Part shown: in pieces, positions 1 through 64,000 of the stretch
Position numbering within the stretch: position 1 is the first letter of the stretch
How the letters are laid out: each line of letters opens with the position of its first letter
Origin: Scenedesmus sp. ARA3
Taxonomy: Eukaryota > Chlorophyta > Chlorophyceae > Sphaeropleales > Scenedesmaceae
DNA: 64,000 nucleotides
Assembly: GCA_004335835.1 (NCBI GenBank)
Contig: RWJK01001210.1
Span: 97,289 to 161,288, forward strand
Direction of reading: 5' to 3'
The notes under the pieces: generated by a model
Database searches by the model: none
Seen by the model: only the letters and a program-made list of their open reading frames with translations
Told to the model about the DNA's origin: nothing
Position numbers and translations under genes: made by a program

Positions 1-302
1 GTGTGGTGTGCGTGCTGCCATGTTACTTGGGCGTGGTATGTTGCGGACCAGCGTCCTCGCGGTTGCCGCTGCCGGCCCCTGGCTCTGAACAGCGTCCGCC
101 TTTGTGAGAGCTGTGGTGCGCCAGGGTTGGCATGCAATGTGCAACCAGCTGCCACAGGTAGCCAGCACACATGCTGTGTGCCTGCGCCTGTCACGCGCAA
201 GCATCTATCTGATAACGGCGCTGGCGCTGCATGTGGCTGAGACCGACCTATCCTTATATGCTGTTGTGCCGTGTTGTCACTTGTCAATCACTGGTTCTGC
301 AG

Positions 303-2146
303 GAGGGCGCGGAGGAGCTGTGCAGGCAGGTGGTCGACGATGGGGCACTGGCTCCACGCCTGCGCGCGCTGCGCAAGCGCGAGCTGACACGCGGCCTGGA
401 CCCTGAGCTGCTGCGGCGGTACATCCTGTATGTGCGGCGGTACAGGTACCCGGTGAGTGGCAGTACAAGGCGGTACAATGCAGTACAAGGCGGTACACTT
501 CCAGCAACAGCATGTGGCACATGTGAGGCGTACGCGCTTGACACAACACAGTCGTACGTGCATCTGCTGAAAGTTATGTGAATTTCACACTGCTTCTCCC
601 GCTAAATGTGCTGCCGCTGCTGCTGCTGCTGGCAGGGCACCAACCACGAGATGCCCATGAGCCGCGAGGCTGAGCAGGCCATCCAGAACAAATGGGTGGA
701 GATGCGGCAGCACGCGCAGTCGGCGTGAGTACCAATGCGGCCCGCTGCTGCCTCACTTTGCTTGAAAATGCGCTTGTGCTTTTGAGTGTGGCTGCTCTTG
801 TGTGCTGGACTGCTTGACGGCGCGCCCAGTCTTGAACTAGATAGCTTGATACTGCTGTGCTTCAGTTGCTGCAAAACAACATGCACCTGCAACATCCACA
901 TACATACCACTCTGCAACTGCGGCACAGCAGAGCAGGCTGCCTGCCTCCCTCCTGCTGACGCACCCCCTGCTGCCTCCCTGTCCCTTCTCCGCAGTGCGC
1001 TGCCCGTGACTGCTCGTAGCCTGGAGGCGCTCATCCGCCTGAGCCAGGCGCACGCCAAGCTGCACATGGCTGACAGTGTGGAGGCGGTTGATGTGGCTGT
1101 GGCCAGCCGCATCCTGGACACCTGCTACACGCAGGTGGGCTGAGCACTGCGCTTGATGTGCCGATGCGGCTGCCATGGGATGCAGTGCTTGCAACGGCGG
1201 GGTGCTTGTGTTGTTAGACAATGAGAATGTGGTATGTGCCATGTTCGCATTTGGGCAGGTGATGGTGCAATGTTGCTCGTGAGGAACTGTGTCCTGACTT
1301 GATGCGCTTCTTCCGCTGCTGCTGCTGCAGTGCGTCGAGGAGGAGCAGCCGGCAGCGCAGCAGCGCCAGCAGCAGCAGCGCGACTGGAGCGACGACGAAG
1401 ACGACGCCATGCAAGACGAGGAGGAAGAGGACGAGGAGCAGCAGGATAAGGAGGAGGCTGCCGGCGAGGCGCAGCAGCAGCAGGGCAGCAGGCAGCAGCG
1501 CCGCAAGCGGCCGCGCTCTGCTGCTGCGGCTGCTGCAGCAGGCAGCAGCGAGGGCGCTGCTGCAGCGGATGCGGAGGGTGTTGCGCCGCCAAAGGCCAAG
1601 CGCCACGAGGCGGTGAGCTGCAGAGCTGCTTGCTGTGTGCTGCATGCACTTCGAATGCAAGTGCTGCTGCATCAAGGAGCCTTCAGGCGTTGCGCATGTG
1701 TTCGGTTTAGGTGGTTTGCAGGAAATGCACGTACAGTGCATGCAGCCTGTGGCCACTCTTTTCTGGCATGCTGGCACCAGCATAGGAGGCGAGCCCTTTG
1801 AAATGTCCTACCCGTTGCTGCGTCCTCCTCTCTCTGCTGCTTGCTTCATCTCCCTGTCCTTCTACCCATCTTTCCGCAGTCCCCTGCTGGCGGCCTCAGC
1901 CGCCCGCAGCTGCAGGCACTGAACGAGGTGCTCACGGGCCTCTTCGGGCCCACCAACGACGGCGCAGCATACCTGGCAGACATCCTGCGCGAGCTGGGCA
2001 ACAGGGGCATCAACGTGAGCAGGGAGGCGCTGGTGGCGGTGCTGGCGGCGGCCAGCAGCGCGGAGTACGACGAGCTGCCTGCGGAGCAGCGCTGGAGCCA
2101 GCGGCTGATCTGGGACCCCACCGACGAGTCGGTGTGCTCGCTGTGA
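303..2146 (+). CDS. MCM3: MCM3 replicative helicase subunit, C-terminal part (5' end outside window)
   Basis: MCM3 is one subunit of the hexameric MCM2-7 DNA helicase loaded at replication origins in the nucleus. Five exons are visible: 303-452, 636-724, 996-1134, 1331-1612 and 1880-2146. All have AG/GT borders and compatible phases (0, 2, 0, 0). The first two match the end of the AAA+ lid (RRYILYVRRYRYP, then SREAEQAIQNKWVEMRQ). The third carries the family hallmark LPVTARSLEALIRLSQAHAK. The fourth is a low-complexity acidic/basic linker with a KRPRS nuclear-localisation-like stretch. The last exon encodes the C-terminal winged-helix region and ends DESVCSL-stop. The Walker motifs and N-terminal domain must lie upstream of base 1, where 1-302 shows no exon I can defend. 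MCM3 is preferred over other MCMs because of the linker-plus-winged-helix tail. A second, inverted copy of the last two exons lies at 58345-59123. Confidence 0.88.
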
Positions 2147-2180
2147 GCGCAGTAGCACGACCTTGCATGGGGGATTGACA

Positions 2181-2500
2181 GAGCTGGAGCCGGGGACTAA
2201 TCTGGGACTCATCTGACGAGTCGGTGTGCTCACTGTGAGTGCATGTTTCTGGAGGCTGGTGTGATGCATTGCAAGGCTGTTGTGCAGCACTGTAGGCTGC
2301 ATGCAAGATCTGTGTCCCCACTGGCGAGGCGGCCTGCCCGCTTTGAGCGCGCTTGTGCACGCTGGGGCGGTTTAACGGCTTGGTTGTACAGCAGTGTAGG
2401 CTGCACGGCGTGTGTGCGACATGAACGCAGCGTATGTGATATCGTGATTGCACGCTGGGGCGGGTTTATGGCTTGGTTGTACAGCGCTGTGCCGCACATG
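2181..2500 (+). repeat. Degenerate tandem repeats in the MCM3 3' flank
   Basis: Bases 2181-2244 repeat the end of the last MCM3 exon, including the stop codon context, 92 bp further on, with several substitutions. A second local array follows: a segment containing GGTTGTACAGC recurs at about 2278, 2383 and 2476, spaced about 93-105 bp. These copies carry no extended reading frame and look like decayed tandem duplications. Confidence 0.75.
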
Positions 2501-3594
2501 GTGCAGGGTGGTAAGGAGGCAGTTGACATGCTATGCGGCTTTGTATGTGTTGCGCGTGATCGCAGCTGCGCGTGATCGCAGCCTGTTGATGCGGCCTTGA
2601 AGAGGTGGCGATGAGAGCATGTCATTTGCAGGTCACAGTAGGCATGGCAGGTGGAGACGCTCCATGGCGTGGTTGTGGTTGTGGAGCAGCGAACTGTTTG
2701 TCTGGGCACACGGCACCCTCATGTTACATGCAGGTTCTTCTGCACGCTGTGTGCGTGGCAAAGCAATGCAATGATAATTTCAAAGCAGCAGCATGCTCAT
2801 GCATGTTGCAGGCCATCTCTATTGTTCTGGGCGCACTGTGAAGCCGGCTAGCAATGTGCCGCGTTTGGTTGCGCAGCGCAGTCTATTGCTATCGGTGCTC
2901 TGTACCGTTCGCACGCAAGACCAGGATTCGCACGTAACCCACCACCTCCCATCACGATACGTGTGTTACACGATGGGAACACAGGCCGTTATTGAGCCAA
3001 TGACAGGCTCATTGGGCAACCACCTATTCCATCACCATCAACTGATGCCAGTCACACACGTGGCAACGACACGTTGCAAAACAATCTGCAATGCATGTAT
3101 CCTGCAACTCCTTGCGACGGCAACAGGCATGCGCGCGGGCGCACCGCCGTAGTCCAGCAAGAGACAGCACAAGTGACAGCACATGAACAACCCTTGACTC
3201 ACACCAGCATACTCACTGTTCAGCTGCCAGAGCTGTGAGGCGCCTCTGGCGGCAACTCAAGATACAAGCGTACAAGCATTGCTTAGGCAGCGACACAACA
3301 GTTTGCTCTCGCCAGGAATCAATCCCCGGGTCGCGGAGCAGGAAGCGCAACTTGGTTGAACCTCTATGGCAAGAATGTGTGATGGTCGTGGACCCCATCT
3401 GTGGGCAACTCCATGTCTGACTCAGTGTTGGTGAGTATCAATACAGGGTGAATCAACAAAGGGCAGCAACGGCCACAAATAGGCACGTCACATGCCCCCG
3501 CCGCCAAAAGCCCTGTGATTAAGCCGATGCAACGCTGACAACCGTTGTACTACACTACTAGTAGCTGTTGTCGTGTTGAATATGGCACAGAGCT
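2501..3594. other. Gene-free stretch between convergent MCM3 and F-box gene
   Basis: No open frame with coding character, family motif or splice-compatible exon chain was found on either strand. It lies between two convergent 3' ends, so it probably holds 3' UTRs. No clear TGTAA polyadenylation signal lies close to either stop codon. Confidence 0.5.
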
Positions 3595-3880
3595 CAATGC
3601 ACCAGCACTACTTGCAGCTCGCTGCTGCATGCCACACCTCCAGCCACAGTCACCTGCCACCACACACCACACACAACTTTGTGCGTGTGGTCATACTGTC
3701 ACATCACAGCGGCAGCACCACTTGCAGCTTGCTGCCCTGCCACTCCAGCTGCCGCACAAGCATCAACCAAAACCGCCTGCCACCACACACCAAACACACC
3801 GTTGTGCGTGTTGGACACACTGTCGCATCACCATTCACAGCGGCAGCACCACCTGCAGCTTGCTGCTGTGTGCCCAGCCT
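3595..3880 (-). repeat. Three decayed copies of the terminal segment of the F-box/LRR gene
   Basis: Segments starting near 3595, 3704 and 3834 repeat, on the minus strand, the end of the adjacent coding exon (3925-3990). The copy at 3704-3765 still reads VRQLEWQGSKLQVVLPL-stop, against VRQLERQGSTLQVVLPL-stop in the gene. Spacings are about 90-130 bp. They lie downstream of the gene's stop codon, so they are 3'-UTR or intergenic echoes. Confidence 0.8.
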
Positions 3881-3924
3881 CCAACACTAGTTTGAGACAT
3901 GTACCACTCGAGGCATCAAATGCA

Positions 3925-6900
3925 TCACAGCGGCAGCACCACCTGCAGTGTGCTGCCCTGCCGCTCCAGCTGCCGCACCAGCGCCAGCGCCTCCCGCACC
4001 GCCCGGTGCTCCCACATGCCGCCCTCAATGCTCAACACCTGCAGCTGCGGCAGCAGCCCAGGCAGCTGCAGCAGCCCCAGCCAGCACTCCCCGGCAGCAG
4101 CAGCAGCAGCAGCAGCGTTAGGCCCTGCAGCAGCAGCAGCAGTGAGGCCGGCGCTGCCATGCGCAAGGCTGCTGCTGCTGCTGCTGGGGCTGTGGGTTAG
4201 GCTTGGGGTGTAGTAGCCGCTCGCACCCGGGCTGCTGCTGCCTGCTGGCGCTGCTGCTGCTCCGTTGGCGGCTGACCTCGCTGCTGCTGCTGCTGCTGCT
4301 GCTGCGCTGCCAGTGCTGCCAAAGGATGCTGAGTGCATGCTGCTGTTGCCAGCCTCAGCCCGCACAAGCGTGCTGCTGCTGCTGGGGTTGATGCTGCTGC
4401 TGCTGCTGCTGCTGCAGTGTGCGAGGCAGTGGCTCCCCAGCCGCAGCTCTTTCAGCAACTTGCAGCTGCCCACCCAACTCGGTATGCCCCGCATGCGGCC
4501 ACGCGAGCTGCCCTGACCCCCGAGATCTAAAACCCTCAAGCTGTGCCTGAACCCTGGCAGTGTATCAGGGCTTAGCTGGGCGCCAAACCCTGGCACTGAC
4601 AGCGCATTGCCCTGCAGCTCGAGCCGCGTGAGGCCCGTGAGCAAGGCTAGCACTGGCGGCAGCTGCCCCAGGCTGCAATGCCCTAAGCATATACCATGCA
4701 GCCGCTGCAGGTGTGCCAGCTCAGCAGGCAGGCAAGCCCCGGGGTTTAGCCCCATGTCGTGGTTTAGCGCAAGGTTTAGGTCCTGCAGAGCCACCAGCTG
4801 CGACACGCAGCTCGGCAGCTGCTGCAGCCCCATATCCACTAATGAAAGCGAGGTAATGCTCGTGTTGGTGAGCATGCTGCTGGGTAAGTTGCTGCTGCCT
4901 GCTGCTGTGCTGCTACCTGCTGATCCTCTAAGGCCTCTCAGCCTGCTGCCATAGCCCCGCCTGGCCCCACCAGTGCTGCTGCTGCTGCTGTTGCTTGCTG
5001 CAGTATGGTGGTGATGCCGTTGGTGGTGCCGCCGGCCATGCTGCCCGGCAGAGCCTGCCGCTGCTGCTGCTGCTGCTGCCGCCTCCTGCAGCTGTGCTAG
5101 CTGCTGCTGGTGCTGGGTCATAGGGAGCAGCTGGCACGCCTCGCTGCTGTTGGGTGTGGGCCTGCTGGCGTTGCGCAGCGTGACCGCTGCCAGCTGCGGC
5201 AGCGTCAGCAGCAGCGGCATGGGGTTGGACTCCAGCTGGCAGCGCTCCAAGGTGATGCTGGTCAGGTCTGCACGGCAGCAGCAGCAGCAGCAGCAGGAGC
5301 AGCAGCAGCAGCAGCAATTATTATTAAGCAGCAGTGGCGCAAGTTACAGGACCATAATGGTGCGTGCAGGCGCTAGCAGGCACTTCTCCGTCCACATGCA
5401 GTGGGCAGTTCAACTCATTTGTGCTTCTACACAGGCAACTGCCGCCATCACCAACCGACCATGGCAGATACCACCTGCAGCCTTGTCGCATCGTTCAAAC
5501 AATCAAACCCAGCAAAGCCCACCACCCAGCTCACCGCCCAGCCCACCGCGCAGCCCACCACCCAGCCCACCTGTCAGCTCCCCCAGCTGCGCCGACAGCC
5601 CCTCCAGCCACATGCTGCCCAGCTTGAGGCTGGCCAGCCCAGCGGGCAGCTCACTCAGTGCCGCAGGGCTGGCCGGGTGGATGTCTAAACTGACGCTGAG
5701 TGAGGTGAGGCGCGGCAGGAAGCCCAGGGCTAGTAAGCCGCCATCTAGGCAGGCCTGGCTGGCGCAGCACAGCTCCAGCGCAGCCAAGCAGCGCAGACGG
5801 CCTACATGGCGGCTCCAACACAGCCACAGATGCAAAGACTTACGGCAGAAAAAAGACACATTTGGAGGCGACACATGGAGAGAGCAGGGGACCTGGCTGC
5901 AGCTGGCCCTACTGCGGCTGTGACATCAAGTTCCAAAGGTTAGCAGCAGTAGCAGCAGCTGGACTTTGCTTGCATGGGCGTTTGTGCATTACTGCGACTC
6001 TGCTGCTGCTGCTGCTGCACACCGCTGTCAAAAACAGGTGATGCGTGACTGCAACCTCCTGCACGCTGCACGCTACCGCAGCTGCACGCTGCTGGCAGAT
6101 GCTGTAACCTCCTGCAACCTCACGAACGCTGCTCGCTGCTGCAACCTCTTACACAGCTGCAAGCTGCTGCAACCTATTCATTTGCTCACCTAGAGGCTCG
6201 TATGCATCAGTGCCCTCCACTGCTCCCACCAAGCACACACTGGCCAGCTGCGGCAGCGCCCCCAGCAGCTGCTCCAGCGCCTGCCGGTCAAAGTCGTGGT
6301 AGCTGTGGTGGCTCAAATCGAGCAGCAGGCGGCCCGTGCCGCTGACAACTGCAGGGTGGCGCTGCAGCCATGTTAGCACGGCTTGCGCTGAGAGGCTGCA
6401 GCGGTGGTGGTGGTGGCGGGAGAGGGAGAGGCGGGAGAGGTGCTGCCGCGCGATGCTTGCAGGAGGGCTGCCGCCTGGCAGGCCGAGCGACACTGCAGGA
6501 GCAGGAGCACAGCGGCAGTTAAGAGCGCATGCATGAGACATTTCGCACATTCTGCCAGCTCGGAGAGAGAAAGTAGTCTGCAAAAAGCGGATGAAGGGCC
6601 GGCACAGCAATGTCCTGCATGTTGTGGGCACCCATCCTGCTACTGCTGCCGCTCGGCCAAACCCTAATGGCTGATGCAGGCCCTGCAGGGCTGTGTACCA
6701 GACTTTAGTGGCAAAAGATAGGTAGCTGACCTTGGTATGGTGCATATTGCGAGGTCCAGTAGCCCCCAGTGTCGCTTTCAGGTGAGCTGCCCAGCACAGG
6801 GGAAGCTCCCCGGTTCACAGGTGTGCTGGTGCCAGAGCCTGCCCGTTGCAGATCGTCACATGTGGCAGACGCATCCTGTCTAGTAGACCTTTTCACATGC

Positions 6901-7130
6901 AGCGCCTCTGCCGAGGGGTCTATGATGATGGAACTCCACAGGCCGGGTGTGCCGAGAACTAGCCGGTGCCAGCGCTGACACACGAGTGGCAGCGTGTTTC
7001 GGAACCATATAAAGCGTGATGTTGCTGCTTTTTGTGCTGTCTGAGGTCCCCATGACGCGAGCTGCTTGAGAACGCAGAGAAGCACATCATCGGTTGCACT
7101 CGTAGCTGGAGAAACTGTGTCATATTCCAT
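3925..7130 (-). CDS. F-box and leucine-rich-repeat protein
   Basis: This is a predicted substrate-recognition subunit of an SCF-type E3 ubiquitin ligase. Four exons on the minus strand are joined in consistent phase 1: 7130-6731, 6492-6190, 5801-5571 and 5267-3925, giving about 758 residues. Exon 1 starts at ATG 7130 and encodes an F-box-like helical segment (DDVLLCVLKQL ... LPLVCQRWHRLVLGTPGLW). Exons 2-4 encode leucine-rich repeats such as LTSLSVSLDIHP, LQDLNLALNHDMGLN and LTRLELQGNALSVPGFG. Low-complexity Ser, Ala and His insertions interrupt exon 4 (about residues 360-410 and 560-680). The last LRR-like segment reads LPQLQVLSIEGGMWEHR. The substrate is unknown. The gene is divergent from UTP21, about 520 bp apart. 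The F-box call rests on motif memory; the LRR part is clearer. Confidence 0.78.
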
Positions 7131-7652
7131 TGTTCAATTGTTAAACGTCAGTGAAAAGCAACATTGGCTCACAGCTTGCTGAAGGGCTTATAAACAGCTT
7201 CCTCAAAACGCATGTCGACCCTGTCAGCAGCTGCGACCTGCAAATCCTAGATACATATAGCATGAAAAGCTCGTAGAAAGCTTGATATACACGACAGTAC
7301 GTCGAGAATAACTGACAAGTGACATGACAGCCCGCAGTGTGTGCCCAGTGTGCAATGTTGTCGCTGTGAGCAGGGATCGTGGAGCGGTGAAAGTCTAAAA
7401 TCTGCACACGGCAGTCGTTAAAGGCGTTCTCCTGTCTTATTTTGGAGGTGCTGGCTGCTATAACACTGCATTGGTTTCGAAAGGGTGCTCTGGTCTGCTT
7501 GAAACTTCCTATTTGGAGTTTGAGAAGCTGTCAAATCAACATGGACGCATAGCTGGGGGTTCTTGATAAGAAGCATAACCCAGGGCTTGCGGCAGCAGCA
7601 GCAGCAGTCAGGCGGTAGCCAGGCAGTGGCGGCGGCAGCAGCAGCAGCAGTC
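7131..7652. promoter_or_regulatory. Divergent intergenic region between the F-box/LRR gene and UTP21
   Basis: About 520 bp separate two divergently oriented start codons, so both promoters and both 5' UTRs must lie here or overlap. A short upstream frame (ATG-GAC-GCA-TAG at about 7540) precedes the UTP21 start. The frame just before ATG 7653 is open through a CAG-rich run but contains no earlier ATG. No TATA box was identified with confidence. Confidence 0.5.
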
Positions 7653-10600
7653 ATGTCAGGCCCGCTCTTCAAGCCGTTCAGGGCACTTGGGTACATCACA
7701 GAGGATGTTCCCTTTGCCGTGCAACGACGTGGCAAGGAGACCTATGCTGTTGTCAGTGTCGGCAGGACTTGGCAGGTAATTGGCATGGGGTATGATAGGA
7801 ACGGCAGCTCATGCTGTAGCAGCTGCTGTACCCCTGACATGCACAGTGGTTTTGGAAGTCTGCAAGCCTTGTTACTATCACTTGCATGAACCTTAGCCAT
7901 GACAACGGCAGTGCTAGGGTTTGACCAGCGGAGCAACAGCCGTTCATCCAGCAACGTAGCTATGCTCACGTATGCATGTGACTGCATCGCGCATCTGACA
8001 TGACCTGATACTGCATGGCTGCAGATCTATAACACTTCCAAGCTCACGCTGGTGATGGTGGGACCCCAGGTGCGCCAGCAGCTGCCAGATTTGGCAGCAC
8101 ACGCTGCGCAAGGCCCCTGTAGCACTAAGCCCACGGCATGCTGTCTTCACACAGCAGCAGCAGCTGTGAACACCGTGCAGCTGAGTGTGCGGGGCTGTGC
8201 AGTGCCAAGGCAAGGCAGGCACAGGTGTCAACGTCAATATTTTGTGCCTGCAGTGCATTGTGGCAGCAACACGTAATTGTCACCTGGCATGAGGAACAGG
8301 CACTGTGCAAGGCATGCCTTGATTAACGGCGCACCTACCCACGTGTTGTTGTTTTTCCGTTCTTTCCTGCTGTCCGTGTGTGTGCCCTGGCTGCCTGCAG
8401 CTGCCTCGTGCTGTGGTGGCGCTAGCCACGAAGGGCGACCTCACTTTCGCAGCAACTGGCGCAGCCATACATGAGGCGAAGCGGATGCATGCGTGAGTTG
8501 CAGGCACTGCCGCATGCAGCAGCGCAGCGTCCGACTGGACCTTCTCCTGTGCAGCAGCAGCAGGAGAACAGCATAGCCAGCGTACGGCATCACTGCCATT
8601 CAGCCACGGCGCTGCTTGCATGCTGAGCTGTGTAAGGCAGAATGTTGTTGCATCTATGGTGAAGGGAGCCAGTCCTGCACCCCTGCACATACTGCCTGTG
8701 GTGGCACATGCTGCAGCAGCTGAAGCAGTGGTGTGTAGATGCAGAGAGCTGGCTGACTGGCTGGCTGGCTGGCTGTGTAAATTTTCATGCATGGAGCTGC
8801 AGGTGGCCACTACCTGCCCTTACTGCTGCAGCAGCATGCGCCAGCAGTTGCTGAGCCGCAGTGAACACCACTATCGCCGGTGTCTCTGCTTGTGCTGGCC
8901 GTGGCGTGCCTGAAATCCCTGCGCACCTTGTGTGCTGTCTTCTGATGGGTTTGCTGCCATGCACCTGTATGTTTGCCGCTTGCAGGACTGGCGTGTATGC
9001 CGGCCACCGTGCTGCTGTGCTACAGATGCTGGTGCTTGGTGACAACCTGCTGTCATTAGGCAAAGATAGGCAGCTGCTGGTGTGGAAGATTGGGCAGTAC
9101 GATGCACCAGAGGTGACCAGCAGCATGCAGGTGCAAAAGCAGCGCGGGGGCCAGCAGCAGCAGCTTGCAGGCACTGCTGGAATGGTGACCTTGCAGCCTG
9201 CGAGGCATCTTATGGCAGGCAGGCGGCGCGTTAGTAGGTCATCCTGCCCCTCGCGAAGCACCATGCAGCAGGGGAAGGCTTGTTGATTAGCCATCTGGGT
9301 GTCCAAGAGTCTCGATTCTGCTTCAGCCCCTTCATTATAGAAAGTCTACTGTCCATGTGCATACATCCATGCAATCCAGATATGTTATCTCACATCTTTG
9401 TTATGGTATGTGATTGTTGCTTGCAGGCTGTGATAGACCTCGGGGCTGACTTTGAGCCCAGCTGCATGGCACACCCAGACACCTACATAAACAAGGTGGT
9501 GATTGGAGGCACTGATGGCAGCCTGCAGCTGTGGAACTTCAAGACGCAGCAGCTGGTGCACAGCTTCAAAAGCTGGTGAGTGATCTGAGCTGCTGTCTGT
9601 GTAATGAGACATGCACGCATGAGCTTCTGGTGATGCAGGATCCCGCCCTGCACTCGCTAACCCTTCTGCTCCTCTTCATTGCGTTGCTGGGACCTGGCAG
9701 CTTTCATGAATACAAAATGCTTGCTGTGGTTGCATTGCCATGTATGAACGCACCTCTGCAGCAAACCTCTGCCTGACACCAGCCTGCAACCCTCCTGCAA
9801 ACATTTCCTGCAAACTCACAGGGGCTCCCCCGTGCGCTGCCTAGCCGCCTCCCCAGCGCTTGATGTGATGGCTGTGGGCCTAGCAGACGGTCGGGCAATC
9901 CTGCACAATCTGCGGTATGATGAGCAGGTCATGGTGCTTCACAACGCAGCAGCGGCAGGCACAGGCGCAGCGCGGTTCCTGCAAGGCACAGCAGCGGCCA
10001 ACGCAGCAGCAGCAAGCAGCGCTGCAGTTACTTGCCTCTCCTTCAGAACAGGTAGGCTGTGTGCGGCGCGGAGGATCGAGCCTCATATGCAGTTGTTTTG
10101 TAGGAACATGCTGCGTGGTGTGGCCTGCATGCATATGTCTCTCCTGCAAGGCTTCGTGTGTGGGCAATGCTCAGCGCACGTCTTCTACAGCGTTATCTTT
10201 TCATGTCATCCAGCTAGTCGCACAGCACAGCAGCGGCAGCCTTGCTCTTGCACTTGCCCTCACGCGCCAATTCATGCGGCTGCCTCGCTGCTTCACGGCT
10301 TGTGTACATCTCCGCTGCTCCCGCCATTTTCTTAAACTGCAGGCCAGGGTCTGCCGCTGCTTGCTGTGGGAGGCAGCGCAGGTCTTATTGCGCTGTGGAA
10401 CTTGGAGGGTCGCTGCCTGCATCATGTCATCAGGGATGCGCACGACAGGCCTCTGCTGGGGCTGCACTTCTTTGCAGGAGAGCCGCTGCTGATGAGCTCT
10501 GCGGGCGACAACAGCATCAAGCAGTGGGTGCGTTGACCAGGGTTTGACCGAGGGTTGACCGAGGGTTGACCCTGTTTCTAGCCGGCGCCTTGCTGCATGC

Positions 10601-13282
10601 ACGACTGCTGTCAATTGTGACACGCCTATCGCCTTCAAGCAGCTGAAGTTGAAAAAGCTTCCGTCACTTAGTGTGCTGTGGTGTTTACTAAGCAAGAAAC
10701 CTGTCGCCTGCTGCTTTTATGATTTGTCGTGTCAGGTGCTAGACGGCACAGATGCAGTGCCGCGGCTGCTCAAGTTCCGCAGCGGCCACAGCGCGCCACC
10801 TGCAGTGGTGCGGCATTATGCAGAGGTAAGCAGTGCATCCTCACGCTCCTGCACACAGCATGGGCTGCAGGATTGTGTTGAGGTCTGCATGTGCATGCTC
10901 TGCTTGCTGCTCAGCACAGAGACCTCATGAGGGTTGCGTGTTTGTCGTCCACTACTGCTGAAAACACAAACCGCTCTTGGCAGCATCGTTTCATCACCTG
11001 AGCAGCTACCCTCCTTGACTTGCCACACCGCAACAATCTACCGCACTTTTGTTTACGCATCCCGTTGTGCTGCAGGGCCTGCGGCTGCTCTCTGCGGGCG
11101 CTGACCGCAGCTTCCGGCTGTTCAGAACCCCGCTATCCTTTTGTATTTCCATCTGTATTCACAGCACTTGCCACACTTGCGCTGTTGTGCTGCAGGGGCT
11201 GCGGCTGCTGTCTGCTGGCGCTAACCGCAGCTTGCGGCTGTTCAGCACCCCGCTATCCTTTGTATTTCTATCTGTATCCACAGCACTTGCCACACTTGCG
11301 TGTTTGCGCTGCAGGGCCTGCGGCTGCTGTCTGCGGGCGCTGACCGCAGCTTCCGGCTGTTCAGCACCATCCAGGACCAGCAGAGCCGCGAGCTCAGCCA
11401 GAAGCACACAGCAGCACGCGCCAAGAAGCTCAAGGTCAGCGCGGAGGAGCTGAAGCTGCCAAGAGTTACACAGATGGCGGCCTGCGAGGTGCGTGGTTCG
11501 GTGTCAAAATGATTTGAGCTTGCACGCAACAAGGAGTGAAACACAGCTGGCTGTGTGGTGCGAGTAAGCTGCCGCACGTGACGCAGCTGGCGGCCTGCGA
11601 GGTACGTGTGTGTTTTGCTTGTGTGCTTGTGTGCTTGTGTGCTTGTGTGCTTGTGTGCTTGTGTGCAGCGCAAAAGTGCGGCCGCACGGCGGGAGGGGAG
11701 TGGCATGGGGGTGCTTGTTCAGGTGTGTGTGGTCTTATGGTGAGGTGCACTGCACTGAGTGCATGTAGGTGTGTGTTATTGCACGCAGCAAAGATGGGTA
11801 ACACAGGGCGGCTGTGTGTGTTGCAAGAGGTAGTGATGTTTGGATTGCTTTGTCAGATTGGTTAGCGGTCGCTGTTGCTGAATATGCCATGCAGCAGCTG
11901 CCTCCTGGCTCGACTATCACAGCCTGGTGTGTCTGGAGCCGCTTGCGTGCATGCCGTGCCACTCTCCTGGTGTTACATGTGTGTGCTCGTCCTTTACAAT
12001 CATGCAGCACCAACAACGTGCTGCGCTGCTGCATCTCCCTCTCTCTTTGCACGCAGACGCGCGAGCGAGACTGGGCAAACGTGGTAACATGCCACGCCGG
12101 CGACCCTGCTGCATACACGTGGCGCCTTGCACACTTCACACTTGGCGAGCACGTGCTGCTGCCGCCACCAGAGGAGCAGCAGGTGCCCGGCCAGCAGCTG
12201 CAGACAGCTGCAGCAGCAACTGCTGTGGCGGTTAGCTGCTGCGGCAACTTTGCGCTGGTGGGGAATGATGCGGGGCGCGTTGACCGTTACAACTTGCAGA
12301 GCGGCATTCACAGAGGCAGCTACTGGCGCAAGCAGGCAGATGGTGAGTTTCCACAAGCAGTGCGAGTACTAGGTATACTGCCGTGCTAGTGCTGTCTGCT
12401 GCCCAGACACATGAGTATTTCATCCTGTGTGGTTACAAGCTTAATACCTCGTCTCACTGTTTTGTTTTGCGACGAAATAGTTGAATCGATTGAACTGGCA
12501 GATGGTGAGTCATCACTGGCAGGAGGTGCTGCAAGTCATCTTGGGTATGCCTTTGAGTCGGCAGCATTGTAAGTTAAGTCCTTGCTACAATGTTGTGCTA
12601 GTGCGTACTGCCATTGAGAAAAACATACGCATTTTCCTCCTCTGTTGTTGTATCACAAATTCATACCTCCTCTCCCCGCTTTTGCAACAAAATTGGTCAA
12701 AGTCGATAACAATGGTCAAACCAACTATCCTGAACCCTCCCTGCTGTCCACGCTGCCCTGCGCAGGCGCCCTGCTCCCCGCGCACGAGTCAACAGTCGTA
12801 GGGCTAGGCTCCGACAGCTGCAACAAGCTGCTGGTCACTGTAGGCAGCGATGCAGCACTACGCACGTGGGACTTCCGCAAGCAAAGCCTTGCAGGGGAGC
12901 TTTTGCTGGGCGCTGCTGCTACGCATTTAGCGCTGCACACGGGCTCTGACCTGGCGGCGGTGGGCTGTGTGGACCGCGTGGTGCGGCTGGTGGACATTGA
13001 GGCGTGCAGGGTGGTGCGGCGCTTCAGCGGGCACAGGTGGGGAAGTGCTGCTGTTGGGCTGTGAGGCGTGAATGAAGGGTGACTGCTGCTGCTGGCAGCG
13101 ACAATGACCCGTTTGTTTGTGTTTTTTTGCTGCCCCGTGTGATGCAAGGTATGCAATCCTGCTGTGCGCTCAGCAAGCTTCGAGTAGCAGCTTGCAGGCC
13201 TGGAGTTGTATGGTACTGGCAACCTTGGCTGCAGCAGAGCTGGAGCCTGACTGCTGACTCAGCGCCCCCGACTACAACTTAC

Positions 13283-13342
<60 letters not shown>

Positions 13343-13392
13343 NNNNNNNNNNNNNNNNNNNNNNNNNNNNNNNNNNNNNNNNNNNNNNNNNN

Positions 13393-13450
<58 letters not shown>

Positions 13451-16449
13451 GCGCTGCAGTGACCGGCTGACTGACGTGGCCATTAGCGCAGACTGCCGCT
13501 GGCTGCTGACTGCCGGCATGGACTGCACGCTGCGCGTGTGGGACATCCCCGCCTCACAGTGCCTGCAGGTGGGTGGCGTTTGTTGAGCAGGCGTGCTTGC
13601 TGTTCTTCATGTAATAATTGTTCTGGTACTGCACTTACTCGCGAATGCAGCACCTTTTTTGTTACGCAAGGGATAGGAGGTGCCTGCGCATGCTGCACCA
13701 GGAGCCTGCAGATGCGTGCATATCTGTTGTGGGTATCTATATGCAGCTGCCGCTACCCCAGCTGCGCTGGACGTGCTGATATGTGTTGTGCATGAGAAGC
13801 TGCGCAGCGTATTCTATGGTCAGTTGAGTCATTCCTGCAACACACACCTAAACGCATGGCTGCTGCTGCATCCATTCTCACAGGTAATGCACATGGGCAC
13901 GCCTGTCACCTCGCTCACCCTCAGCGGCAGCCAAGACCTGCTGGCCACTGCCCATGTCAACAAGCGGGGCGTGTTCCTGTGGAGCAGCCAGCTCATGTTT
14001 GGGGACCCAGCAGCAGTAGCAACATACAGCGAGGATGCAATCCCCGTGCACCTGCCGACCATCGCTGCTGCAAATGCCGGCAAGCAGCAGCAGGGCGGCA
14101 AGCAGCAGCAGCAGCAGCGGCAGCAGGATAAGGTGCGTGTGGCTTCAGCGCGGGCCGGTAAGCAGCAGCAGAAGGGCGGCGATGATGGCAGCAGCAGTGA
14201 GGAGGATGGGCAGCAGTCGGAGCAGGAAGATGAGCAGGAAGCTACACAGATGCTGCAGGGTAGGGAGGTACGCCTGCTGGTAGATGGTGGAGTGTTTTCT
14301 GATGCTGAAGAAGAGAGCAGCAGCGACTACTACCACAGCGATGGCAGCAGCAGCAGCAGCGACAGCGAAGCAGATGCAGCAGGGGACAGCAGCAGCGACG
14401 AGCCAGGAAACAGCGGCAGCGAAGATGAGCTGCAGCAGCAGAAGCAGCGCAAGAAGAAGCGCAGCAGAGCGCGGCGTGCGGCGGAGGCTGCTGCCACTGC
14501 GGCAGCTGCGGTGGCTGCTGCCGCATATCGCCAGACAGATAGCAGCGGCGCGCCGGCACCGCTGGGACCCAACTTGGCTACGCTGTCGCTGCTGCCGCGG
14601 TCACAGGTGGGTTTAGGGTTTTGATTTTGCGCTGATCTTGGCTTTCAGCACACACTTGGCTGTTTTCGTAGCACAACTTGGGGACTTGCACTTTGCCGCT
14701 CATCATGTCATATCTTACAGTTCCGGCCACAGCGACCCAAGCAGGCATGCCGCAACAAGCCAGCAGCAGCCGTGGCTTATGCTATGTAAGCGGCTGACGC
14801 CGACAGCTTACTACCACACTACTGCTGTCGCTAGGCATCCTTTTCTTCTGGTGGTGGCCTTGCATTGCACTTTGCAAATGTATTTGCTTGACACCAAATG
14901 TAACAAGCATTCTTAGGCTTACACCCTCTACTGCTGCTGCTGCTGTTATTCTTCCACAGTGGGAGAACCTGCTGCACCTGGATACCATCAAGGCCCGCAG
15001 CAAGCCCCTGGCCCCTCCAAAAAAGCCTGAGGCAGCGCCCTTCTTCCTGCCCACCGTGCCAGGGCTGTCGCGAAACCCTGTGTTTGCAGCAGCAGATGGC
15101 GCTGAGGTGGAGGGTGCAGAGGAGGGAGAGGCAGGTGAGGGGGTGCGGCAGCAGCAGCAGCAGGAACACAGTTGGCAGTTGTCACCTGTTGATGTAACAA
15201 TTCAGGTGTAAGCGCGTGCTGTTGGGCGTTGGTTGACCCCATGTACCATAGTATGTCTTACTGCTGGCTCGATGCCTGGAAGTTGGTATATTACACACAA
15301 CACGGACAGCACACAGCATTTCTGTGCCGAACCAAATCCTGCACACTCACCTTTTTTCACAACCGTCGCAGGCCCCGGCAGCCGCGTGTTGCGCAGCATC
15401 TCTGATTTGACATCAATGTAACTCGTGTGTTTGCTACCCCTGCCTGCACCATCCAACTCAACCCCCGCAGGCCCCGGCAGCCGTGTGCTGCGCAGCCGCG
15501 GCGACAGCGTCTCCGCAGCAGCAGCGCCCAGCGCATTCGTAGCACTCCTCCGCTCCAGCAGCGCAGCCGGCGACTTTGCCAGCTTCATTTCCCACATTCG
15601 CGGCCTGAGCCCGGCTGCGCTTGACCTGGAGCTGCGGGCGATGCTGGTGCTAGAGGGTGATGAGTCAGCAGCAGCAGATGAGTCAGCAGAGGAGGAGAAC
15701 GAGGATGTGAAGGATGTGGGGCTGCTGCTGGAGGCGCTGCAGGGGGAGCTGGATGCTGCGCGCAACTTCGAGATGGTGCAGGCGCTGCTGGCGCGCGTGC
15801 TGGTGGTGAGTTTGGGTTTGGCTGGGGTTTCTTTTGCTTGTTGTTTGTTTGTTTGTTTTTGGCATGAGCGAGTGTGCAATTTGCGTGTTGGCAGCTGGAC
15901 GCTGCACGCAACTTTGAGGTGGCGCAGGCGCTGCTGGCGCGCGTGCTGGTGGTGAGTTTGGGCTGGGGTTATCGTGTGTGTGAGAGCAGTTGGTGTTGGG
16001 AGGTGTGGGTGCGGCCTGAGATGGTGCAGGCGCTGCTGGCGTGCGTGCTAGTGGTGAGCTGCTGTTGAGGATATTCCTTACATCTTGTCCTCACATTTTT
16101 CTTGTTTCAAACCTCATGTTTTAGCCGACTCTTGCATGCTCTGCTGCGCTGGAGCTTTTCTTGCGCACATCCATGGCAACACGCCGGTGCAGAATTACGG
16201 TTGATGATGTAGACATCATGTACCCTCTTGAACGCACACTACCTGCTCTCTGACCTCTGCGCCCTGCTGCTGCTGCTGCTGGTGTCTCTTTCCCTGCAGA
16301 TCCACGGCGACACGCTGATGCGCCACGCCTCGCTGCTGTCTGCCGTGCAGCGGCTGCAGCGCCGGCTGCGGGGCACCTGGCTGCGGCTGGATGAGCTGCT
16401 GCAGAATGTGCGCTGCATGGTGGACTTTATTGGCAACGCGCAGCAGTAG
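7653..16449 (+). CDS. UTP21: UTP21/WDR36, WD40-repeat subunit of the U3 processome
   Basis: UTP21 (WDR36) is a nucleolar WD40 protein of the UTP-B complex, needed for 18S rRNA processing. Sixteen exons fit in phase: 7653-7775, 8025-8069, 8401-8492, 8986-9112, 9427-9575, 9822-10051, 10343-10527, 10736-10825, 11315-11488, 12057-12342, 12766-13036, 13460-13568, 13884-14606, 14960-15134, 15471-15805, 16300-16449 (about 1,087 residues). Family segments appear in order: FKPFRALGYITEDVPF at the start, GTDGSLQLWNFKTQQLVHSF, SIKQWVLDGTD, LQSGIHRGSYWRK, AGMDCTLRVWDIPASQCL, then WENLLHLDTIK and APFFLPTVPGL, which mark the UTP21-specific C-terminal domain. A Ser/Glu/Gln-rich insert (about residues 680-850) is unusual. 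Exon 4 could also end at 9130. Intron 11 contains an assembly gap; introns 8, 9, 14 and 15 hold exon echoes. Confidence 0.93.
11076..11314 (+). repeat. Two tandem echoes of UTP21 exon 9 start (120-bp unit)
   Basis: Units start at 11076 and 11196; the real exon starts at 11315. Spacings are 120 and 119 bp. Each unit holds a CTGCAG acceptor, the coding segment GLRLLSAGADRSFRLF (with N for D in the second copy) and a shared intron tail. Only the third copy continues into a full exon. Confidence 0.9.
11565..11601 (+). repeat. Echo of UTP21 exon 9 end
   Basis: It repeats the exon 9 terminus (KLPHVTQLAACE, against KLPRVTQMAACE) followed by a GTACGT donor, 113 bp after the real donor at 11489. Confidence 0.85.
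11618..11666 (+). repeat. Octamer microsatellite (CTTGTGTG)n
   Basis: About six tandem copies of an 8-bp unit lie in UTP21 intron 9, directly after the exon 9 echo. Confidence 0.9.
13284..13449 (+). repeat. (CTG)n tract interrupted by a 50-N gap
   Basis: A CTG triplet tract fills the end of UTP21 intron 11 and is broken by exactly 50 N at 13343-13392. The exon 12 acceptor (GCGCTGCAG) follows ten bases later. The true tract length is unknown. Confidence 0.95.
15372..15399 (+). repeat. Upstream echo of UTP21 exon 15
   Basis: A CGCAG acceptor and the start of exon 15 (GPGSRVLRS frame) recur 99 bp before the real acceptor at 15471. No donor follows in frame. Confidence 0.8.
15895..16053 (+). 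repeat. Two downstream echoes of UTP21 exon 15; the first is a possible cassette exon
   Basis: Segment 15895-15951 has a GGCAG acceptor and a GTGAGT donor. It encodes LDAARNFEVAQALLARVLV in phase 0 at both ends, and repeats the end of exon 15. A second, shorter copy ends at 16053 before GTGAGC. Donor spacings are 146 and 102 bp. Inclusion of the first copy would add 19 residues without changing frame. Confidence 0.75.
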
Positions 16450-16548
16450 CTGCTGCATGCTGCGGCGAGTACTGCATGGCGGGCCTGTGTGGCTCGCCGG
16501 AGGCTGAGCACTGCTGTTGGCAGAGAGTTTGCACATGGCGTTTAAGCA

Positions 16549-16553
16549 TGTAA
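16549..16553 (+). terminator. Candidate polyadenylation signal TGTAA of UTP21
   Basis: TGTAA, the usual green-algal polyadenylation signal, lies 100 bases after the UTP21 stop codon. The pentamer is short, so chance occurrence is possible. Confidence 0.45.
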
Positions 16554-17479
16554 GTATCCTGAGCATCCTGAGCAGCTTTTTGGGAGGCCTGCCTCCAAAG
16601 CAAGTTGTGGTGCACCAGTATCAGGCGGTGCCAGTGGTGCTGCCGTGACAGACAGCAATGACTGAGTGGTGTGTTCATGTGGCAGCTGACAGGGCATGTG
16701 GCTGTCCTGCAAGGCGGCCTACTACCGGCTGTAACATCACATGCGCAATTCAAAATGGCAACGTGCTGATGGCAATGCTATGCTGGGCTGCCCCAGAGGT
16801 GGCGCTTAGTTCCTGGTGACCTTACTGTCATCGTGACATGGTGACGGTTTCGGTGTTCGTAGAGACGGCTGTCGTAGCCAGCCCAGCGCTCATCTGCAAA
16901 GCACGTGATTCCAGTGGCGTTTATTGCATGCATGGCAGCGGCAAGCCTCTTACAATTGAGTTTAAAGAAGTTTTGCAGAGCAACTTCTTGTCAGTTCGCG
17001 GGCTCCGGAACATCCATCGCTACAGAAGCGCACGGCAAGCGCACCAGACAAGTACTTACCGCGTTGCCTTGCCAGACAGCAAGGAATCGATTTCAACAGG
17101 ATATTGCTGCTGAGGTAGAGCCTTTGCGTGCGGTTTCTTGTCGTTGAAGGCAGGCAGCTCAGGACTCGCTTTACCAATCGACGAGATGGCTCTATTCACT
17201 TCCAGGTAAATCAATCAGCAGCGCCTGACGCTTACCTGGGATGGCCAAGGCATCCGCTTGTGCCGAACAGGGCTGGTTGCAAGGGCCTGGCTTGTCAACC
17301 ACCGTTAAGAGCTGCTGTTCCGCCAGTTGTAAATTTAGTATAATGGATTCGCAGCTAGCGCCATACCGAATGCAGCCAACGCAGTAACATACGTTATCTG
17401 GTCGTACATGCCGTTTACAGTGCAAACGCAAGCAGTGCCACCACCGTATCCTGTCTGAAACGCTTCATCAACCATAGCC
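16554..17479 (+). other. Gene-free stretch upstream of the secreted-protein gene
   Basis: One open frame (16838-17113) begins MVTVSVFVETAVV but shows no family motif or codon pattern that convinces me. The stretch probably holds the promoter and 5' UTR of the next gene. Confidence 0.45.
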
Positions 17480-20197
17480 ATGAAAGTTCCTGTCTCTTTG
17501 CGTCCCTGCAGGTGTCACGCCTTGCAGCTGGTGGCAGCAGCGGCATGGCTACTGCTGCTGCTTGCTGTGGTGCCACCGCTGCCAGTGCACAGCGCAGCAT
17601 GCCTGAAGCCCTGCTACCCCGGAAATGTGAGTCATGACATGGAGATCATCATTTGAAGAAAGCTAAGCTGCATGACAACACCTTGCTTGTGCTGGCATCT
17701 GCTTCAGTGCACACCAGGGCGCCTCCAAGCGGCTTGGCTATGTGTCAGCCCCAGCGCTGCAACTGCAGGGGCATGCTCCAAGGGTGTGCTCAAGGAGGAA
17801 GTTAGATGCCGTGCACTGACAGCTATGTTGCAGCAGCACCGCTCAACAACCAGCAAATAGCCAGTCTGCAAATTCAGACCATGCACGCTGCTAGGGGCCG
17901 TAACATCACACAACAATTCTCAGCTGCTTGTGCTTGCTCACTCATCAACTGACGGCCTTCCGGTGCCCCTTTCTCTGGTGCAGAACACCCAAGTGAAACT
18001 CCCACAAGGGCTGACGAAGAACATGTTCAGCCCGTAAGCCAGACAGCCAATCTGTTTTTCATCTGGTTTTGTTGTTTTTGCGTTGTTCTGGCATTTTGGC
18101 ATTGTCGGGTCTTGACCATTTTGTTCTGTTTTAATTGTTCATCTGGTAACACAGCTGAAGTCCCTCGGCAGTGTCCACCAGCGCAGCAGCCGCAGCAACA
18201 GCAGCAACGTGACAGCTCCGCTGATTGTGCCTGGCCTACACCCGCTGACAGCGAGGATCACTCCTAACGATGCATTAGCGCCTCGCTGTGCGTGACGTAC
18301 AGCTAATTATCGTGGTGTTTGAAGGGGTTTTGAGATTTGGGCACTCACGAAGGAATTTTAGGTTTGCACGCTTATGAAAGTAATGGTGTTTGAAGGGTTT
18401 TGAAAATCTGGGCACTCATGAAACTTACTCCTTTGCCATGTGGCCCGGCTGTAAGATTATGCAGCGGCTCCTGAGCACCGGCACATGTGTACACGCGCTG
18501 CACTGCCAATCTGCTGCAGGTTTGCATGCCTGGCTGACCCTTCAGTTGACTGCCGCCTGCCAGAAGACTTTGCCGACAAGCAGCCAGGCAATTCTTGGAC
18601 CAAGAATGCATCCTGTCCCAGCTGCTTCCTCTACTTCAGGTGGGGCAGCCTACCTGCATTTGCACGCCATGCTAGTACTCGTGCTAGTAACACGTCCTTA
18701 ACCCCCCAGACCCACACTGCGCTGCTGACAGGCAGCAAGTGCAGCTGATAGAGGCAGTTATAGCCTGCCAGTGGCGAAATGCATGGGTGCTGTTGTGTAC
18801 GCTGCGCGCGCTCTGCAGTAATAGCTTGGTGCGCGGGGTCTGGCCACCTGCCAGGCGTGCGCCGGCTCTGTTGTGCTGCTGCTGCCGCTGCTGCCGCACT
18901 CTCGCTGCAGCTCACACGCCCCAGCGCCCTGCTATCTGTGTGGTAGCCTGGGGACCCTCCGCTGTTCAAGCACTGCTGCTTCTGCACACAATGTGCCCGG
19001 CACGCAACCAGTGGCTGCTGTACAGAGCTGTGCACATGCAGCTATAGCATGCCATCTTGTTGGTGTTGCACGCCTTCAATCCCCCCAAACCCCAAACTGA
19101 CATGATCTCGCACTGCGGCGGGCTGCTTGCTGCAGGCACTGCTCCCAAGCCGATGGCTCAATGAACTCTTTGCCACTGAAGTTTGTGAGCAACAGTGCAA
19201 GCCCAGTGTCTCTGAAGGAGCATGCACTGGTAAGAAGCAGGGTGTGGGACAGGTACTCGCACATGGCCGCACAGCCCATGTGTCTTGACAGCAAAACACC
19301 TGTGTAGTGCGGTGGGACTATGCATGCAGCTGAAGCTCCATGGCGTCATTGCTTACATTGGCAACACGAATGCCTATATTCAAGCGCACAGGCAAAGGGA
19401 ACGAGGGGCAGCTTGCACCATAGCGATGGCGACTGCGGCCGCGGCCTTGCGGCGACGGAGAATGGCGCGACATGCACGAGCTGCGCATGATGGCGATGAC
19501 GAAGTTCTGTGGCTGGCTTGTTGTTGGTGTGACCCTGCGCAGCCACAGCTGCATTACCATCACCCCATGAGTGGAGTAGCGGCTTGCTGGGCTAGTGCCT
19601 GGGGTCGGGTGCAGTTCCAACAGTGTATTGTATGATTGTATGATTGTATTGCATGGCATTGCTCTGCCCGCCGTGTGCTGCGCCAGGTGATGCCGAGCAT
19701 GCCGTGCCGCGGCGTGGAAGTGTGGGAAGACCAATTCTGCGGCGGTGAAGAGATCTGGGATGCAGCGTTTAACCATTACAATGCCAAAGGCGATGCGACC
19801 AAGTACTTCAGCTACGTCTTTGCCGTCAACAGCATGCGCAGGCGCGGCATGAACCAGGTGATGCTGCTGGCATGCATAGGATGTTATGTTGCAGCGCTGT
19901 GCATGTCGCCAGCTGCGTTACCGCAGCTTCCAGACAATCGCGACAAGTCAGCAACGTGCATTGCAGGTTACCCGAGTGATGTGGGGCCCCCGGTACCCTG
20001 GTAGAAGCCGAGTGATGTGAGGCCCCCGGTACCCTGGTAGAAGCCGCCAGCAGCTAGAGCACATCAGTTAATGCACTGCAACAGTAGTACCACTGTTGCT
20101 GCAGTGAACAGGCAGGGAGTGTATGTGTGCCTGTCTCATACTACGCCTGTTCAGCTATGGTGAAGCAACCACTGCTGGCTGCACTGGTGGCCTGACG

Positions 20198-20238
<41 letters not shown>

Positions 20239-21218
20239 TGCTGCACTGTGCACCATGCTGTGATGTGCAGCTGCACATGCATGTTGGCTTGAGTGCGGCT
20301 GAAGTTGCAGGCGCCCTGCAGGCTGGGTACAAGTGGGCAGTCGCAAACAAGACGGCAACCTTTTTCATCAAATGCACGAATCCGACCAAGACCACGATTG
20401 ACTGCAAGTTCAACAACACCAACCAAAAGCCCGCGGACAACAGGAGGTCGATCAAGGCCACCATTGCAGCTGGCGCCACGGTGAAAGCAGTGAAGCCCTT
20501 CAACACAGTGAGTTGCTGCTCCTGGCAGATGAGCGACAGCAGCTGGCGCCGAACTCGGCTTAACTGACAATTCACTTGTGAGGGCTGGTGCACAAGTAAC
20601 AGTGTGACGGTCATCATGACGTCAGCTTATACACACAGGCCACCTCCACTTTAGTGGAGCGAGCATAACTCGCTGCAAGTCTGCGTACTCCAGTGCTGCC
20701 GGTTGTTTCACACCGCCGCCTAACAGCCTGCCTAGCTTGCTTGTACATGCTTTCCAGGCAGCCTGTGGCTCGCAAGTAGTTGGATGGACAATGTGTTGCT
20801 TGAAAACACTTGAACCGACACCTGAGGCCTGCGGGGAACTGTGCGCGCTGCCTGTTTGCCATCCCTGCAGGTGTATGGCCCGAATCCGACACAGGGAAGC
20901 TCCCCCAGCGATGCCACTATCTTCAACTCCATGGGTGTTGTGGCTGCTGCTAATAAGCAATGGCTGATCCTGCAGCTGCTCAATGGCGCAGCTGAGTGCC
21001 TCTTCCCTGACGCTGAGTCCCAAAGCAAGTGCGGACTGCCTAGCAGCCGGCGCCGGGCAGCTGTTGATGTTGCTGCTGCTGAGGGAGTGGTCACTGCTGC
21101 CGATGGTAGTATGGCTGCTGTTGCTGCTGCTGACGGTGTGGCACCTGTTGAGGATGTGGTGACTGCTGTGCCTGTAGCTGACAGCAACAACGCGCCTGGC
21201 AGGCGGCTGATGATGTGA
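17480..21218 (+). CDS. Secreted cysteine-containing protein of unknown function
   Basis: I do not recognise a family. Seven exons fit: 17480-17626, 17984-18033, 18520-18639, 19136-19229, 19687-19857, 20271-20507 and 20871-21218 (about 388 residues). The ATG at 17480 opens a basic N-terminus followed by a hydrophobic core (AAAAWLLLLLAVVPPLP) and a likely signal-peptidase site after HSA. Cysteine-bearing segments follow: ACLKPCYPGN, FACLADPSVDCRLPEDF and NASCPSCFLYF. Later exons encode VEVWEDQFCGGEEIWDA, then a region ATFFIKCTNPTKTTIDC that suggests a beta-rich domain. The tail is Ala/Val-rich and ends GRRLMM. There is no transmembrane segment after the signal, so cell-wall or periplasmic location is inferred. 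Exons 1, 3 and 4 are the least certain. A candidate alternative exon at about 18175-18285 was not used because it ends in a stop. Confidence 0.65.
19972..20043 (+). repeat. 36-bp tandem duplication
   Basis: Two adjacent 36-bp copies (19972-20007 and 20008-20043) differ at one base. They lie in intron 5 of the secreted-protein gene. The near-identity indicates a recent event. Confidence 0.95.
20197..20235 (+). repeat. (CTG)n tract in an intron
   Basis: A CTG run lies 36 bp before the exon 6 acceptor of the secreted-protein gene. Confidence 0.9.
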
Positions 21219-21590
21219 AGATGATTGCAAGCTACCTGTCCATAAAGCACCTGCAGTGTGCTGTGATGTGGACCGCTTGTGGTTGGTTACGTGCTGCGTG
21301 TTGGCATGTTTTACTGATGACTAGGTGTTGCCTGTTGGCAAGCGTTTCTCGTTGATTAGGTGCTATATGTTGGCTTTGTATGATTTGGGTTTAACCCTTG
21401 TGCTGGCATGCATTAAAGTTGTGGCGAGTACAGCGGCGAGCATGGTCATTGCCAGGCACTCATTTTCATCACATTCATGAGCACCATCCTGCTGATGGCG
21501 TGATCAGCACGGCTGCAATCACAGCAGCAATATCAACATGGGTCATTCACACAGCTCTGGACACGCCTCTCTACTAATGGAAAAGGCTTT

Positions 21591-21740
21591 AGTACCGGCA
21601 CTGGAGGCACCATCATGGACAGTGATTTTCATGTTGACGGATGGGGATGATCAGAAAGATCCCACTGCATAGTTCCAGCATTGGAGGCAGTCAATGGCAG
21701 TGATTTTCATGTTGACGGCTGGGGACGATGAGAAAGGTCT
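21591..21740 (+). repeat. 80-bp imperfect tandem duplication
   Basis: The segment starting AGTACCGGCACTGGAGGC at 21591 recurs at 21671 with about ten changes and a small deletion. Both share an AGTGATTTTCATGTTGACGG core. No coding frame is preserved. Confidence 0.85.
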
Positions 21741-23163
21741 AAAGGTATGAAGTACAGTCATAGTAAGGTGATGTTGTCGGCCCTTTTGATTTCCGCTAAT
21801 GCTCTTTTGGGGGCTTCCTGATCAAAGACGGTCGGATTTCAAGAACTGTTTTGGATGCGCCACAGTAGTGTTCAGCAACAGCAAGGTGGCAGGTTTGTTC
21901 TTTGACGTTGTTGAAGTGGCAACTCCGCCCGGCGGCTGAGGGTGTGAGGATGTGCTGTGCTTATGCTGCTGTTCCTCTCGAGACTGAGCAGGCTACAATG
22001 AGCTTGGTGATATTGCACTGTTGGCTGCAGTTTTCTGGATACTCGTTGGACCAATCATGGGATGTGTTGAACACGGATGCACCCGCTGCACTGCATGCGG
22101 CTCCAGGAGGATTGTTTGAGCAGCAGCAGCAGCAGTTGGGGCACAAGAATATGAGGGCAATGCGAGCACAGCAGGTGTGTGCTCGAAGGGCCCTGCCACG
22201 TGCTGTCCATGCTGCCTCATCAACATCGCCATCATCGCACTGTTGAAGCAGTGCCGCACTTGAGTCATGTAGGTCGATGCTGCCTGTTTACTGCGAGGCA
22301 GTCAGTAGCATCACCTTTCAAGGGCTGTTGTTTCATGCCACAGCAGCCGCGGCCTTGCCCAGTGGGTACCGATGCTGTGGTGGGCGATCAGCGCCAGCAT
22401 CAATGCACGTACGCTGCCATCATGGCAGACGGTTTGTGGGTGTGCGACGATGCCCAGGATGAGGTTTGGCAGTTTCTATTCTTTTAAGAGCTGGTGTGGT
22501 CAGGTTGCGTTGTTCTCTGCCGAATGAGCAATTGGCTGCGTAACAGGCAAGGTTGCTTGTGTAACTCCTTGGGATGTGGGTGGGCAGGCCTTTGGTCAGT
22601 GGCAGCCGTTGTGTTGCGTGTGGTTGCGGGACACGGCCCTGGACAGCCTGCTCACTAAGTGCTTGCTGCAGCTGTAACAGACCACGCATCAAGCAGCTTT
22701 GCTTCATCATCATCATGTTACTCATCAAGCCATAGCATCGATGTGCGCAGCTGTGGAGGACCAGCGTCCTTTGGGATCCTGGCTTTGTCTAGGATTCGTC
22801 ATTTTGCATCACATGTATTACTTGCGTATGTATGCGTACCAGCATGGCCTCCAGTTGTGCAGTCACTGACACAAGCTGAGCTGCTCGTCACTACCTGGTG
22901 GCTACAAATGACGAATTGTGTGTAACCTGCAACACTTGAATCCGTGCCAAACCTTGCGACAGCTGAAGATGCACGATTGCAACCAAGTGCAAAACAATGA
23001 GCATTGTTGCAGACATCAGCTTATCATACACTGATGAGTGAGTCACTCAGCCAGTGCAACAGCCATTGTTTCTAACTGACTTCACTGGCAGCGGTGCATC
23101 TTCACACCTGGTGCCAAGTTCGCTGCTCAACCAAACCCGCCACCACGGATATAAGACAGATTG

Positions 23164-23191
23164 CATTACATTACATTACATTACATTACAT
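23164..23191 (+). repeat. (ATTAC)n pentanucleotide microsatellite
   Basis: About five tandem copies of ATTAC. Confidence 0.95.
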
Positions 23192-25002
23192 TGCAATTGC
23201 AAAGCGAAACATGCCATTGAAGACAGCTATAACAAACAAAGCATGAGCCAGGAGTAGGCTCAGTATTCAAGGCAACACCCACCCGCATGCCCCATACCAA
23301 GAGGAAGATTCCGTGGTCAACACCTGGGTTTGCGCCGAGAGCTCAGTCATCACAGCATGCCACCGTCATGGCATGCTCAGCAGCAGTCTCAAGCCAGCAC
23401 CATCCCCAGCAGCAGCATCATAGCCACCGCGGATCAACCATATAAACCACAGAAACAGCCAGCAAACAAGGCGTCCTCTGCCTAAGTAAGCCATATTAAA
23501 GGCATCTCTGCCTGAATGGAGCATCCGCTGCACAAACTGCGTGCACAAACAGCATCTCCACAGGCCCATGAAGTTTACATAGGCGCAAGATATGCCAGGC
23601 GCAAAAGAACAACGTTGTTAACAACACGCGCGGTGCCCTGCATGACACACAGCTACAGCAGGTAAGCTTGTACAAGCTGCTCACAGCCGAATGCCTGCTG
23701 TAGCCGTGTGGTGCATTCAGTCAACAACCACGCCTCAATCAGTTGTTCAATCCTGTGGCAGCCAACCCTACATATAAGAACAGCAATGTATCTGCGTACA
23801 CGCACTTTGCCACCGCAATGGTGCTGCCAAGGTGCGGTTTGCTATCAAATGAACAAAACGCAGACAACAAGCGCTGTGCGCCGCGTCTGGCTGTGGCGCA
23901 TCCACTTGTTTATGTGAATGTCTCCTGCTGCAAATGCAACCAAAATGCACAAAGCGCTCAAACATTCCATGTATGCTCCATACCGCATAGATTTATGCCG
24001 TATGTCCCATAGAAATGCCACCAATGAACATACCATCAAGTGTCTGCCGCATTTTTGCAGTGCTCTGGCTAACAACTTCGCTGCTGAAACAGCGACACGC
24101 AGCCACCATCAGGACCCCCACAGCAATGAGGCGCCGCAAGCAGCAGCGGCATGCAGCATGCCGGGATAGATACATAACCAAAAGGCAAGAGGCCTTAGGC
24201 CGATTCTTCACCCAATATATTGTGTAATGTATTCTGATGTAAAAACAACATGCAAAACCATAAGCAACCGCCCACTGCGTCAAGGCATATCTGTCCAATT
24301 GCCAGTGGTCCTGATAATAAGTAAAGGAAGGCCCCACACATGCTCTGACATTCCAAGCAGCGATCAGTCATAAGGTGCTGCTCCAGGCATATGTATGCCC
24401 TCAGGTTGCCTTTGCAAGTAAGAAATACCTTTTAAAAAGGCATCACAAAAGATATGCACATGCCTCCGGAGGCATCCCACCAACAGCTGCTAGCAGGAGC
24501 CGTAAAAACATCTCCTTTTACATGCCCACTAGCATCCCAGCTCCCCACAGCATTGCGCAAATCATCAGCTTCAATATTTCCTTCAAATTCCTTTGTCAGC
24601 ACCGTTGCCGTTCCCACATCACAACCAATGCTCCGAAGCACCGCCGTGCATTATCACACCCCAGCCGCGCCTGCCGTTGCCCACAGCGGGAGAAAGTAAC
24701 AGGCAACACGCAGCAAACACATGGCTGCTGTCTAGCAACATTTCCAAATTGATGTGACACCGCAGCAGCCACAGCACAGCATTCTTTGTGTTGCTGTGGT
24801 TACATAACGGATATCTCAATGCACACACCAGTCACAGGATAGCTGAAAAGAAGGACCAGCTGCAGTTGCAGCAGCACAGCTAGCCTTTTTGCAGATGCTA
24901 GCGCAAGCAGTGTCAGCCCATGCCGGTGGATGCATTGCCTGAGCTTACTTGCAGCACAAGCATGTATATGTGCTTCAGCCCTCCTCAGCCCTCACGTCCA
25001 GC

Positions 25003-25040
25003 AGCAAGCCAGCAAGCCAGCAAGCAAGCAAGCAAGCAGG
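25003..25040 (+). repeat. (AAGC)n-type microsatellite
   Basis: A run of AGCAAGCC and AAGC units lies downstream of the mosaic-protein gene. Confidence 0.9.
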
Positions 25041-25159
25041 TGACACACTAGCCTAGCATCTGCTGCATACTGCAGCATCCACAAAAAAACTCAACTCAGC
25101 ACCTGCGCATCTATGCACTCCTTGATCATTCGATGAAGCAGCTAACGTTAACCTGCACA

Positions 25160-25164
25160 TTACA
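25160..25164 (-). terminator. Candidate polyadenylation signal TGTAA of the mosaic-protein gene
   Basis: TTACA on the plus strand (TGTAA on the minus strand) lies about 100 bases after the minus-strand stop codon at 25266. This matches the usual green-algal signal and distance. Confidence 0.45.
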
Positions 25165-25265
25165 GGCACGATTTGATCTGATCCAGCAGTGAGGACACTG
25201 CTAATGTTGCGTTGATCCAGGCAGCAAGCGCTTAGCTCAAAGCAGCGGCAACATCCGAAGCTTTC

Positions 25266-27479
25266 TCAAGGGAAGCTACTGCCTCGTGCCACGCAGGCTG
25301 TGCCCATCAGGTTGGGCTCCTTGCCAGCTGGGCAGGGCTCGCAGGTCTGACCTGTGCCGTCTTGGTACTGAGGAGGGCTCAGGGCGCGGCAGTTGACTGA
25401 GCAGATGCTGGCGGCACCAGGCGCTGTACCAAAGCCAGGGTCACAGGCTGCAGCCAGACAATCGAAGGCAGCAGCAGCAGCAGCAGCACAGCCAGGAGCA
25501 CGTCAGCATGCAGCCGCTGACACGTACGGTATAACGGGCATCAAATGCAAGGAGTTCCCTATGTGGTGCATTGGTGCTGTACACGGAATGCTCAAACAGC
25601 TCACAGCCAATGCCGTGCTGCACGCTGCTGCCGAGCCTCGCGAAGCTGCGCTGTCACATCATCCAACATTGCAATCTAGCAGCTGATGACATAGGCAGAG
25701 CAAGGCCATCCCGCACCTGACTCTGAGGGCTCGCTGCATGCTGCTGCCCCCGGCTGTGGGGCGATGTCCCCATCCGGGCACTGCTGGCAGCTACCTGCGC
25801 TGCCGTCCTGGAAGGTGCCTGGCTGGCACTGCTGGCTGCAGGAGGGGGCACCTCCATTACCGGGCGGGCACTCTGTGGTAGGGGGAGGGAGGCAGGGCAG
25901 CAGCAAGCACTGTTAAGGCCACGCAAGCACATAACGATAGGCTACAGTTACTGCAGCAGACCAGCAGCCGCATATGTATAGATGCAGCATCACAGCCTGA
26001 ATAGGCATGCATAGCACCACCATAGCCGGGCAGGCACTCCGTGGTAGAAGAAAGGCGGCAGAAGGCAGCAACAGGGAAGAAACAGCAGCAGCTTGTGTTG
26101 GTGGGACGCCAGGAGGTTGTGTGGTTCAAGCGGCGACGATGATCCCTGCACATCTGCAGAGCATTATACACGGAGCTAGACGCTCTTGGATGCTCTGCTG
26201 GTGACTGCGCACTTATACTGCTGCTGAAGTTGCGCACTGCAAACACTTTGACTGCCCGCACAGCACCATCATGCATGCCTGTCAGCTGTGTTCAAAAAGG
26301 GTGGTTCCTCCCCCTATGAGCCTCTCGTTGGCTCCTGACTGGGACTCCCACTCTTCGTGAGCGGAGCATGTAATGTATTGTAATGTAATGCATGCGTAAT
26401 CAGATGGCGCGCACACTCACTTGTGACAGGTGCCGGCACACAGTCAGATGCTGCAGTGGACCCTGGGGCTGATGTCTTGCCCTCAGGGCACGCCACGCAG
26501 TCTGCATGCTGCCCATCCTGCCAGTAGCCAGCCGGGCACCGCTGCTGGCAGAAAAACAGCCCTCCCCTGCCTGGCGGACACACCTCGCCCGCTGCCCTTG
26601 CTGCATCCAGCTTGCCAGCTGCTGCTGCTGCTCCAAAGTCCGGGCTGACAAAGAAGCTGCGGGTCCCAATCTGGTCCTCGCCACCTCGCGTGGCCCAGCC
26701 CTTACCAGGCACATGCATGTAGCCCCAGCACGCAGCAGCAGCACTGCACAGCGCCTCACAGCTGGCCTCGCTGTCACACTCGCCCCAGGACACTGCATGC
26801 TCCTGCTCCACAAGCTCGGCACTGGTGGCAGTGCCTACCTTGCCTGCTGCTGCTAGGGTGGCCCAGGCGCCGGCCATTGCGCAGCGCGCATACTGCGTGG
26901 ATCCACGCGTCTTTGCAGAGACCTCATTGCTGCTGCTGCTGCTAGTGCTGCTTTGAGTATTGCTGATGCTTGCAGTAGCGATGGCCACGCTGGGTGGCAG
27001 CTTGTAGAACAGCTTGGCGCCCGGAAACCCGGGACCCACCGGTGCCAGCTCGGCACGCTTGCAGCTGCTGCTGGGGGCCTCCCATTGCACAATGCAGCAC
27101 TTTTCAGGCCCGCAGCCGCCTAAGCAGCTGACAAGGTCCTGTGCAGCAGCATCTGTGGTCAGCAGGCTGTCATCAATGCCCAGGCGGGCGCCCGCAGGCG
27201 CGGGCAGCTGTGCATGTCTTGGCACACACTGGTCGATGCCGGTAACCAGGGAGTTGAATGTTATGCCGTTAGAGACGTAGGTCGGCGCGTTGGGGTAGTT
27301 GAAGGTGGTTGGCGGGCAGGCGGAGCAGCGCAGGCTGTTGCCTGTTGAGTAGGTGCCGCCCTCGCAGGGCTCGCAGTCTGATGTGTTTTGGCTGTTTGGC
27401 TTGCTGGAAGGGATGCCGTAGCCGGGGGCACACACTGCACAGGAAAGACGGGTCAAAGTAACCAGCAATTCAGCAGCCA

Positions 27480-27511
<32 letters not shown>

Positions 27512-28038
27512 CAATGCATGGTGATCGCTGGCCACATACAAGCAAAGCAGTGGTTACCAGCGCAGACAGGGCCGAATAAGCACACCAGCTGCAGCACGAT
27601 CTGGCAGCTTGCACAACTCCAACTTCAGCCACGCTGCATGCTGGATTGTCAGTCACACTTGGCCTGACACTGCAATCTCAGCGTCAATGTCAAACAACGA
27701 GTACTGCAGGCAGTGTCTGTGGCTGCCAGCAGCACACCCACCATCACAGACAGGCTGACCAGGCATTGACGTGTACATGTTGCCGGGGCACTTTGCGCAG
27801 GCGGGGTTGCGGCTGCGTTGCCCCTCTGGAGCATCTCCAAGGTTGAAGTGACCCACAGGGCACTTCCCAGCCCTCAAGCTTGCAGTGCGTACGGTAGGCG
27901 CAAAGACGTCTACTGCGTCAGTCGAGTACACGCCATAGCCGGGAGGCACCTTGCAGTCATGAATTGAAGCCTGGACAGAGCCGTCACCCGGAATGTATGC
28001 TGTGATGCGGCCCTCAGGGCAGGGCACGCAGCCGGTCT

Positions 28039-28086
<48 letters not shown>

Positions 28087-28923
28087 CATGGAGTGCAAGT
28101 TACAGCTTGCCAGTTGCGCATTACATGTGGGTACCTTTGTGCCGCTGTGCATATATCTTCAGTCTGTAGCTGTGTCACCAGCACTGCATGGCTGCCGGTG
28201 CTGCTTCAACCATGCAGCATTCATTCCTACACGCTGTTGCAGGCGTCCCTCCTTCCACCCACTCACCATGGCTCCCTTGGTTGCGTAGTGGTTGTCAGGG
28301 CACTGGTTAGCTCCCTCGCTGCTGTACGAGAAGCCCGCAGGGTTCTTGCAGTCTTTGAAGGAAGTCGAGCCTGGGTTGGACTTGAGGCCCTTGGTGCAGG
28401 ACTGCGCAATGCGAGGAAGGGGCAGCGGCCGCCAGCAGCCGAGGTTGAATGTAACCTGGCATGCGCATACTGACTTGAATACTGCAGTATGCGGGGTCGC
28501 TGCTGCATTAGGATCTAGGTGTGCACATGTGGAGAAACGAGGATGAGGAGGGCAGCAGCACACGCGCTTCTGCACCCTTGCTGCCACAGCACACTGCACC
28601 CTTGCTGCCACAGCACACTGCACCCTTGCTGCCACAGCACACTGCACCCTTGCTGCCACAGCACACTGCACCCTTGCTGCCACAGCACACTGCAGCAGAT
28701 GCCATCTGATCCTGAGGCAAGTGTGCACCCTCGATATAGCTGTTGCTTGCTGCTTGCTGCATGCGCACCTTGCAGGGTGAGTTGGCTAAGCCAAAGGTGA
28801 TGTTTGCCACGCCATATGTTCCAGCTGGGCACGGCTTGATACCCATCATCTTTGCGGTTGTTGCGTTATTGAATGTAGCTGCTGCATCGTAAGCCATGCC
28901 CCAGCCGGGCAAGATGTCTGCAG

Positions 28924-28956
<33 letters not shown>

Positions 28957-30284
28957 TGCCAGCGGGATCAAGCTGGGTCGAGTTGTTCAGCAAAGCAGGG
29001 GATTGTGGTTGAATTAGCATGCGAATCAGGTGCTGCCCGTGCCAGTGCCGCCAGGTGTGATGGCACTGGCTGAGGTGAGGGGCCAGAGTGATGGTGGCAA
29101 TGCAGGGTTGCTGTTGCAAGCAAGCTTGATGTTGAGTGCAGCCGCTGAGGCGCAGCACAGTGCAAGGAAGTGCAAGCAAGACGCAATGCTAGCTAGCACG
29201 CAAACAAGCAAGGCGCACACAGCCACACAGAACAACTGCTTTGCCATACTTACAACAGGAGGAGGCGGAGCTGCTGACAAAGCCAGGCCGGGTGTCATCC
29301 TGCCCCAAGGTTACGCTGCTCTCATCAGGCTCCACCAGTGCACTGGGGATGTCCCTGCCACAGGCAGTGCAGGCAGCAGCAGCATCAGGCCCAGAGGCCT
29401 GTCCCGCAGCCACCCAGCCTGCCCGGTAGTAGCCTTGGCCTGTTGATGGATCGGTGGAGCACTTGGCGAGGCGCGGCGGGTTGAAGCCGGTGTTGACAAA
29501 GTAGCCGGGTGGCACCAGGCACTGCACAAAGGTGAGCCAAGGACAAGGCAGGCAAGCAGGGGGCAGGGGACAAAGGTGAGCCAAGGGACAAGGCAGGGCA
29601 TGATTTGCAGAGGCGCGGCGGGTTGCTGCCGGTGGTGACAAAGTAGCCGGGCGGCACCAGGCACTGCAGAGAGATTTGAAGAATTGGCAAGATAAGCAGG
29701 CAGGGGGCAGCGGACACGTCGGGTGAGTGTGCTTGGCGCTTGATGTCAGGCCACGCTATCAAACGGCTGGCCCCAGAACGTAGACCCGCAGCTGCCCCTT
29801 ACATGTTTCAATTTGAACCATGGGAACCCCAAGTTGACACCAATCGGCTCTTTTCTTCTTCCTTGCTAAGCGGGAGTAATCCCGACAGACGCCAGAGCTG
29901 TGCACTGCGCAACACACATGCGTCCACCCGCTGTCACGACTCACGTCATTGATGGACTTGCTGCCGGTCTCCTGGGTGATGGATCCTCCCGGACACCTCA
30001 CGCACGCAAACGTCCCATTCGCTCCGTCATTGTGGAACCCTAAGGGGCACGCTGCAGTGGCGGTTGGGCTCGTGCCTGCCGCTCCTGAGGCATGCAGGTC
30101 TGCAGGAAGTGCTGCAGCAGTGTCGCCGGCCGTGTAGTTTGCAACCATGAATCCTGGCAGGAGTTTGTTGCAGGCCTGTGTGGATGTGGCTCCCTTGATG
30201 GTGGTGGTCCAGCCTGTGGGGCAGCTCTTGCAGGCAACGGCCCTGACAATAGATGGCAGCAGCAGCAGCAGCGGCGGCGGCAGC

Positions 30285-30321
<37 letters not shown>

Positions 30322-32665
30322 CATTCAGCATGTGTGCTTGCTGGTTGCTGGGAGCGAACACTTCCCAGCATGCGGCACGCAATTTAGCGCGAAGGTTTTG
30401 CTCTGAACTACGTCCTTGCGTCTTGCTGGCTGCCCTCTGCAGAACATGCATTAATGACAGCATGTCACAGAGCAGATCTTCAGCTTATCACTCATCCGCT
30501 TTGCGCTGGATCTGCTGCCTATCTGAAACAAAGCTCCGCTGATCTCACCTCTTGTCATCAAGAGGCACGCTGTCAGGCCTGTACAGTCCCCAGGGGCATT
30601 CCCGCACCACACCTCCCTCCAAAAAGCGCCCAGGCGGCACCTGGCACACCTCAGCCTTGTGAATGTGCAGGCCCACATCAACATCAGGAGCACCAAAGCC
30701 CGAGGGACACGGCAGGCACTGCTTGAGCCTATTGTAGGGTCCAGGGGCATAGCTGGGGCCGGTGCACTTGATCGCCTGCTGACCAAAGCTTGACGGAAGG
30801 ACGTAGCCGCCAGTAGCTAGGCAGTCGGAGGGCCGTGTCGCTCCCTCGACCTTGGTGTTAAGGCCGTTGTTGGTTGCACCTTCAGGGTTGCAGGCCACGG
30901 CAGCGCCAGGGTCCACAGTCCACTCATCCACCTTCTTCCACCCGGGGCCTGCAACATGACACGTCACAGATTTGTTCTGACAACGTTATGACAGTCAGGC
31001 GACAGCTGGCGCTGCATGAATATGCATCTTGAATGAACAAGGCAGAGCAACGATACCTTGCAGCTGACCTTTCTGCGTTGTGCTGAACTCTGCATGCTGT
31101 GGGCATGGGCACCACTGAGCTTGTAACAAGCATTGTAACAAGCTTTGTAACAATGGCGGTGTGTCAAGGAGGATAACACGGGACACGTGCAGAAATGCAA
31201 CAAGCTACAAACAGCAGTCATATCCACTCACAGTAGCTGCCTTTCAGGCAGCGGCTGCACTCGTACTGCTTGTTCTTCGCGGTTGGTGAGGTGCCGTTCT
31301 TCAGGGCACTGAAGGTACCAGCCCTGCAGCCTGCAAAGGGAGATGCATTGTAGCAAACAGTGTCAGCAGCAGGAAGTGTCGATGAGCAGCGTGCTCAGCA
31401 AGCAGAGCGCGGCGGTTATGTACAATGGTGAGCATGCCCACAGGCTGTTGCCAACAATTGTGACATTGGATGTCACAATCACAACTCCACGCGTACGGCA
31501 CTACAGAAAACTTTTGACAACCTCAGCAGACGCAACCAAGTTGCAGCCGCCAGATCATCTCAGAGGACTTTGTTTTGCGGAAGGGTACACACAATTGCAT
31601 GCACATGGCGGGCCTGCAGCAGCTGCAAGCCGTAGCAACAAAAGTTAACAACACAAATAACAGTGTAGCGCAGCCAGCTCACCGCACTGGATGATGGATG
31701 CACCGTCAGCGCCGATGATTGCCTGGTGCCCTGCCTGACAGCGCAGGCACACGAATATGGTGCGGCTGGACACGATGCGCGTAGTGCAGCGGTTGGGCGC
31801 GCACGCGGGGATGGCCTCACCGCTGTGTTTGAATAGTTGCAAGAATGCAGCGTGAGTCAGGGCAGCTGGTGCTAAAGAGCATTGGTGCGTAACAGCGTGA
31901 TGCTTGGCGAGCAACAGGGGCGAGCAGCATAAATGCTGGCGGCAGCCAATGCAGCTGTTACAGTGACAGAAAATCTGCTGTCCAGCAAAGCAAAAGCGTC
32001 CGGCATGCATTTGATACAGACGCTCAGAATTTCGCGAGGTTGACAGAGCTGTTCTACACTGACAAGCATATGGTCATGCCACACATCTGTGTCAAGCTTG
32101 GCGTTGATGAGCCCAACTGCGCACGCATACATGCATATGCGCAAGCACGCTGCACTTTCAGTGCTGCGCAGCAAAGAGGCTCAGCAGCTGGGGTTGAGAG
32201 TGAAAGGTACCTAGCTCACACAAATCTGTGCGTCTATCTCGGGCAAACATTGCACGTGCAGCGCTGCACAGCAGAAAGGCTCACCAGCTTGGGTTGGGTG
32301 CAAAAGGCGCCACCTGGATGTCGTACACTTCCTTGCCACCACCAAACATGTATTGGAAGGTAGTCGTGCCATTGAAAGCCACAACTTGCATCATGAAAGC
32401 ATTGATGCGCATTGCCTCGTTGGCAGGGCTGCTGCTGGGCCTGTTGACCACAACAACTTTCTGCAGCGTCTTGCTGCAGGGGTAGGTCACTCTCAGCCGC
32501 ACAGGGGTTGTGTCGCCTTGCCCACTGTGGCACGTTGTGTCATTGTTGCCGTCGAAGCAGTTGGAGGCAGGGAGGAGAGACCCGTCCCAGGTGCTCGACA
32601 TCGTGTAGGTTAATTGACTGGCGGGGATCTGCTGCGACATCCTCGGGCCAAACAGCATGACCTCT

Positions 32666-32746
<81 letters not shown>

Positions 32747-35009
32747 GCGGCGGCAGCAACATCAGCAGCAGTTTTTAGACGTCCAGTGGCTGCATTGCTG
32801 CGCCATCTATGCAGCCACAAACCGCGAGCAGAGCAGCAAAAGCAGACATCACACAGCTGGTGTACACAGGTCAAGGGATTCTGGTGTCACCAGGACCTTG
32901 CACAAGACCCCCGGCAGGCATGCAGCAGCAGGTAGCGTTGGGATCGTGCAGCAACCTCAGCACTCACCATTCAGGTTGAGGTAATCGCTGACTGCAGGAT
33001 TTGTCAGTCGGAGCAGCACCTGGCAGGCTGCAGCAAAGCAAGCATGCACCACAATGCAGCAGGCAGTACAGTCTTGTCAGTCACAAAGCCATTTTGTGCG
33101 CTCCTGCACCTGGTAGAACGAGGCTTCAAACAGCACTCATTCTAGACAGTACTGCATGCTATGTCAAGACCGTCCCACAGGCGGCTGGTGGTGCACACGT
33201 ACTGCTGGTTGTGCTGTACGGCCAAAACATGTACTGCTTACCTGGAGGCGGTACAGTAATTGTCTGAGTCAGCACTGACTGCAGTGGACTGCTGAACATG
33301 GGTCCGCCACTGCCAAGCACCTCCAAAGTGAACCGGTTCAAAGTTCCCCCAGAAGGGTGCAGCCTGCATTGTAGCACACATGAACTTGAGTACAGTCATA
33401 ACAGTTGCCAGCTGTGCGAGTAGTGCAGTGTTACACTAGCAATGTGGCTGGTTGTCAGCTGTGCCATCTGCCACCCTTCCGCAAGGCTGCTTCGATATGC
33501 GGAGACGCCGCCACGTGTGTCGCTGCCTCAGCAGCAGCCTGCTACGTGCGTGCTGCAGCCTGCACCGTCGTAGTGTAGGTTTGAAGTGGGATGCGCATAG
33601 CAGTGATGGCTGTGTAGCCATCCTTTCACCGAGGTCTTGAATACACATGCATGCATGCATGCATGCATGCATGCGCAAGGCAGTCACTCACAGGCCATCG
33701 GAGCCTTGAAAATTGCGGATCACCACACTTGACACGGCCTCCGAGCATGGATAGCCAAACGTCAGGCTAGGGTTGGTGTCGGCCTCCGCTGTGTGGCATA
33801 GATCTGCCCAGCGGCCGTCAACCCTTTCATTGCTGCTGATGCCATTGACGCAGGCGCCTGCAGTGTAATCTTCATAGACACTCGAGGACTGCCCTGAGAC
33901 CCAGCTGACCCTGGAACCGGCTGCGTTGTACAGCTCGACTTCGTTCAGTGCTATGAACGTCCCAGACTGCGGCGCTGCTGTAGCGGAAATCTGGACAGCA
34001 CAGTTGCCTGACAGCAGCAGCAGCAGGAGTGGGGAGGAGCCGTTGATTCGAATCAACGCAAATGTGGGACGGGGCAGCATAGGAGCATAAAGAGCTGCAC
34101 AATCTGCTGCTGCTGCCGCCTGGTGCTGCTGCTTGCTAGCATTATGTGCTGTGAACTGTGAGAAGCAATCGGCAGTACTAGCAGTACTGCTGGAAGCAGA
34201 TGCTACGCGCTGCTGCGCACCTGGAGGGGGCACAATGAACTCCTGGCTCAGCAGTGCGCGCAGCTGCGACCTGAATGTAACGGCGCCTTGCACTTCAACT
34301 TCGAGCGTGAAGTACCGAATGTCGGTGGCAGTGGAGCGCAACCTGCACAGCAAAATACACATGTTGATATACTACGCGCCAGCACTCACTCAGTCACCCA
34401 ATATATCACTTGGCAGATTGCAGGCAGGTGCGGTGAAGAAAATCTTCACAGGAACGCGCACAGAATGTTTGCAGGAAGGTGCACGCAGGTGTCACTCTGT
34501 CGGCACAATTAGCAGCGTGCCTGGGGTATAGCAGCAAATCCCTGCGCATGAAACATGGAAGCAGTCACGCGCCTTGCTGATGTGCACTCTGACAATGCCC
34601 ATGCATTGTCGTGCAGCACCAAGCGCTAGAAACGTGCCAACTGCCTGCGTCAGTGGCTCAAAAACACACATCGGATTCTGTAGCCTGGCAGCAACACACT
34701 TACCTGCCCATTTCATCTTTGAAGCCCTGCACCACTACTTTCTTCAGCGTCTCGCTGCAAGGATATGTCACTTTGAACCAGGGGCTGTTGTCACTAATGC
34801 TTAAGTGGCACAGGTCTGTCCAGAGTTCTCCGACAAGCGTGTTTGAGTTGAGTCCGTTCACAAAAGCAGCTGCCGAGTAAGGCCCGTTAGGACCGATCAT
34901 CGCACTGCTCTGCTGCGCTGTCAGCACCCCAGGCTCTAGCCTGGTGCCAGCTGCATTGTATAGCTCAACCTCTGCACACACCAGCAAAGCACACCACAAA
35001 AACAGCAGC

Positions 35010-35050
<41 letters not shown>

Positions 35051-35906
35051 TTAGGCTGCAGGCTGATTGACGCACCACATTCCTCATGCGCGGCTGATGA
35101 TGGCCAAGGAGAATGCACAGTTGCTTCAAGGCAATTAATACACGGCGGGGCTGCAACATTTGCAGCACAACACAGCAAGCTGCACAGTCGTATTTGCGGT
35201 GCCTGCAGCTGCTTGAGTACTTGCAGCAGCCACATGCGGGCTGCAGTTGCTGTGGCTGCCGCAACTGCTGTGCTGCAGGCCTGGTAGGGATCCAGACACT
35301 GGCAGCAGCACCAGCATTACCATGACACGATGTTGACATCGGTACCCACCATTCAGGCCGAGCATTACCGGGAATGCGAGCGGCACAGTTGGCCTGATGC
35401 GCAGTAGGCAGGTGTCTGCAGCAGGCCAGCAGCAATAGCAGCTAGTAGTCAAGACGGTGTGGGTGCCTGTTGTCACTCGTCACAGTTCAGGAGTGGCTGC
35501 GGTGGTGCGCCTGCTGGCGTCAGCAGCAGCGCTGCCAACCTTCCAGCTGCAGCACTGCGCTGGTGTGCCAAGCAGGCCTTGAAATGCTGGCTGGCTGATA
35601 GCTGCCAACATTAGAACGGTGTTGCAGCTCAAACAGCTGTTTGAGCTTCGGATCGCAATCTTGCTGGAAATTGTGTCCAGAAGCCACGCTAGGTTTACTG
35701 CCCAGCTGCAGCTGCCCCCTACCTGTCTGCAGCAGGCTACGCCCAGACCCTGGCTGCGCTCCAGCAAACTCCGGCAGCACTGACTGCAGCACTCCACTAT
35801 GGTTATCATTAAACACACGCCCTGCCGCTCCCTGTGCTGCCGCGATGAGAAGTAGCAGACACAGTAAGACCGGGCCGGGCAACTGATAATAACCACGCAC
35901 CGACAT
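25266..35906 (-). CDS. Large secreted mosaic protein with jelly-roll-like and cysteine-rich GCC2/GCC3-type repeats
   Basis: Eighteen exons join in phase on the minus strand: 35906-35723, 35415-35350, 34971-34704, 34342-33692, 33363-33242, 33027-32968, 32663-32285, 31822-31683, 31330-31232, 30948-30549, 30242-29945, 29521-29254, 28917-28769, 28401-28267, 28036-27742, 27434-26421, 25872-25717, 25447-25266 (about 1,621 residues). ATG 35906 begins a signal peptide (LLCLLLLIAAAQGAAG), then a GRSLLQTG segment. Residues about 85-575 hold discoidin/jelly-roll-like modules: EVELYNAAGTRL and EVELYNAAGSRV, each followed by WxDLCH and TYPCSE or GYPCSE. Residues about 620-1621 are cysteine-rich repeats of the GCC2/GCC3 or ephrin-receptor-like style (CLPCPSGFGAP, CPAGTYG, QCPDGDIAPQPG, CEPCPAGK). 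No transmembrane helix is visible, so secretion or wall attachment is inferred. Function is unknown. Confidence 0.82.
26008..26052 (-). repeat. Echo of mosaic-protein exon 17 start
   Basis: On the minus strand a CTACCACGGAG-like acceptor and the frame ECLPGYGGA repeat the start of exon 17 (KCPPGNGGA), about 170 bp upstream of it. The acceptor AG is mutated to GG. Confidence 0.7.
28038..28085 (-). repeat. (CTG)n tract ending in a 3' splice site
   Basis: On the minus strand a CTG run ends directly in the CTGCAG acceptor of mosaic-protein exon 15. Confidence 0.9.
28571..28690 (+). repeat. 24-bp minisatellite, five exact copies
   Basis: Five identical head-to-tail 24-bp units (TGCACCCTTGCTGCCACAGC plus ACAC) lie in intron 13 of the mosaic-protein gene. 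Perfect identity points to very recent expansion. Confidence 0.97.
29590..29663 (-). repeat. Echo of mosaic-protein exon 12 start
   Basis: The minus strand reads acceptor CTGCAG then CLVPPGYFVTTGSNPPRL, repeating CLVPPGYFVNTGFNPPRL of exon 12, 142 bp upstream of it. The real exon is the copy that continues in frame. Confidence 0.9.
32139..32308 (-). repeat. 100-bp tandem copy at the end of mosaic-protein exon 7
   Basis: The exon 7 donor region (32239-32308) is repeated at 32139-32208 with scattered differences. The copied donor is changed from GGTGAGCC to GCTGAGCC. Confidence 0.75.
32666..32745 (-). repeat. Long (CTG)n tract ending in a 3' splice site
   Basis: On the coding (minus) strand about 26 CTG units run directly into the CTGCAG acceptor of mosaic-protein exon 7. 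Confidence 0.95.
33646..33674 (+). repeat. (GCAT)n microsatellite
   Basis: A tetranucleotide run lies in intron 4 of the mosaic-protein gene, close to the exon 4 donor. Confidence 0.9.
35003..35050 (-). repeat. (CTG)n tract near a 3' splice site
   Basis: The coding (minus) strand carries a CTG run about 30 bp before the acceptor of mosaic-protein exon 3. Confidence 0.9.
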
Positions 35907-37342
35907 GGTTTTAGCTTGAATATACTTTTTCTCAGCGCCCTCATGCGTATGGTATTCAGGTGTGACGAGGCCACCGCCGTGTGCGATGAAGAATGCACCT
36001 GGATGCACTCCTCCGCCCGGCACGGTACTAAAGCGCGTTGATAATAGGTGAAAGAACTACTGCGATTGATAGCTGTGACTTTGCACACCGATATACCATG
36101 CGTCGATGTGGCCAGCTGGAACGGCAGTGATTCGTAGGGAGGCGACACGTGCGAGTCGGAAGTCCGATCCTGCCGGGCTACACCAAATAGGCCACTGAAA
36201 CCAATCTATGGCTAGCACTATAAATACTTCAGCCATTTAAGACACCTACAGTATGTCTGAATGGCTCGCTAGAGACATGATGGAGCAGTTGATCAACTAT
36301 GTCATGTGGAGAACTGCCGCTGCTGTGCCCTTTACTTGTCCTACCAAGTTGAGGACCTGTCCAAAATGCATCAGCTTCCAATTTGTAAAATTTACACCCG
36401 CACGCATCGTTTCCGGCTGTCTGTGGTGTAATCATCGTTGATTTGCCAGTTGATTACTTTCAACTTGCCTGCACTGCAGGCTTGGGGTAAGCTTGCAGTG
36501 CAGGCAAGTTGAAAGAAGTCAACTGGCTATTCAACGATGTTTACAGACCCGGGTGGCCCAGGCTGCTGTCAGCAAGTTGCAGCAGCACTGTACACTGCAC
36601 ATGTACATGTGCACACTGCTAGCTAGGGGCCGGGCCCAGCATGAACTGATCATGAGGACTCCTCAATCCTTGCTTGGAGCAAGTGAGAGAGGGAATCCTA
36701 ACACCATGTGACTATCAAGCTACAGTGGCAGGATGTGGTGCAGTAGTCATGGCAGAAAAGCATTTTGACAGAATTCACTTGAGGGGCGTGGCTGTGTGTC
36801 AAGGCTGTATGCCACATTGATGGTACCGTTCTATGTTTGAAAAGGAAGGGTGGGTGATAAACAGCCAAACACTTTTTTGTGCGGCTGTGTACATCGGCGT
36901 CGGGGCTGTGCTGCTGTCACTGCGGCAGTGCAGTGTACCTGCACTGTTCCTGTGGCGCCATGTTTGAATTGGTCGGTCCGTTCTTGCATTGGAACGCATG
37001 GTCTAGAATTCAGACATGCCAGCTTAAAACGTCGATTATTTTACATGGCCGTGATAAAGAATTTCTATCAGCAACCATATAACGGGTTTGAAATGTGGCG
37101 GGGTGGTAAGTGACATACAGCTGGGTAGCGCCTTGCAGCAATGACTTTACATCGACAGGGGACCAGTACATCTTCAAAGGTCGTGTATGTGAATTGATCT
37201 TTGCTCCAGGGCAGGGCAATCAGCCAAGTGATATTGGTCCGGCTTCGTGTGGCGAAAGAAGCTGCTGGAGTGAAAGCAGAAGCTTTACAAAGACGATGCA
37301 GGTTTGATCTGTGCAGCCCAGTTAACATCAACCATCGCGAGC
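35907..37342. promoter_or_regulatory. Divergent intergenic region between the mosaic-protein gene and MET1
   Basis: About 1.4 kb separate two divergent start codons. No coding frame is convincing. The most striking content is the fold-back inverted repeat at 36433-36539. Confidence 0.5.
36433..36539. repeat. Fold-back inverted repeat, arms of about 48 bp
   Basis: The left arm starts CATCGTTGA; the right arm ends TCAACGATG. Inside, CTTTCAACTTGCCTGCACTG pairs with its complement in the right arm. The loop is only about 10 bases, and a few mismatches break the pairing. It could be a hairpin, a MITE-like relic or a source of small RNA. Confidence 0.9.
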
Positions 37343-40300
37343 ATGGCAAGCAACGCTGAGCTCGATGCCTGGACGGCGTTGGGCGGTTCGATTGAAAAGA
37401 AAAAGACGGGCAACCGCGAAACAAAAGTGTTTGTTGCCCCTGACGGTAAGTGATCGTGCTGCTGCCTGACTTCGTTGTTGTGGCACTGCTTCTGCTCTCC
37501 CGCCTTTGGGAGATTCTGACGCCACGGTGCTGCACTGGCCACAGGCAAGAAGCTAAAGACTTGGAAAGAAGCTTCTGAAGTCCTGAAGGCCGCAGGCGAG
37601 CAGGACAAGCACGGTGAGTGCAGCAGCAGCAGTTGTGGCAGCAACGTTGGCAGCAGCAGTGGCCCTGCACTGCATGCAGCCTACAGCATGTCTTGGGTAT
37701 GCTAACAACAAGCATGCGGCATGCTCAGGTGCCCTTGGGATGACTCCCAGTGTAAAAGCATGTGGATCATGCACACTTCTGACGGGTGCATGGCTACTTT
37801 CACCATGGGATGCGCACCTGTTGTTGCCCACCCACTGCTGCGCGTCCTGCAACCACTATAATTGAACTCCAGTACATGGTGCTCATCCCAACCACACGCT
37901 CACTGCCTGGCCACTCTGCTGCTGCTGCATGTCTACCTTGCGCCTCTTGTATTGCAGCCCGCAAGCGCGGCCAGGCTTCCCCCGATGTGGCAGCAGATGA
38001 CAAAGAGAACAAGAAGAAGCGCCAGAAGCAGCAGCAGGCAGCAACCCCCGCTGCCAAGGCCGACATCGACAAGTCTGCTGCTTCCGACAAGAAGCCAGCC
38101 GCCGACAAACCTGCTGCTGCTGCTGCTGACAAGAAGCCAGCTGCTGCTGCTGACAAGAAGGCAGCAGCTGCTGCGGACAAGCCCAAGGCCACCCCAAAGA
38201 GCAGCAACAAGCCAGCCGCAGCTAGCAAGCGCAAGTCAGCGGCAAAGGAGGCAACACCCGAGCCTGTGAAGGAGGAGGAAGCAGACGCTGCTGCTGCTGC
38301 TGCTGAGGAGGACAATGAGGCCACCCCAATGGAGGAAGACGGCGCAGCGCCAGAGCAGAACAGCGACGCAGCCGAGGCAAAGGCTGCTGCTGCTGCTGCG
38401 TCTGGCAGGCGTGCTGCGTCAGGTGTGAAGAGCTACAAGGAGGCTAAGGAGAAGAAGCTGGGCAGGAAGGATGAGGTGAAGGCCAAGGTGGAGCCCAAGG
38501 CTGAGAATGAAGGAGAGGCAGTGGCGCAGACGGCTGGCGAGAAGAGCAGCAGCATCCGCAGGTGTGGCATGGTGTTGCGGTGTTGTTTTTGTGTGGCCAG
38601 GATGTGCTGGATAGATGTGTGGCGTGTTCAGTGCACAGCTGCGCCCAGCGTGCTGCTTGCGTGTGCGCTAAATGCTTGCTCCTGTCCTTGTCGTGGGTGC
38701 TCGTCCTGCAGCGTGTTTTACTGCAGCCGATTGTAAACCAGCATCTTACAGCAGTTGTGGCGCCTTGCCTGCCGTCCCTGCCTGTTTCTGCAAGCTGACG
38801 TGGCCCTGGCTACCTTGCCCTGCTGCGCACGCCTGTGCGCTTGCTGCCTCTTCCTCTCAACAACTTACCCTCAGCTGTTCCTGCAACGGGCACTGACTAG
38901 CTTGCTCTGCTGCAATGCCTGTGTCCCCCCTGCCTCTTCCTCTCAATGCTGCGCAGGCTGCTCAACTTTGCCGTGGTGGATGACGAGGGTGAGCCGCAGC
39001 ACCTGGACCGCCTGGAGCTGCTGGGCAAGCCGATTCTGCTGTCAGGTGCGTGTGCTGTTTGTTAGCATGCTGGTGAATAATTCAGTGAGTCAGTGAGCAG
39101 CATGTATTTGGCAGCACCTGGGCAGGCTGGAGCTGCTGGGAAAGCCCATCGTGCTGTCAGGTGGGGTGTGGATGGACGGCTGCTGCTGACCGCTTTGTAT
39201 GACTGTGCAATGTTTGTGTGCGACGCGTACTCAGCAGCATGGCAGTGGCACTATAGGATCCTGTGGTTCTGTGTTGGCACAAGCAGAGTGTGCATGTTTT
39301 GCTGCACCTGCTGCACCGTATGTGCTTGCCGGTTCATCCACTGCCCCACACCGCCCTCCCCTCCTCGCCAGCCATCACGTCCAAACCGTGATTGCTGCGC
39401 AGGCTCCGTGTACCCCCCTTGCTGCAGCAACTCATTGCTTGCCCCATGCCTTCCACTGTCTTCCTCACCCACACCCAACCCTGCCACTCATATGTTGACC
39501 GGATGCTGCGCAGGCTCCGTGTACCCCGAGCAGGGCTCCCTCAGCAACAAAGAAACCGGCAGGCAGCTGCAGAAGCCCTTCGGGCCCATCACCAGCTGGC
39601 ACGTGCGCTACAGCAGCAGCAGCAGCAGCAGCGCTGCAAGCCCTGAGGTGGTTGCTGTGACAGCCAAAGCCAGCTATGTGCTGAGTAAGCCCAGCCAGGC
39701 CTACCGCAAGGTGTTTGCGGTGCTGGAGGAGCAGGCGGGGCTGGCAGGGTACGTGATGCAGGTGTGTTGAGGCAACATACAATGGCACGGAGGTGGTCTG
39801 CAGACGCGGAGTTGTGTGTTTGTCGTTTGTTGGTGTTTGGCGTGCTGGAAGAGCAGGCTGGGCTGGCCGGGCATGTTATGCAGGTGCGGCGGCTGCTGTA
39901 GTTGTTAGACAGGCAGATGACATGTGCAATATGCTTGTGTGTGCGGTGTTAAGGTAGCAGCAGCGTGCGGGGCTGGCCTGGCATGTTGTGCAGATGCGGC
40001 GACCGCGTTCAATGGCATGAAGCTGGTCTGCAGAGGTGCAGCCGTGTGTGTGGTGCTTGCACAGGGCGATGCAGTGAAGCGTTGTTTTTTTGGATGCACT
40101 GGCTCACAGCTTGTAATGCTATGTTTGAGAGTTCCTTTGTTGTTGTTTCTTGCTGCCTGCAGGCCATCAACCCTGAGCTGGGCGGCAGCGCATCCGCCTC
40201 GCTGGATGCCGTGGTGGCCAAGCTGGCGCGCGCCAAGGCGGGCAAGGGCTACGCCAGCGCACGCGAGGCGCTGCTGCTCAACGGCCGCTTCGTGCTGGGC

Positions 40301-41138
40301 CAGGTGCGCGGCTGTTGTCTGGTTGTTTGTTTGTTTGTATGGCAGGTGGGGCGGCAGCTGGGCCTGCAATGCAGCTGCTGCTCAACGGCGCTGCGTGCTG
40401 TGGCAGGTGCGTGGCTGTAGTTTGTTTATGTGTTTGCTTGTTTGTTTGTTTGTATGGTAGGTGGGGCAGCAGCTGGGCCTGCAATGCAGCTGCTGCTCGA
40501 CGCCCGCTTCGTTCTGGGCCAGGTGCGCGGTTGCTAGTTTGATTCGAGCTGCGCTAGCAATACGCTGGTGCAGTTGGGCAGGGGATTGCTGGCGCAGGTG
40601 GGCAAGCAGCACTGCTGGTCTGTGTTTCTTCCTGAGCTGCATGCGGCTTGTGGATGCACGTCATGCTCGTGACCTCTCACTGGTGCATGATGGGTCAACT
40701 GCACACAGGGGGCTGACACTTCTCTCTTTTGTGTGCTGCTGTATTGTGTGTGCTGCTGCAGGTGGCGGCGCACGAGGCGCGCCGCGGCGGTGGTACCAAG
40801 GCTGCTGCTGACAAGGGCAAGGGCAAGGCCCCCGCTGGGCTAAGCAGCGGGCCCTTCTACAGCGAGCTGGAGGCAGAGGTGGGTGCCGGAACCTGTGGCA
40901 ACATCTGGTTGGGATGATGTGACTGTGTGTGTGTTTCAGTGATGGGGAATCATGTGTACCGTTGCTGGGCTGAGCAGCGGGCCCTTCTGCAGTGAGCTGG
41001 AGGCAGCAATGGGTGATGATAATGGACAGTGGGCACTGGCGGGTGCAGCTGAGTGATGTGCATTTTCTTGTGGCAAGGCCCCCGCTGGGCTAAGCAGCGG
41101 GCCATTCTACAGTGAGCTGGAGGCAGAGGTGGGTGCTA

Positions 41139-41169
<31 letters not shown>

Positions 41170-44100
41170 AACCTGTAGCAACATCTGGTTGCGATTATGC
41201 GGCGGTGCATGTATCAGTATTGAACAGCAATGTGTACCTTTGCTGGCCTGAGCAGCGGGCCCTTCTACAGCGAGCTGGAGGCAGAGGTGCGCAGTGGGGA
41301 AATACATATGTTTCATATTTGGCAGGGGGCGGGGCAGCTGAGAAGCAAACACAGGCATCTGTATGAAGGGGCAGTTGCTGCTGGTGGTAGTGCTGGTGGC
41401 GGTGCGTGCTTCGGCAGCAGTCATCACTGTACAGAGGAGAGGAATGCTCAAATTCGCTGGCAGCAGGGGGTTGATGCATTTCCTTCTGCTCCCCGCTCTG
41501 CCCGACGTTGCGCTGCTTGCTATCTGCTGCTGCTGCTGCTGCTGCAGCTGGCCAAGGGGCCCATCCAGGTGGGGCTGGTCAGCGGCAACGCCATCAAGAT
41601 CCGCGACGTGCAGGCCGAGGGCGCCGCTGCTGCTGCTGCTGGCGGCTCCGGCGAGCCAGCTGACGCGCTGGCAGCTGCCGATGAGGAGATGGCGAGGCGG
41701 CTGCAGGCCAAGATGGATGCACATTCCATGGGTGTGGGCAAGTGAGTGTTGCATATTTATTCAAGGAATATGAGCGCTGCCTGAAGGGTCCAGCTGCAGC
41801 TGCTGCTGGTGATGGTGATTTTGTGTGGGCGCAGAAAGCTTGTAGTCTCTGAGAGGAAATGAGGACATTTGAGCAGCATTAGGATAAGAGCCGGCAGTTT
41901 GCAGGGAGGTGCTTGGTCACGCAGGAGATCTGGGTCTGCTCAGTTGTTGGCTGCAGGCCAAGATGGATGCACAGTCCATGGGTGTGGGCAAGTAAGTGTG
42001 GCAGCTGACAACAGTGCGCTGGTAAACTGCATGCGAACTTGCCGAATGTCCAGCTGGTTTGTCCTGTAGGTAAAGCAGTAGGAGATCTGGTGTAGCGCAG
42101 CTTGTTGGTTGGCAGGAATTGGGATTGTGCGTCTCCTAGCTAGTCGCCATTGCCATGCCTCCACTCGGGGCCCATCCCCTGCCAACCGTGGATACCTGCT
42201 GACCAACATCCTTGCTGCTGCTGCTGCTGCTGCTGCAGGGGCCGTGGCGGCGCTGCTGGCGGGCGTGGCGGCGCTGCGTATATCAAGATCAGCGAGGCTG
42301 AGATTGCTGACGACTACCCTATGCCCAAGCAGTACAAGGTGTGGAGTGTTGCACAGTTTGAGAAAGCAGGATTGGCCAGCAGCAGCAGCTTGCAGCAGGT
42401 GCCTGCTGCCATGATGGCTAGGGTTGGCTTCATGCCCAAGCAGTACAAGGTGACAGCAGGACGGGCCAGCAGCAGCACTCCAGCAGCAGCAGCCCGCGAG
42501 CTTGCTCCTGGGGTGTTTCTGCTGCCATCTGTTGTACAGGCACATAGTCTCTGCTGCACGGTCCCCTTTTGGGGTGCTAGCGGCTGGCGGCTGTGCAAAA
42601 CTGAGCGGCTGATCGAACTTGCTGCTCCTGCCTCGCTGCTGCTGCTGCTGCTGCCGCTGCTGCTGGCCAGGCGCCTGATGGCGTGGAGGAGACCGATGAG
42701 CTGCTGCTGTGGGATGAGGATCTGGCTGATGTGGACCCTGAGTGCCTGCCCAAGCACCTCATCACAGACTTCTCCATCTACAACGGAGAGGTGCGCTGCT
42801 GCTGACGCAATATGTTGGGTGTGAAACATACGAACGTAAGCAAAAGAGTTTGAACTCCGTTCAAAACTCCGTTCAAATGCATAACTAAGCGCTGCTGGGT
42901 GGGTGCAGAGAGGCCCTGTTGCGGCTGCCACTAGGCTGCCACTCTGCTTGCTCAGTATCAGTTTGCTTCTTCTCTCTTTTCGTTTGGATCACCTGCTCAA
43001 CCTGCTGTTGCATTGCTGCTCTGTTGCTCTCCCTCCTTGCCCTGCTTCCTCTGCTGCTGCTTTTCTTTCTTTATCCTTTTAGGGCTTCTTCGCAAGCCTG
43101 GAGCTTGCTCACCCCCCTGTTGCGTCGCTGCCATACTGCTCTCCCTGCTTCCCTGCTTCCCCTGCTCTTTCTGCTGCTGCTGCCGCTGCTGCTGCTGCTG
43201 TTGCCTCCACCCAGGGCTTCTTCGCAAGCCTGGAGCTGCTGCCGCTGTTGCGTTGCTGCTCTAATGCTCTCCCTGCTTCCCCTGCTTTTTCTGCTGTTGC
43301 TGCTGCTGCTGCTGTTGCCTCCACCCAGGGCTTTTTTGCCAGCCTGGAGCTGCTGCCGCTGTGGTCAGGAGTCGACCCTGACGTGGAGCTCTACGCCAGC
43401 GGCATCGTGAAAGCTGAGGAGGGAGACTGGGGCACAGGCGGCCAGCCGCTGCAGATCGAGCAGCAGCAGCAGCAGCCAGAGGCACAGCAGGCAAAGAAGG
43501 ACAGCAAGAAGAAGGGAAAGGACAAGGAGGAAGGCAAGCCTGCTGCTGCAGCTAGCGGCAGTGGTACAGGTGGCAGCAGCAGCGGCGCAGGCGGCAGCAG
43601 CAAGGCAGGCGGCAGCAGCAGCGCCGGCGGCTCCGGCTCCACAGCAGCAGCAGCATCAGCAGCAGAGCCAGCTGGCGCTGAGGAGGCTGCTGCTGCTGAT
43701 GCTGCAAAGGAGGTTGCTGTTGGTGCCGGGCCTGATCCTGTGGCTGAGGGAGGCATGCGGCTGTACCTGAGCCAGATCCGGGAGTGGGTGGTGGAGTTCA
43801 GCGCTGACATGCTGTTCATCTCCATCAGGACAGATGCCGCCTGGTACAAGCTGTGCAGGTGAGGCAAGAGGGGCTTCGCGCGGTGGTGTGAGGCAAGGCG
43901 GCAGCGGTGGTGGCAGCAGCAGACCGCATTGACCTTATGTGCAGCAATCCCCTCTGTTCGACCTATCTGCCGGCTTGCAGTGCCTGCTTGCCAGCGTGCA
44001 GTGCACATTAGGCGGTCCATTTCTCGCCCGAAAGGTAGCTCTCATAGCCCGTTGCGCTGTGCTCAAGCTTTCAACACTGCCGCCTGTTGCACTGCTGTAT

Positions 44101-47100
44101 GCTGCCCTGCAGGCCCAACCCCGAGTACGCGCCCTGGTACGGCGTGCCGCTCAAGTCAGCGCGCGTGGCTGTGGCGCTGATCAACATGCTGCAGCAGGAG
44201 AGCCGCGCCAGCCGGCTGTCCTTCGCTGACATCGTGAAGCGCCTGGCAGAGGTGCCGCCAGGCAGCCACACCTTCATCAGCAAGCGGGTGGGGGCCTGGT
44301 TGAATAGCTATCTACTGCGCATTGTTTTGCATCAAATGGCTGTCGTTTGCGGACATTGAAGCGCCTGGAAGAGGTGCCCCTCGGCAGCCACACCTTCATC
44401 AGCAAGCGGGTGAGCATGTGTGGTGACATTGGTTGGCTGGCTGTTTCCCGCGCATCGAATGTGCTAAAAGGTTTGCCTACTGACGGGTTATGTTGTCCGG
44501 GAACGCAGGTAGCAGGGACAGTGTTCACGGCAATGTTGCTGAATGTATTTGTACTGTTTCGCGTTCCCTGGCCACGAGTGGTGTTCACGCTGTGTCTGTG
44601 CAGCAGGAACGACTGGAGCGCTACCTGGTGGTGCACGGCCAGATGCTGCTGAATCAGATCAAATGGTTGACAACCTAACATGTTGTAATGACGTTATCTG
44701 CTGCTGTTGACTGCAGCCGGAGCGCGTGGAGCGCTACCTGGTGGTGCACGGCCAGATCCTGCTCAACCAGATCAACATGGTTCACAATGTAACACGTTAC
44801 AATAATGTTATTTGCTGCTTCTAACTGCAGCCGGAGCGCGTGGAGCGCTACCTGGTGGTGCACGGCCAGATCCTGCTCAACCAGATCAACATGGTTCACA
44901 ATGTAACACGTTACAATAATGTTATTTGCTGCTTCTAACTGCAGCCGGAGCGCGTGGAGCGCTACCTGGTGGTGCACGGCCAGATCCTGCTCAACCAGAT
45001 CAACATGGTTCACAATGTAACACGTTACAATAATGTTATTTGCTGCTTCTAACTGCAGCCAGAGCGCGTGGAGCGCTACCTGGTGGTGCACGGCCAGATC
45101 CTGCTCAACCAGCTCAAGGCCTACCCCAACCCGGCTGTGCAGAAGGCTCCCTTTGTGGGCAGCCTGCGCGAGAAGATGGAGGCGCGCAAGCACTCCAAGC
45201 TCTACTTCAGCAAGCGCGGCTTCAGCAAGGCGGCGGCAGTGCGCGCGGTCAACCGCAACCCCATGAAGGTGAGGGGGCGCAGGCAGCGGCGGGGTGGACC
45301 GTGCTGCTGTTGGATCGCTGATGATTCATAAAACAAACCCCCTCCTGTTGTGGCTGCTGCTGCATCTGGTCGCTTTCTAAAGTGCGATTCGCCTGCAAGG
45401 CTGCGCTGCCGTAGGGCTGCGCCAAGCCCAACCTGCTGCTGCTGTAGTGTTGTGGATATCCACTGCTTCCCCACTGACCTATCTTGCACCGCAAACAACA
45501 CCCCTCTGCAGGACCGCGCCGCCTCAGGCCGCGCCATGCCCATGCCCGCCACCGCCACCACCATGGTGCCGCTGGTGCTGCTGCTGCATCATCTGATCAC
45601 TAGTGCTTTGCAATTCACCCGCAGGACCGTGCCGCCTCGGGCCGCGCCAAGCCCATGCCCGCCACCGCCACCACCATGGTGCTGCTGCTGCTGCCGCTGC
45701 TGCTGCATCTAATCATTTGTTTGTCGTCTATGTATTTGCATCTGCAGGACCGCGCCGCCTCGGGCCGCGCCAAGCCCATGCCCGCCACCGCCACTACCAT
45801 GGTGCGCGCCATCTGGCAGAACTACTTCTCGGCCCTCGAGGAGGCCGGCAAGAAGGACGCGGCAGCAGCAGCAGCGGCAGCAGCAGAGGCCGCAGCAGCG
45901 GAGGGCGAGGTTGCAAAGGAGGTTGAGGATGATCCTCTTGAGGAGGAGGAGCAAGAGGAGGCAGGAGATGCTCAGGAAGATGCATTGGCAGGTGGCAGCG
46001 GGCCTGCGAGCCCCAAAAAGGCCAAGCGTGCCAGCCGCAGCAGCAAGGCTAAGGGTGGCAAGGAGGGCAAGGCTGCTAAGGCAAAGGAGGCCGCAGCAGC
46101 AGCAGCGGAGGGTGCAGCTGGCAGCAGCAAGCAGGCGGAGGAGGCTGAGCAGAAGCAGCAGAAGGAGAAGAAGGCAGCAGCGCCTCTCAAGGTGGGTGCA
46201 CAGTGCGTGTGTTGTGGTGTGGCGCAGGTGGAAACTTGCCTGCAGCGTTGTATGCGAATCCTTTTTTACTCCTGGCTCTCTGCGGCCTGTTGCATTGTAT
46301 GTATGCTTGGTAGGGGGTATCAGCTGCAGCATAGTAATCCACAGTTCAGCAGGTCTGCTTTCTTCACTCCTGCAGCACCCAGCCGGCTGGCAAGGCAATC
46401 CCACTGCAACGCTTCTTGCGATGTTTGCTGCTGTGTGTGCTTTCAGGTGACTTGGAAGGACGCTGGCGCTGCAGCTGAAGCAGAGGGCCTCACCATGCAC
46501 AGCTAGCTGCCAGTTGCTTGCCCTGCAGCCCTTCCTAACCTGTCTGTTGTGTGCTGCTGTGTGTGCTTTCAGGTGACCTGGAAGGACGCTGGCGCTGCAG
46601 CCGACAGCGAGGGCCGCACCAAGCACCGCAAGGCGCAGGTCAACTAGTGGCAATGCTTCTGACGTATCTGTATGTGTGCCACAATGTGTTGCAGGTGACC
46701 TGGAAGGACGCTGGTGCCGCTGCTGACGCCGAGGGCCGCACCATGCACCGCAAGGCGCAGGTCGGCACCTGGCAGCTGCAGCCGGGCAGTGTGGTGCTGC
46801 TTGAGGCGGAGGCGGAGGACGAGGATGCGCAGGAGCCGCCGCTGCTGTTTGGCCTGGTGCAGTGCATGTGGGAGGACGAGGACGGCGAGGCGCTGGCTCA
46901 GGTGCGGGGTACCATCCGTGAATCGGTGTTGCTTTGTGTTGGGTTTTTTGTTGTATGTGGTGTTGGTGCAGTCATGTGGGAAGACGAGGACGGGGAGGCG
47001 CTGGCACAGGTGAGGGGGCATACTTCAGGGATTGGTTGTGTGCTGAGTTGTTTGTTGTATGTGGTGTGGCTGCGCAATGGTGTTGGTGCAGTGCATGTGG

Positions 47101-49379
47101 GAGGACGAGGACAGAGAGGCACTGGCACAGGTGCGTCGACGGTGACAGTAGGAATGCATGTAGTTGGTTGCTGTGGATGGTGTGCTGGCACCCGCAGCAT
47201 CAGATGATGTTCTTTTCATTGTTGTTTGGCGCTCACAAGCATCAGCCAGCCATTGACAGCGCCCCAGCATGTGCCGGCAGCTGCAGCCTGCTACCAGTAG
47301 CCAAAATGCCTCAAAGTATGTGGAGCAGCTGCCCCGAATTGAAAATAACCAATCACAAACTGCTGACAATCAACACGCAATGGCTTGCTATGTCCCGCAG
47401 GTGCGCATGCTGGCGGCTTGACGCGACACAGTGCTGGGCAATGCTGCTGCTCACAAGCTAGACATAAATCGGCCTCTAACATTTTGCTCCGCATGTGCTG
47501 GCGATTCTTGCACCCGCAGGTGCGCATGCTGGCGGCTGGGCGCGACACGGTGCTGGGCGATGCCGCTGCCGAGGAGCAGCTCTTCCTCACGGCTGACTAC
47601 GAGGACATCGCGCTGGCTGACATCTCCGGTGAGGCCTGCTCATCAATCATCGGCTGTAAACCATAAAGATACAAATCATATGTCATATGCCTGTTAGATC
47701 ATGAGGCAGACAGTTGAATGTGTTCATGGCTGACTACGAGGACTTCGCGCTGGCTGACATCTCAGGTGAGCCCTGCTCATCATTCGTCAGCTACAAAACC
47801 ATAATATACAAACATATGTTATATGCCTGTTAGATCATGCGGCAGACAGTTTATTATCTTCATGGCTGAGTACGAGGACATTGCGCTGGCTGACATCTCG
47901 GATGAGGCCACCATGCTGTGGCTTTCGCTTCCATCAACCACATCCTGGCAGCAGACAGTGTAACAGGCATTTTGCATCATTTCGCCATGTTTCAGGATCT
48001 GCAGCAGCGGCAGCAGCAGCAGCACTTTCTGGCTGGCTCAGTGCCAGCTGTTGCTGTGCAGCTGCAATGTTACATTGACACTATTGTGTGCTGTGCCGCA
48101 GGCCTGGGCAACGTGGTGCCGCTGTGCCGCACATATGATCAGACTGCACACCTGTACAATTGTCTGATGCATTGCCTGTTTGTGTTGCCTGCTGTGCTTT
48201 GCTGCCGCAGGCCTGGGCAATGTGGTGGCGCTGCGCCGCGAGTTTGACCACGAGCTGCGCGTGGGCCAGTTCAAGCAGGACGAGGCGCTGCGCAGGCGCA
48301 ACGCGGCAGCAAAGGCAGAAGGTGCGGCTGGCCGATGCAGACAACAACCTGCACTTTCAGCGCATGCATGTGGCTTGCCATCGCTTTCAAATGTGATGCT
48401 CCTACTGGTTGCGTTGGTCTCCCTGCTGGCAGGGTCAGCTGTGTTCCTGTGGGCGTTGTAGCTCAACTCCTGCTGCTCCTGTCTTACCGCGAATTTGTTG
48501 TTGTGTATTTAATCAACCCCACGCAGGCAGCCCGCTGGAGTACTTCTAACGGCACCCCCTGCTGCCGCTGCTGAGGTTCAAGCTCCATGCTGCTCACCAG
48601 ATGTGCTCGCGTGCAACTTTGATGGTGCCTGCAGGCCGCCCGCTGGAGTACTCCTACTCTGCTGCTGCTGCTGTAAAGGCTTCAACGACTTGCTGCTGTT
48701 GCCTGCTGACGTGTGCGCTGCCGTTGACCATGCCTGCAGGCCGCCCTCTGGAATACTTCTACCGACACCTGTACCTGCCCCAGCAGGGCATGTTCAGGGT
48801 GCTGCCGGAGGAGCAGGACCTGCAGCTGGGCACCTACCAGGCTGGCCCCGCTGACCCTATCGAGCTGGGCATGCTGCCTGCTGACAAGGGCAGGGGCTTC
48901 ATCAAGGACGGCGTGGAGTACAAGTGAGCGCTGAGTGCGGCCATGAAATCTCAATGATGATGTGATGGATACTAGAGGTATCACAGACTCTGAAGATCAT
49001 GTTTTTGCTGCAAGGAGGGCGTGGAGTACCAGTGAGCTGTGGCTGCTATTTTAAAGAGTTTCAAACAGTTTTGAGATGATGAGAGTGCTTGGTGTTCTGC
49101 TGCCCCTGTGGAGCTGGGCATGCTGCCAGCTGACGAGGGCAGGGGCTTCATCAAGGACGGCGTGGAGTACAAGTGAGCGCGGCTGTGTGGAAAACAACAT
49201 TGTGATTGGACTTTGGCATACTGAAATGCAGTGGAAATTCAGTGGCTGCAATCTTGCATTAGGACAGACATCAAGGATGACGCGGAGTACAAGTGAGCGG
49301 CACACTTTGACAGTGCAGAGTTCAAATCATTGCTTGTATCAGCTGCCTGTTTTGCTTTTTTCAAGCGCGGTCACTCACC

Positions 49380-49442
<63 letters not shown>

Positions 49443-49492
49443 NNNNNNNNNNNNNNNNNNNNNNNNNNNNNNNNNNNNNNNNNNNNNNNNNN

Positions 49493-49553
<61 letters not shown>

Positions 49554-52500
49554 GCACAGTCCGCACGTACAGCCATTGACTGTGCGCACTCTCCTTGCTG
49601 CTGCTGCTGCTGCTGCCGCTGCTGCTGCTGCGCAGGGTGGGTGACTTCCTGTACGTGCACACCGACACCTTTGACGTGGAGGCGTCATCGGAGGAGGAAG
49701 AGGGCAGCGACGAGGAGGGCGAAGACAAGGAGAACAAGGTGAATGGCTGGTACTGCTGCTGCTGCTCTTGATTCCTCTTGCTTTTGAGCTTCAATCCTGC
49801 ATTCAAGCATGCATTCCGCAGCCGAGCAAATGCTGTCGGAAGTGACGCAGACTGGATAGTATCCCATGCATATCTGTCTGCTGCATCATCTTGCTGCTGA
49901 TGCATAAGATCACATCGTCACGTCTGCATCGTCACACAGTTTTCTTTCTGCGGTGCGCTGCAGGCGGTGCCTGCTTATGTGAAGAAGGGGCGCTTCCACA
50001 AGGGCAGCTGCGCGGGGCTGCGCGCCTGGGGCATGGCACGCCTGGTGGAGGTCAAGGAGGCTGGCAGCAGCAGCAGGGGCAAGGACAAGGTGCGAGCCTA
50101 CTTCAGGACCTTTGAGCGTCTTTGTTGCAGCATGTGCACGCAGACAGTGCACAACAGCCTGCTGTGCTGCCTGGCAAGCTGCGGCTGCAGCGCGTCTGCA
50201 TAGCCTTGCCATACCCTGCACACCACATAGTTATGCACATGTTTTACATGACCTTGACATGCCGCAGGCTGCCGCGCTGCCGGGCAAGCTGCGGCTGCAG
50301 CACTTCTGCATCGCCTTGCCCATTCCTGGCACACGCGTATCGTTATTCACGTGTTCTCACACCCTGGACATGCATCGCCTTGCCCGTGCCTGGCACACGC
50401 GTATCGTTACTCACGTGTTTCCATACCCTGGACATGCCGCAGGCTGCCGCGCTGCCCAGCAAGCTGCAGCTGCAGCGCTTCTCCTACCCCACCCCTGCCA
50501 ACACCCTGCCCATGCTGTCACATATCCCATTCTTTGCGTCTTCTTCTTTCTAAGTGTTTGTTCTTTCGGTCTTCTTGCAGGCTGCTGCGCTGCCCGCCAA
50601 GCTGCGCCTGCAGCGCTTCTTCAGGCCCGAGGATGTGGGCAAGGAGCAGGCCTACCAGGCGGGCTTCTGGGACGTGTACGCCTCGCCAGCGCCCGCCAGC
50701 GCCAGCAGCAGCGAGGGCTGGGTGCACTGGGTGGAGCCGGACAGCGTGATCCGCAAGTGCTGCGTGAAGGCGCCCGGCGCTGACACGCCTGCAGGTGCGG
50801 CAAAGCGAGCTACAGCTGCATGCGTGTTTTCGCTGTTGTTATGGCAACCGGTGTGTGCCTCAACTTGCTTCGGGCTTGGGGTGCTTAGCGCTGCCTTGTC
50901 AAGCATTCACGCATTGCACACAATGCACTCACAGCGCCTGCGGTTTGTCATGTCCAGGTCATCCCTTTCAATCATACTGAATCACAGATCAGCATACTTA
51001 ATCCTGGATTTCTGCAACCACCTTGATCCTATTCCTGCAGGCTGTGAGGATCTGGACTGCTTCGAAGTGGTCGGCACCTTCAACCCCGCCACAAAAGAAG
51101 TTTCCGCAGCACCCGAGGAGTTCTCCGCAGCCAGCGCAGACATGCAGGTTGACGGTGCAGTAGCAGCAGAGACCGACAACAGCCTTGCCATGGCAACGAT
51201 GGACATCTTTGCCGGCTGTGGAGGCCTCAGCGAGGGCATGCACCAGGCTGGTGTGGCTGACACCAAGTGGGCGATCGAGTACGAGCAGCCGGCTGCGGAT
51301 GCGTTCAAGCTGAACAACCCTGAAGCAGCGGTGTTCTGCAACAACTGCAACGTCATCCTGCTGGTGAGTGATTTGGTTGGTAGGGGATAGCCTCTGACTT
51401 TGCACAGCCTGCAGGCTGCGCTAGCCCTGCTGCTTTTGTCAACCTGGAGGTTGCATAGAGGCAACCCATTTGTGAGTGCTCTGCGGTTTGCGGCTCTTTA
51501 GATGTGCTTGCTAAGCTGCTGCGGATGCGTTCAAGCTGAACAACCCTGAGGCGGCGGTGTTCTGCAACAACTGCAACGTCATCCTGCTGGTGAGTGAGGA
51601 GAGGGGCCTGACGGTGGCATGGGTTGCTGAGTGCTATGAAATGGGCGAAAGAGAAAGCTGTCAAGCCTGCAGGCTGCACCAGCACTGCTGTATTGTCCTG
51701 GTGGTGCCAACGGCAATCGACATGCGCATGCTTGACGGCTGCAATGTTCCATAGTTGCTTGCTGAAAGTTGGCTGATGCCTTCAAGCTGAACAACCCCGA
51801 GGCAGCGGTGTTCTGCAACAACTGCAATGTCATCCTGCTGGTGAGGGCACAGGGCTGGTTTAGGGTTGGGTTGCGTTGGGTGATGACTGTATGGGGTGGG
51901 ATGCGCATGACGTGTACATGCTGTGTGGTTGCGTCTGTCTAGATGTGCTTGCCGAAGTGTTGCAAGTATTGCAGCTACCTGACAGCAGACAGCAGCAGAC
52001 AGCCAAGAACGCAGCCGCCCTGCACCTGTGCTGCGCCTGTAGTTGCTTTCCGCACCCACCCTTCTCTTCACCAACACATGCAATCTGCGACATCAACCCT
52101 CTTTTTTGCTATCTTCTCAACTGACAGTACCTTGCTGCTTATACCCTGCATCTATTCTACAGGCCGCCATGCGCAAGGCCGGCCTGGAGAGCGACTGCGA
52201 GGCCTGGAGCGCGACTGAAAAGCCTTTTCAACCGACAGCACTAAACTGCCCTCACCCTGCATTCAATATCATCTTGCAGGCCGCCATGCGCAAGGCGGGC
52301 CTGGAGAGCGACTGCGAGGCCTGCGATGACGCCAAGACAGCAGCAGAGGCCATGTCGCCCGAGGACTATGCTGCGCTGCCTCAGCCTGGCCAGGTGGAGT
52401 TCATCATGCCGCTGCTGCTGCTGCTGTTCTCTGCACTGCAGGCCACGAGCGCAAGGCCCGCAGAAACGTGGTTCAAATAATGCTTTATACTCAACATGCT

Positions 52501-55500
52501 GCTAAATTCCTGCACTCTTTTGCAGGCCGCCATGCGCAAGGCCGGCCTGGAGAGCGACTGCGAGGCCTGCGATGACGCCAAGACAGCAGCAGAGAACATG
52601 TCGCCCGAGGACCTTGCCGCGCTGCCTCAGCCGGGTCAGGTGGAGTTCATCATGGGCGGGCCGCCCTGCCAGGGCTACTCGGGCATGAACCGCTTCAACA
52701 AGGGCAACTGGAGCATGGTGCAGAACAGCATGGTGAGTCGGCTTGTGATTTGGTGCGCATGGCTAGGCCTGTGTGTGCTTGTAAGTCCTGGGCAGTGGTA
52801 TGAACCGCTTCAACAAGGGCAACTGGAGCATGGTGCAGAACAGCATGGTGAGTCGGCTTGGGTGTGGGGTTTGGTGCACTGTCTGTGTGTGCCTGTTTCT
52901 GCCAGGGCTACTCTGGCATGAACAGGTTCAACAAGGGCAACTGGAGCATGGTGCAGAACAGCATGGTGAGTCGACGTGGGGTGTGGTGCACATGGCTCGG
53001 CCTGTGTGTGCTTGTAAGTCCTGGGCAGTGGTATGAACCGATTCGACAAGGGCAACTGGAGCATGGTGCAGAACAGCATGGTGAGTCGGTTGGTTAGTGG
53101 CACTGCTGCAAAACATGGTGTAGAACAGCTTCGTGCAGAACAGCACGGTGAGGCCAGGGGTCCTGCTGCACTATCTATGCACAGGCACATTTGCTGCAGC
53201 ACAGGCTGCTGACGCCGCAGACGTCACACATACCACTTGCTGCTGCTGCTCCCACAACCGGTATGCTATTGCGCAGGTGATGTCCTTCCTGAGCTACGCC
53301 GACTTCTACCGCCCGCGCTACTTCCTGCTGGAGAACGTGCGCAACTTTGTGTCCCACAACAAGAGCTTCACCTTCCGGCTCACGCTGCGCACGCTGCTGG
53401 ATATGGGATACCAGGTGAGGGCATGGTTTGCTGCTGCTGCTGCTGCTGCTGTTGCTGCTTGGGTTGCTGCTGTTGGTGAGGTTGGTGGGGTTGCTGCTGC
53501 GCACGCTGCTGGACATGGGGTACCAGGTGAGGGCTTGGCTGCTGCCGCAGACTCTGAGGTCGTTGCCGCTGAGGTTGCTGCTGCTGGTCGAACACGTATC
53601 ATCCACCTGTTGCAGCATTCAGGAGACCAGGTTGTGGTTATCCCAGACGCATCTAAGCAGTAACACTGTGTGGTCGTTGAGAACAGTTCTTTTGCTTGCC
53701 TATGATGTTGTCTGCTTGCGCTGCTCCCTCAACTATCCATGTCTGCACCGTTGACTCTCTCTTTCTCTCCTTCTTCTGTCTTGCTCTGCATGCTTTTAGG
53801 TGCGCTTTGGCGTGCTCAACGCGGGCAACTTTGGCGTGCCGCAGTCGCGCAAGCGCACCTTCATCTGGGCGGCAGCGCCCGATGAGGGCCTGCCAGAGTG
53901 GCCGCGCCCCCGCCACGTGTTCAGGTGCGGGTTGTTGCAGCCGAGTGCAGCCCATCTGTAGGCAGCACTGTGAGCTCAACCTTTCCTTACCCAGCAGTGA
54001 GTGGCCACGGCCCCGCCATGTGTTTAGGTGCGGGCAATGACAAACGCGGATCCTTAACTAGGCCAATATATAGTCAGCCTTGCATGGCTGCCTGCACGAC
54101 CTGTGCACTGGTTCCATTCAGAACCTGGCATTGCTGCATTTTACCTGAAGCCCAATGCTCCCGCACGCTGTAACCCATCATGCGTGTGTCTGTTTGCGGG
54201 TGCTCAACATCCCTTTGCATGTTGTGCCTGCTGCTGCAGGAGCCCGCAGCTCACGGTGAACCTGCCCGGCGGCGTGTTGTACTGCGCCGTGGACACCAGC
54301 ATTCCCAGCGCTGCTGCTGACCTTTCGTTGCCTGTCGCTGTTGCTGCCGCAGGAGCCCGCAGCTCACGGTGAACCTGCCAGGCGGCGTGTCCTACTGCGC
54401 TGTGGACACAAGCATCCCCGGAGCGCCGCTGCGCACGGTCACTGTGCGCGACGCCATTGGGGACCTGCCCAACATCCAGAACGGCCACGACAAGTGAGTC
54501 CCTGCAACACTTTGAAAACATCCTTTGCACACCAGTTGTATCATGGTGGGCAGCTCAGAGCCGACCTGTGCAGCATACAGAAACGCCACAGCAAGTGCAT
54601 GGATGTGCGCCGGCAGCAGCAGCGGCAGCAGCAAGTCCAATTGGTGCAATGTGGTGATGTTGCCGTGATGTCTGGCACTTCATACTCAGGAGGCTGCCGA
54701 AGATACTTCACGCCTCACCACTGCGTCAGCATCTGCACCTGCAGGCACACCCATGCAGTCGTTGTCTATGTGTGCAATGCTGCTCGTTCGCACTCACTGA
54801 ACCTGCGTGTGTATCTGCTGCTGCTGCTGCTGCTGCTGCTGCAGGGACCCCATGCCGTACAGCGGCCCTGCCGTGTCTGCCTTCCAGAAGCTGATGCGGC
54901 ACAAGGCCAGCGAGCTGCGCGACCACATCTGCAAGGAGATGAACGAGCTCAACCTGGAGCGCTGCAGGTGCGGCTGCTGTGATGCTGGAGTTTTTTTGTT
55001 GGGTGCTTGACTGCACGATGCGGGGTTTGATGTAAACCAGATTCATCTGCAAGGAGAACGAGCTCAACCTGGAGCGCTGCAGGTGCGGCTTATGTTTGTG
55101 CAGGTGCTATGGTGCAGTGTGTGCTGGGTGTTGCTTGATGGCATATGCGACCACATCTGCAAGGAGATGAACGGGCTCAACCTGGAGCGCTGCAGGTGCG
55201 CATGTGTTGTCACCCTGCAGATACATGTGGATGATGCAGTGGGTGCTGTGGAGTTTGGGTTGCAAAGATGCATCTGCAAGGAGATGAACGGGCTCAATTT
55301 GGAGCGCTGCAGGTGTGCATTTCGCATCCTGGCAACCATGACATAACAAGAACTCCAGCACCCAACACGTGTCGTGGCTGTGGTGCATGTGAGGGAGCAT
55401 GAGCGCAGACTAATGCTCAAGAGTGAACCAGCCTTTTTTAACTTATCATCACAGGCACGTAGCTCATGTCTGCGTGCTGGCCGCCTGCCTGTCGTGCCCA

Positions 55501-56461
55501 CAGGTGCATCCCCAAGGACACGCCTGGCGCTGACTGGCGCACGCTGCTGGAGATTGTGAAGAACGACCCCAGCAGGGAGAAGTTCAACGTGAGCTGTGCT
55601 TTATTCATTGTTACTTGTGTTGGTATGGCATTGCATGTGCGCGTTGTTCAGTATCATTATACGCAGCGCCGCCTTGCAGATTCTGAGGTTGCTGGCTCCT
55701 TGTAATTGCTGCTGCTTGAGCAGCATCTCATGTCCCAGCAGCCGCTGCACAGCAGCTGCAATCACCCACACATTGCCTACCCTCTCCTGGCTCTGCTGCC
55801 ATCATCCTGAGCTTGGCCCAGAATCACAGTGATGCTAATCAACCCGCGTCCTGCGCTGCGCCCTCTTTTCATACCAACAGGGCCAGCCGCTGGTGCCCTG
55901 GTGCCTGCCCAACACCGCGGACCGCCACAACGGCTGGCGCGGCCTCTTTGGCCGGCTGGACCTGGCGGGCCACTTCCCCACCAGCACCACCGACCCGCAG
56001 CCCATGGGCAAGGTGGGCCAGGTGTTCCACCCCAACCAGGACCGCATCGTGAGCGTGAGGGAGTGCGCGCGCTCGCAGGTGAGGCTGCATTGGTTGACGT
56101 GAGTTCACTGGGTTTGTCATGTATGTTTTAAATGTGTGTTCTCTGCTGCATGCGCACCTGTTCTTTTGCACAGGGCTTCCCGGGGGCCCTGCTTTCTCAG
56201 CGGCAACACGTGCAGTCACCCTATCAGGGTCCAACCTAGGGTAATGCATGTGCTCTTTTGCTGACTGCACATCGTGTCCGGCATTGTCCATGTGCACTGC
56301 AGGGCTTCCCGGACCACTTCTTCTTCAGCGGCAACGTGCACAGCCGCCACAGGCAGGTCGGCAATGCAGTGCCGCCCCCGCTGGCAGCCTCCCTGGGACG
56401 GCAGCTGCGCAAGGCGCTCGCAGCCACGCAGCAGAAGCGCAAAGCTACCTTGCTGTGGTAA
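37343..56461 (+). CDS. MET1: DNA (cytosine-5)-methyltransferase, DNMT1/MET1 type
   Basis: MET1 copies CpG methylation onto new DNA behind the replication fork. Thirty exons fit in phase (about 1,898 residues): 37343-37445, 37545-37613, 37958-38561, 38957-39045, 39514-39761, 40163-40303, 40762-40878, 41548-41741, 42239-42338, 42671-42790, 43329-43858, 44113-44287, 45059-45268, 45748-46191, 46695-46901, 47520-47628, 48211-48321, 48740-48923, 49636-49738, 49964-50089, 50581-50794, 51041-51363, 52526-52732, 53277-53414, 53800-53924, 54353-54493, 54845-54967, 55504-55588, 55881-56078, 56303-56461. Domains: Lys/Ala-rich N-terminus; RFTS1 (about 259-420); RFTS2 (about 540-800, [20 protein letters not shown]); BAH1 (about 1065-1210); BAH2 (about 1250-1410). 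Catalytic motifs are intact: [12 protein letters not shown] (about 1455), [12 protein letters not shown] (Cys about 1555), VI LLENV (about 1595), [21 protein letters not shown]. Nearly every intron carries exon echoes. Confidence 0.95.
39113..39160 (+). repeat. Echo of MET1 exon 4 end
   Basis: It reads [15 protein letters not shown], against [15 protein letters not shown] in exon 4, and is followed by a GTGGGG donor 115 bp after the real one. Confidence 0.9.
39403..39417 (+). repeat. Echo of MET1 exon 5 acceptor
   Basis: TGCTGCGCAG and the first 15 exon bases (GSVYP frame) recur 111 bp before the real acceptor. Confidence 0.8.
39838..39993 (+). repeat. Two echoes of MET1 exon 5 end
   Basis: Copies of [14 protein letters not shown] end at 39883 and 39993, with donor-equivalent spacings of 122 and 110 bp. 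The second has lost its GT donor. Confidence 0.85.
40366..40522 (+). repeat. Two echoes of MET1 exon 6 end
   Basis: Copies of the [11 protein letters not shown] end occur at 40366-40406 and 40480-40522, each followed by a GTGCG donor. Spacings are 103 and 116 bp. (TTTG)n runs lie between them. Confidence 0.85.
40960..41286 (+). repeat. Three echoes of MET1 exon 7 end
   Basis: Copies of [15 protein letters not shown] end at about 41009, 41128 and 41286. The second and third keep GTG donors; the first lost its donor. A (CAG)n run lies between the last two. Confidence 0.9.
41951..41991 (+). repeat. Echo of MET1 exon 8 end
   Basis: [14 protein letters not shown] recurs with a GTAAGT donor 250 bp after the real donor. 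Confidence 0.9.
42424..42450 (+). repeat. Echo of MET1 exon 9 end
   Basis: MPKQYK followed by a GTGACA donor recurs 112 bp after the real donor. Confidence 0.75.
43082..43328 (+). repeat. Two upstream echoes of MET1 exon 11 start
   Basis: [13 protein letters not shown] starts occur at about 43082 and 43211, before the real exon start at 43329. They are joined by shared CT-rich intron sequence. Unit length is about 118-131 bp. Confidence 0.85.
44354..44409 (+). repeat. Echo of MET1 exon 12 end
   Basis: [17 protein letters not shown] recurs with a GTGAGC donor 122 bp after the real donor. Confidence 0.9.
44604..45058 (+). repeat. Four tandem echoes of MET1 exon 13 start (113-114-bp unit)
   Basis: Units start at 44604, 44717, 44831 and 44945; the real exon starts at 45059. 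Each holds an acceptor, the frame [18 protein letters not shown] and an AT-richer intron tail with AATGTAACACGTTACAATAA. The units at 44831 and 44945 look identical, so the last expansion is recent. Confidence 0.95.
45512..45747 (+). repeat. Two upstream echoes of MET1 exon 14 start
   Basis: Starts at 45512 and 45625 repeat [18 protein letters not shown] of the real exon (45748). Spacings are 113 and 123 bp. CTG runs follow each copy. Confidence 0.92.
46447..46694 (+). repeat. Two upstream echoes of MET1 exon 15 start
   Basis: Starts at 46447 and 46573 repeat [16 protein letters not shown] of the real exon (46695), with CTTTCAG acceptors. Spacings are 126 and 122 bp. Confidence 0.92.
46965..47130 (+). 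repeat. Two downstream echoes of MET1 exon 15 end
   Basis: [16 protein letters not shown] ends recur near 47009 and 47130, each with a GTGAG or GTGCG donor, about 110-120 bp apart. Confidence 0.88.
47401..47460 (+). repeat. Upstream echo of MET1 exon 16 start
   Basis: CCCGCAG and the VRMLAA frame recur 119 bp before the real exon. The copy contains an in-frame TGA where the exon has a GGG codon, so it cannot be coding in this frame. Confidence 0.88.
47725..47905 (+). repeat. Two downstream echoes of MET1 exon 16 end
   Basis: Copies of [12 protein letters not shown] end near 47765 and 47902. The first keeps a GTGAGC donor; the second reads GATGAGG, a lost donor. Confidence 0.88.
48102..48135 (+). 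repeat. Echo of MET1 exon 17 start
   Basis: GCCGCAG and the GLGNVV frame recur 109 bp before the real acceptor, then diverge. Confidence 0.82.
48527..48660 (+). repeat. Two upstream echoes of MET1 exon 18 start
   Basis: PLEYF-like starts after CGCAG or TGCAG occur at about 48527 and 48632. The first is followed by a frame-breaking TAA. Confidence 0.82.
49014..49296 (+). repeat. Three downstream echoes of MET1 exon 18 end
   Basis: Copies of KDGVEYK before GTGAGC-like donors end near 49032, 49172 and 49294. The middle one is longest ([21 protein letters not shown] region). Confidence 0.85.
49382..49551 (+). repeat. (CA)n microsatellite interrupted by a 50-N gap
   Basis: A CA dinucleotide tract lies in MET1 intron 18. 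Exactly 50 N occupy 49443-49492, so the tract length is unknown. Confidence 0.97.
50165..50515 (+). repeat. Three upstream echoes of MET1 exon 21 start
   Basis: Copies of [13 protein letters not shown] occur at about 50165, 50270 and 50444, before the real exon at 50581. The last two keep a GCCGCAG acceptor. Intervening sequence (CACACGCGTATCGTTA) is also repeated. Confidence 0.9.
51515..51840 (+). repeat. Two downstream echoes of MET1 exon 22 end
   Basis: [18 protein letters not shown] and the rest of the exon end recur, ending at 51589 and 51840 before GTGAG donors. Spacings are 226 and 251 bp, about twice the usual unit. Confidence 0.92.
52163..52525 (+). repeat. Two upstream echoes of MET1 exon 23 start
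   Basis: [14 protein letters not shown] follows an AG acceptor at 52163 and at 52280; the real exon starts at 52526. The second copy runs for about 128 bp, to QVEFIM, just before the PCQ motif. Confidence 0.92.
52797..53152 (+). repeat. Four downstream echoes of the MET1 exon 23 end
   Basis: [16 protein letters not shown] plus GTGAGTCG donors recur with donors at 52848, 52966 and 53081. A shorter fourth copy ends near 53151. Spacings are 115, 118 and 115 bp. The copies lie just 3' of the catalytic PCQ motif; the third includes part of QGYSG. Confidence 0.95.
53497..53526 (+). repeat. Echo of MET1 exon 24 end
   Basis: RTLLDMGYQ with a GTGAGGGC donor recurs 112 bp after the real donor. Confidence 0.88.
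53993..54027 (+). repeat. Echo of MET1 exon 25 end
   Basis: EWPRPRHVF with a GTGCGGG donor recurs 103 bp after the real donor. Confidence 0.88.
54240..54310 (+). repeat. Echo of MET1 exon 26 start
   Basis: [20 protein letters not shown] recurs after a CTGCAG acceptor, 113 bp before the real exon. Confidence 0.92.
55042..55312 (+). repeat. Three downstream echoes of MET1 exon 27 end
   Basis: [18 protein letters not shown] copies end at 55082, 55195 and 55312 before GTG donors. Spacings are 115, 113 and 117 bp. Confidence 0.93.
56173..56215 (+). repeat. Echo of MET1 exon 30 start
   Basis: A CACAG acceptor and GGCTTCCCGG start recur about 128 bp before the last exon, then diverge with small deletions. 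Confidence 0.75.
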
Positions 56462-57950
56462 GCGCAGCATGTGTTGCGCTGCGCTGGCGGCTCCGCTTGC
56501 TGGCTGAGGCAGCTCATTGGGAGGGGCTGGGGAGGCAGCAGCGGCGCAGGCAGCAGTGCGAAAGCGGCATTCCCTGTTTTGAGGCTGTGATGAGGCGGGT
56601 GGTAACAGAGCGGTGACAGAGGTGTGATCATGGCAGTGGCAGAGGCGAGTTGGTGTCCGGACAGCTGCCGTGCAGGCAAGCTTGATAATGCTGGTGTAGG
56701 CAGACAGGCCTGGGTGGGGGTGGTGAACTGCAGTAGGGTTGTGTGTGTGGTTTGGTTCTGTGTATTGGCAAGGGCTAGGGGATGGTATGGACAAGCTGCA
56801 ATGTCAGCTTCTGCCATGTGCTACTTGGGTTGTAGCAAGTAGTCGGAGCTGTTTGGGTGTTCAGTGTACAGCTCAGCAAGCAACCCAGCCTGTGCTCTGC
56901 ATGTACATGCATGTGCCTAACCAGAGTATCAGAGCACACAGTGGGTTGCTTGCTTGGCAGGGTTGAATATGGGTGTACATCGCACAGAGTTTCCGCAGGG
57001 GGTTTCCAGCATGTACATCAACATGCTTGCAAGCAGTGCATCACGCCTGGTGATCATGGTTTATAGCCAACGGTCCAAACGAGTGTATAAACAGGTTCCA
57101 TCTAGTCGAGTGCATGTGCTGCCCCTGATGTGTGCTGCTCCTGTGCAGCAGTTTTGCCAGGTTTGAGTGATGCTGTCACTGCGTTCCACAAAGTGCGCTG
57201 GTGTTTTGCGCATCGTGTAAAAGATTGGGTTGGCAGGCTGTCTGGCCGCTGGACATGTCTGTAACAATGCACCTACATGCACCTTCAATGCACCCTATGG
57301 TGCCATCGGCAATGTCTGGTGCTGCAGCCACCATAGCAGCCTGTTACTATAGCAGCTACCCACCCCGCCTCAACTCAGACAACTTGTAGCACAAAGCACT
57401 GTGACCTGGCTCACTGGCAGTGCAGGCTGCGCAGCGTGAGTTATGCACGCCATCAGCCTGGCCATGTCTGCTAGCAGTGCCGGTGCAGATTACACATGGT
57501 TGGAAACCAAGTATGAACACAGCCACATGGCTGCTACTTGCAGCTGACCCATTCATTATTTCGTTTTGAAACAGCGCGCGCTCATCATCATGATCTTACC
57601 CATCAAGCCATAGCACCAACGCCAAAACAGTGTGCGCTGCACAGGCAGCAGCGTGCTGCTCCATGAGGGAAACTTTGATGGCAGTGTGCGTTGCCCGCAC
57701 AGCACAATAACAGCCGCTGAGCATCCAGCTATCTCCTGGACCAATCAACTTGATGGTAAGTTGCCAAGGTAGCAGAGGGCCACATGCCCGCCCGCCGAAG
57801 AGCAAATCAAGGCTCATGGGGTCCACAAAACATCAAGAAACATTTTGAGTAGCACACGGTCACTGACCGTGGCTGGTCCAGTCATCCGGTGACAAAATCA
57901 CCGGCCTCAGCAGTGTCAAACGACAGGCATAATCTTGGTCAAAACACCAT
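56462..57950. other. Gene-free stretch downstream of MET1
   Basis: No exon chain or domain was recognised on either strand. The nearest TGTAA lies about 800 bases after the MET1 stop, too far to assign with confidence. The stretch lies between convergent genes. Confidence 0.5.
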
Positions 57951-58230
57951 CATCAGCACCAACACTGTGCCAAGCGGGATCCACTGCAACCGTCACCAGC
58001 ACCAACACTGTGCCAAGCGGCTTCCACTGCAACCACAATCAGCACCAACACTGTGCCAAGCGGGATCCACTGCAACCATCATCAGCACCAACACTGTGCC
58101 AAGCTGGATCCACTGCAACCAGCATCAGCACCAATACTGTGCCAAGCGGGTGGATCCACTGCGACCATCATCAGCACCAACACTGAGCTCAGCGGCAGAC
58201 AAATCATCCTGCACCAGCACCAGCACTGTG
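57951..58230 (+). repeat. Minisatellite of about 43 bp, six to seven degenerate copies
   Basis: Units contain CAGCACCAACACTGTGCCAA and then GGATCCACTGCAACC. Copies vary by substitutions and small indels, and the last ones are strongly degenerate. The open frame across it is a by-product of the repeat. Confidence 0.93.
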
Positions 58231-58303
58231 CTGAGCAACATCCACATTTATCCATCTGCTGCCATGGCCGCTAGCACACGGCCCGCCGGGCTGTTCAAAA
58301 GTG

Positions 58304-58308
58304 TTACA
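58304..58308 (-). terminator. Candidate polyadenylation signal TGTAA after the MCM3-like exon
   Basis: TTACA on the plus strand lies about 37 bases after the minus-strand stop at 58345. Weak evidence, since the motif is short. Confidence 0.35.
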
Positions 58309-58344
58309 CAGCTGCCAACTCGCCTCCAGCCCGCACAACCGCAC

Positions 58345-59996
58345 TCACAGCAAGCATACTGACTCGTCAGTTGGGTCCCACACCAGCGGCAGGGTCCAAC
58401 GCTGCTCCGCAGGCAGCTCGTCATACTCCGCGCTGCTTGCCGCCGCCAGCACCGCCACCAGCGCCTCCCTGCTCACGTTGATGCCGCGGTTGCCCAGCTC
58501 GCGCATGATGTCTGCCAGGTAGGCTGCGCCGTCGTTGGTGGGCCCGAAGAGGCCCGTGAGCACCTCGTTCAGCGCCTGCAGCTGCGGGCGGGTGAGGCCG
58601 CCAGCGGGCGCCTGCCAAAAGAAGGGTAGAAGGACAGGGGATGAAGCAAGCAGCAGGGTGAGGAGGGCGCAGCAACAGTCAGGGAATTTTTTACTAACTC
58701 CCCTCCTTTGCTGGTGCCAGCATGCCGGAAAAGAATGGCCACAGGCTGCATGCACTGTACGTGAACGGCCTGCCAAACCACTTACACACGTGTGCAACAC
58801 CTGAAGGCTCCTTTCTGCAGCAGTACTTGCATTTTAAGCACATGCAGCACACAGCAAGCAGCTGTGCAGCTCACCGCCTCGTGGCGCTTCGCCTTTGGCG
58901 GCGCGGCCCCCTCCGCATCTGCTGCAGCAGCGCCCTCGCTGCTGCCGGCTGCAGCAGCCGCAACAGCAGAGCGCGGCCGCTTGCGGCGCTGCTGCCTGCT
59001 GCCCTGCTGCTGCGCCTCGCCGGCAGCCTCCTCCTTATCCTGCTGCTGCTCCTCCTCTTCCTCCTTGCCTTGCACAACATTCAGCGCCTGCAGCTGCGGA
59101 CGGGCCAAGCCACCAGCAGGGGCCTGCAGAAACAGACATTAAGCAGGAAAATGAAGCACGCGGGCAGATGGGGAAAGGCGGGGGAAGGCAGGGAGATGGA
59201 CTCGTCTCAGCAGAGGCAGGCCACGAGGTCTTGTCAGTAGGGAGCGATCGCGCAGCAACAGACAGGATCTGCTTTGGCGCCCCTCCGCACTGATTGTTGA
59301 ATTGAAGGGTTGCCTGCTTTGAGCAATCCGTAAAGCCTACAATTTACATGCACGCGCAAGCCACCCGAGTGTGCTGGGTACAACTAGTCGTACTGCTGTG
59401 CCTGCCTGCTTCAGCAGCACTTGCGGTCTCACTATACGCAGCAAAGCATATCAAGCGTCAGCGCTGCTCACCGGAGCGTGGCGCTTGAGCTTTGGCAGTG
59501 CAGCAGCCTCTGCATCTGCTGCAGCAGCGCCCTCGCTGCTGCCTGCTGCAGCAGCCTTCGCATCTGCTGCAGCAGCGCACTCGCTGCCACTTGCTGCGCC
59601 ACCACCATCTGCAGTTGAAGCCAGCCGTCTAGGATGCTGCTGCTTGCGGCGCCGCTTCTCCTGCTGCTGGTGCTGCTGCTGCTGCTGCTGCCGCTCCTCC
59701 TCCTGTTGGCGCTGCAGCTCCTGCTGGCGCTGCTGCTCAACGCGCTGCAGCTCCTGCTGGCGTTCCTCCTCCTGCTGGCGCTGCTGCTCCTCAACACGCT
59801 GCTGCTCAACGCGCCGCTGCTCCTGCTGGCGTTCCTCCTCCTGCAAGCGCTGCTGCTCCTCAACATGCTGCTGCTCAACGCGCAGCTGCTCCTGCTGGCG
59901 CTGCAGCTCCTGCTGGCGTTCCTCCTCCTGCAAGCGCTGCTGCTCCTCAACATGCTGCTGCTCAAGGCGCCGCTGCTCCTGCTGGCGTTCCTCCTC
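58345..59996 (-). pseudogene. Duplicated MCM3 C-terminal exons attached to the Ulp1-like gene
   Basis: Exon 58611-58345 encodes a winged-helix region nearly identical to MCM3 exon 1880-2146 (about 7-8 changes in 87 residues) and ends DESVCLL-stop. Exon 59123-58875 begins APAGGLARPQLQALN, like the winged-helix exon, and then switches to the MCM3 acidic linker with KRPRS and PPKAKRHEA. The end of the preceding exon (to 59472) also carries a linker-like GSSEGAAAADAE and PKLKRHAP. The intron between the two exons also matches the MCM3 intron at 1613-1879, so this is a DNA duplication, not a retrocopy. The frame joins the Ulp1-like gene upstream in phase, but a TAG at 59997-59999 separates them. 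With that stop the segment is not translated. If the TAG is a sequencing error, the product is a Ulp1-MCM3 chimera. Confidence 0.8.
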
Positions 59997-60245
59997 CTAC
60001 AAGCGCTGCTGCTCCTCAACATGCTGCTGCTCAACGCGCAGCTGCTCCTGCTGGCGCTGCAGCCCCTGCTGGCGTTCCTCCTCCTGCTGGCGTCGCTGCT
60101 CCTGCTGGCGCTGCTGCTCCTGCCTGCGCCGCTGCTCCTGCTGACCCTGCTGCTGCTCCTCGCGCTGCTGCTCCTGCTGGCGCTGCTGCTCCTCGGCGTG
60201 CTGCTCCTGCTGCAGGCGCTGCTCTTGCCGTTGGCGCTGCTGCTC
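59640..60245 (-). repeat. Coding repeat: Gln/Glu/Arg-rich coiled-coil units of 69-87 bp
   Basis: Minus-strand units read QEEERQQELQRQQEQ and LRVEQQHVEEQQRL, with periods of 87 and 69 bp. The heptad-like pattern predicts a long coiled coil. Unit-to-unit identity is high, so slippage or unequal exchange is likely. The nonsense TAG lies in one unit where neighbours have CAG. Confidence 0.88.
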
Positions 60246-62035
60246 CAGTCGGCGTAGCCTCGCATGATCAGCAGGTCGGAGGTAGCGGCAAATGTGGTCG
60301 GCCCTGCAAGTGGCACACGTGCAGCACGACTCGTGAATGATTGAGGCAAGTGCGTCACACATGTGGCACACTCTGGCCCATGCAATGGTTCAGACGACAA
60401 CAGTCACGTCGTTGGAGTGCTGCATTGGCGTCACCAGCCAGTCTCTTGGCAGCTGGGATCTTTCCTCAGCATTCTCTGCATGCCGCTGAGTATCATCTGT
60501 GCTTCCACAATTGGGTAGCAGTGAGATCAGCGCTTGCACAATGTTTGGTTTCAAGCCCTAACAAGTGCTCTGTTCCGGCACATCACTGTTAGTAGAAACT
60601 TGACACTGCACCACATGACTTCTGCAAGCACCGTCAACTCAATGACAGCATTTACATAAGCAGCTGAACCGCATGTTGGTCAACTGAGGGAAGGGTGGGG
60701 TCAAGATTGAGATCGAGCCTGCATCAGCATTCATGCAGCTGAATCCGCAGGTTGTCTGTTAGTGAAGCGCCACCCGCCGCCGCCTACCTGCTGTCGTCTG
60801 TCTGCAATGCAGCCATCTTGCTCGCGTACGCTGCGATGTCAGCAGCAGCCGCCACAGCTGCAGGGCTGCTCTTGTCCCGCGCCTGCTGCAGCATCTTCTG
60901 CAGCAGCTTGTTGCGCATGTGGCTGCGCAGAGCGAGGGCGATCTCAGGCTCAAACCAGTGCTGGCTCAGCAGCCGAGGCTGCGTGGGGGCCAGCGGGACT
61001 GCATAAGGCAGCAACAGCAGCAGCAGCAGCGGACGCGCAAACAACTTCATTTCCTAGGCGGGAAACCTTCATGGTATGTGCGTGCAACAGTGTGGATGGT
61101 GAACCCAGCTGTCAAGGTATTGCCACGCGGCGGGCAACACTGGCCGCTGGAACCCACCACATGTGCCAATCTGCAGAGCTGAATGTAGAAACGGAGCGCA
61201 AGGTACAATGGAACACACAAAGCACTGCACGTATATACCTATATTGTATATAAACGAGCGTCGAATCTCTCGCTTGATCAAGGCTGTTGGCGACAGAGCT
61301 TTGTGGCAGCCACATTTAACCATGTTGTGCGTTCCTGTCACGCAGGCAGATGCAGCCTTGGCCTGCTGCCATGCCAGCGCAAGTTTTCCTGCAGCAAGCA
61401 AGGCTGCCATGACGTACCTACGTGCGCCCGCCCCTGTGAGTCCAGCATGAAGCTGAGCGCTGGCGGGTTGGCATACACAAAGTAGTCCAGGTATGTGAAC
61501 ATGAACAGCTGCGCATGGCAGCGGGTCCTGGCAATATCGACATCCCAGTGGGGCCAGCAGGGGATCAGCGGCAGCACCTGTACACAGCAGGCAGACGCAG
61601 CAGCAAACAAGCATCCTCAGCGCAACGGTTGTTATGTTCAGTGTGCCATGCTTGGCCAGCATTATGAACTGCTTTGTGAGAGCTGTGCTTGCTGAGCGCT
61701 TGCTGGCTTCAGCAGTAGGGTGACCTGCCCTTGGTGCATGAAGGGCAATGTATGGATGAGGTGGCATAGCTGTGTACACTGAGCAGCTGTTGCGAGCTTC
61801 GAAAGTTATCAGCATGATTATGCAAAATAGCAAAAGCAACATGGGGCTGTCTGACAAGGCAACTTGCGTCTATCAAATGATGAGGTTGGCAAAGGTTACA
61901 GCCTATTGCACCTGCAGTAACCCTACCTTGTTTGCAACTGAGCTATTTGTAGCAGCAAAAGGCATGGGCACCTGTGTTCGCAGCCTCTGCTGCTGCTGCT
62001 GCTGCTGCTGCGCCACCGCTGCACTGTCACCAAGA

Positions 62036-62074
<39 letters not shown>

Positions 62075-62961
62075 GCAGCAGCTGCGTTGGCTGCAGCGGC
62101 CGCCTGCTGGTGGTCCCTCTGCTGCTGTGCCAGCCACGCTTGCTCCATGTAGGCTGCCAGTGGCTCACCAAATTCTCTCTCACACTTGGCTTGGTAGCGG
62201 CTCCAGTCCTCGTGTGTCCACGCTGATGTGCAGCAGCAAGGCATCCAGCAGCAGGAAGCACAGCATTAACCCAGTCTTGTCAGCACAGAGAGAGGCTAGT
62301 TACACGTGGGTCTTGGGACCATTCTGATGGAATGAGCCACGACTCAATGTAAGCATGGTCAGACACCAGAAAGTAAGAGAGTGAACACCAAAGAGCACAA
62401 TGCACACACTCACATGCCAGACCACGCATGTACTGAGTCCAAAACGCTCGGTCTGTTGTGCCCAACCACACCCCATGTCCCGACAGCCTGCGCAAAGTGT
62501 GGCAACAAAATCCTTGACGCGGCAGCTAGCAGTCAGCACAGCACACCTGCCGGCACAGCACACCTGCAGGCACAGCACACCTGCAGGCACAGCACACCTG
62601 CAGGCACAGCACACCTGCAGGCACAGCACACCTGCAGGCACAGCACACCTGCAGGCACAGCACACCTGCAGGCACAGCACACCTGCAGGCACAGCACACC
62701 TGCATGGCGCCATGTGCTGTGACTGACACCCCGTGCCGCTTTCACTACACTGTGAACATGCACCAATGGTCCCTGGCTGCTTGCACACATCTGGGCTATC
62801 ACTGCATGAAACTGCGATGAGATAAGAGTCTGAAGCTGTATCTTTTGTGCTTACGGGGATAAGTGGAGCCAGGTGGGCAGTCCAACAGCATGATGAAGGG
62901 TTTTGCCTCCAGCGTGGTTGTGCCAGCAGCCACCCCAGCTGTGCGCAGAGCCGCTGCTCCG

Positions 62962-62997
<36 letters not shown>

Positions 62998-63915
62998 TCG
63001 GCGTCCTGCAGCTGCTGCATGCGCTGGGTGATGAGTCCCGGGTGGCAGATGATGGCCAGGCTGCTGATGCCGCTGCCAGGCATGCAGATGGGCACCACCA
63101 GGAAGTCCTTTTCAAATATGTCGACACCCTGCGTGCCAGCCGACAAGGTGTGCAGGCATTTGAGGAGGCCTTCTGCTGCCTTATCACTACTACTGTGCCC
63201 TGTGCTATTGTGACACAGGGGTGAGTCAATGCAAGCCTGCACCATGATCCGCTGGTGGCTCTGCCACAGTAACTGCAGCCTGCCTGATGCCATTGCATGC
63301 GGAAGCTGCCGTCATGACAGCAGCGCCTGGCAAGTCCTCGAGCTGTGCGCACCTCAGTCCACGCTGTGACCCGCTTGTATGCATCGACTGCTCCCGCGCG
63401 GCTCCAATGAGCTGTGCGGGGCCAGCTCCATGGCAGCCTGTCCAGGAGCTTTGAGAAGTTGGTGTCGTAGAAGTGGAAGCGGCGCCGCGCTTGAGCTGGT
63501 GCCTCCTGCTCGATTAACCTGACACCAAGGAACAGCGTGGAAGCGTACAGTCAAAGAGTGAGGATATGTTGCTCATGGCCTTGTGACTGCTGCACGTTAT
63601 GGCGGAGAGCTTTTTGGTTGATGGTCGCATGCCTCAAGAGCGTTGATGATGTAATCGCAGTTTGCTGCAGATGACACAGTGAAGGGAAGGAAATACGCAC
63701 TGGTGCACATGTGCTGCCGGCGATATAACATGTGAGAAGAACGAACTGCGGCACTAGAATGCTTGGAAACCCCACTGCAACAAACTGTGCAGCCTACATG
63801 CAGTTGCTCACTTCACGCCGAAGTTGATCACAGACATGTGGGGTTTTTTGCCATGGTTCAGGGAAGCCAGGCCTGCAGCGTCCACAGTCACGGCACCAGC
63901 ACCACCCCCAGCAGG
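59997..63915 (-). CDS. Ulp1/SENP-like (peptidase C48) protein, apparently without catalytic residues; 5' end outside window
   Basis: C48 enzymes remove SUMO or related modifiers. Seven exons fit in phase: 63915-63812, 63518-63353, 63128-62855, 62222-61927, 61577-61418, 60998-60788, and 60303 to a TAG at 59997. Fold segments appear in family order: INFGVKLIEQEAPAQARRRF, FYDTNFSKLLDRLPWSWP, YKRVTAWTEGVDIFEKDFL, LAIICHPG, KPFIMLLDCPPGS, CHAQLFMFTYLDYFVYANPP, and the closing QHWFEPEIALALRSHM. The usual His-Trp after the VPI strand is replaced by a stretch ending GIS; the usual Gln and Asp-Cys-Gly positions read A and H-A-Q. Only the LLD aspartate remains. A Gln/Ala insert (about 62100-61990) interrupts the domain. 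A Gln/Glu coiled coil follows. It is probably a pseudoprotease with a binding role; this is inference from unaided alignment. Confidence 0.72.
62537..62706 (-). repeat. 17-bp minisatellite, ten copies, in an intron
   Basis: Ten head-to-tail units of CACAGCACACCTGCAGG; the first and last differ by a base or two. On the coding (minus) strand every unit contains CTGCAGGTGTG, which resembles an acceptor joined to a donor. Confidence 0.96.
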
Positions 63916-63942
63916 CTACACCATGCGCAGACCCTGCCAGGC

Positions 63943-64000
<58 letters not shown>
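63943..64000 (-). repeat. (CTG)n tract at the window edge
   Basis: On the coding (minus) strand a CTG run lies about 25 bp before the first visible acceptor of the Ulp1-like gene and continues beyond the window. Confidence 0.9.

Follow-up and report, generated by a model that had tools for sequence, protein, structure and literature searches.

Copies of exon edges at a preferred spacing near 120 bp within introns of a DNMT1/MET1-type gene and other genes of Scenedesmus sp. ARA3

The window analyzed here, a 64,000-nucleotide stretch of DNA from Scenedesmus sp. ARA3, lies on contig C871 (161 kb) in a genome of 87.3 Mb in 1,567 contigs, and its GC content ranges from 53 to 60% in 4-kb steps. It contains a DNMT1/MET1-type cytosine methyltransferase gene, here referred to as MET1 (Table 1), in which a single intact frame of 5,697 nt runs through 30 hand-set exons and all introns have GT-AG ends. 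The exon ends were placed by eye, and the true exon edge was chosen by frame and continuity and not by site strength; in this gene model, the frame reads through with every echo, as we call a copy of an exon's own edge, located inside an intron. The predicted product contains the Pfam domains DNMT1-RFD, BAH, and DNA_methylase. The mean MET1 intron is 463 bp long (13,422 bp over 29 introns), with the length of intron 18 being approximate due to a 50-N gap within it. For Tetradesmus obliquus, a published comparison gives a GC content of 57% and an average intron length of 462 bp, with 230 to 302 bp for four other green algae (PMC5966456). In our judgement, the exon structure, the GCA/TGC repeats, and the gene content of the window fit a green alga. 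Two further genes considered below, a UTP21 gene and an MCM-type gene at the left end of the window, were identified by Pfam, the latter through MCM_lid.

Echoes in MET1 were searched for with a probe made of the 60 terminal exon bases at each border, which stopped 12 bp into the intron, and 200 windows taken from other introns served as the control for each border. At a cutoff of p ≤ 0.01, echoes were present in 22 of the 29 introns and at 28 of the 58 borders (16 donor and 12 acceptor), with approximately 0.6 expected, which agrees with an initial annotation of this DNA that had described introns filled with copies of the adjacent exons. Fifty-nine MET1 copies reached a score of at least 15, with successive copies being mostly 100 to 140 bp apart. 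The array in intron 12 is reported by Tandem Repeats Finder (TRF) at 44599-45117, with 4.6 copies of a 114-bp period, and its youngest units are identical.

Table 1. Positions of MET1 and of the echoes in the window (lags in bp)
Gene or intron	Positions	Strand	Feature	Basis or repeat call
MET1	37343..56461	+	DNMT1/MET1-type cytosine methyltransferase gene, 30 exons, 29 introns	ORF and Pfam
MET1 intron 4	39111..39416	+	donor echo 39111-39170 (lag 115); acceptor echo 39393-39416 (lag 111)	
MET1 intron 5	39832..39996	+	two donor echoes, lags 122, 232; second with AT instead of GT	
MET1 intron 6	40352..40533	+	two donor echoes, lags 103, 219	TRF period 115
MET1 intron 7	40964..41289	+	three donor echoes, lags 130, 250, 408; first with AT instead of GT	
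MET1 intron 8	41949..42003	+	donor echo, lag 250, 94.5% identity over 55 bp; middle copy not found	
MET1 intron 9	42432..42452	+	short donor echo, lag 111	
MET1 intron 10	43081..43248	+	two acceptor echoes, lags 114, 246	TRF period 114
MET1 intron 12	44338..45003	+	donor echo 44338-44412; four acceptor echoes, 44599-45003, in 113-114-bp steps	
MET1 intron 13	45393..45676	+	three acceptor echoes, lags 123, 236, 349; farthest with AA instead of AG	
MET1 intron 14	46436..46664	+	two acceptor echoes, lags 122, 248	
MET1 intron 15	46964..47450	+	two donor echoes (lags 108, 229); one acceptor echo (lag 119)	
MET1 intron 16	47724..48147	+	donor echoes, lags 137, 273 (second with AT instead of GT); acceptor echo, lag 109	
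MET1 intron 17	48523..48657	+	two acceptor echoes, lags 105, 213	
MET1 intron 18	49011..49299	+	three donor echoes, lags 108, 249, 369	
MET1 intron 20	50155..50482	+	three acceptor echoes, lags 138, 313, 423	
MET1 intron 22	51518..52461	+	donor echoes 51518-51597 (97.5%), 51772-51845; acceptor echoes 52152-52206, 52274-52379	
MET1 intron 22	52437-52461	+	weak acceptor echo, lag 84, score 16.5	
MET1 intron 23	52787..53152	+	four donor echoes, lags 115, 233, 348, 415	TRF periods 115, 233
MET1 intron 24	53496..53538	+	donor echo, lag 112	
MET1 intron 25	53999..54317	+	donor echo (lag 103); acceptor echo (lag 113)	
MET1 intron 26	54563..54597	+	donor echo, lag 101	
MET1 intron 27	55044..55315	+	three donor echoes, lags 115, 228, 345	
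MET1 intron 29	56167..56253	+	acceptor echo, lag 129, 66.7% identity	
UTP21 gene	11065..11608	+	acceptor echoes 11076, 11196 (predicted true border 11315)	TRF period 119
UTP21 gene	11065..11608	+	donor echo 11601 (border 11488), 69% identity	
UTP21 gene	15360..16058	+	acceptor echo 15372 (border 15471); donor echoes 15951, 16053 (border 15805)	
Left-end MCM-type gene	2147..2342	+	donor echoes 2223 (GT), 2331 (GC) (predicted exon border 2131)	

The pattern is not restricted to MET1. Its presence in UTP21 and in a gene named MCM3 had been proposed, and echoes were indeed found at the UTP21 borders and at the predicted exon end of the left-end MCM-type gene listed in Table 1. The excess of exon-like copies also extends beyond the window: in 25 other stretches of 10 kb each (two consisting entirely and a few partly of N), 43 of 233 borders of confident ab initio exon predictions had an echo on the correct side (22/119 acceptor and 21/114 donor borders), compared to 11 of 227 in the wrong-side control (4/115 and 7/112). 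As correct-side echoes far outnumber wrong-side ones, chance or base composition does not account for them. In the same comparison, MET1 gave 37/66 versus 9/66, with the predicted exons there including echoes, and the remaining genes of the window gave 5/22 versus 0/22; MET1 is echo-richer than average. MCM genes elsewhere in the genome, which were chosen by Pfam and not by their echoes, had correct-side echoes at 6/18 borders (5/10 acceptor and 1/8 donor) versus 1/14 on the wrong side, and repeated exon edges are visible in their Pfam table. When a gene finder was trained on MET1 and then applied to it, it recovered 29 of the 30 exons exactly and called 17 extra in-frame exons, all of which overlap listed echoes; outside MET1, it tends to bridge genes, and its exon lists hold errors and some echoes. 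In total, 136 border-spanning copies were recorded in about 0.3 Mb examined. Pairs of exact 14-mers in the 25 stretches have lag peaks at 90 to 160 and 220 to 280 bp, with smaller counts at 10 to 80 bp, and exact-word lags in the window peak at 100 to 119 and 220 to 259 bp, with the bins from 20 to 99 bp also being populated, partly by minisatellites.

The spacing of the copies was evaluated at the 73 borders that have at least one spanning copy passing the score rule, a set that lies outside the paralogue described below. At 61 of them, the nearest copy is 90 to 159 bp away (mean, 120.7; SD, 14.0), which bears out a suggested clustering near 115 bp; at the others, it lies at 160 to 219 bp once, at 220 to 260 bp 10 times (mean, 245.8), beyond 260 bp once, and never below 90 bp, with a weak copy at 84 bp (intron 22) and a nonspanning copy at 66 bp falling outside the rule. 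The main mode spans 92 to 155 bp, with a mean nearest-copy distance of 116 bp in MET1 and 124 bp at the other loci, and 118 of 136 successive steps fall between 90 and 159 bp. A further group of copies had been placed near 226 to 251 bp, about twice the shorter distance. The group is confirmed as a mode with a mean of 246 bp. A copy at half the distance is present in 2 of the 10 double-length spacings and no middle copy was detectable in the other 8; decay of arrays would not suffice to explain this, which counts against the explanation that we prefer below. Self-BLAST under strict scoring gave a similar distribution for 103 duplications that touch exons, with 63 lags at 80 to 159, 3 at 160 to 219, and 24 at 220 to 259 bp. 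A class of 68 duplications without a predicted exon, into which minisatellites and exons overlooked by the prediction have also fallen, has broader lengths, with 45 of 68 at 60 to 159 bp. Compared to the 103 exon-touching events, a single tandem duplication (lag, 183 bp) lies wholly within the 14.4 kb of exon interior that was examined. It is our guess that the upper length bound comes from the mutation process and the lower one, near 90 bp, from splicing accuracy.

In MET1, intron length follows 247 bp plus 118 bp per echo (Spearman coefficient, 0.89; 53 border-spanning copies with a score of at least 18), and introns are 99 to 395 bp long without an echo versus 224 to 1,162 bp with one. In other genes, 73 introns flanked by confidently predicted neighboring exons, only 7 of which have an echo, show a weaker relation, with a slope of 118.6 and a Spearman coefficient of 0.35. 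Growth of introns by short tandem duplication, as proposed in the initial annotation, is thus supported by the increment per echo and by the largely different echoes of the paralogue. No intron gain is observed: existing introns lengthen, and the one extra intron of the paralogue shows no trace of a duplication.

This paralogue, a second DNMT1-type gene, is located on contig C1552, where exons 16, 18, and 21 to 30 were modeled. They match the MET1 exons one by one, and exons 23 to 29 have the same or almost the same length in both genes; the donor end of exon 16 is not a GT, and the extra intron interrupts exon 23. It has no similarity to the flanking exon beyond a simple repeat, which argues against its origin by duplication. 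Echoes were found at acceptor (A) or donor (D) borders 16A, 24A, 24D (three), 25A (two), 25D, 26A (two), 26D, and 29A (two), with a weak echo at 21D, and the nearest copies lie at 122 to 140 bp at six borders and at 171, 188, and 222 bp at three. Compared by eye, five echo-bearing borders are common to both genes, eight are specific to MET1, and three or four are specific to the paralogue. At 24D, the one border compared letter by letter, the echoes are closer to their own exon than to that of the other gene. The separate echo sets and this likeness to the own exon imply that many echoes postdate the gene duplication or have been homogenized since.

How the decoy sites are ignored, a question already raised from the sequence, is sharper than it was stated, since echo donors with a GT match true donors. 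With a splice site profile trained on other loci, donors scored 6.64 for true sites, 6.49 for echoes (3 of 30 without a GT omitted), and 0.43 for random intronic GTs, and acceptors scored 6.18, 4.64 (1 of 23 without an AG omitted), and −0.24 for random intronic AGs, respectively. The true site outscores the best echo at 12 of 28 borders and ties at 6. Because echo sites are about as strong as true sites, position must decide, and true sites, as they are defined here, lie closest to the opposite end of their exon. The simplest candidate for the selector of the true site is exon definition, the recognition across an exon that pairs the two closest sites flanking it.

The state of preservation of the echoes departs from what had been described. 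A loss of AG or GT in many copies does not hold for spanning copies, which keep the acceptor AG in 24/25 cases in MET1 and 49/50 elsewhere and the donor GT in 27/30 and 27/33 cases, respectively. Retention of AG (73/75) exceeds an assumed 0.88 squared (p = 1.2e-6); however, retention of GT (54/63) is not significantly above the assumed identity of 0.88 per base (p = 0.07), which counts against our preferred explanation. The description of copies as strongly decayed suits the intron part better than the exon part, which is about 90% identical regardless of the state of the intron part. Both exon-echo and echo-echo pairs have an identity of 0.77 to 0.91 over the exon bases up to 15 positions from the border, whereas 16 to 40 bases into the intron it is 0.28 to 0.34 for donor and 0.37 to 0.55 for acceptor echoes, with a background of 0.25 to 0.29. 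The exon block diverges by 0.115 on average in copies whose intron side has dropped to background identity and by 0.08 in those whose intron side is >80% identical, and its divergence is unrelated to the distance from the exon or to copy order. Divergence reaches a plateau independent of age, as concerted evolution by gene conversion would produce, with part of the plateau being contributed by a detection limit, as copies scoring below 18 are missed, which caps divergence. Young arrays (MET1 introns 12 and 23 and sampled loci L014 and L026) duplicate the whole unit, including its intron half.

The differences that did accumulate have a coding-like pattern. In 128 ungapped blocks, exon-echo differences are distributed 138:105:357 over the three codon positions, and codon differences comprise 290 synonymous and 227 nonsynonymous changes, including 5 stops, compared to 118, 397, and 14.3 expected for random change on the echo, an expectation that is an upper bound because part of the changes occurred in the exon. 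The share of third positions is 0.586 (95% CI, 0.535 to 0.638; 67 borders, six border-adjacent bases omitted), or 0.587 in MET1, 0.599 at other loci, and 0.627 at MCM loci with these six bases included. A neutral echo paired with a constrained exon is expected to give 0.44 to 0.46, and simulated neutral echoes passed through the same pipeline gave 0.42 to 0.44; the data match nonsynonymous change in echoes at roughly 0.3 to 0.6 of the neutral rate. In unfiltered MET1 alignments, the third-position share is weaker (68:72:135; 49%) because unrelated ends are included. Private changes are distributed 3:1:23 in the true exon and 25:20:45 in the echo, where they can include older exon changes. Sister-echo pairs (nine only) gave 4:1:11, and 19 other echo pairs gave 12:10:40. 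Taken together, the preserved exon parts and acceptor sites and the coding-like pattern do not support an earlier view of the echoes as passively decaying copies.

The copies, their spacing, the 118 bp added with each copy, the almost complete lack of duplications inside exons, and the separate echo sets of the paralogue are direct observations, and we consider it very probable that they reflect tandem duplication across splice junctions with stepwise intron growth. In this model, the intron would lengthen by tandem duplication of a unit spanning a splice junction, usually about 120 bp and more rarely about 245 bp in length. The reading frame would survive if the true exon kept the innermost acceptor-donor pair, with outlying copies becoming intron and with exon definition, by pairing the closest sites across the exon, probably acting as the selector; units fully internal to an exon would presumably be removed by selection. 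After its birth, the intron half of a copy would diverge, with its exon half and its splice consensus staying close to the true exon, and continuing exchange between exon and echoes, whether by gene conversion or by unequal exchange and also involving other alleles, may impose the exon's constraints on the intronic copies. For this model as a whole, namely, tandem duplication of about 120 bp across junctions, tolerance through exon definition, and subsequent exchange with the true exon, we estimate a probability of about 0.58. That exchange is the reason for the preservation of the echoes is slightly favored. Direct evidence for exchange is weak; 7 of 12 informative site pairs are incompatible, as could also result from parallel changes on a star-like tree. 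Moreover, simple exchange with a neutral echo alone does not raise the third-position share, which requires indirect selection when echo sequence is transferred into the exon, or else an exchange that involves other alleles.

Several other readings were weighed against this model. It is conceivable, but rather doubtful, that duplication is quantized at about 121 and 246 bp and that the echoes are interchangeable working exon edges, with coding constraint acting outside the frame via exchange or occasional use. The paralogue distances of 171 and 188 bp lie between the two modes, so the gap is not empty, and this makes quantization less likely and also counts against our preferred model. A function of the echoes as alternative, competing, or stepwise splice sites, with the exon part being read often enough for selection to act, is unlikely, even though the true-like site scores, the coding-like constraint, and the extra in-frame exons called over echoes would all fit it. 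A matching far-end site was present for 21% of 62 donor echoes versus 31 to 40% in the control and for 11.6% of 69 acceptor echoes versus 9 to 16%, and with complementary far-end sites not in excess, we reject cassette exons as a class; single echoes may differ, and a stricter far-end threshold gave a slight excess of strong donor sites at acceptor echoes (3 of 69; 4.3% versus 1.1 to 2.1%). The spacing shows no preference for multiples of three (38:32:48), and in-frame exon extension was rejected on this ground as well. Nor are borders suited to recursive AG/GT ratchets enriched, with donor echoes at 9/19 AG-ending versus 7/10 other borders and acceptor echoes at 2/6 GT-starting versus 10/23 other borders; this candidate was rejected as well.

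An assembly artifact, in which short pieces of the two alleles of a heterozygous strain were placed in tandem, would explain why exon-echo differences look allelic (synonymous, with diverged introns), why the spacing is close to the length of short reads, and why the window contains a 50-N gap. We regard it as improbable in view of graded arrays of four or five copies, the 92- to 155-bp range of the main-mode spacing, the differing echo-bearing borders of the paralogues, and the almost complete sparing of exon interiors, which an artifact would not avoid. Slightly less probable still is the notion that the echoes are neutral fossils, i.e., random border-spanning duplications that merely decay. 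The whole-unit copies of recent arrays and the loss of AG or GT in some echoes agree with it, and badly decayed copies would go undetected; however, exon-block divergence hardly rises as the intron part decays, the third-position excess in exon-echo and echo-echo pairs is absent from simulated neutral echoes, stops are depleted (5 versus 14.3), and AG is kept in 73 of 75 copies. Insertion of fragments, in which only the exon end and splice site (about 40 to 100 bp) are copied, e.g., by repair synthesis, with no full tandem unit, would suit the many copies that end within about 12 bp past the splice site, where the probe itself stopped, and the 8 of 10 double-spaced copies without a middle copy, but it has equally little to recommend it, as in exon-echo pairs the intron sides at 16 to 40 bp retain identities of 0.29 to 0.34 at donors (background, 0.25 to 0.27) and 0.41 to 0.45 at acceptors (background, 0.26 to 0.29), the intron sides in young arrays are nearly identical, and the codon bias is left unexplained.

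A report on the potato RdRp gene describes a short tandem duplication across an intron-exon border and a second, 83-bp duplication inside an intron (PMC4974935), and intron gain by tandem duplication has been reviewed (PMC3443670) and described for Drosophila (PMC2891723). The echoes resemble these cases in being short in-gene duplications with splice signals inherited from the parent copy and differ from them in that no new intron arises, that 136 copies with a unit near 120 bp are found, and that the copies are conserved. Recursive splicing sites (PMC10156609) are likewise splice sites inside introns, some of which resemble the exon-end AG/GT, but echo-bearing borders are not enriched for AG/GT. 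Like minisatellites or VNTR arrays, the echoes form head-to-tail equal units recognized by TRF and grow by whole units; unlike them, each array consists of its own exon edge, the unit length is similar across unrelated loci, and the exon part is conserved. In the literature covered, which mostly excludes subscription papers, no report of preferred-length exon-edge duplications inside introns was found. For one gene, with indications for others, the echoes allow intron lengthening to be put in numbers, as a base of about 250 bp to which each event adds about 118 bp. They also form a natural set of almost perfect decoy splice sites that lie at increasing distances from the real ones, and they are a case of coding-type constraint appearing in intronic DNA; they thus offer a handle on how introns lengthen and on how the cell chooses among near-identical splice decoys. 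Introners are transposon-derived intron generators. The echoes share with them the large-scale reshaping of introns but differ in that no dispersed family was seen, with the 532-bp array of intron 12 matching only itself in the genome. In a genome search with two 6-kb pieces, the matches listed, with 40 of 253 and 40 of 301 candidates scored, included the paralogue, simple repeats, and one place on C915.

Higher-order tandem structure is present at the end of exon 23 and in intron 23 of MET1, the DNMT1/MET1-type cytosine methyltransferase gene, where Tandem Repeats Finder periods of 115 and 233 bp occur together and the arrangement was read by eye (window positions 52666-53152). It looks as if a 115-bp duplication had been followed by duplication of the resulting two-unit block. 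A tandem duplication of 64 bp (50307-50437) is nested within the intron 20 array of echoes, the intronic tandem copies of neighbouring exon ends and their splice sites. In intron 18 (49381-49551), a gap of 50 N is flanked on both sides by a CA repeat, and the real length of this intron is uncertain.

The MET1 paralogue, a second DNMT1-type gene on contig C1552, has a single additional intron of 288 bp in its counterpart of exon 23 (reverse strand 4713-5000 of L032, the stretch carrying it), and no duplication origin was visible for this intron. Among the matches listed are two on contig C915 of the searched genome (G000) to a GCA-rich stretch of MET1 exon 14 (about 46090-46182), with identities of 81% and 78%, located around 27377-27714 and separated by 255 bp; these may reflect low complexity.

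A near-identical peptide, running from ALNEVLTGLFGPTNDGAAYLADI to EYDELPAEQRW, is encoded twice in the window, and the pair may represent a segmental copy or a gene fusion. The opposite end of the predicted minus-strand gene has a weak match to Ulp1 protease (Peptidase_C48).

Coordinates of the peptide copies and ordinary minisatellites in the window
Feature	Position	Strand	Location or unit
Peptide copy 1	1331-2131	+	predicted end of MCM-type gene
Peptide copy 2	58384-59087 (predicted exons)	-	minus-strand predicted gene
Ordinary minisatellite	57946-58185		43-bp units
Ordinary minisatellite	62536-62704		17-bp units
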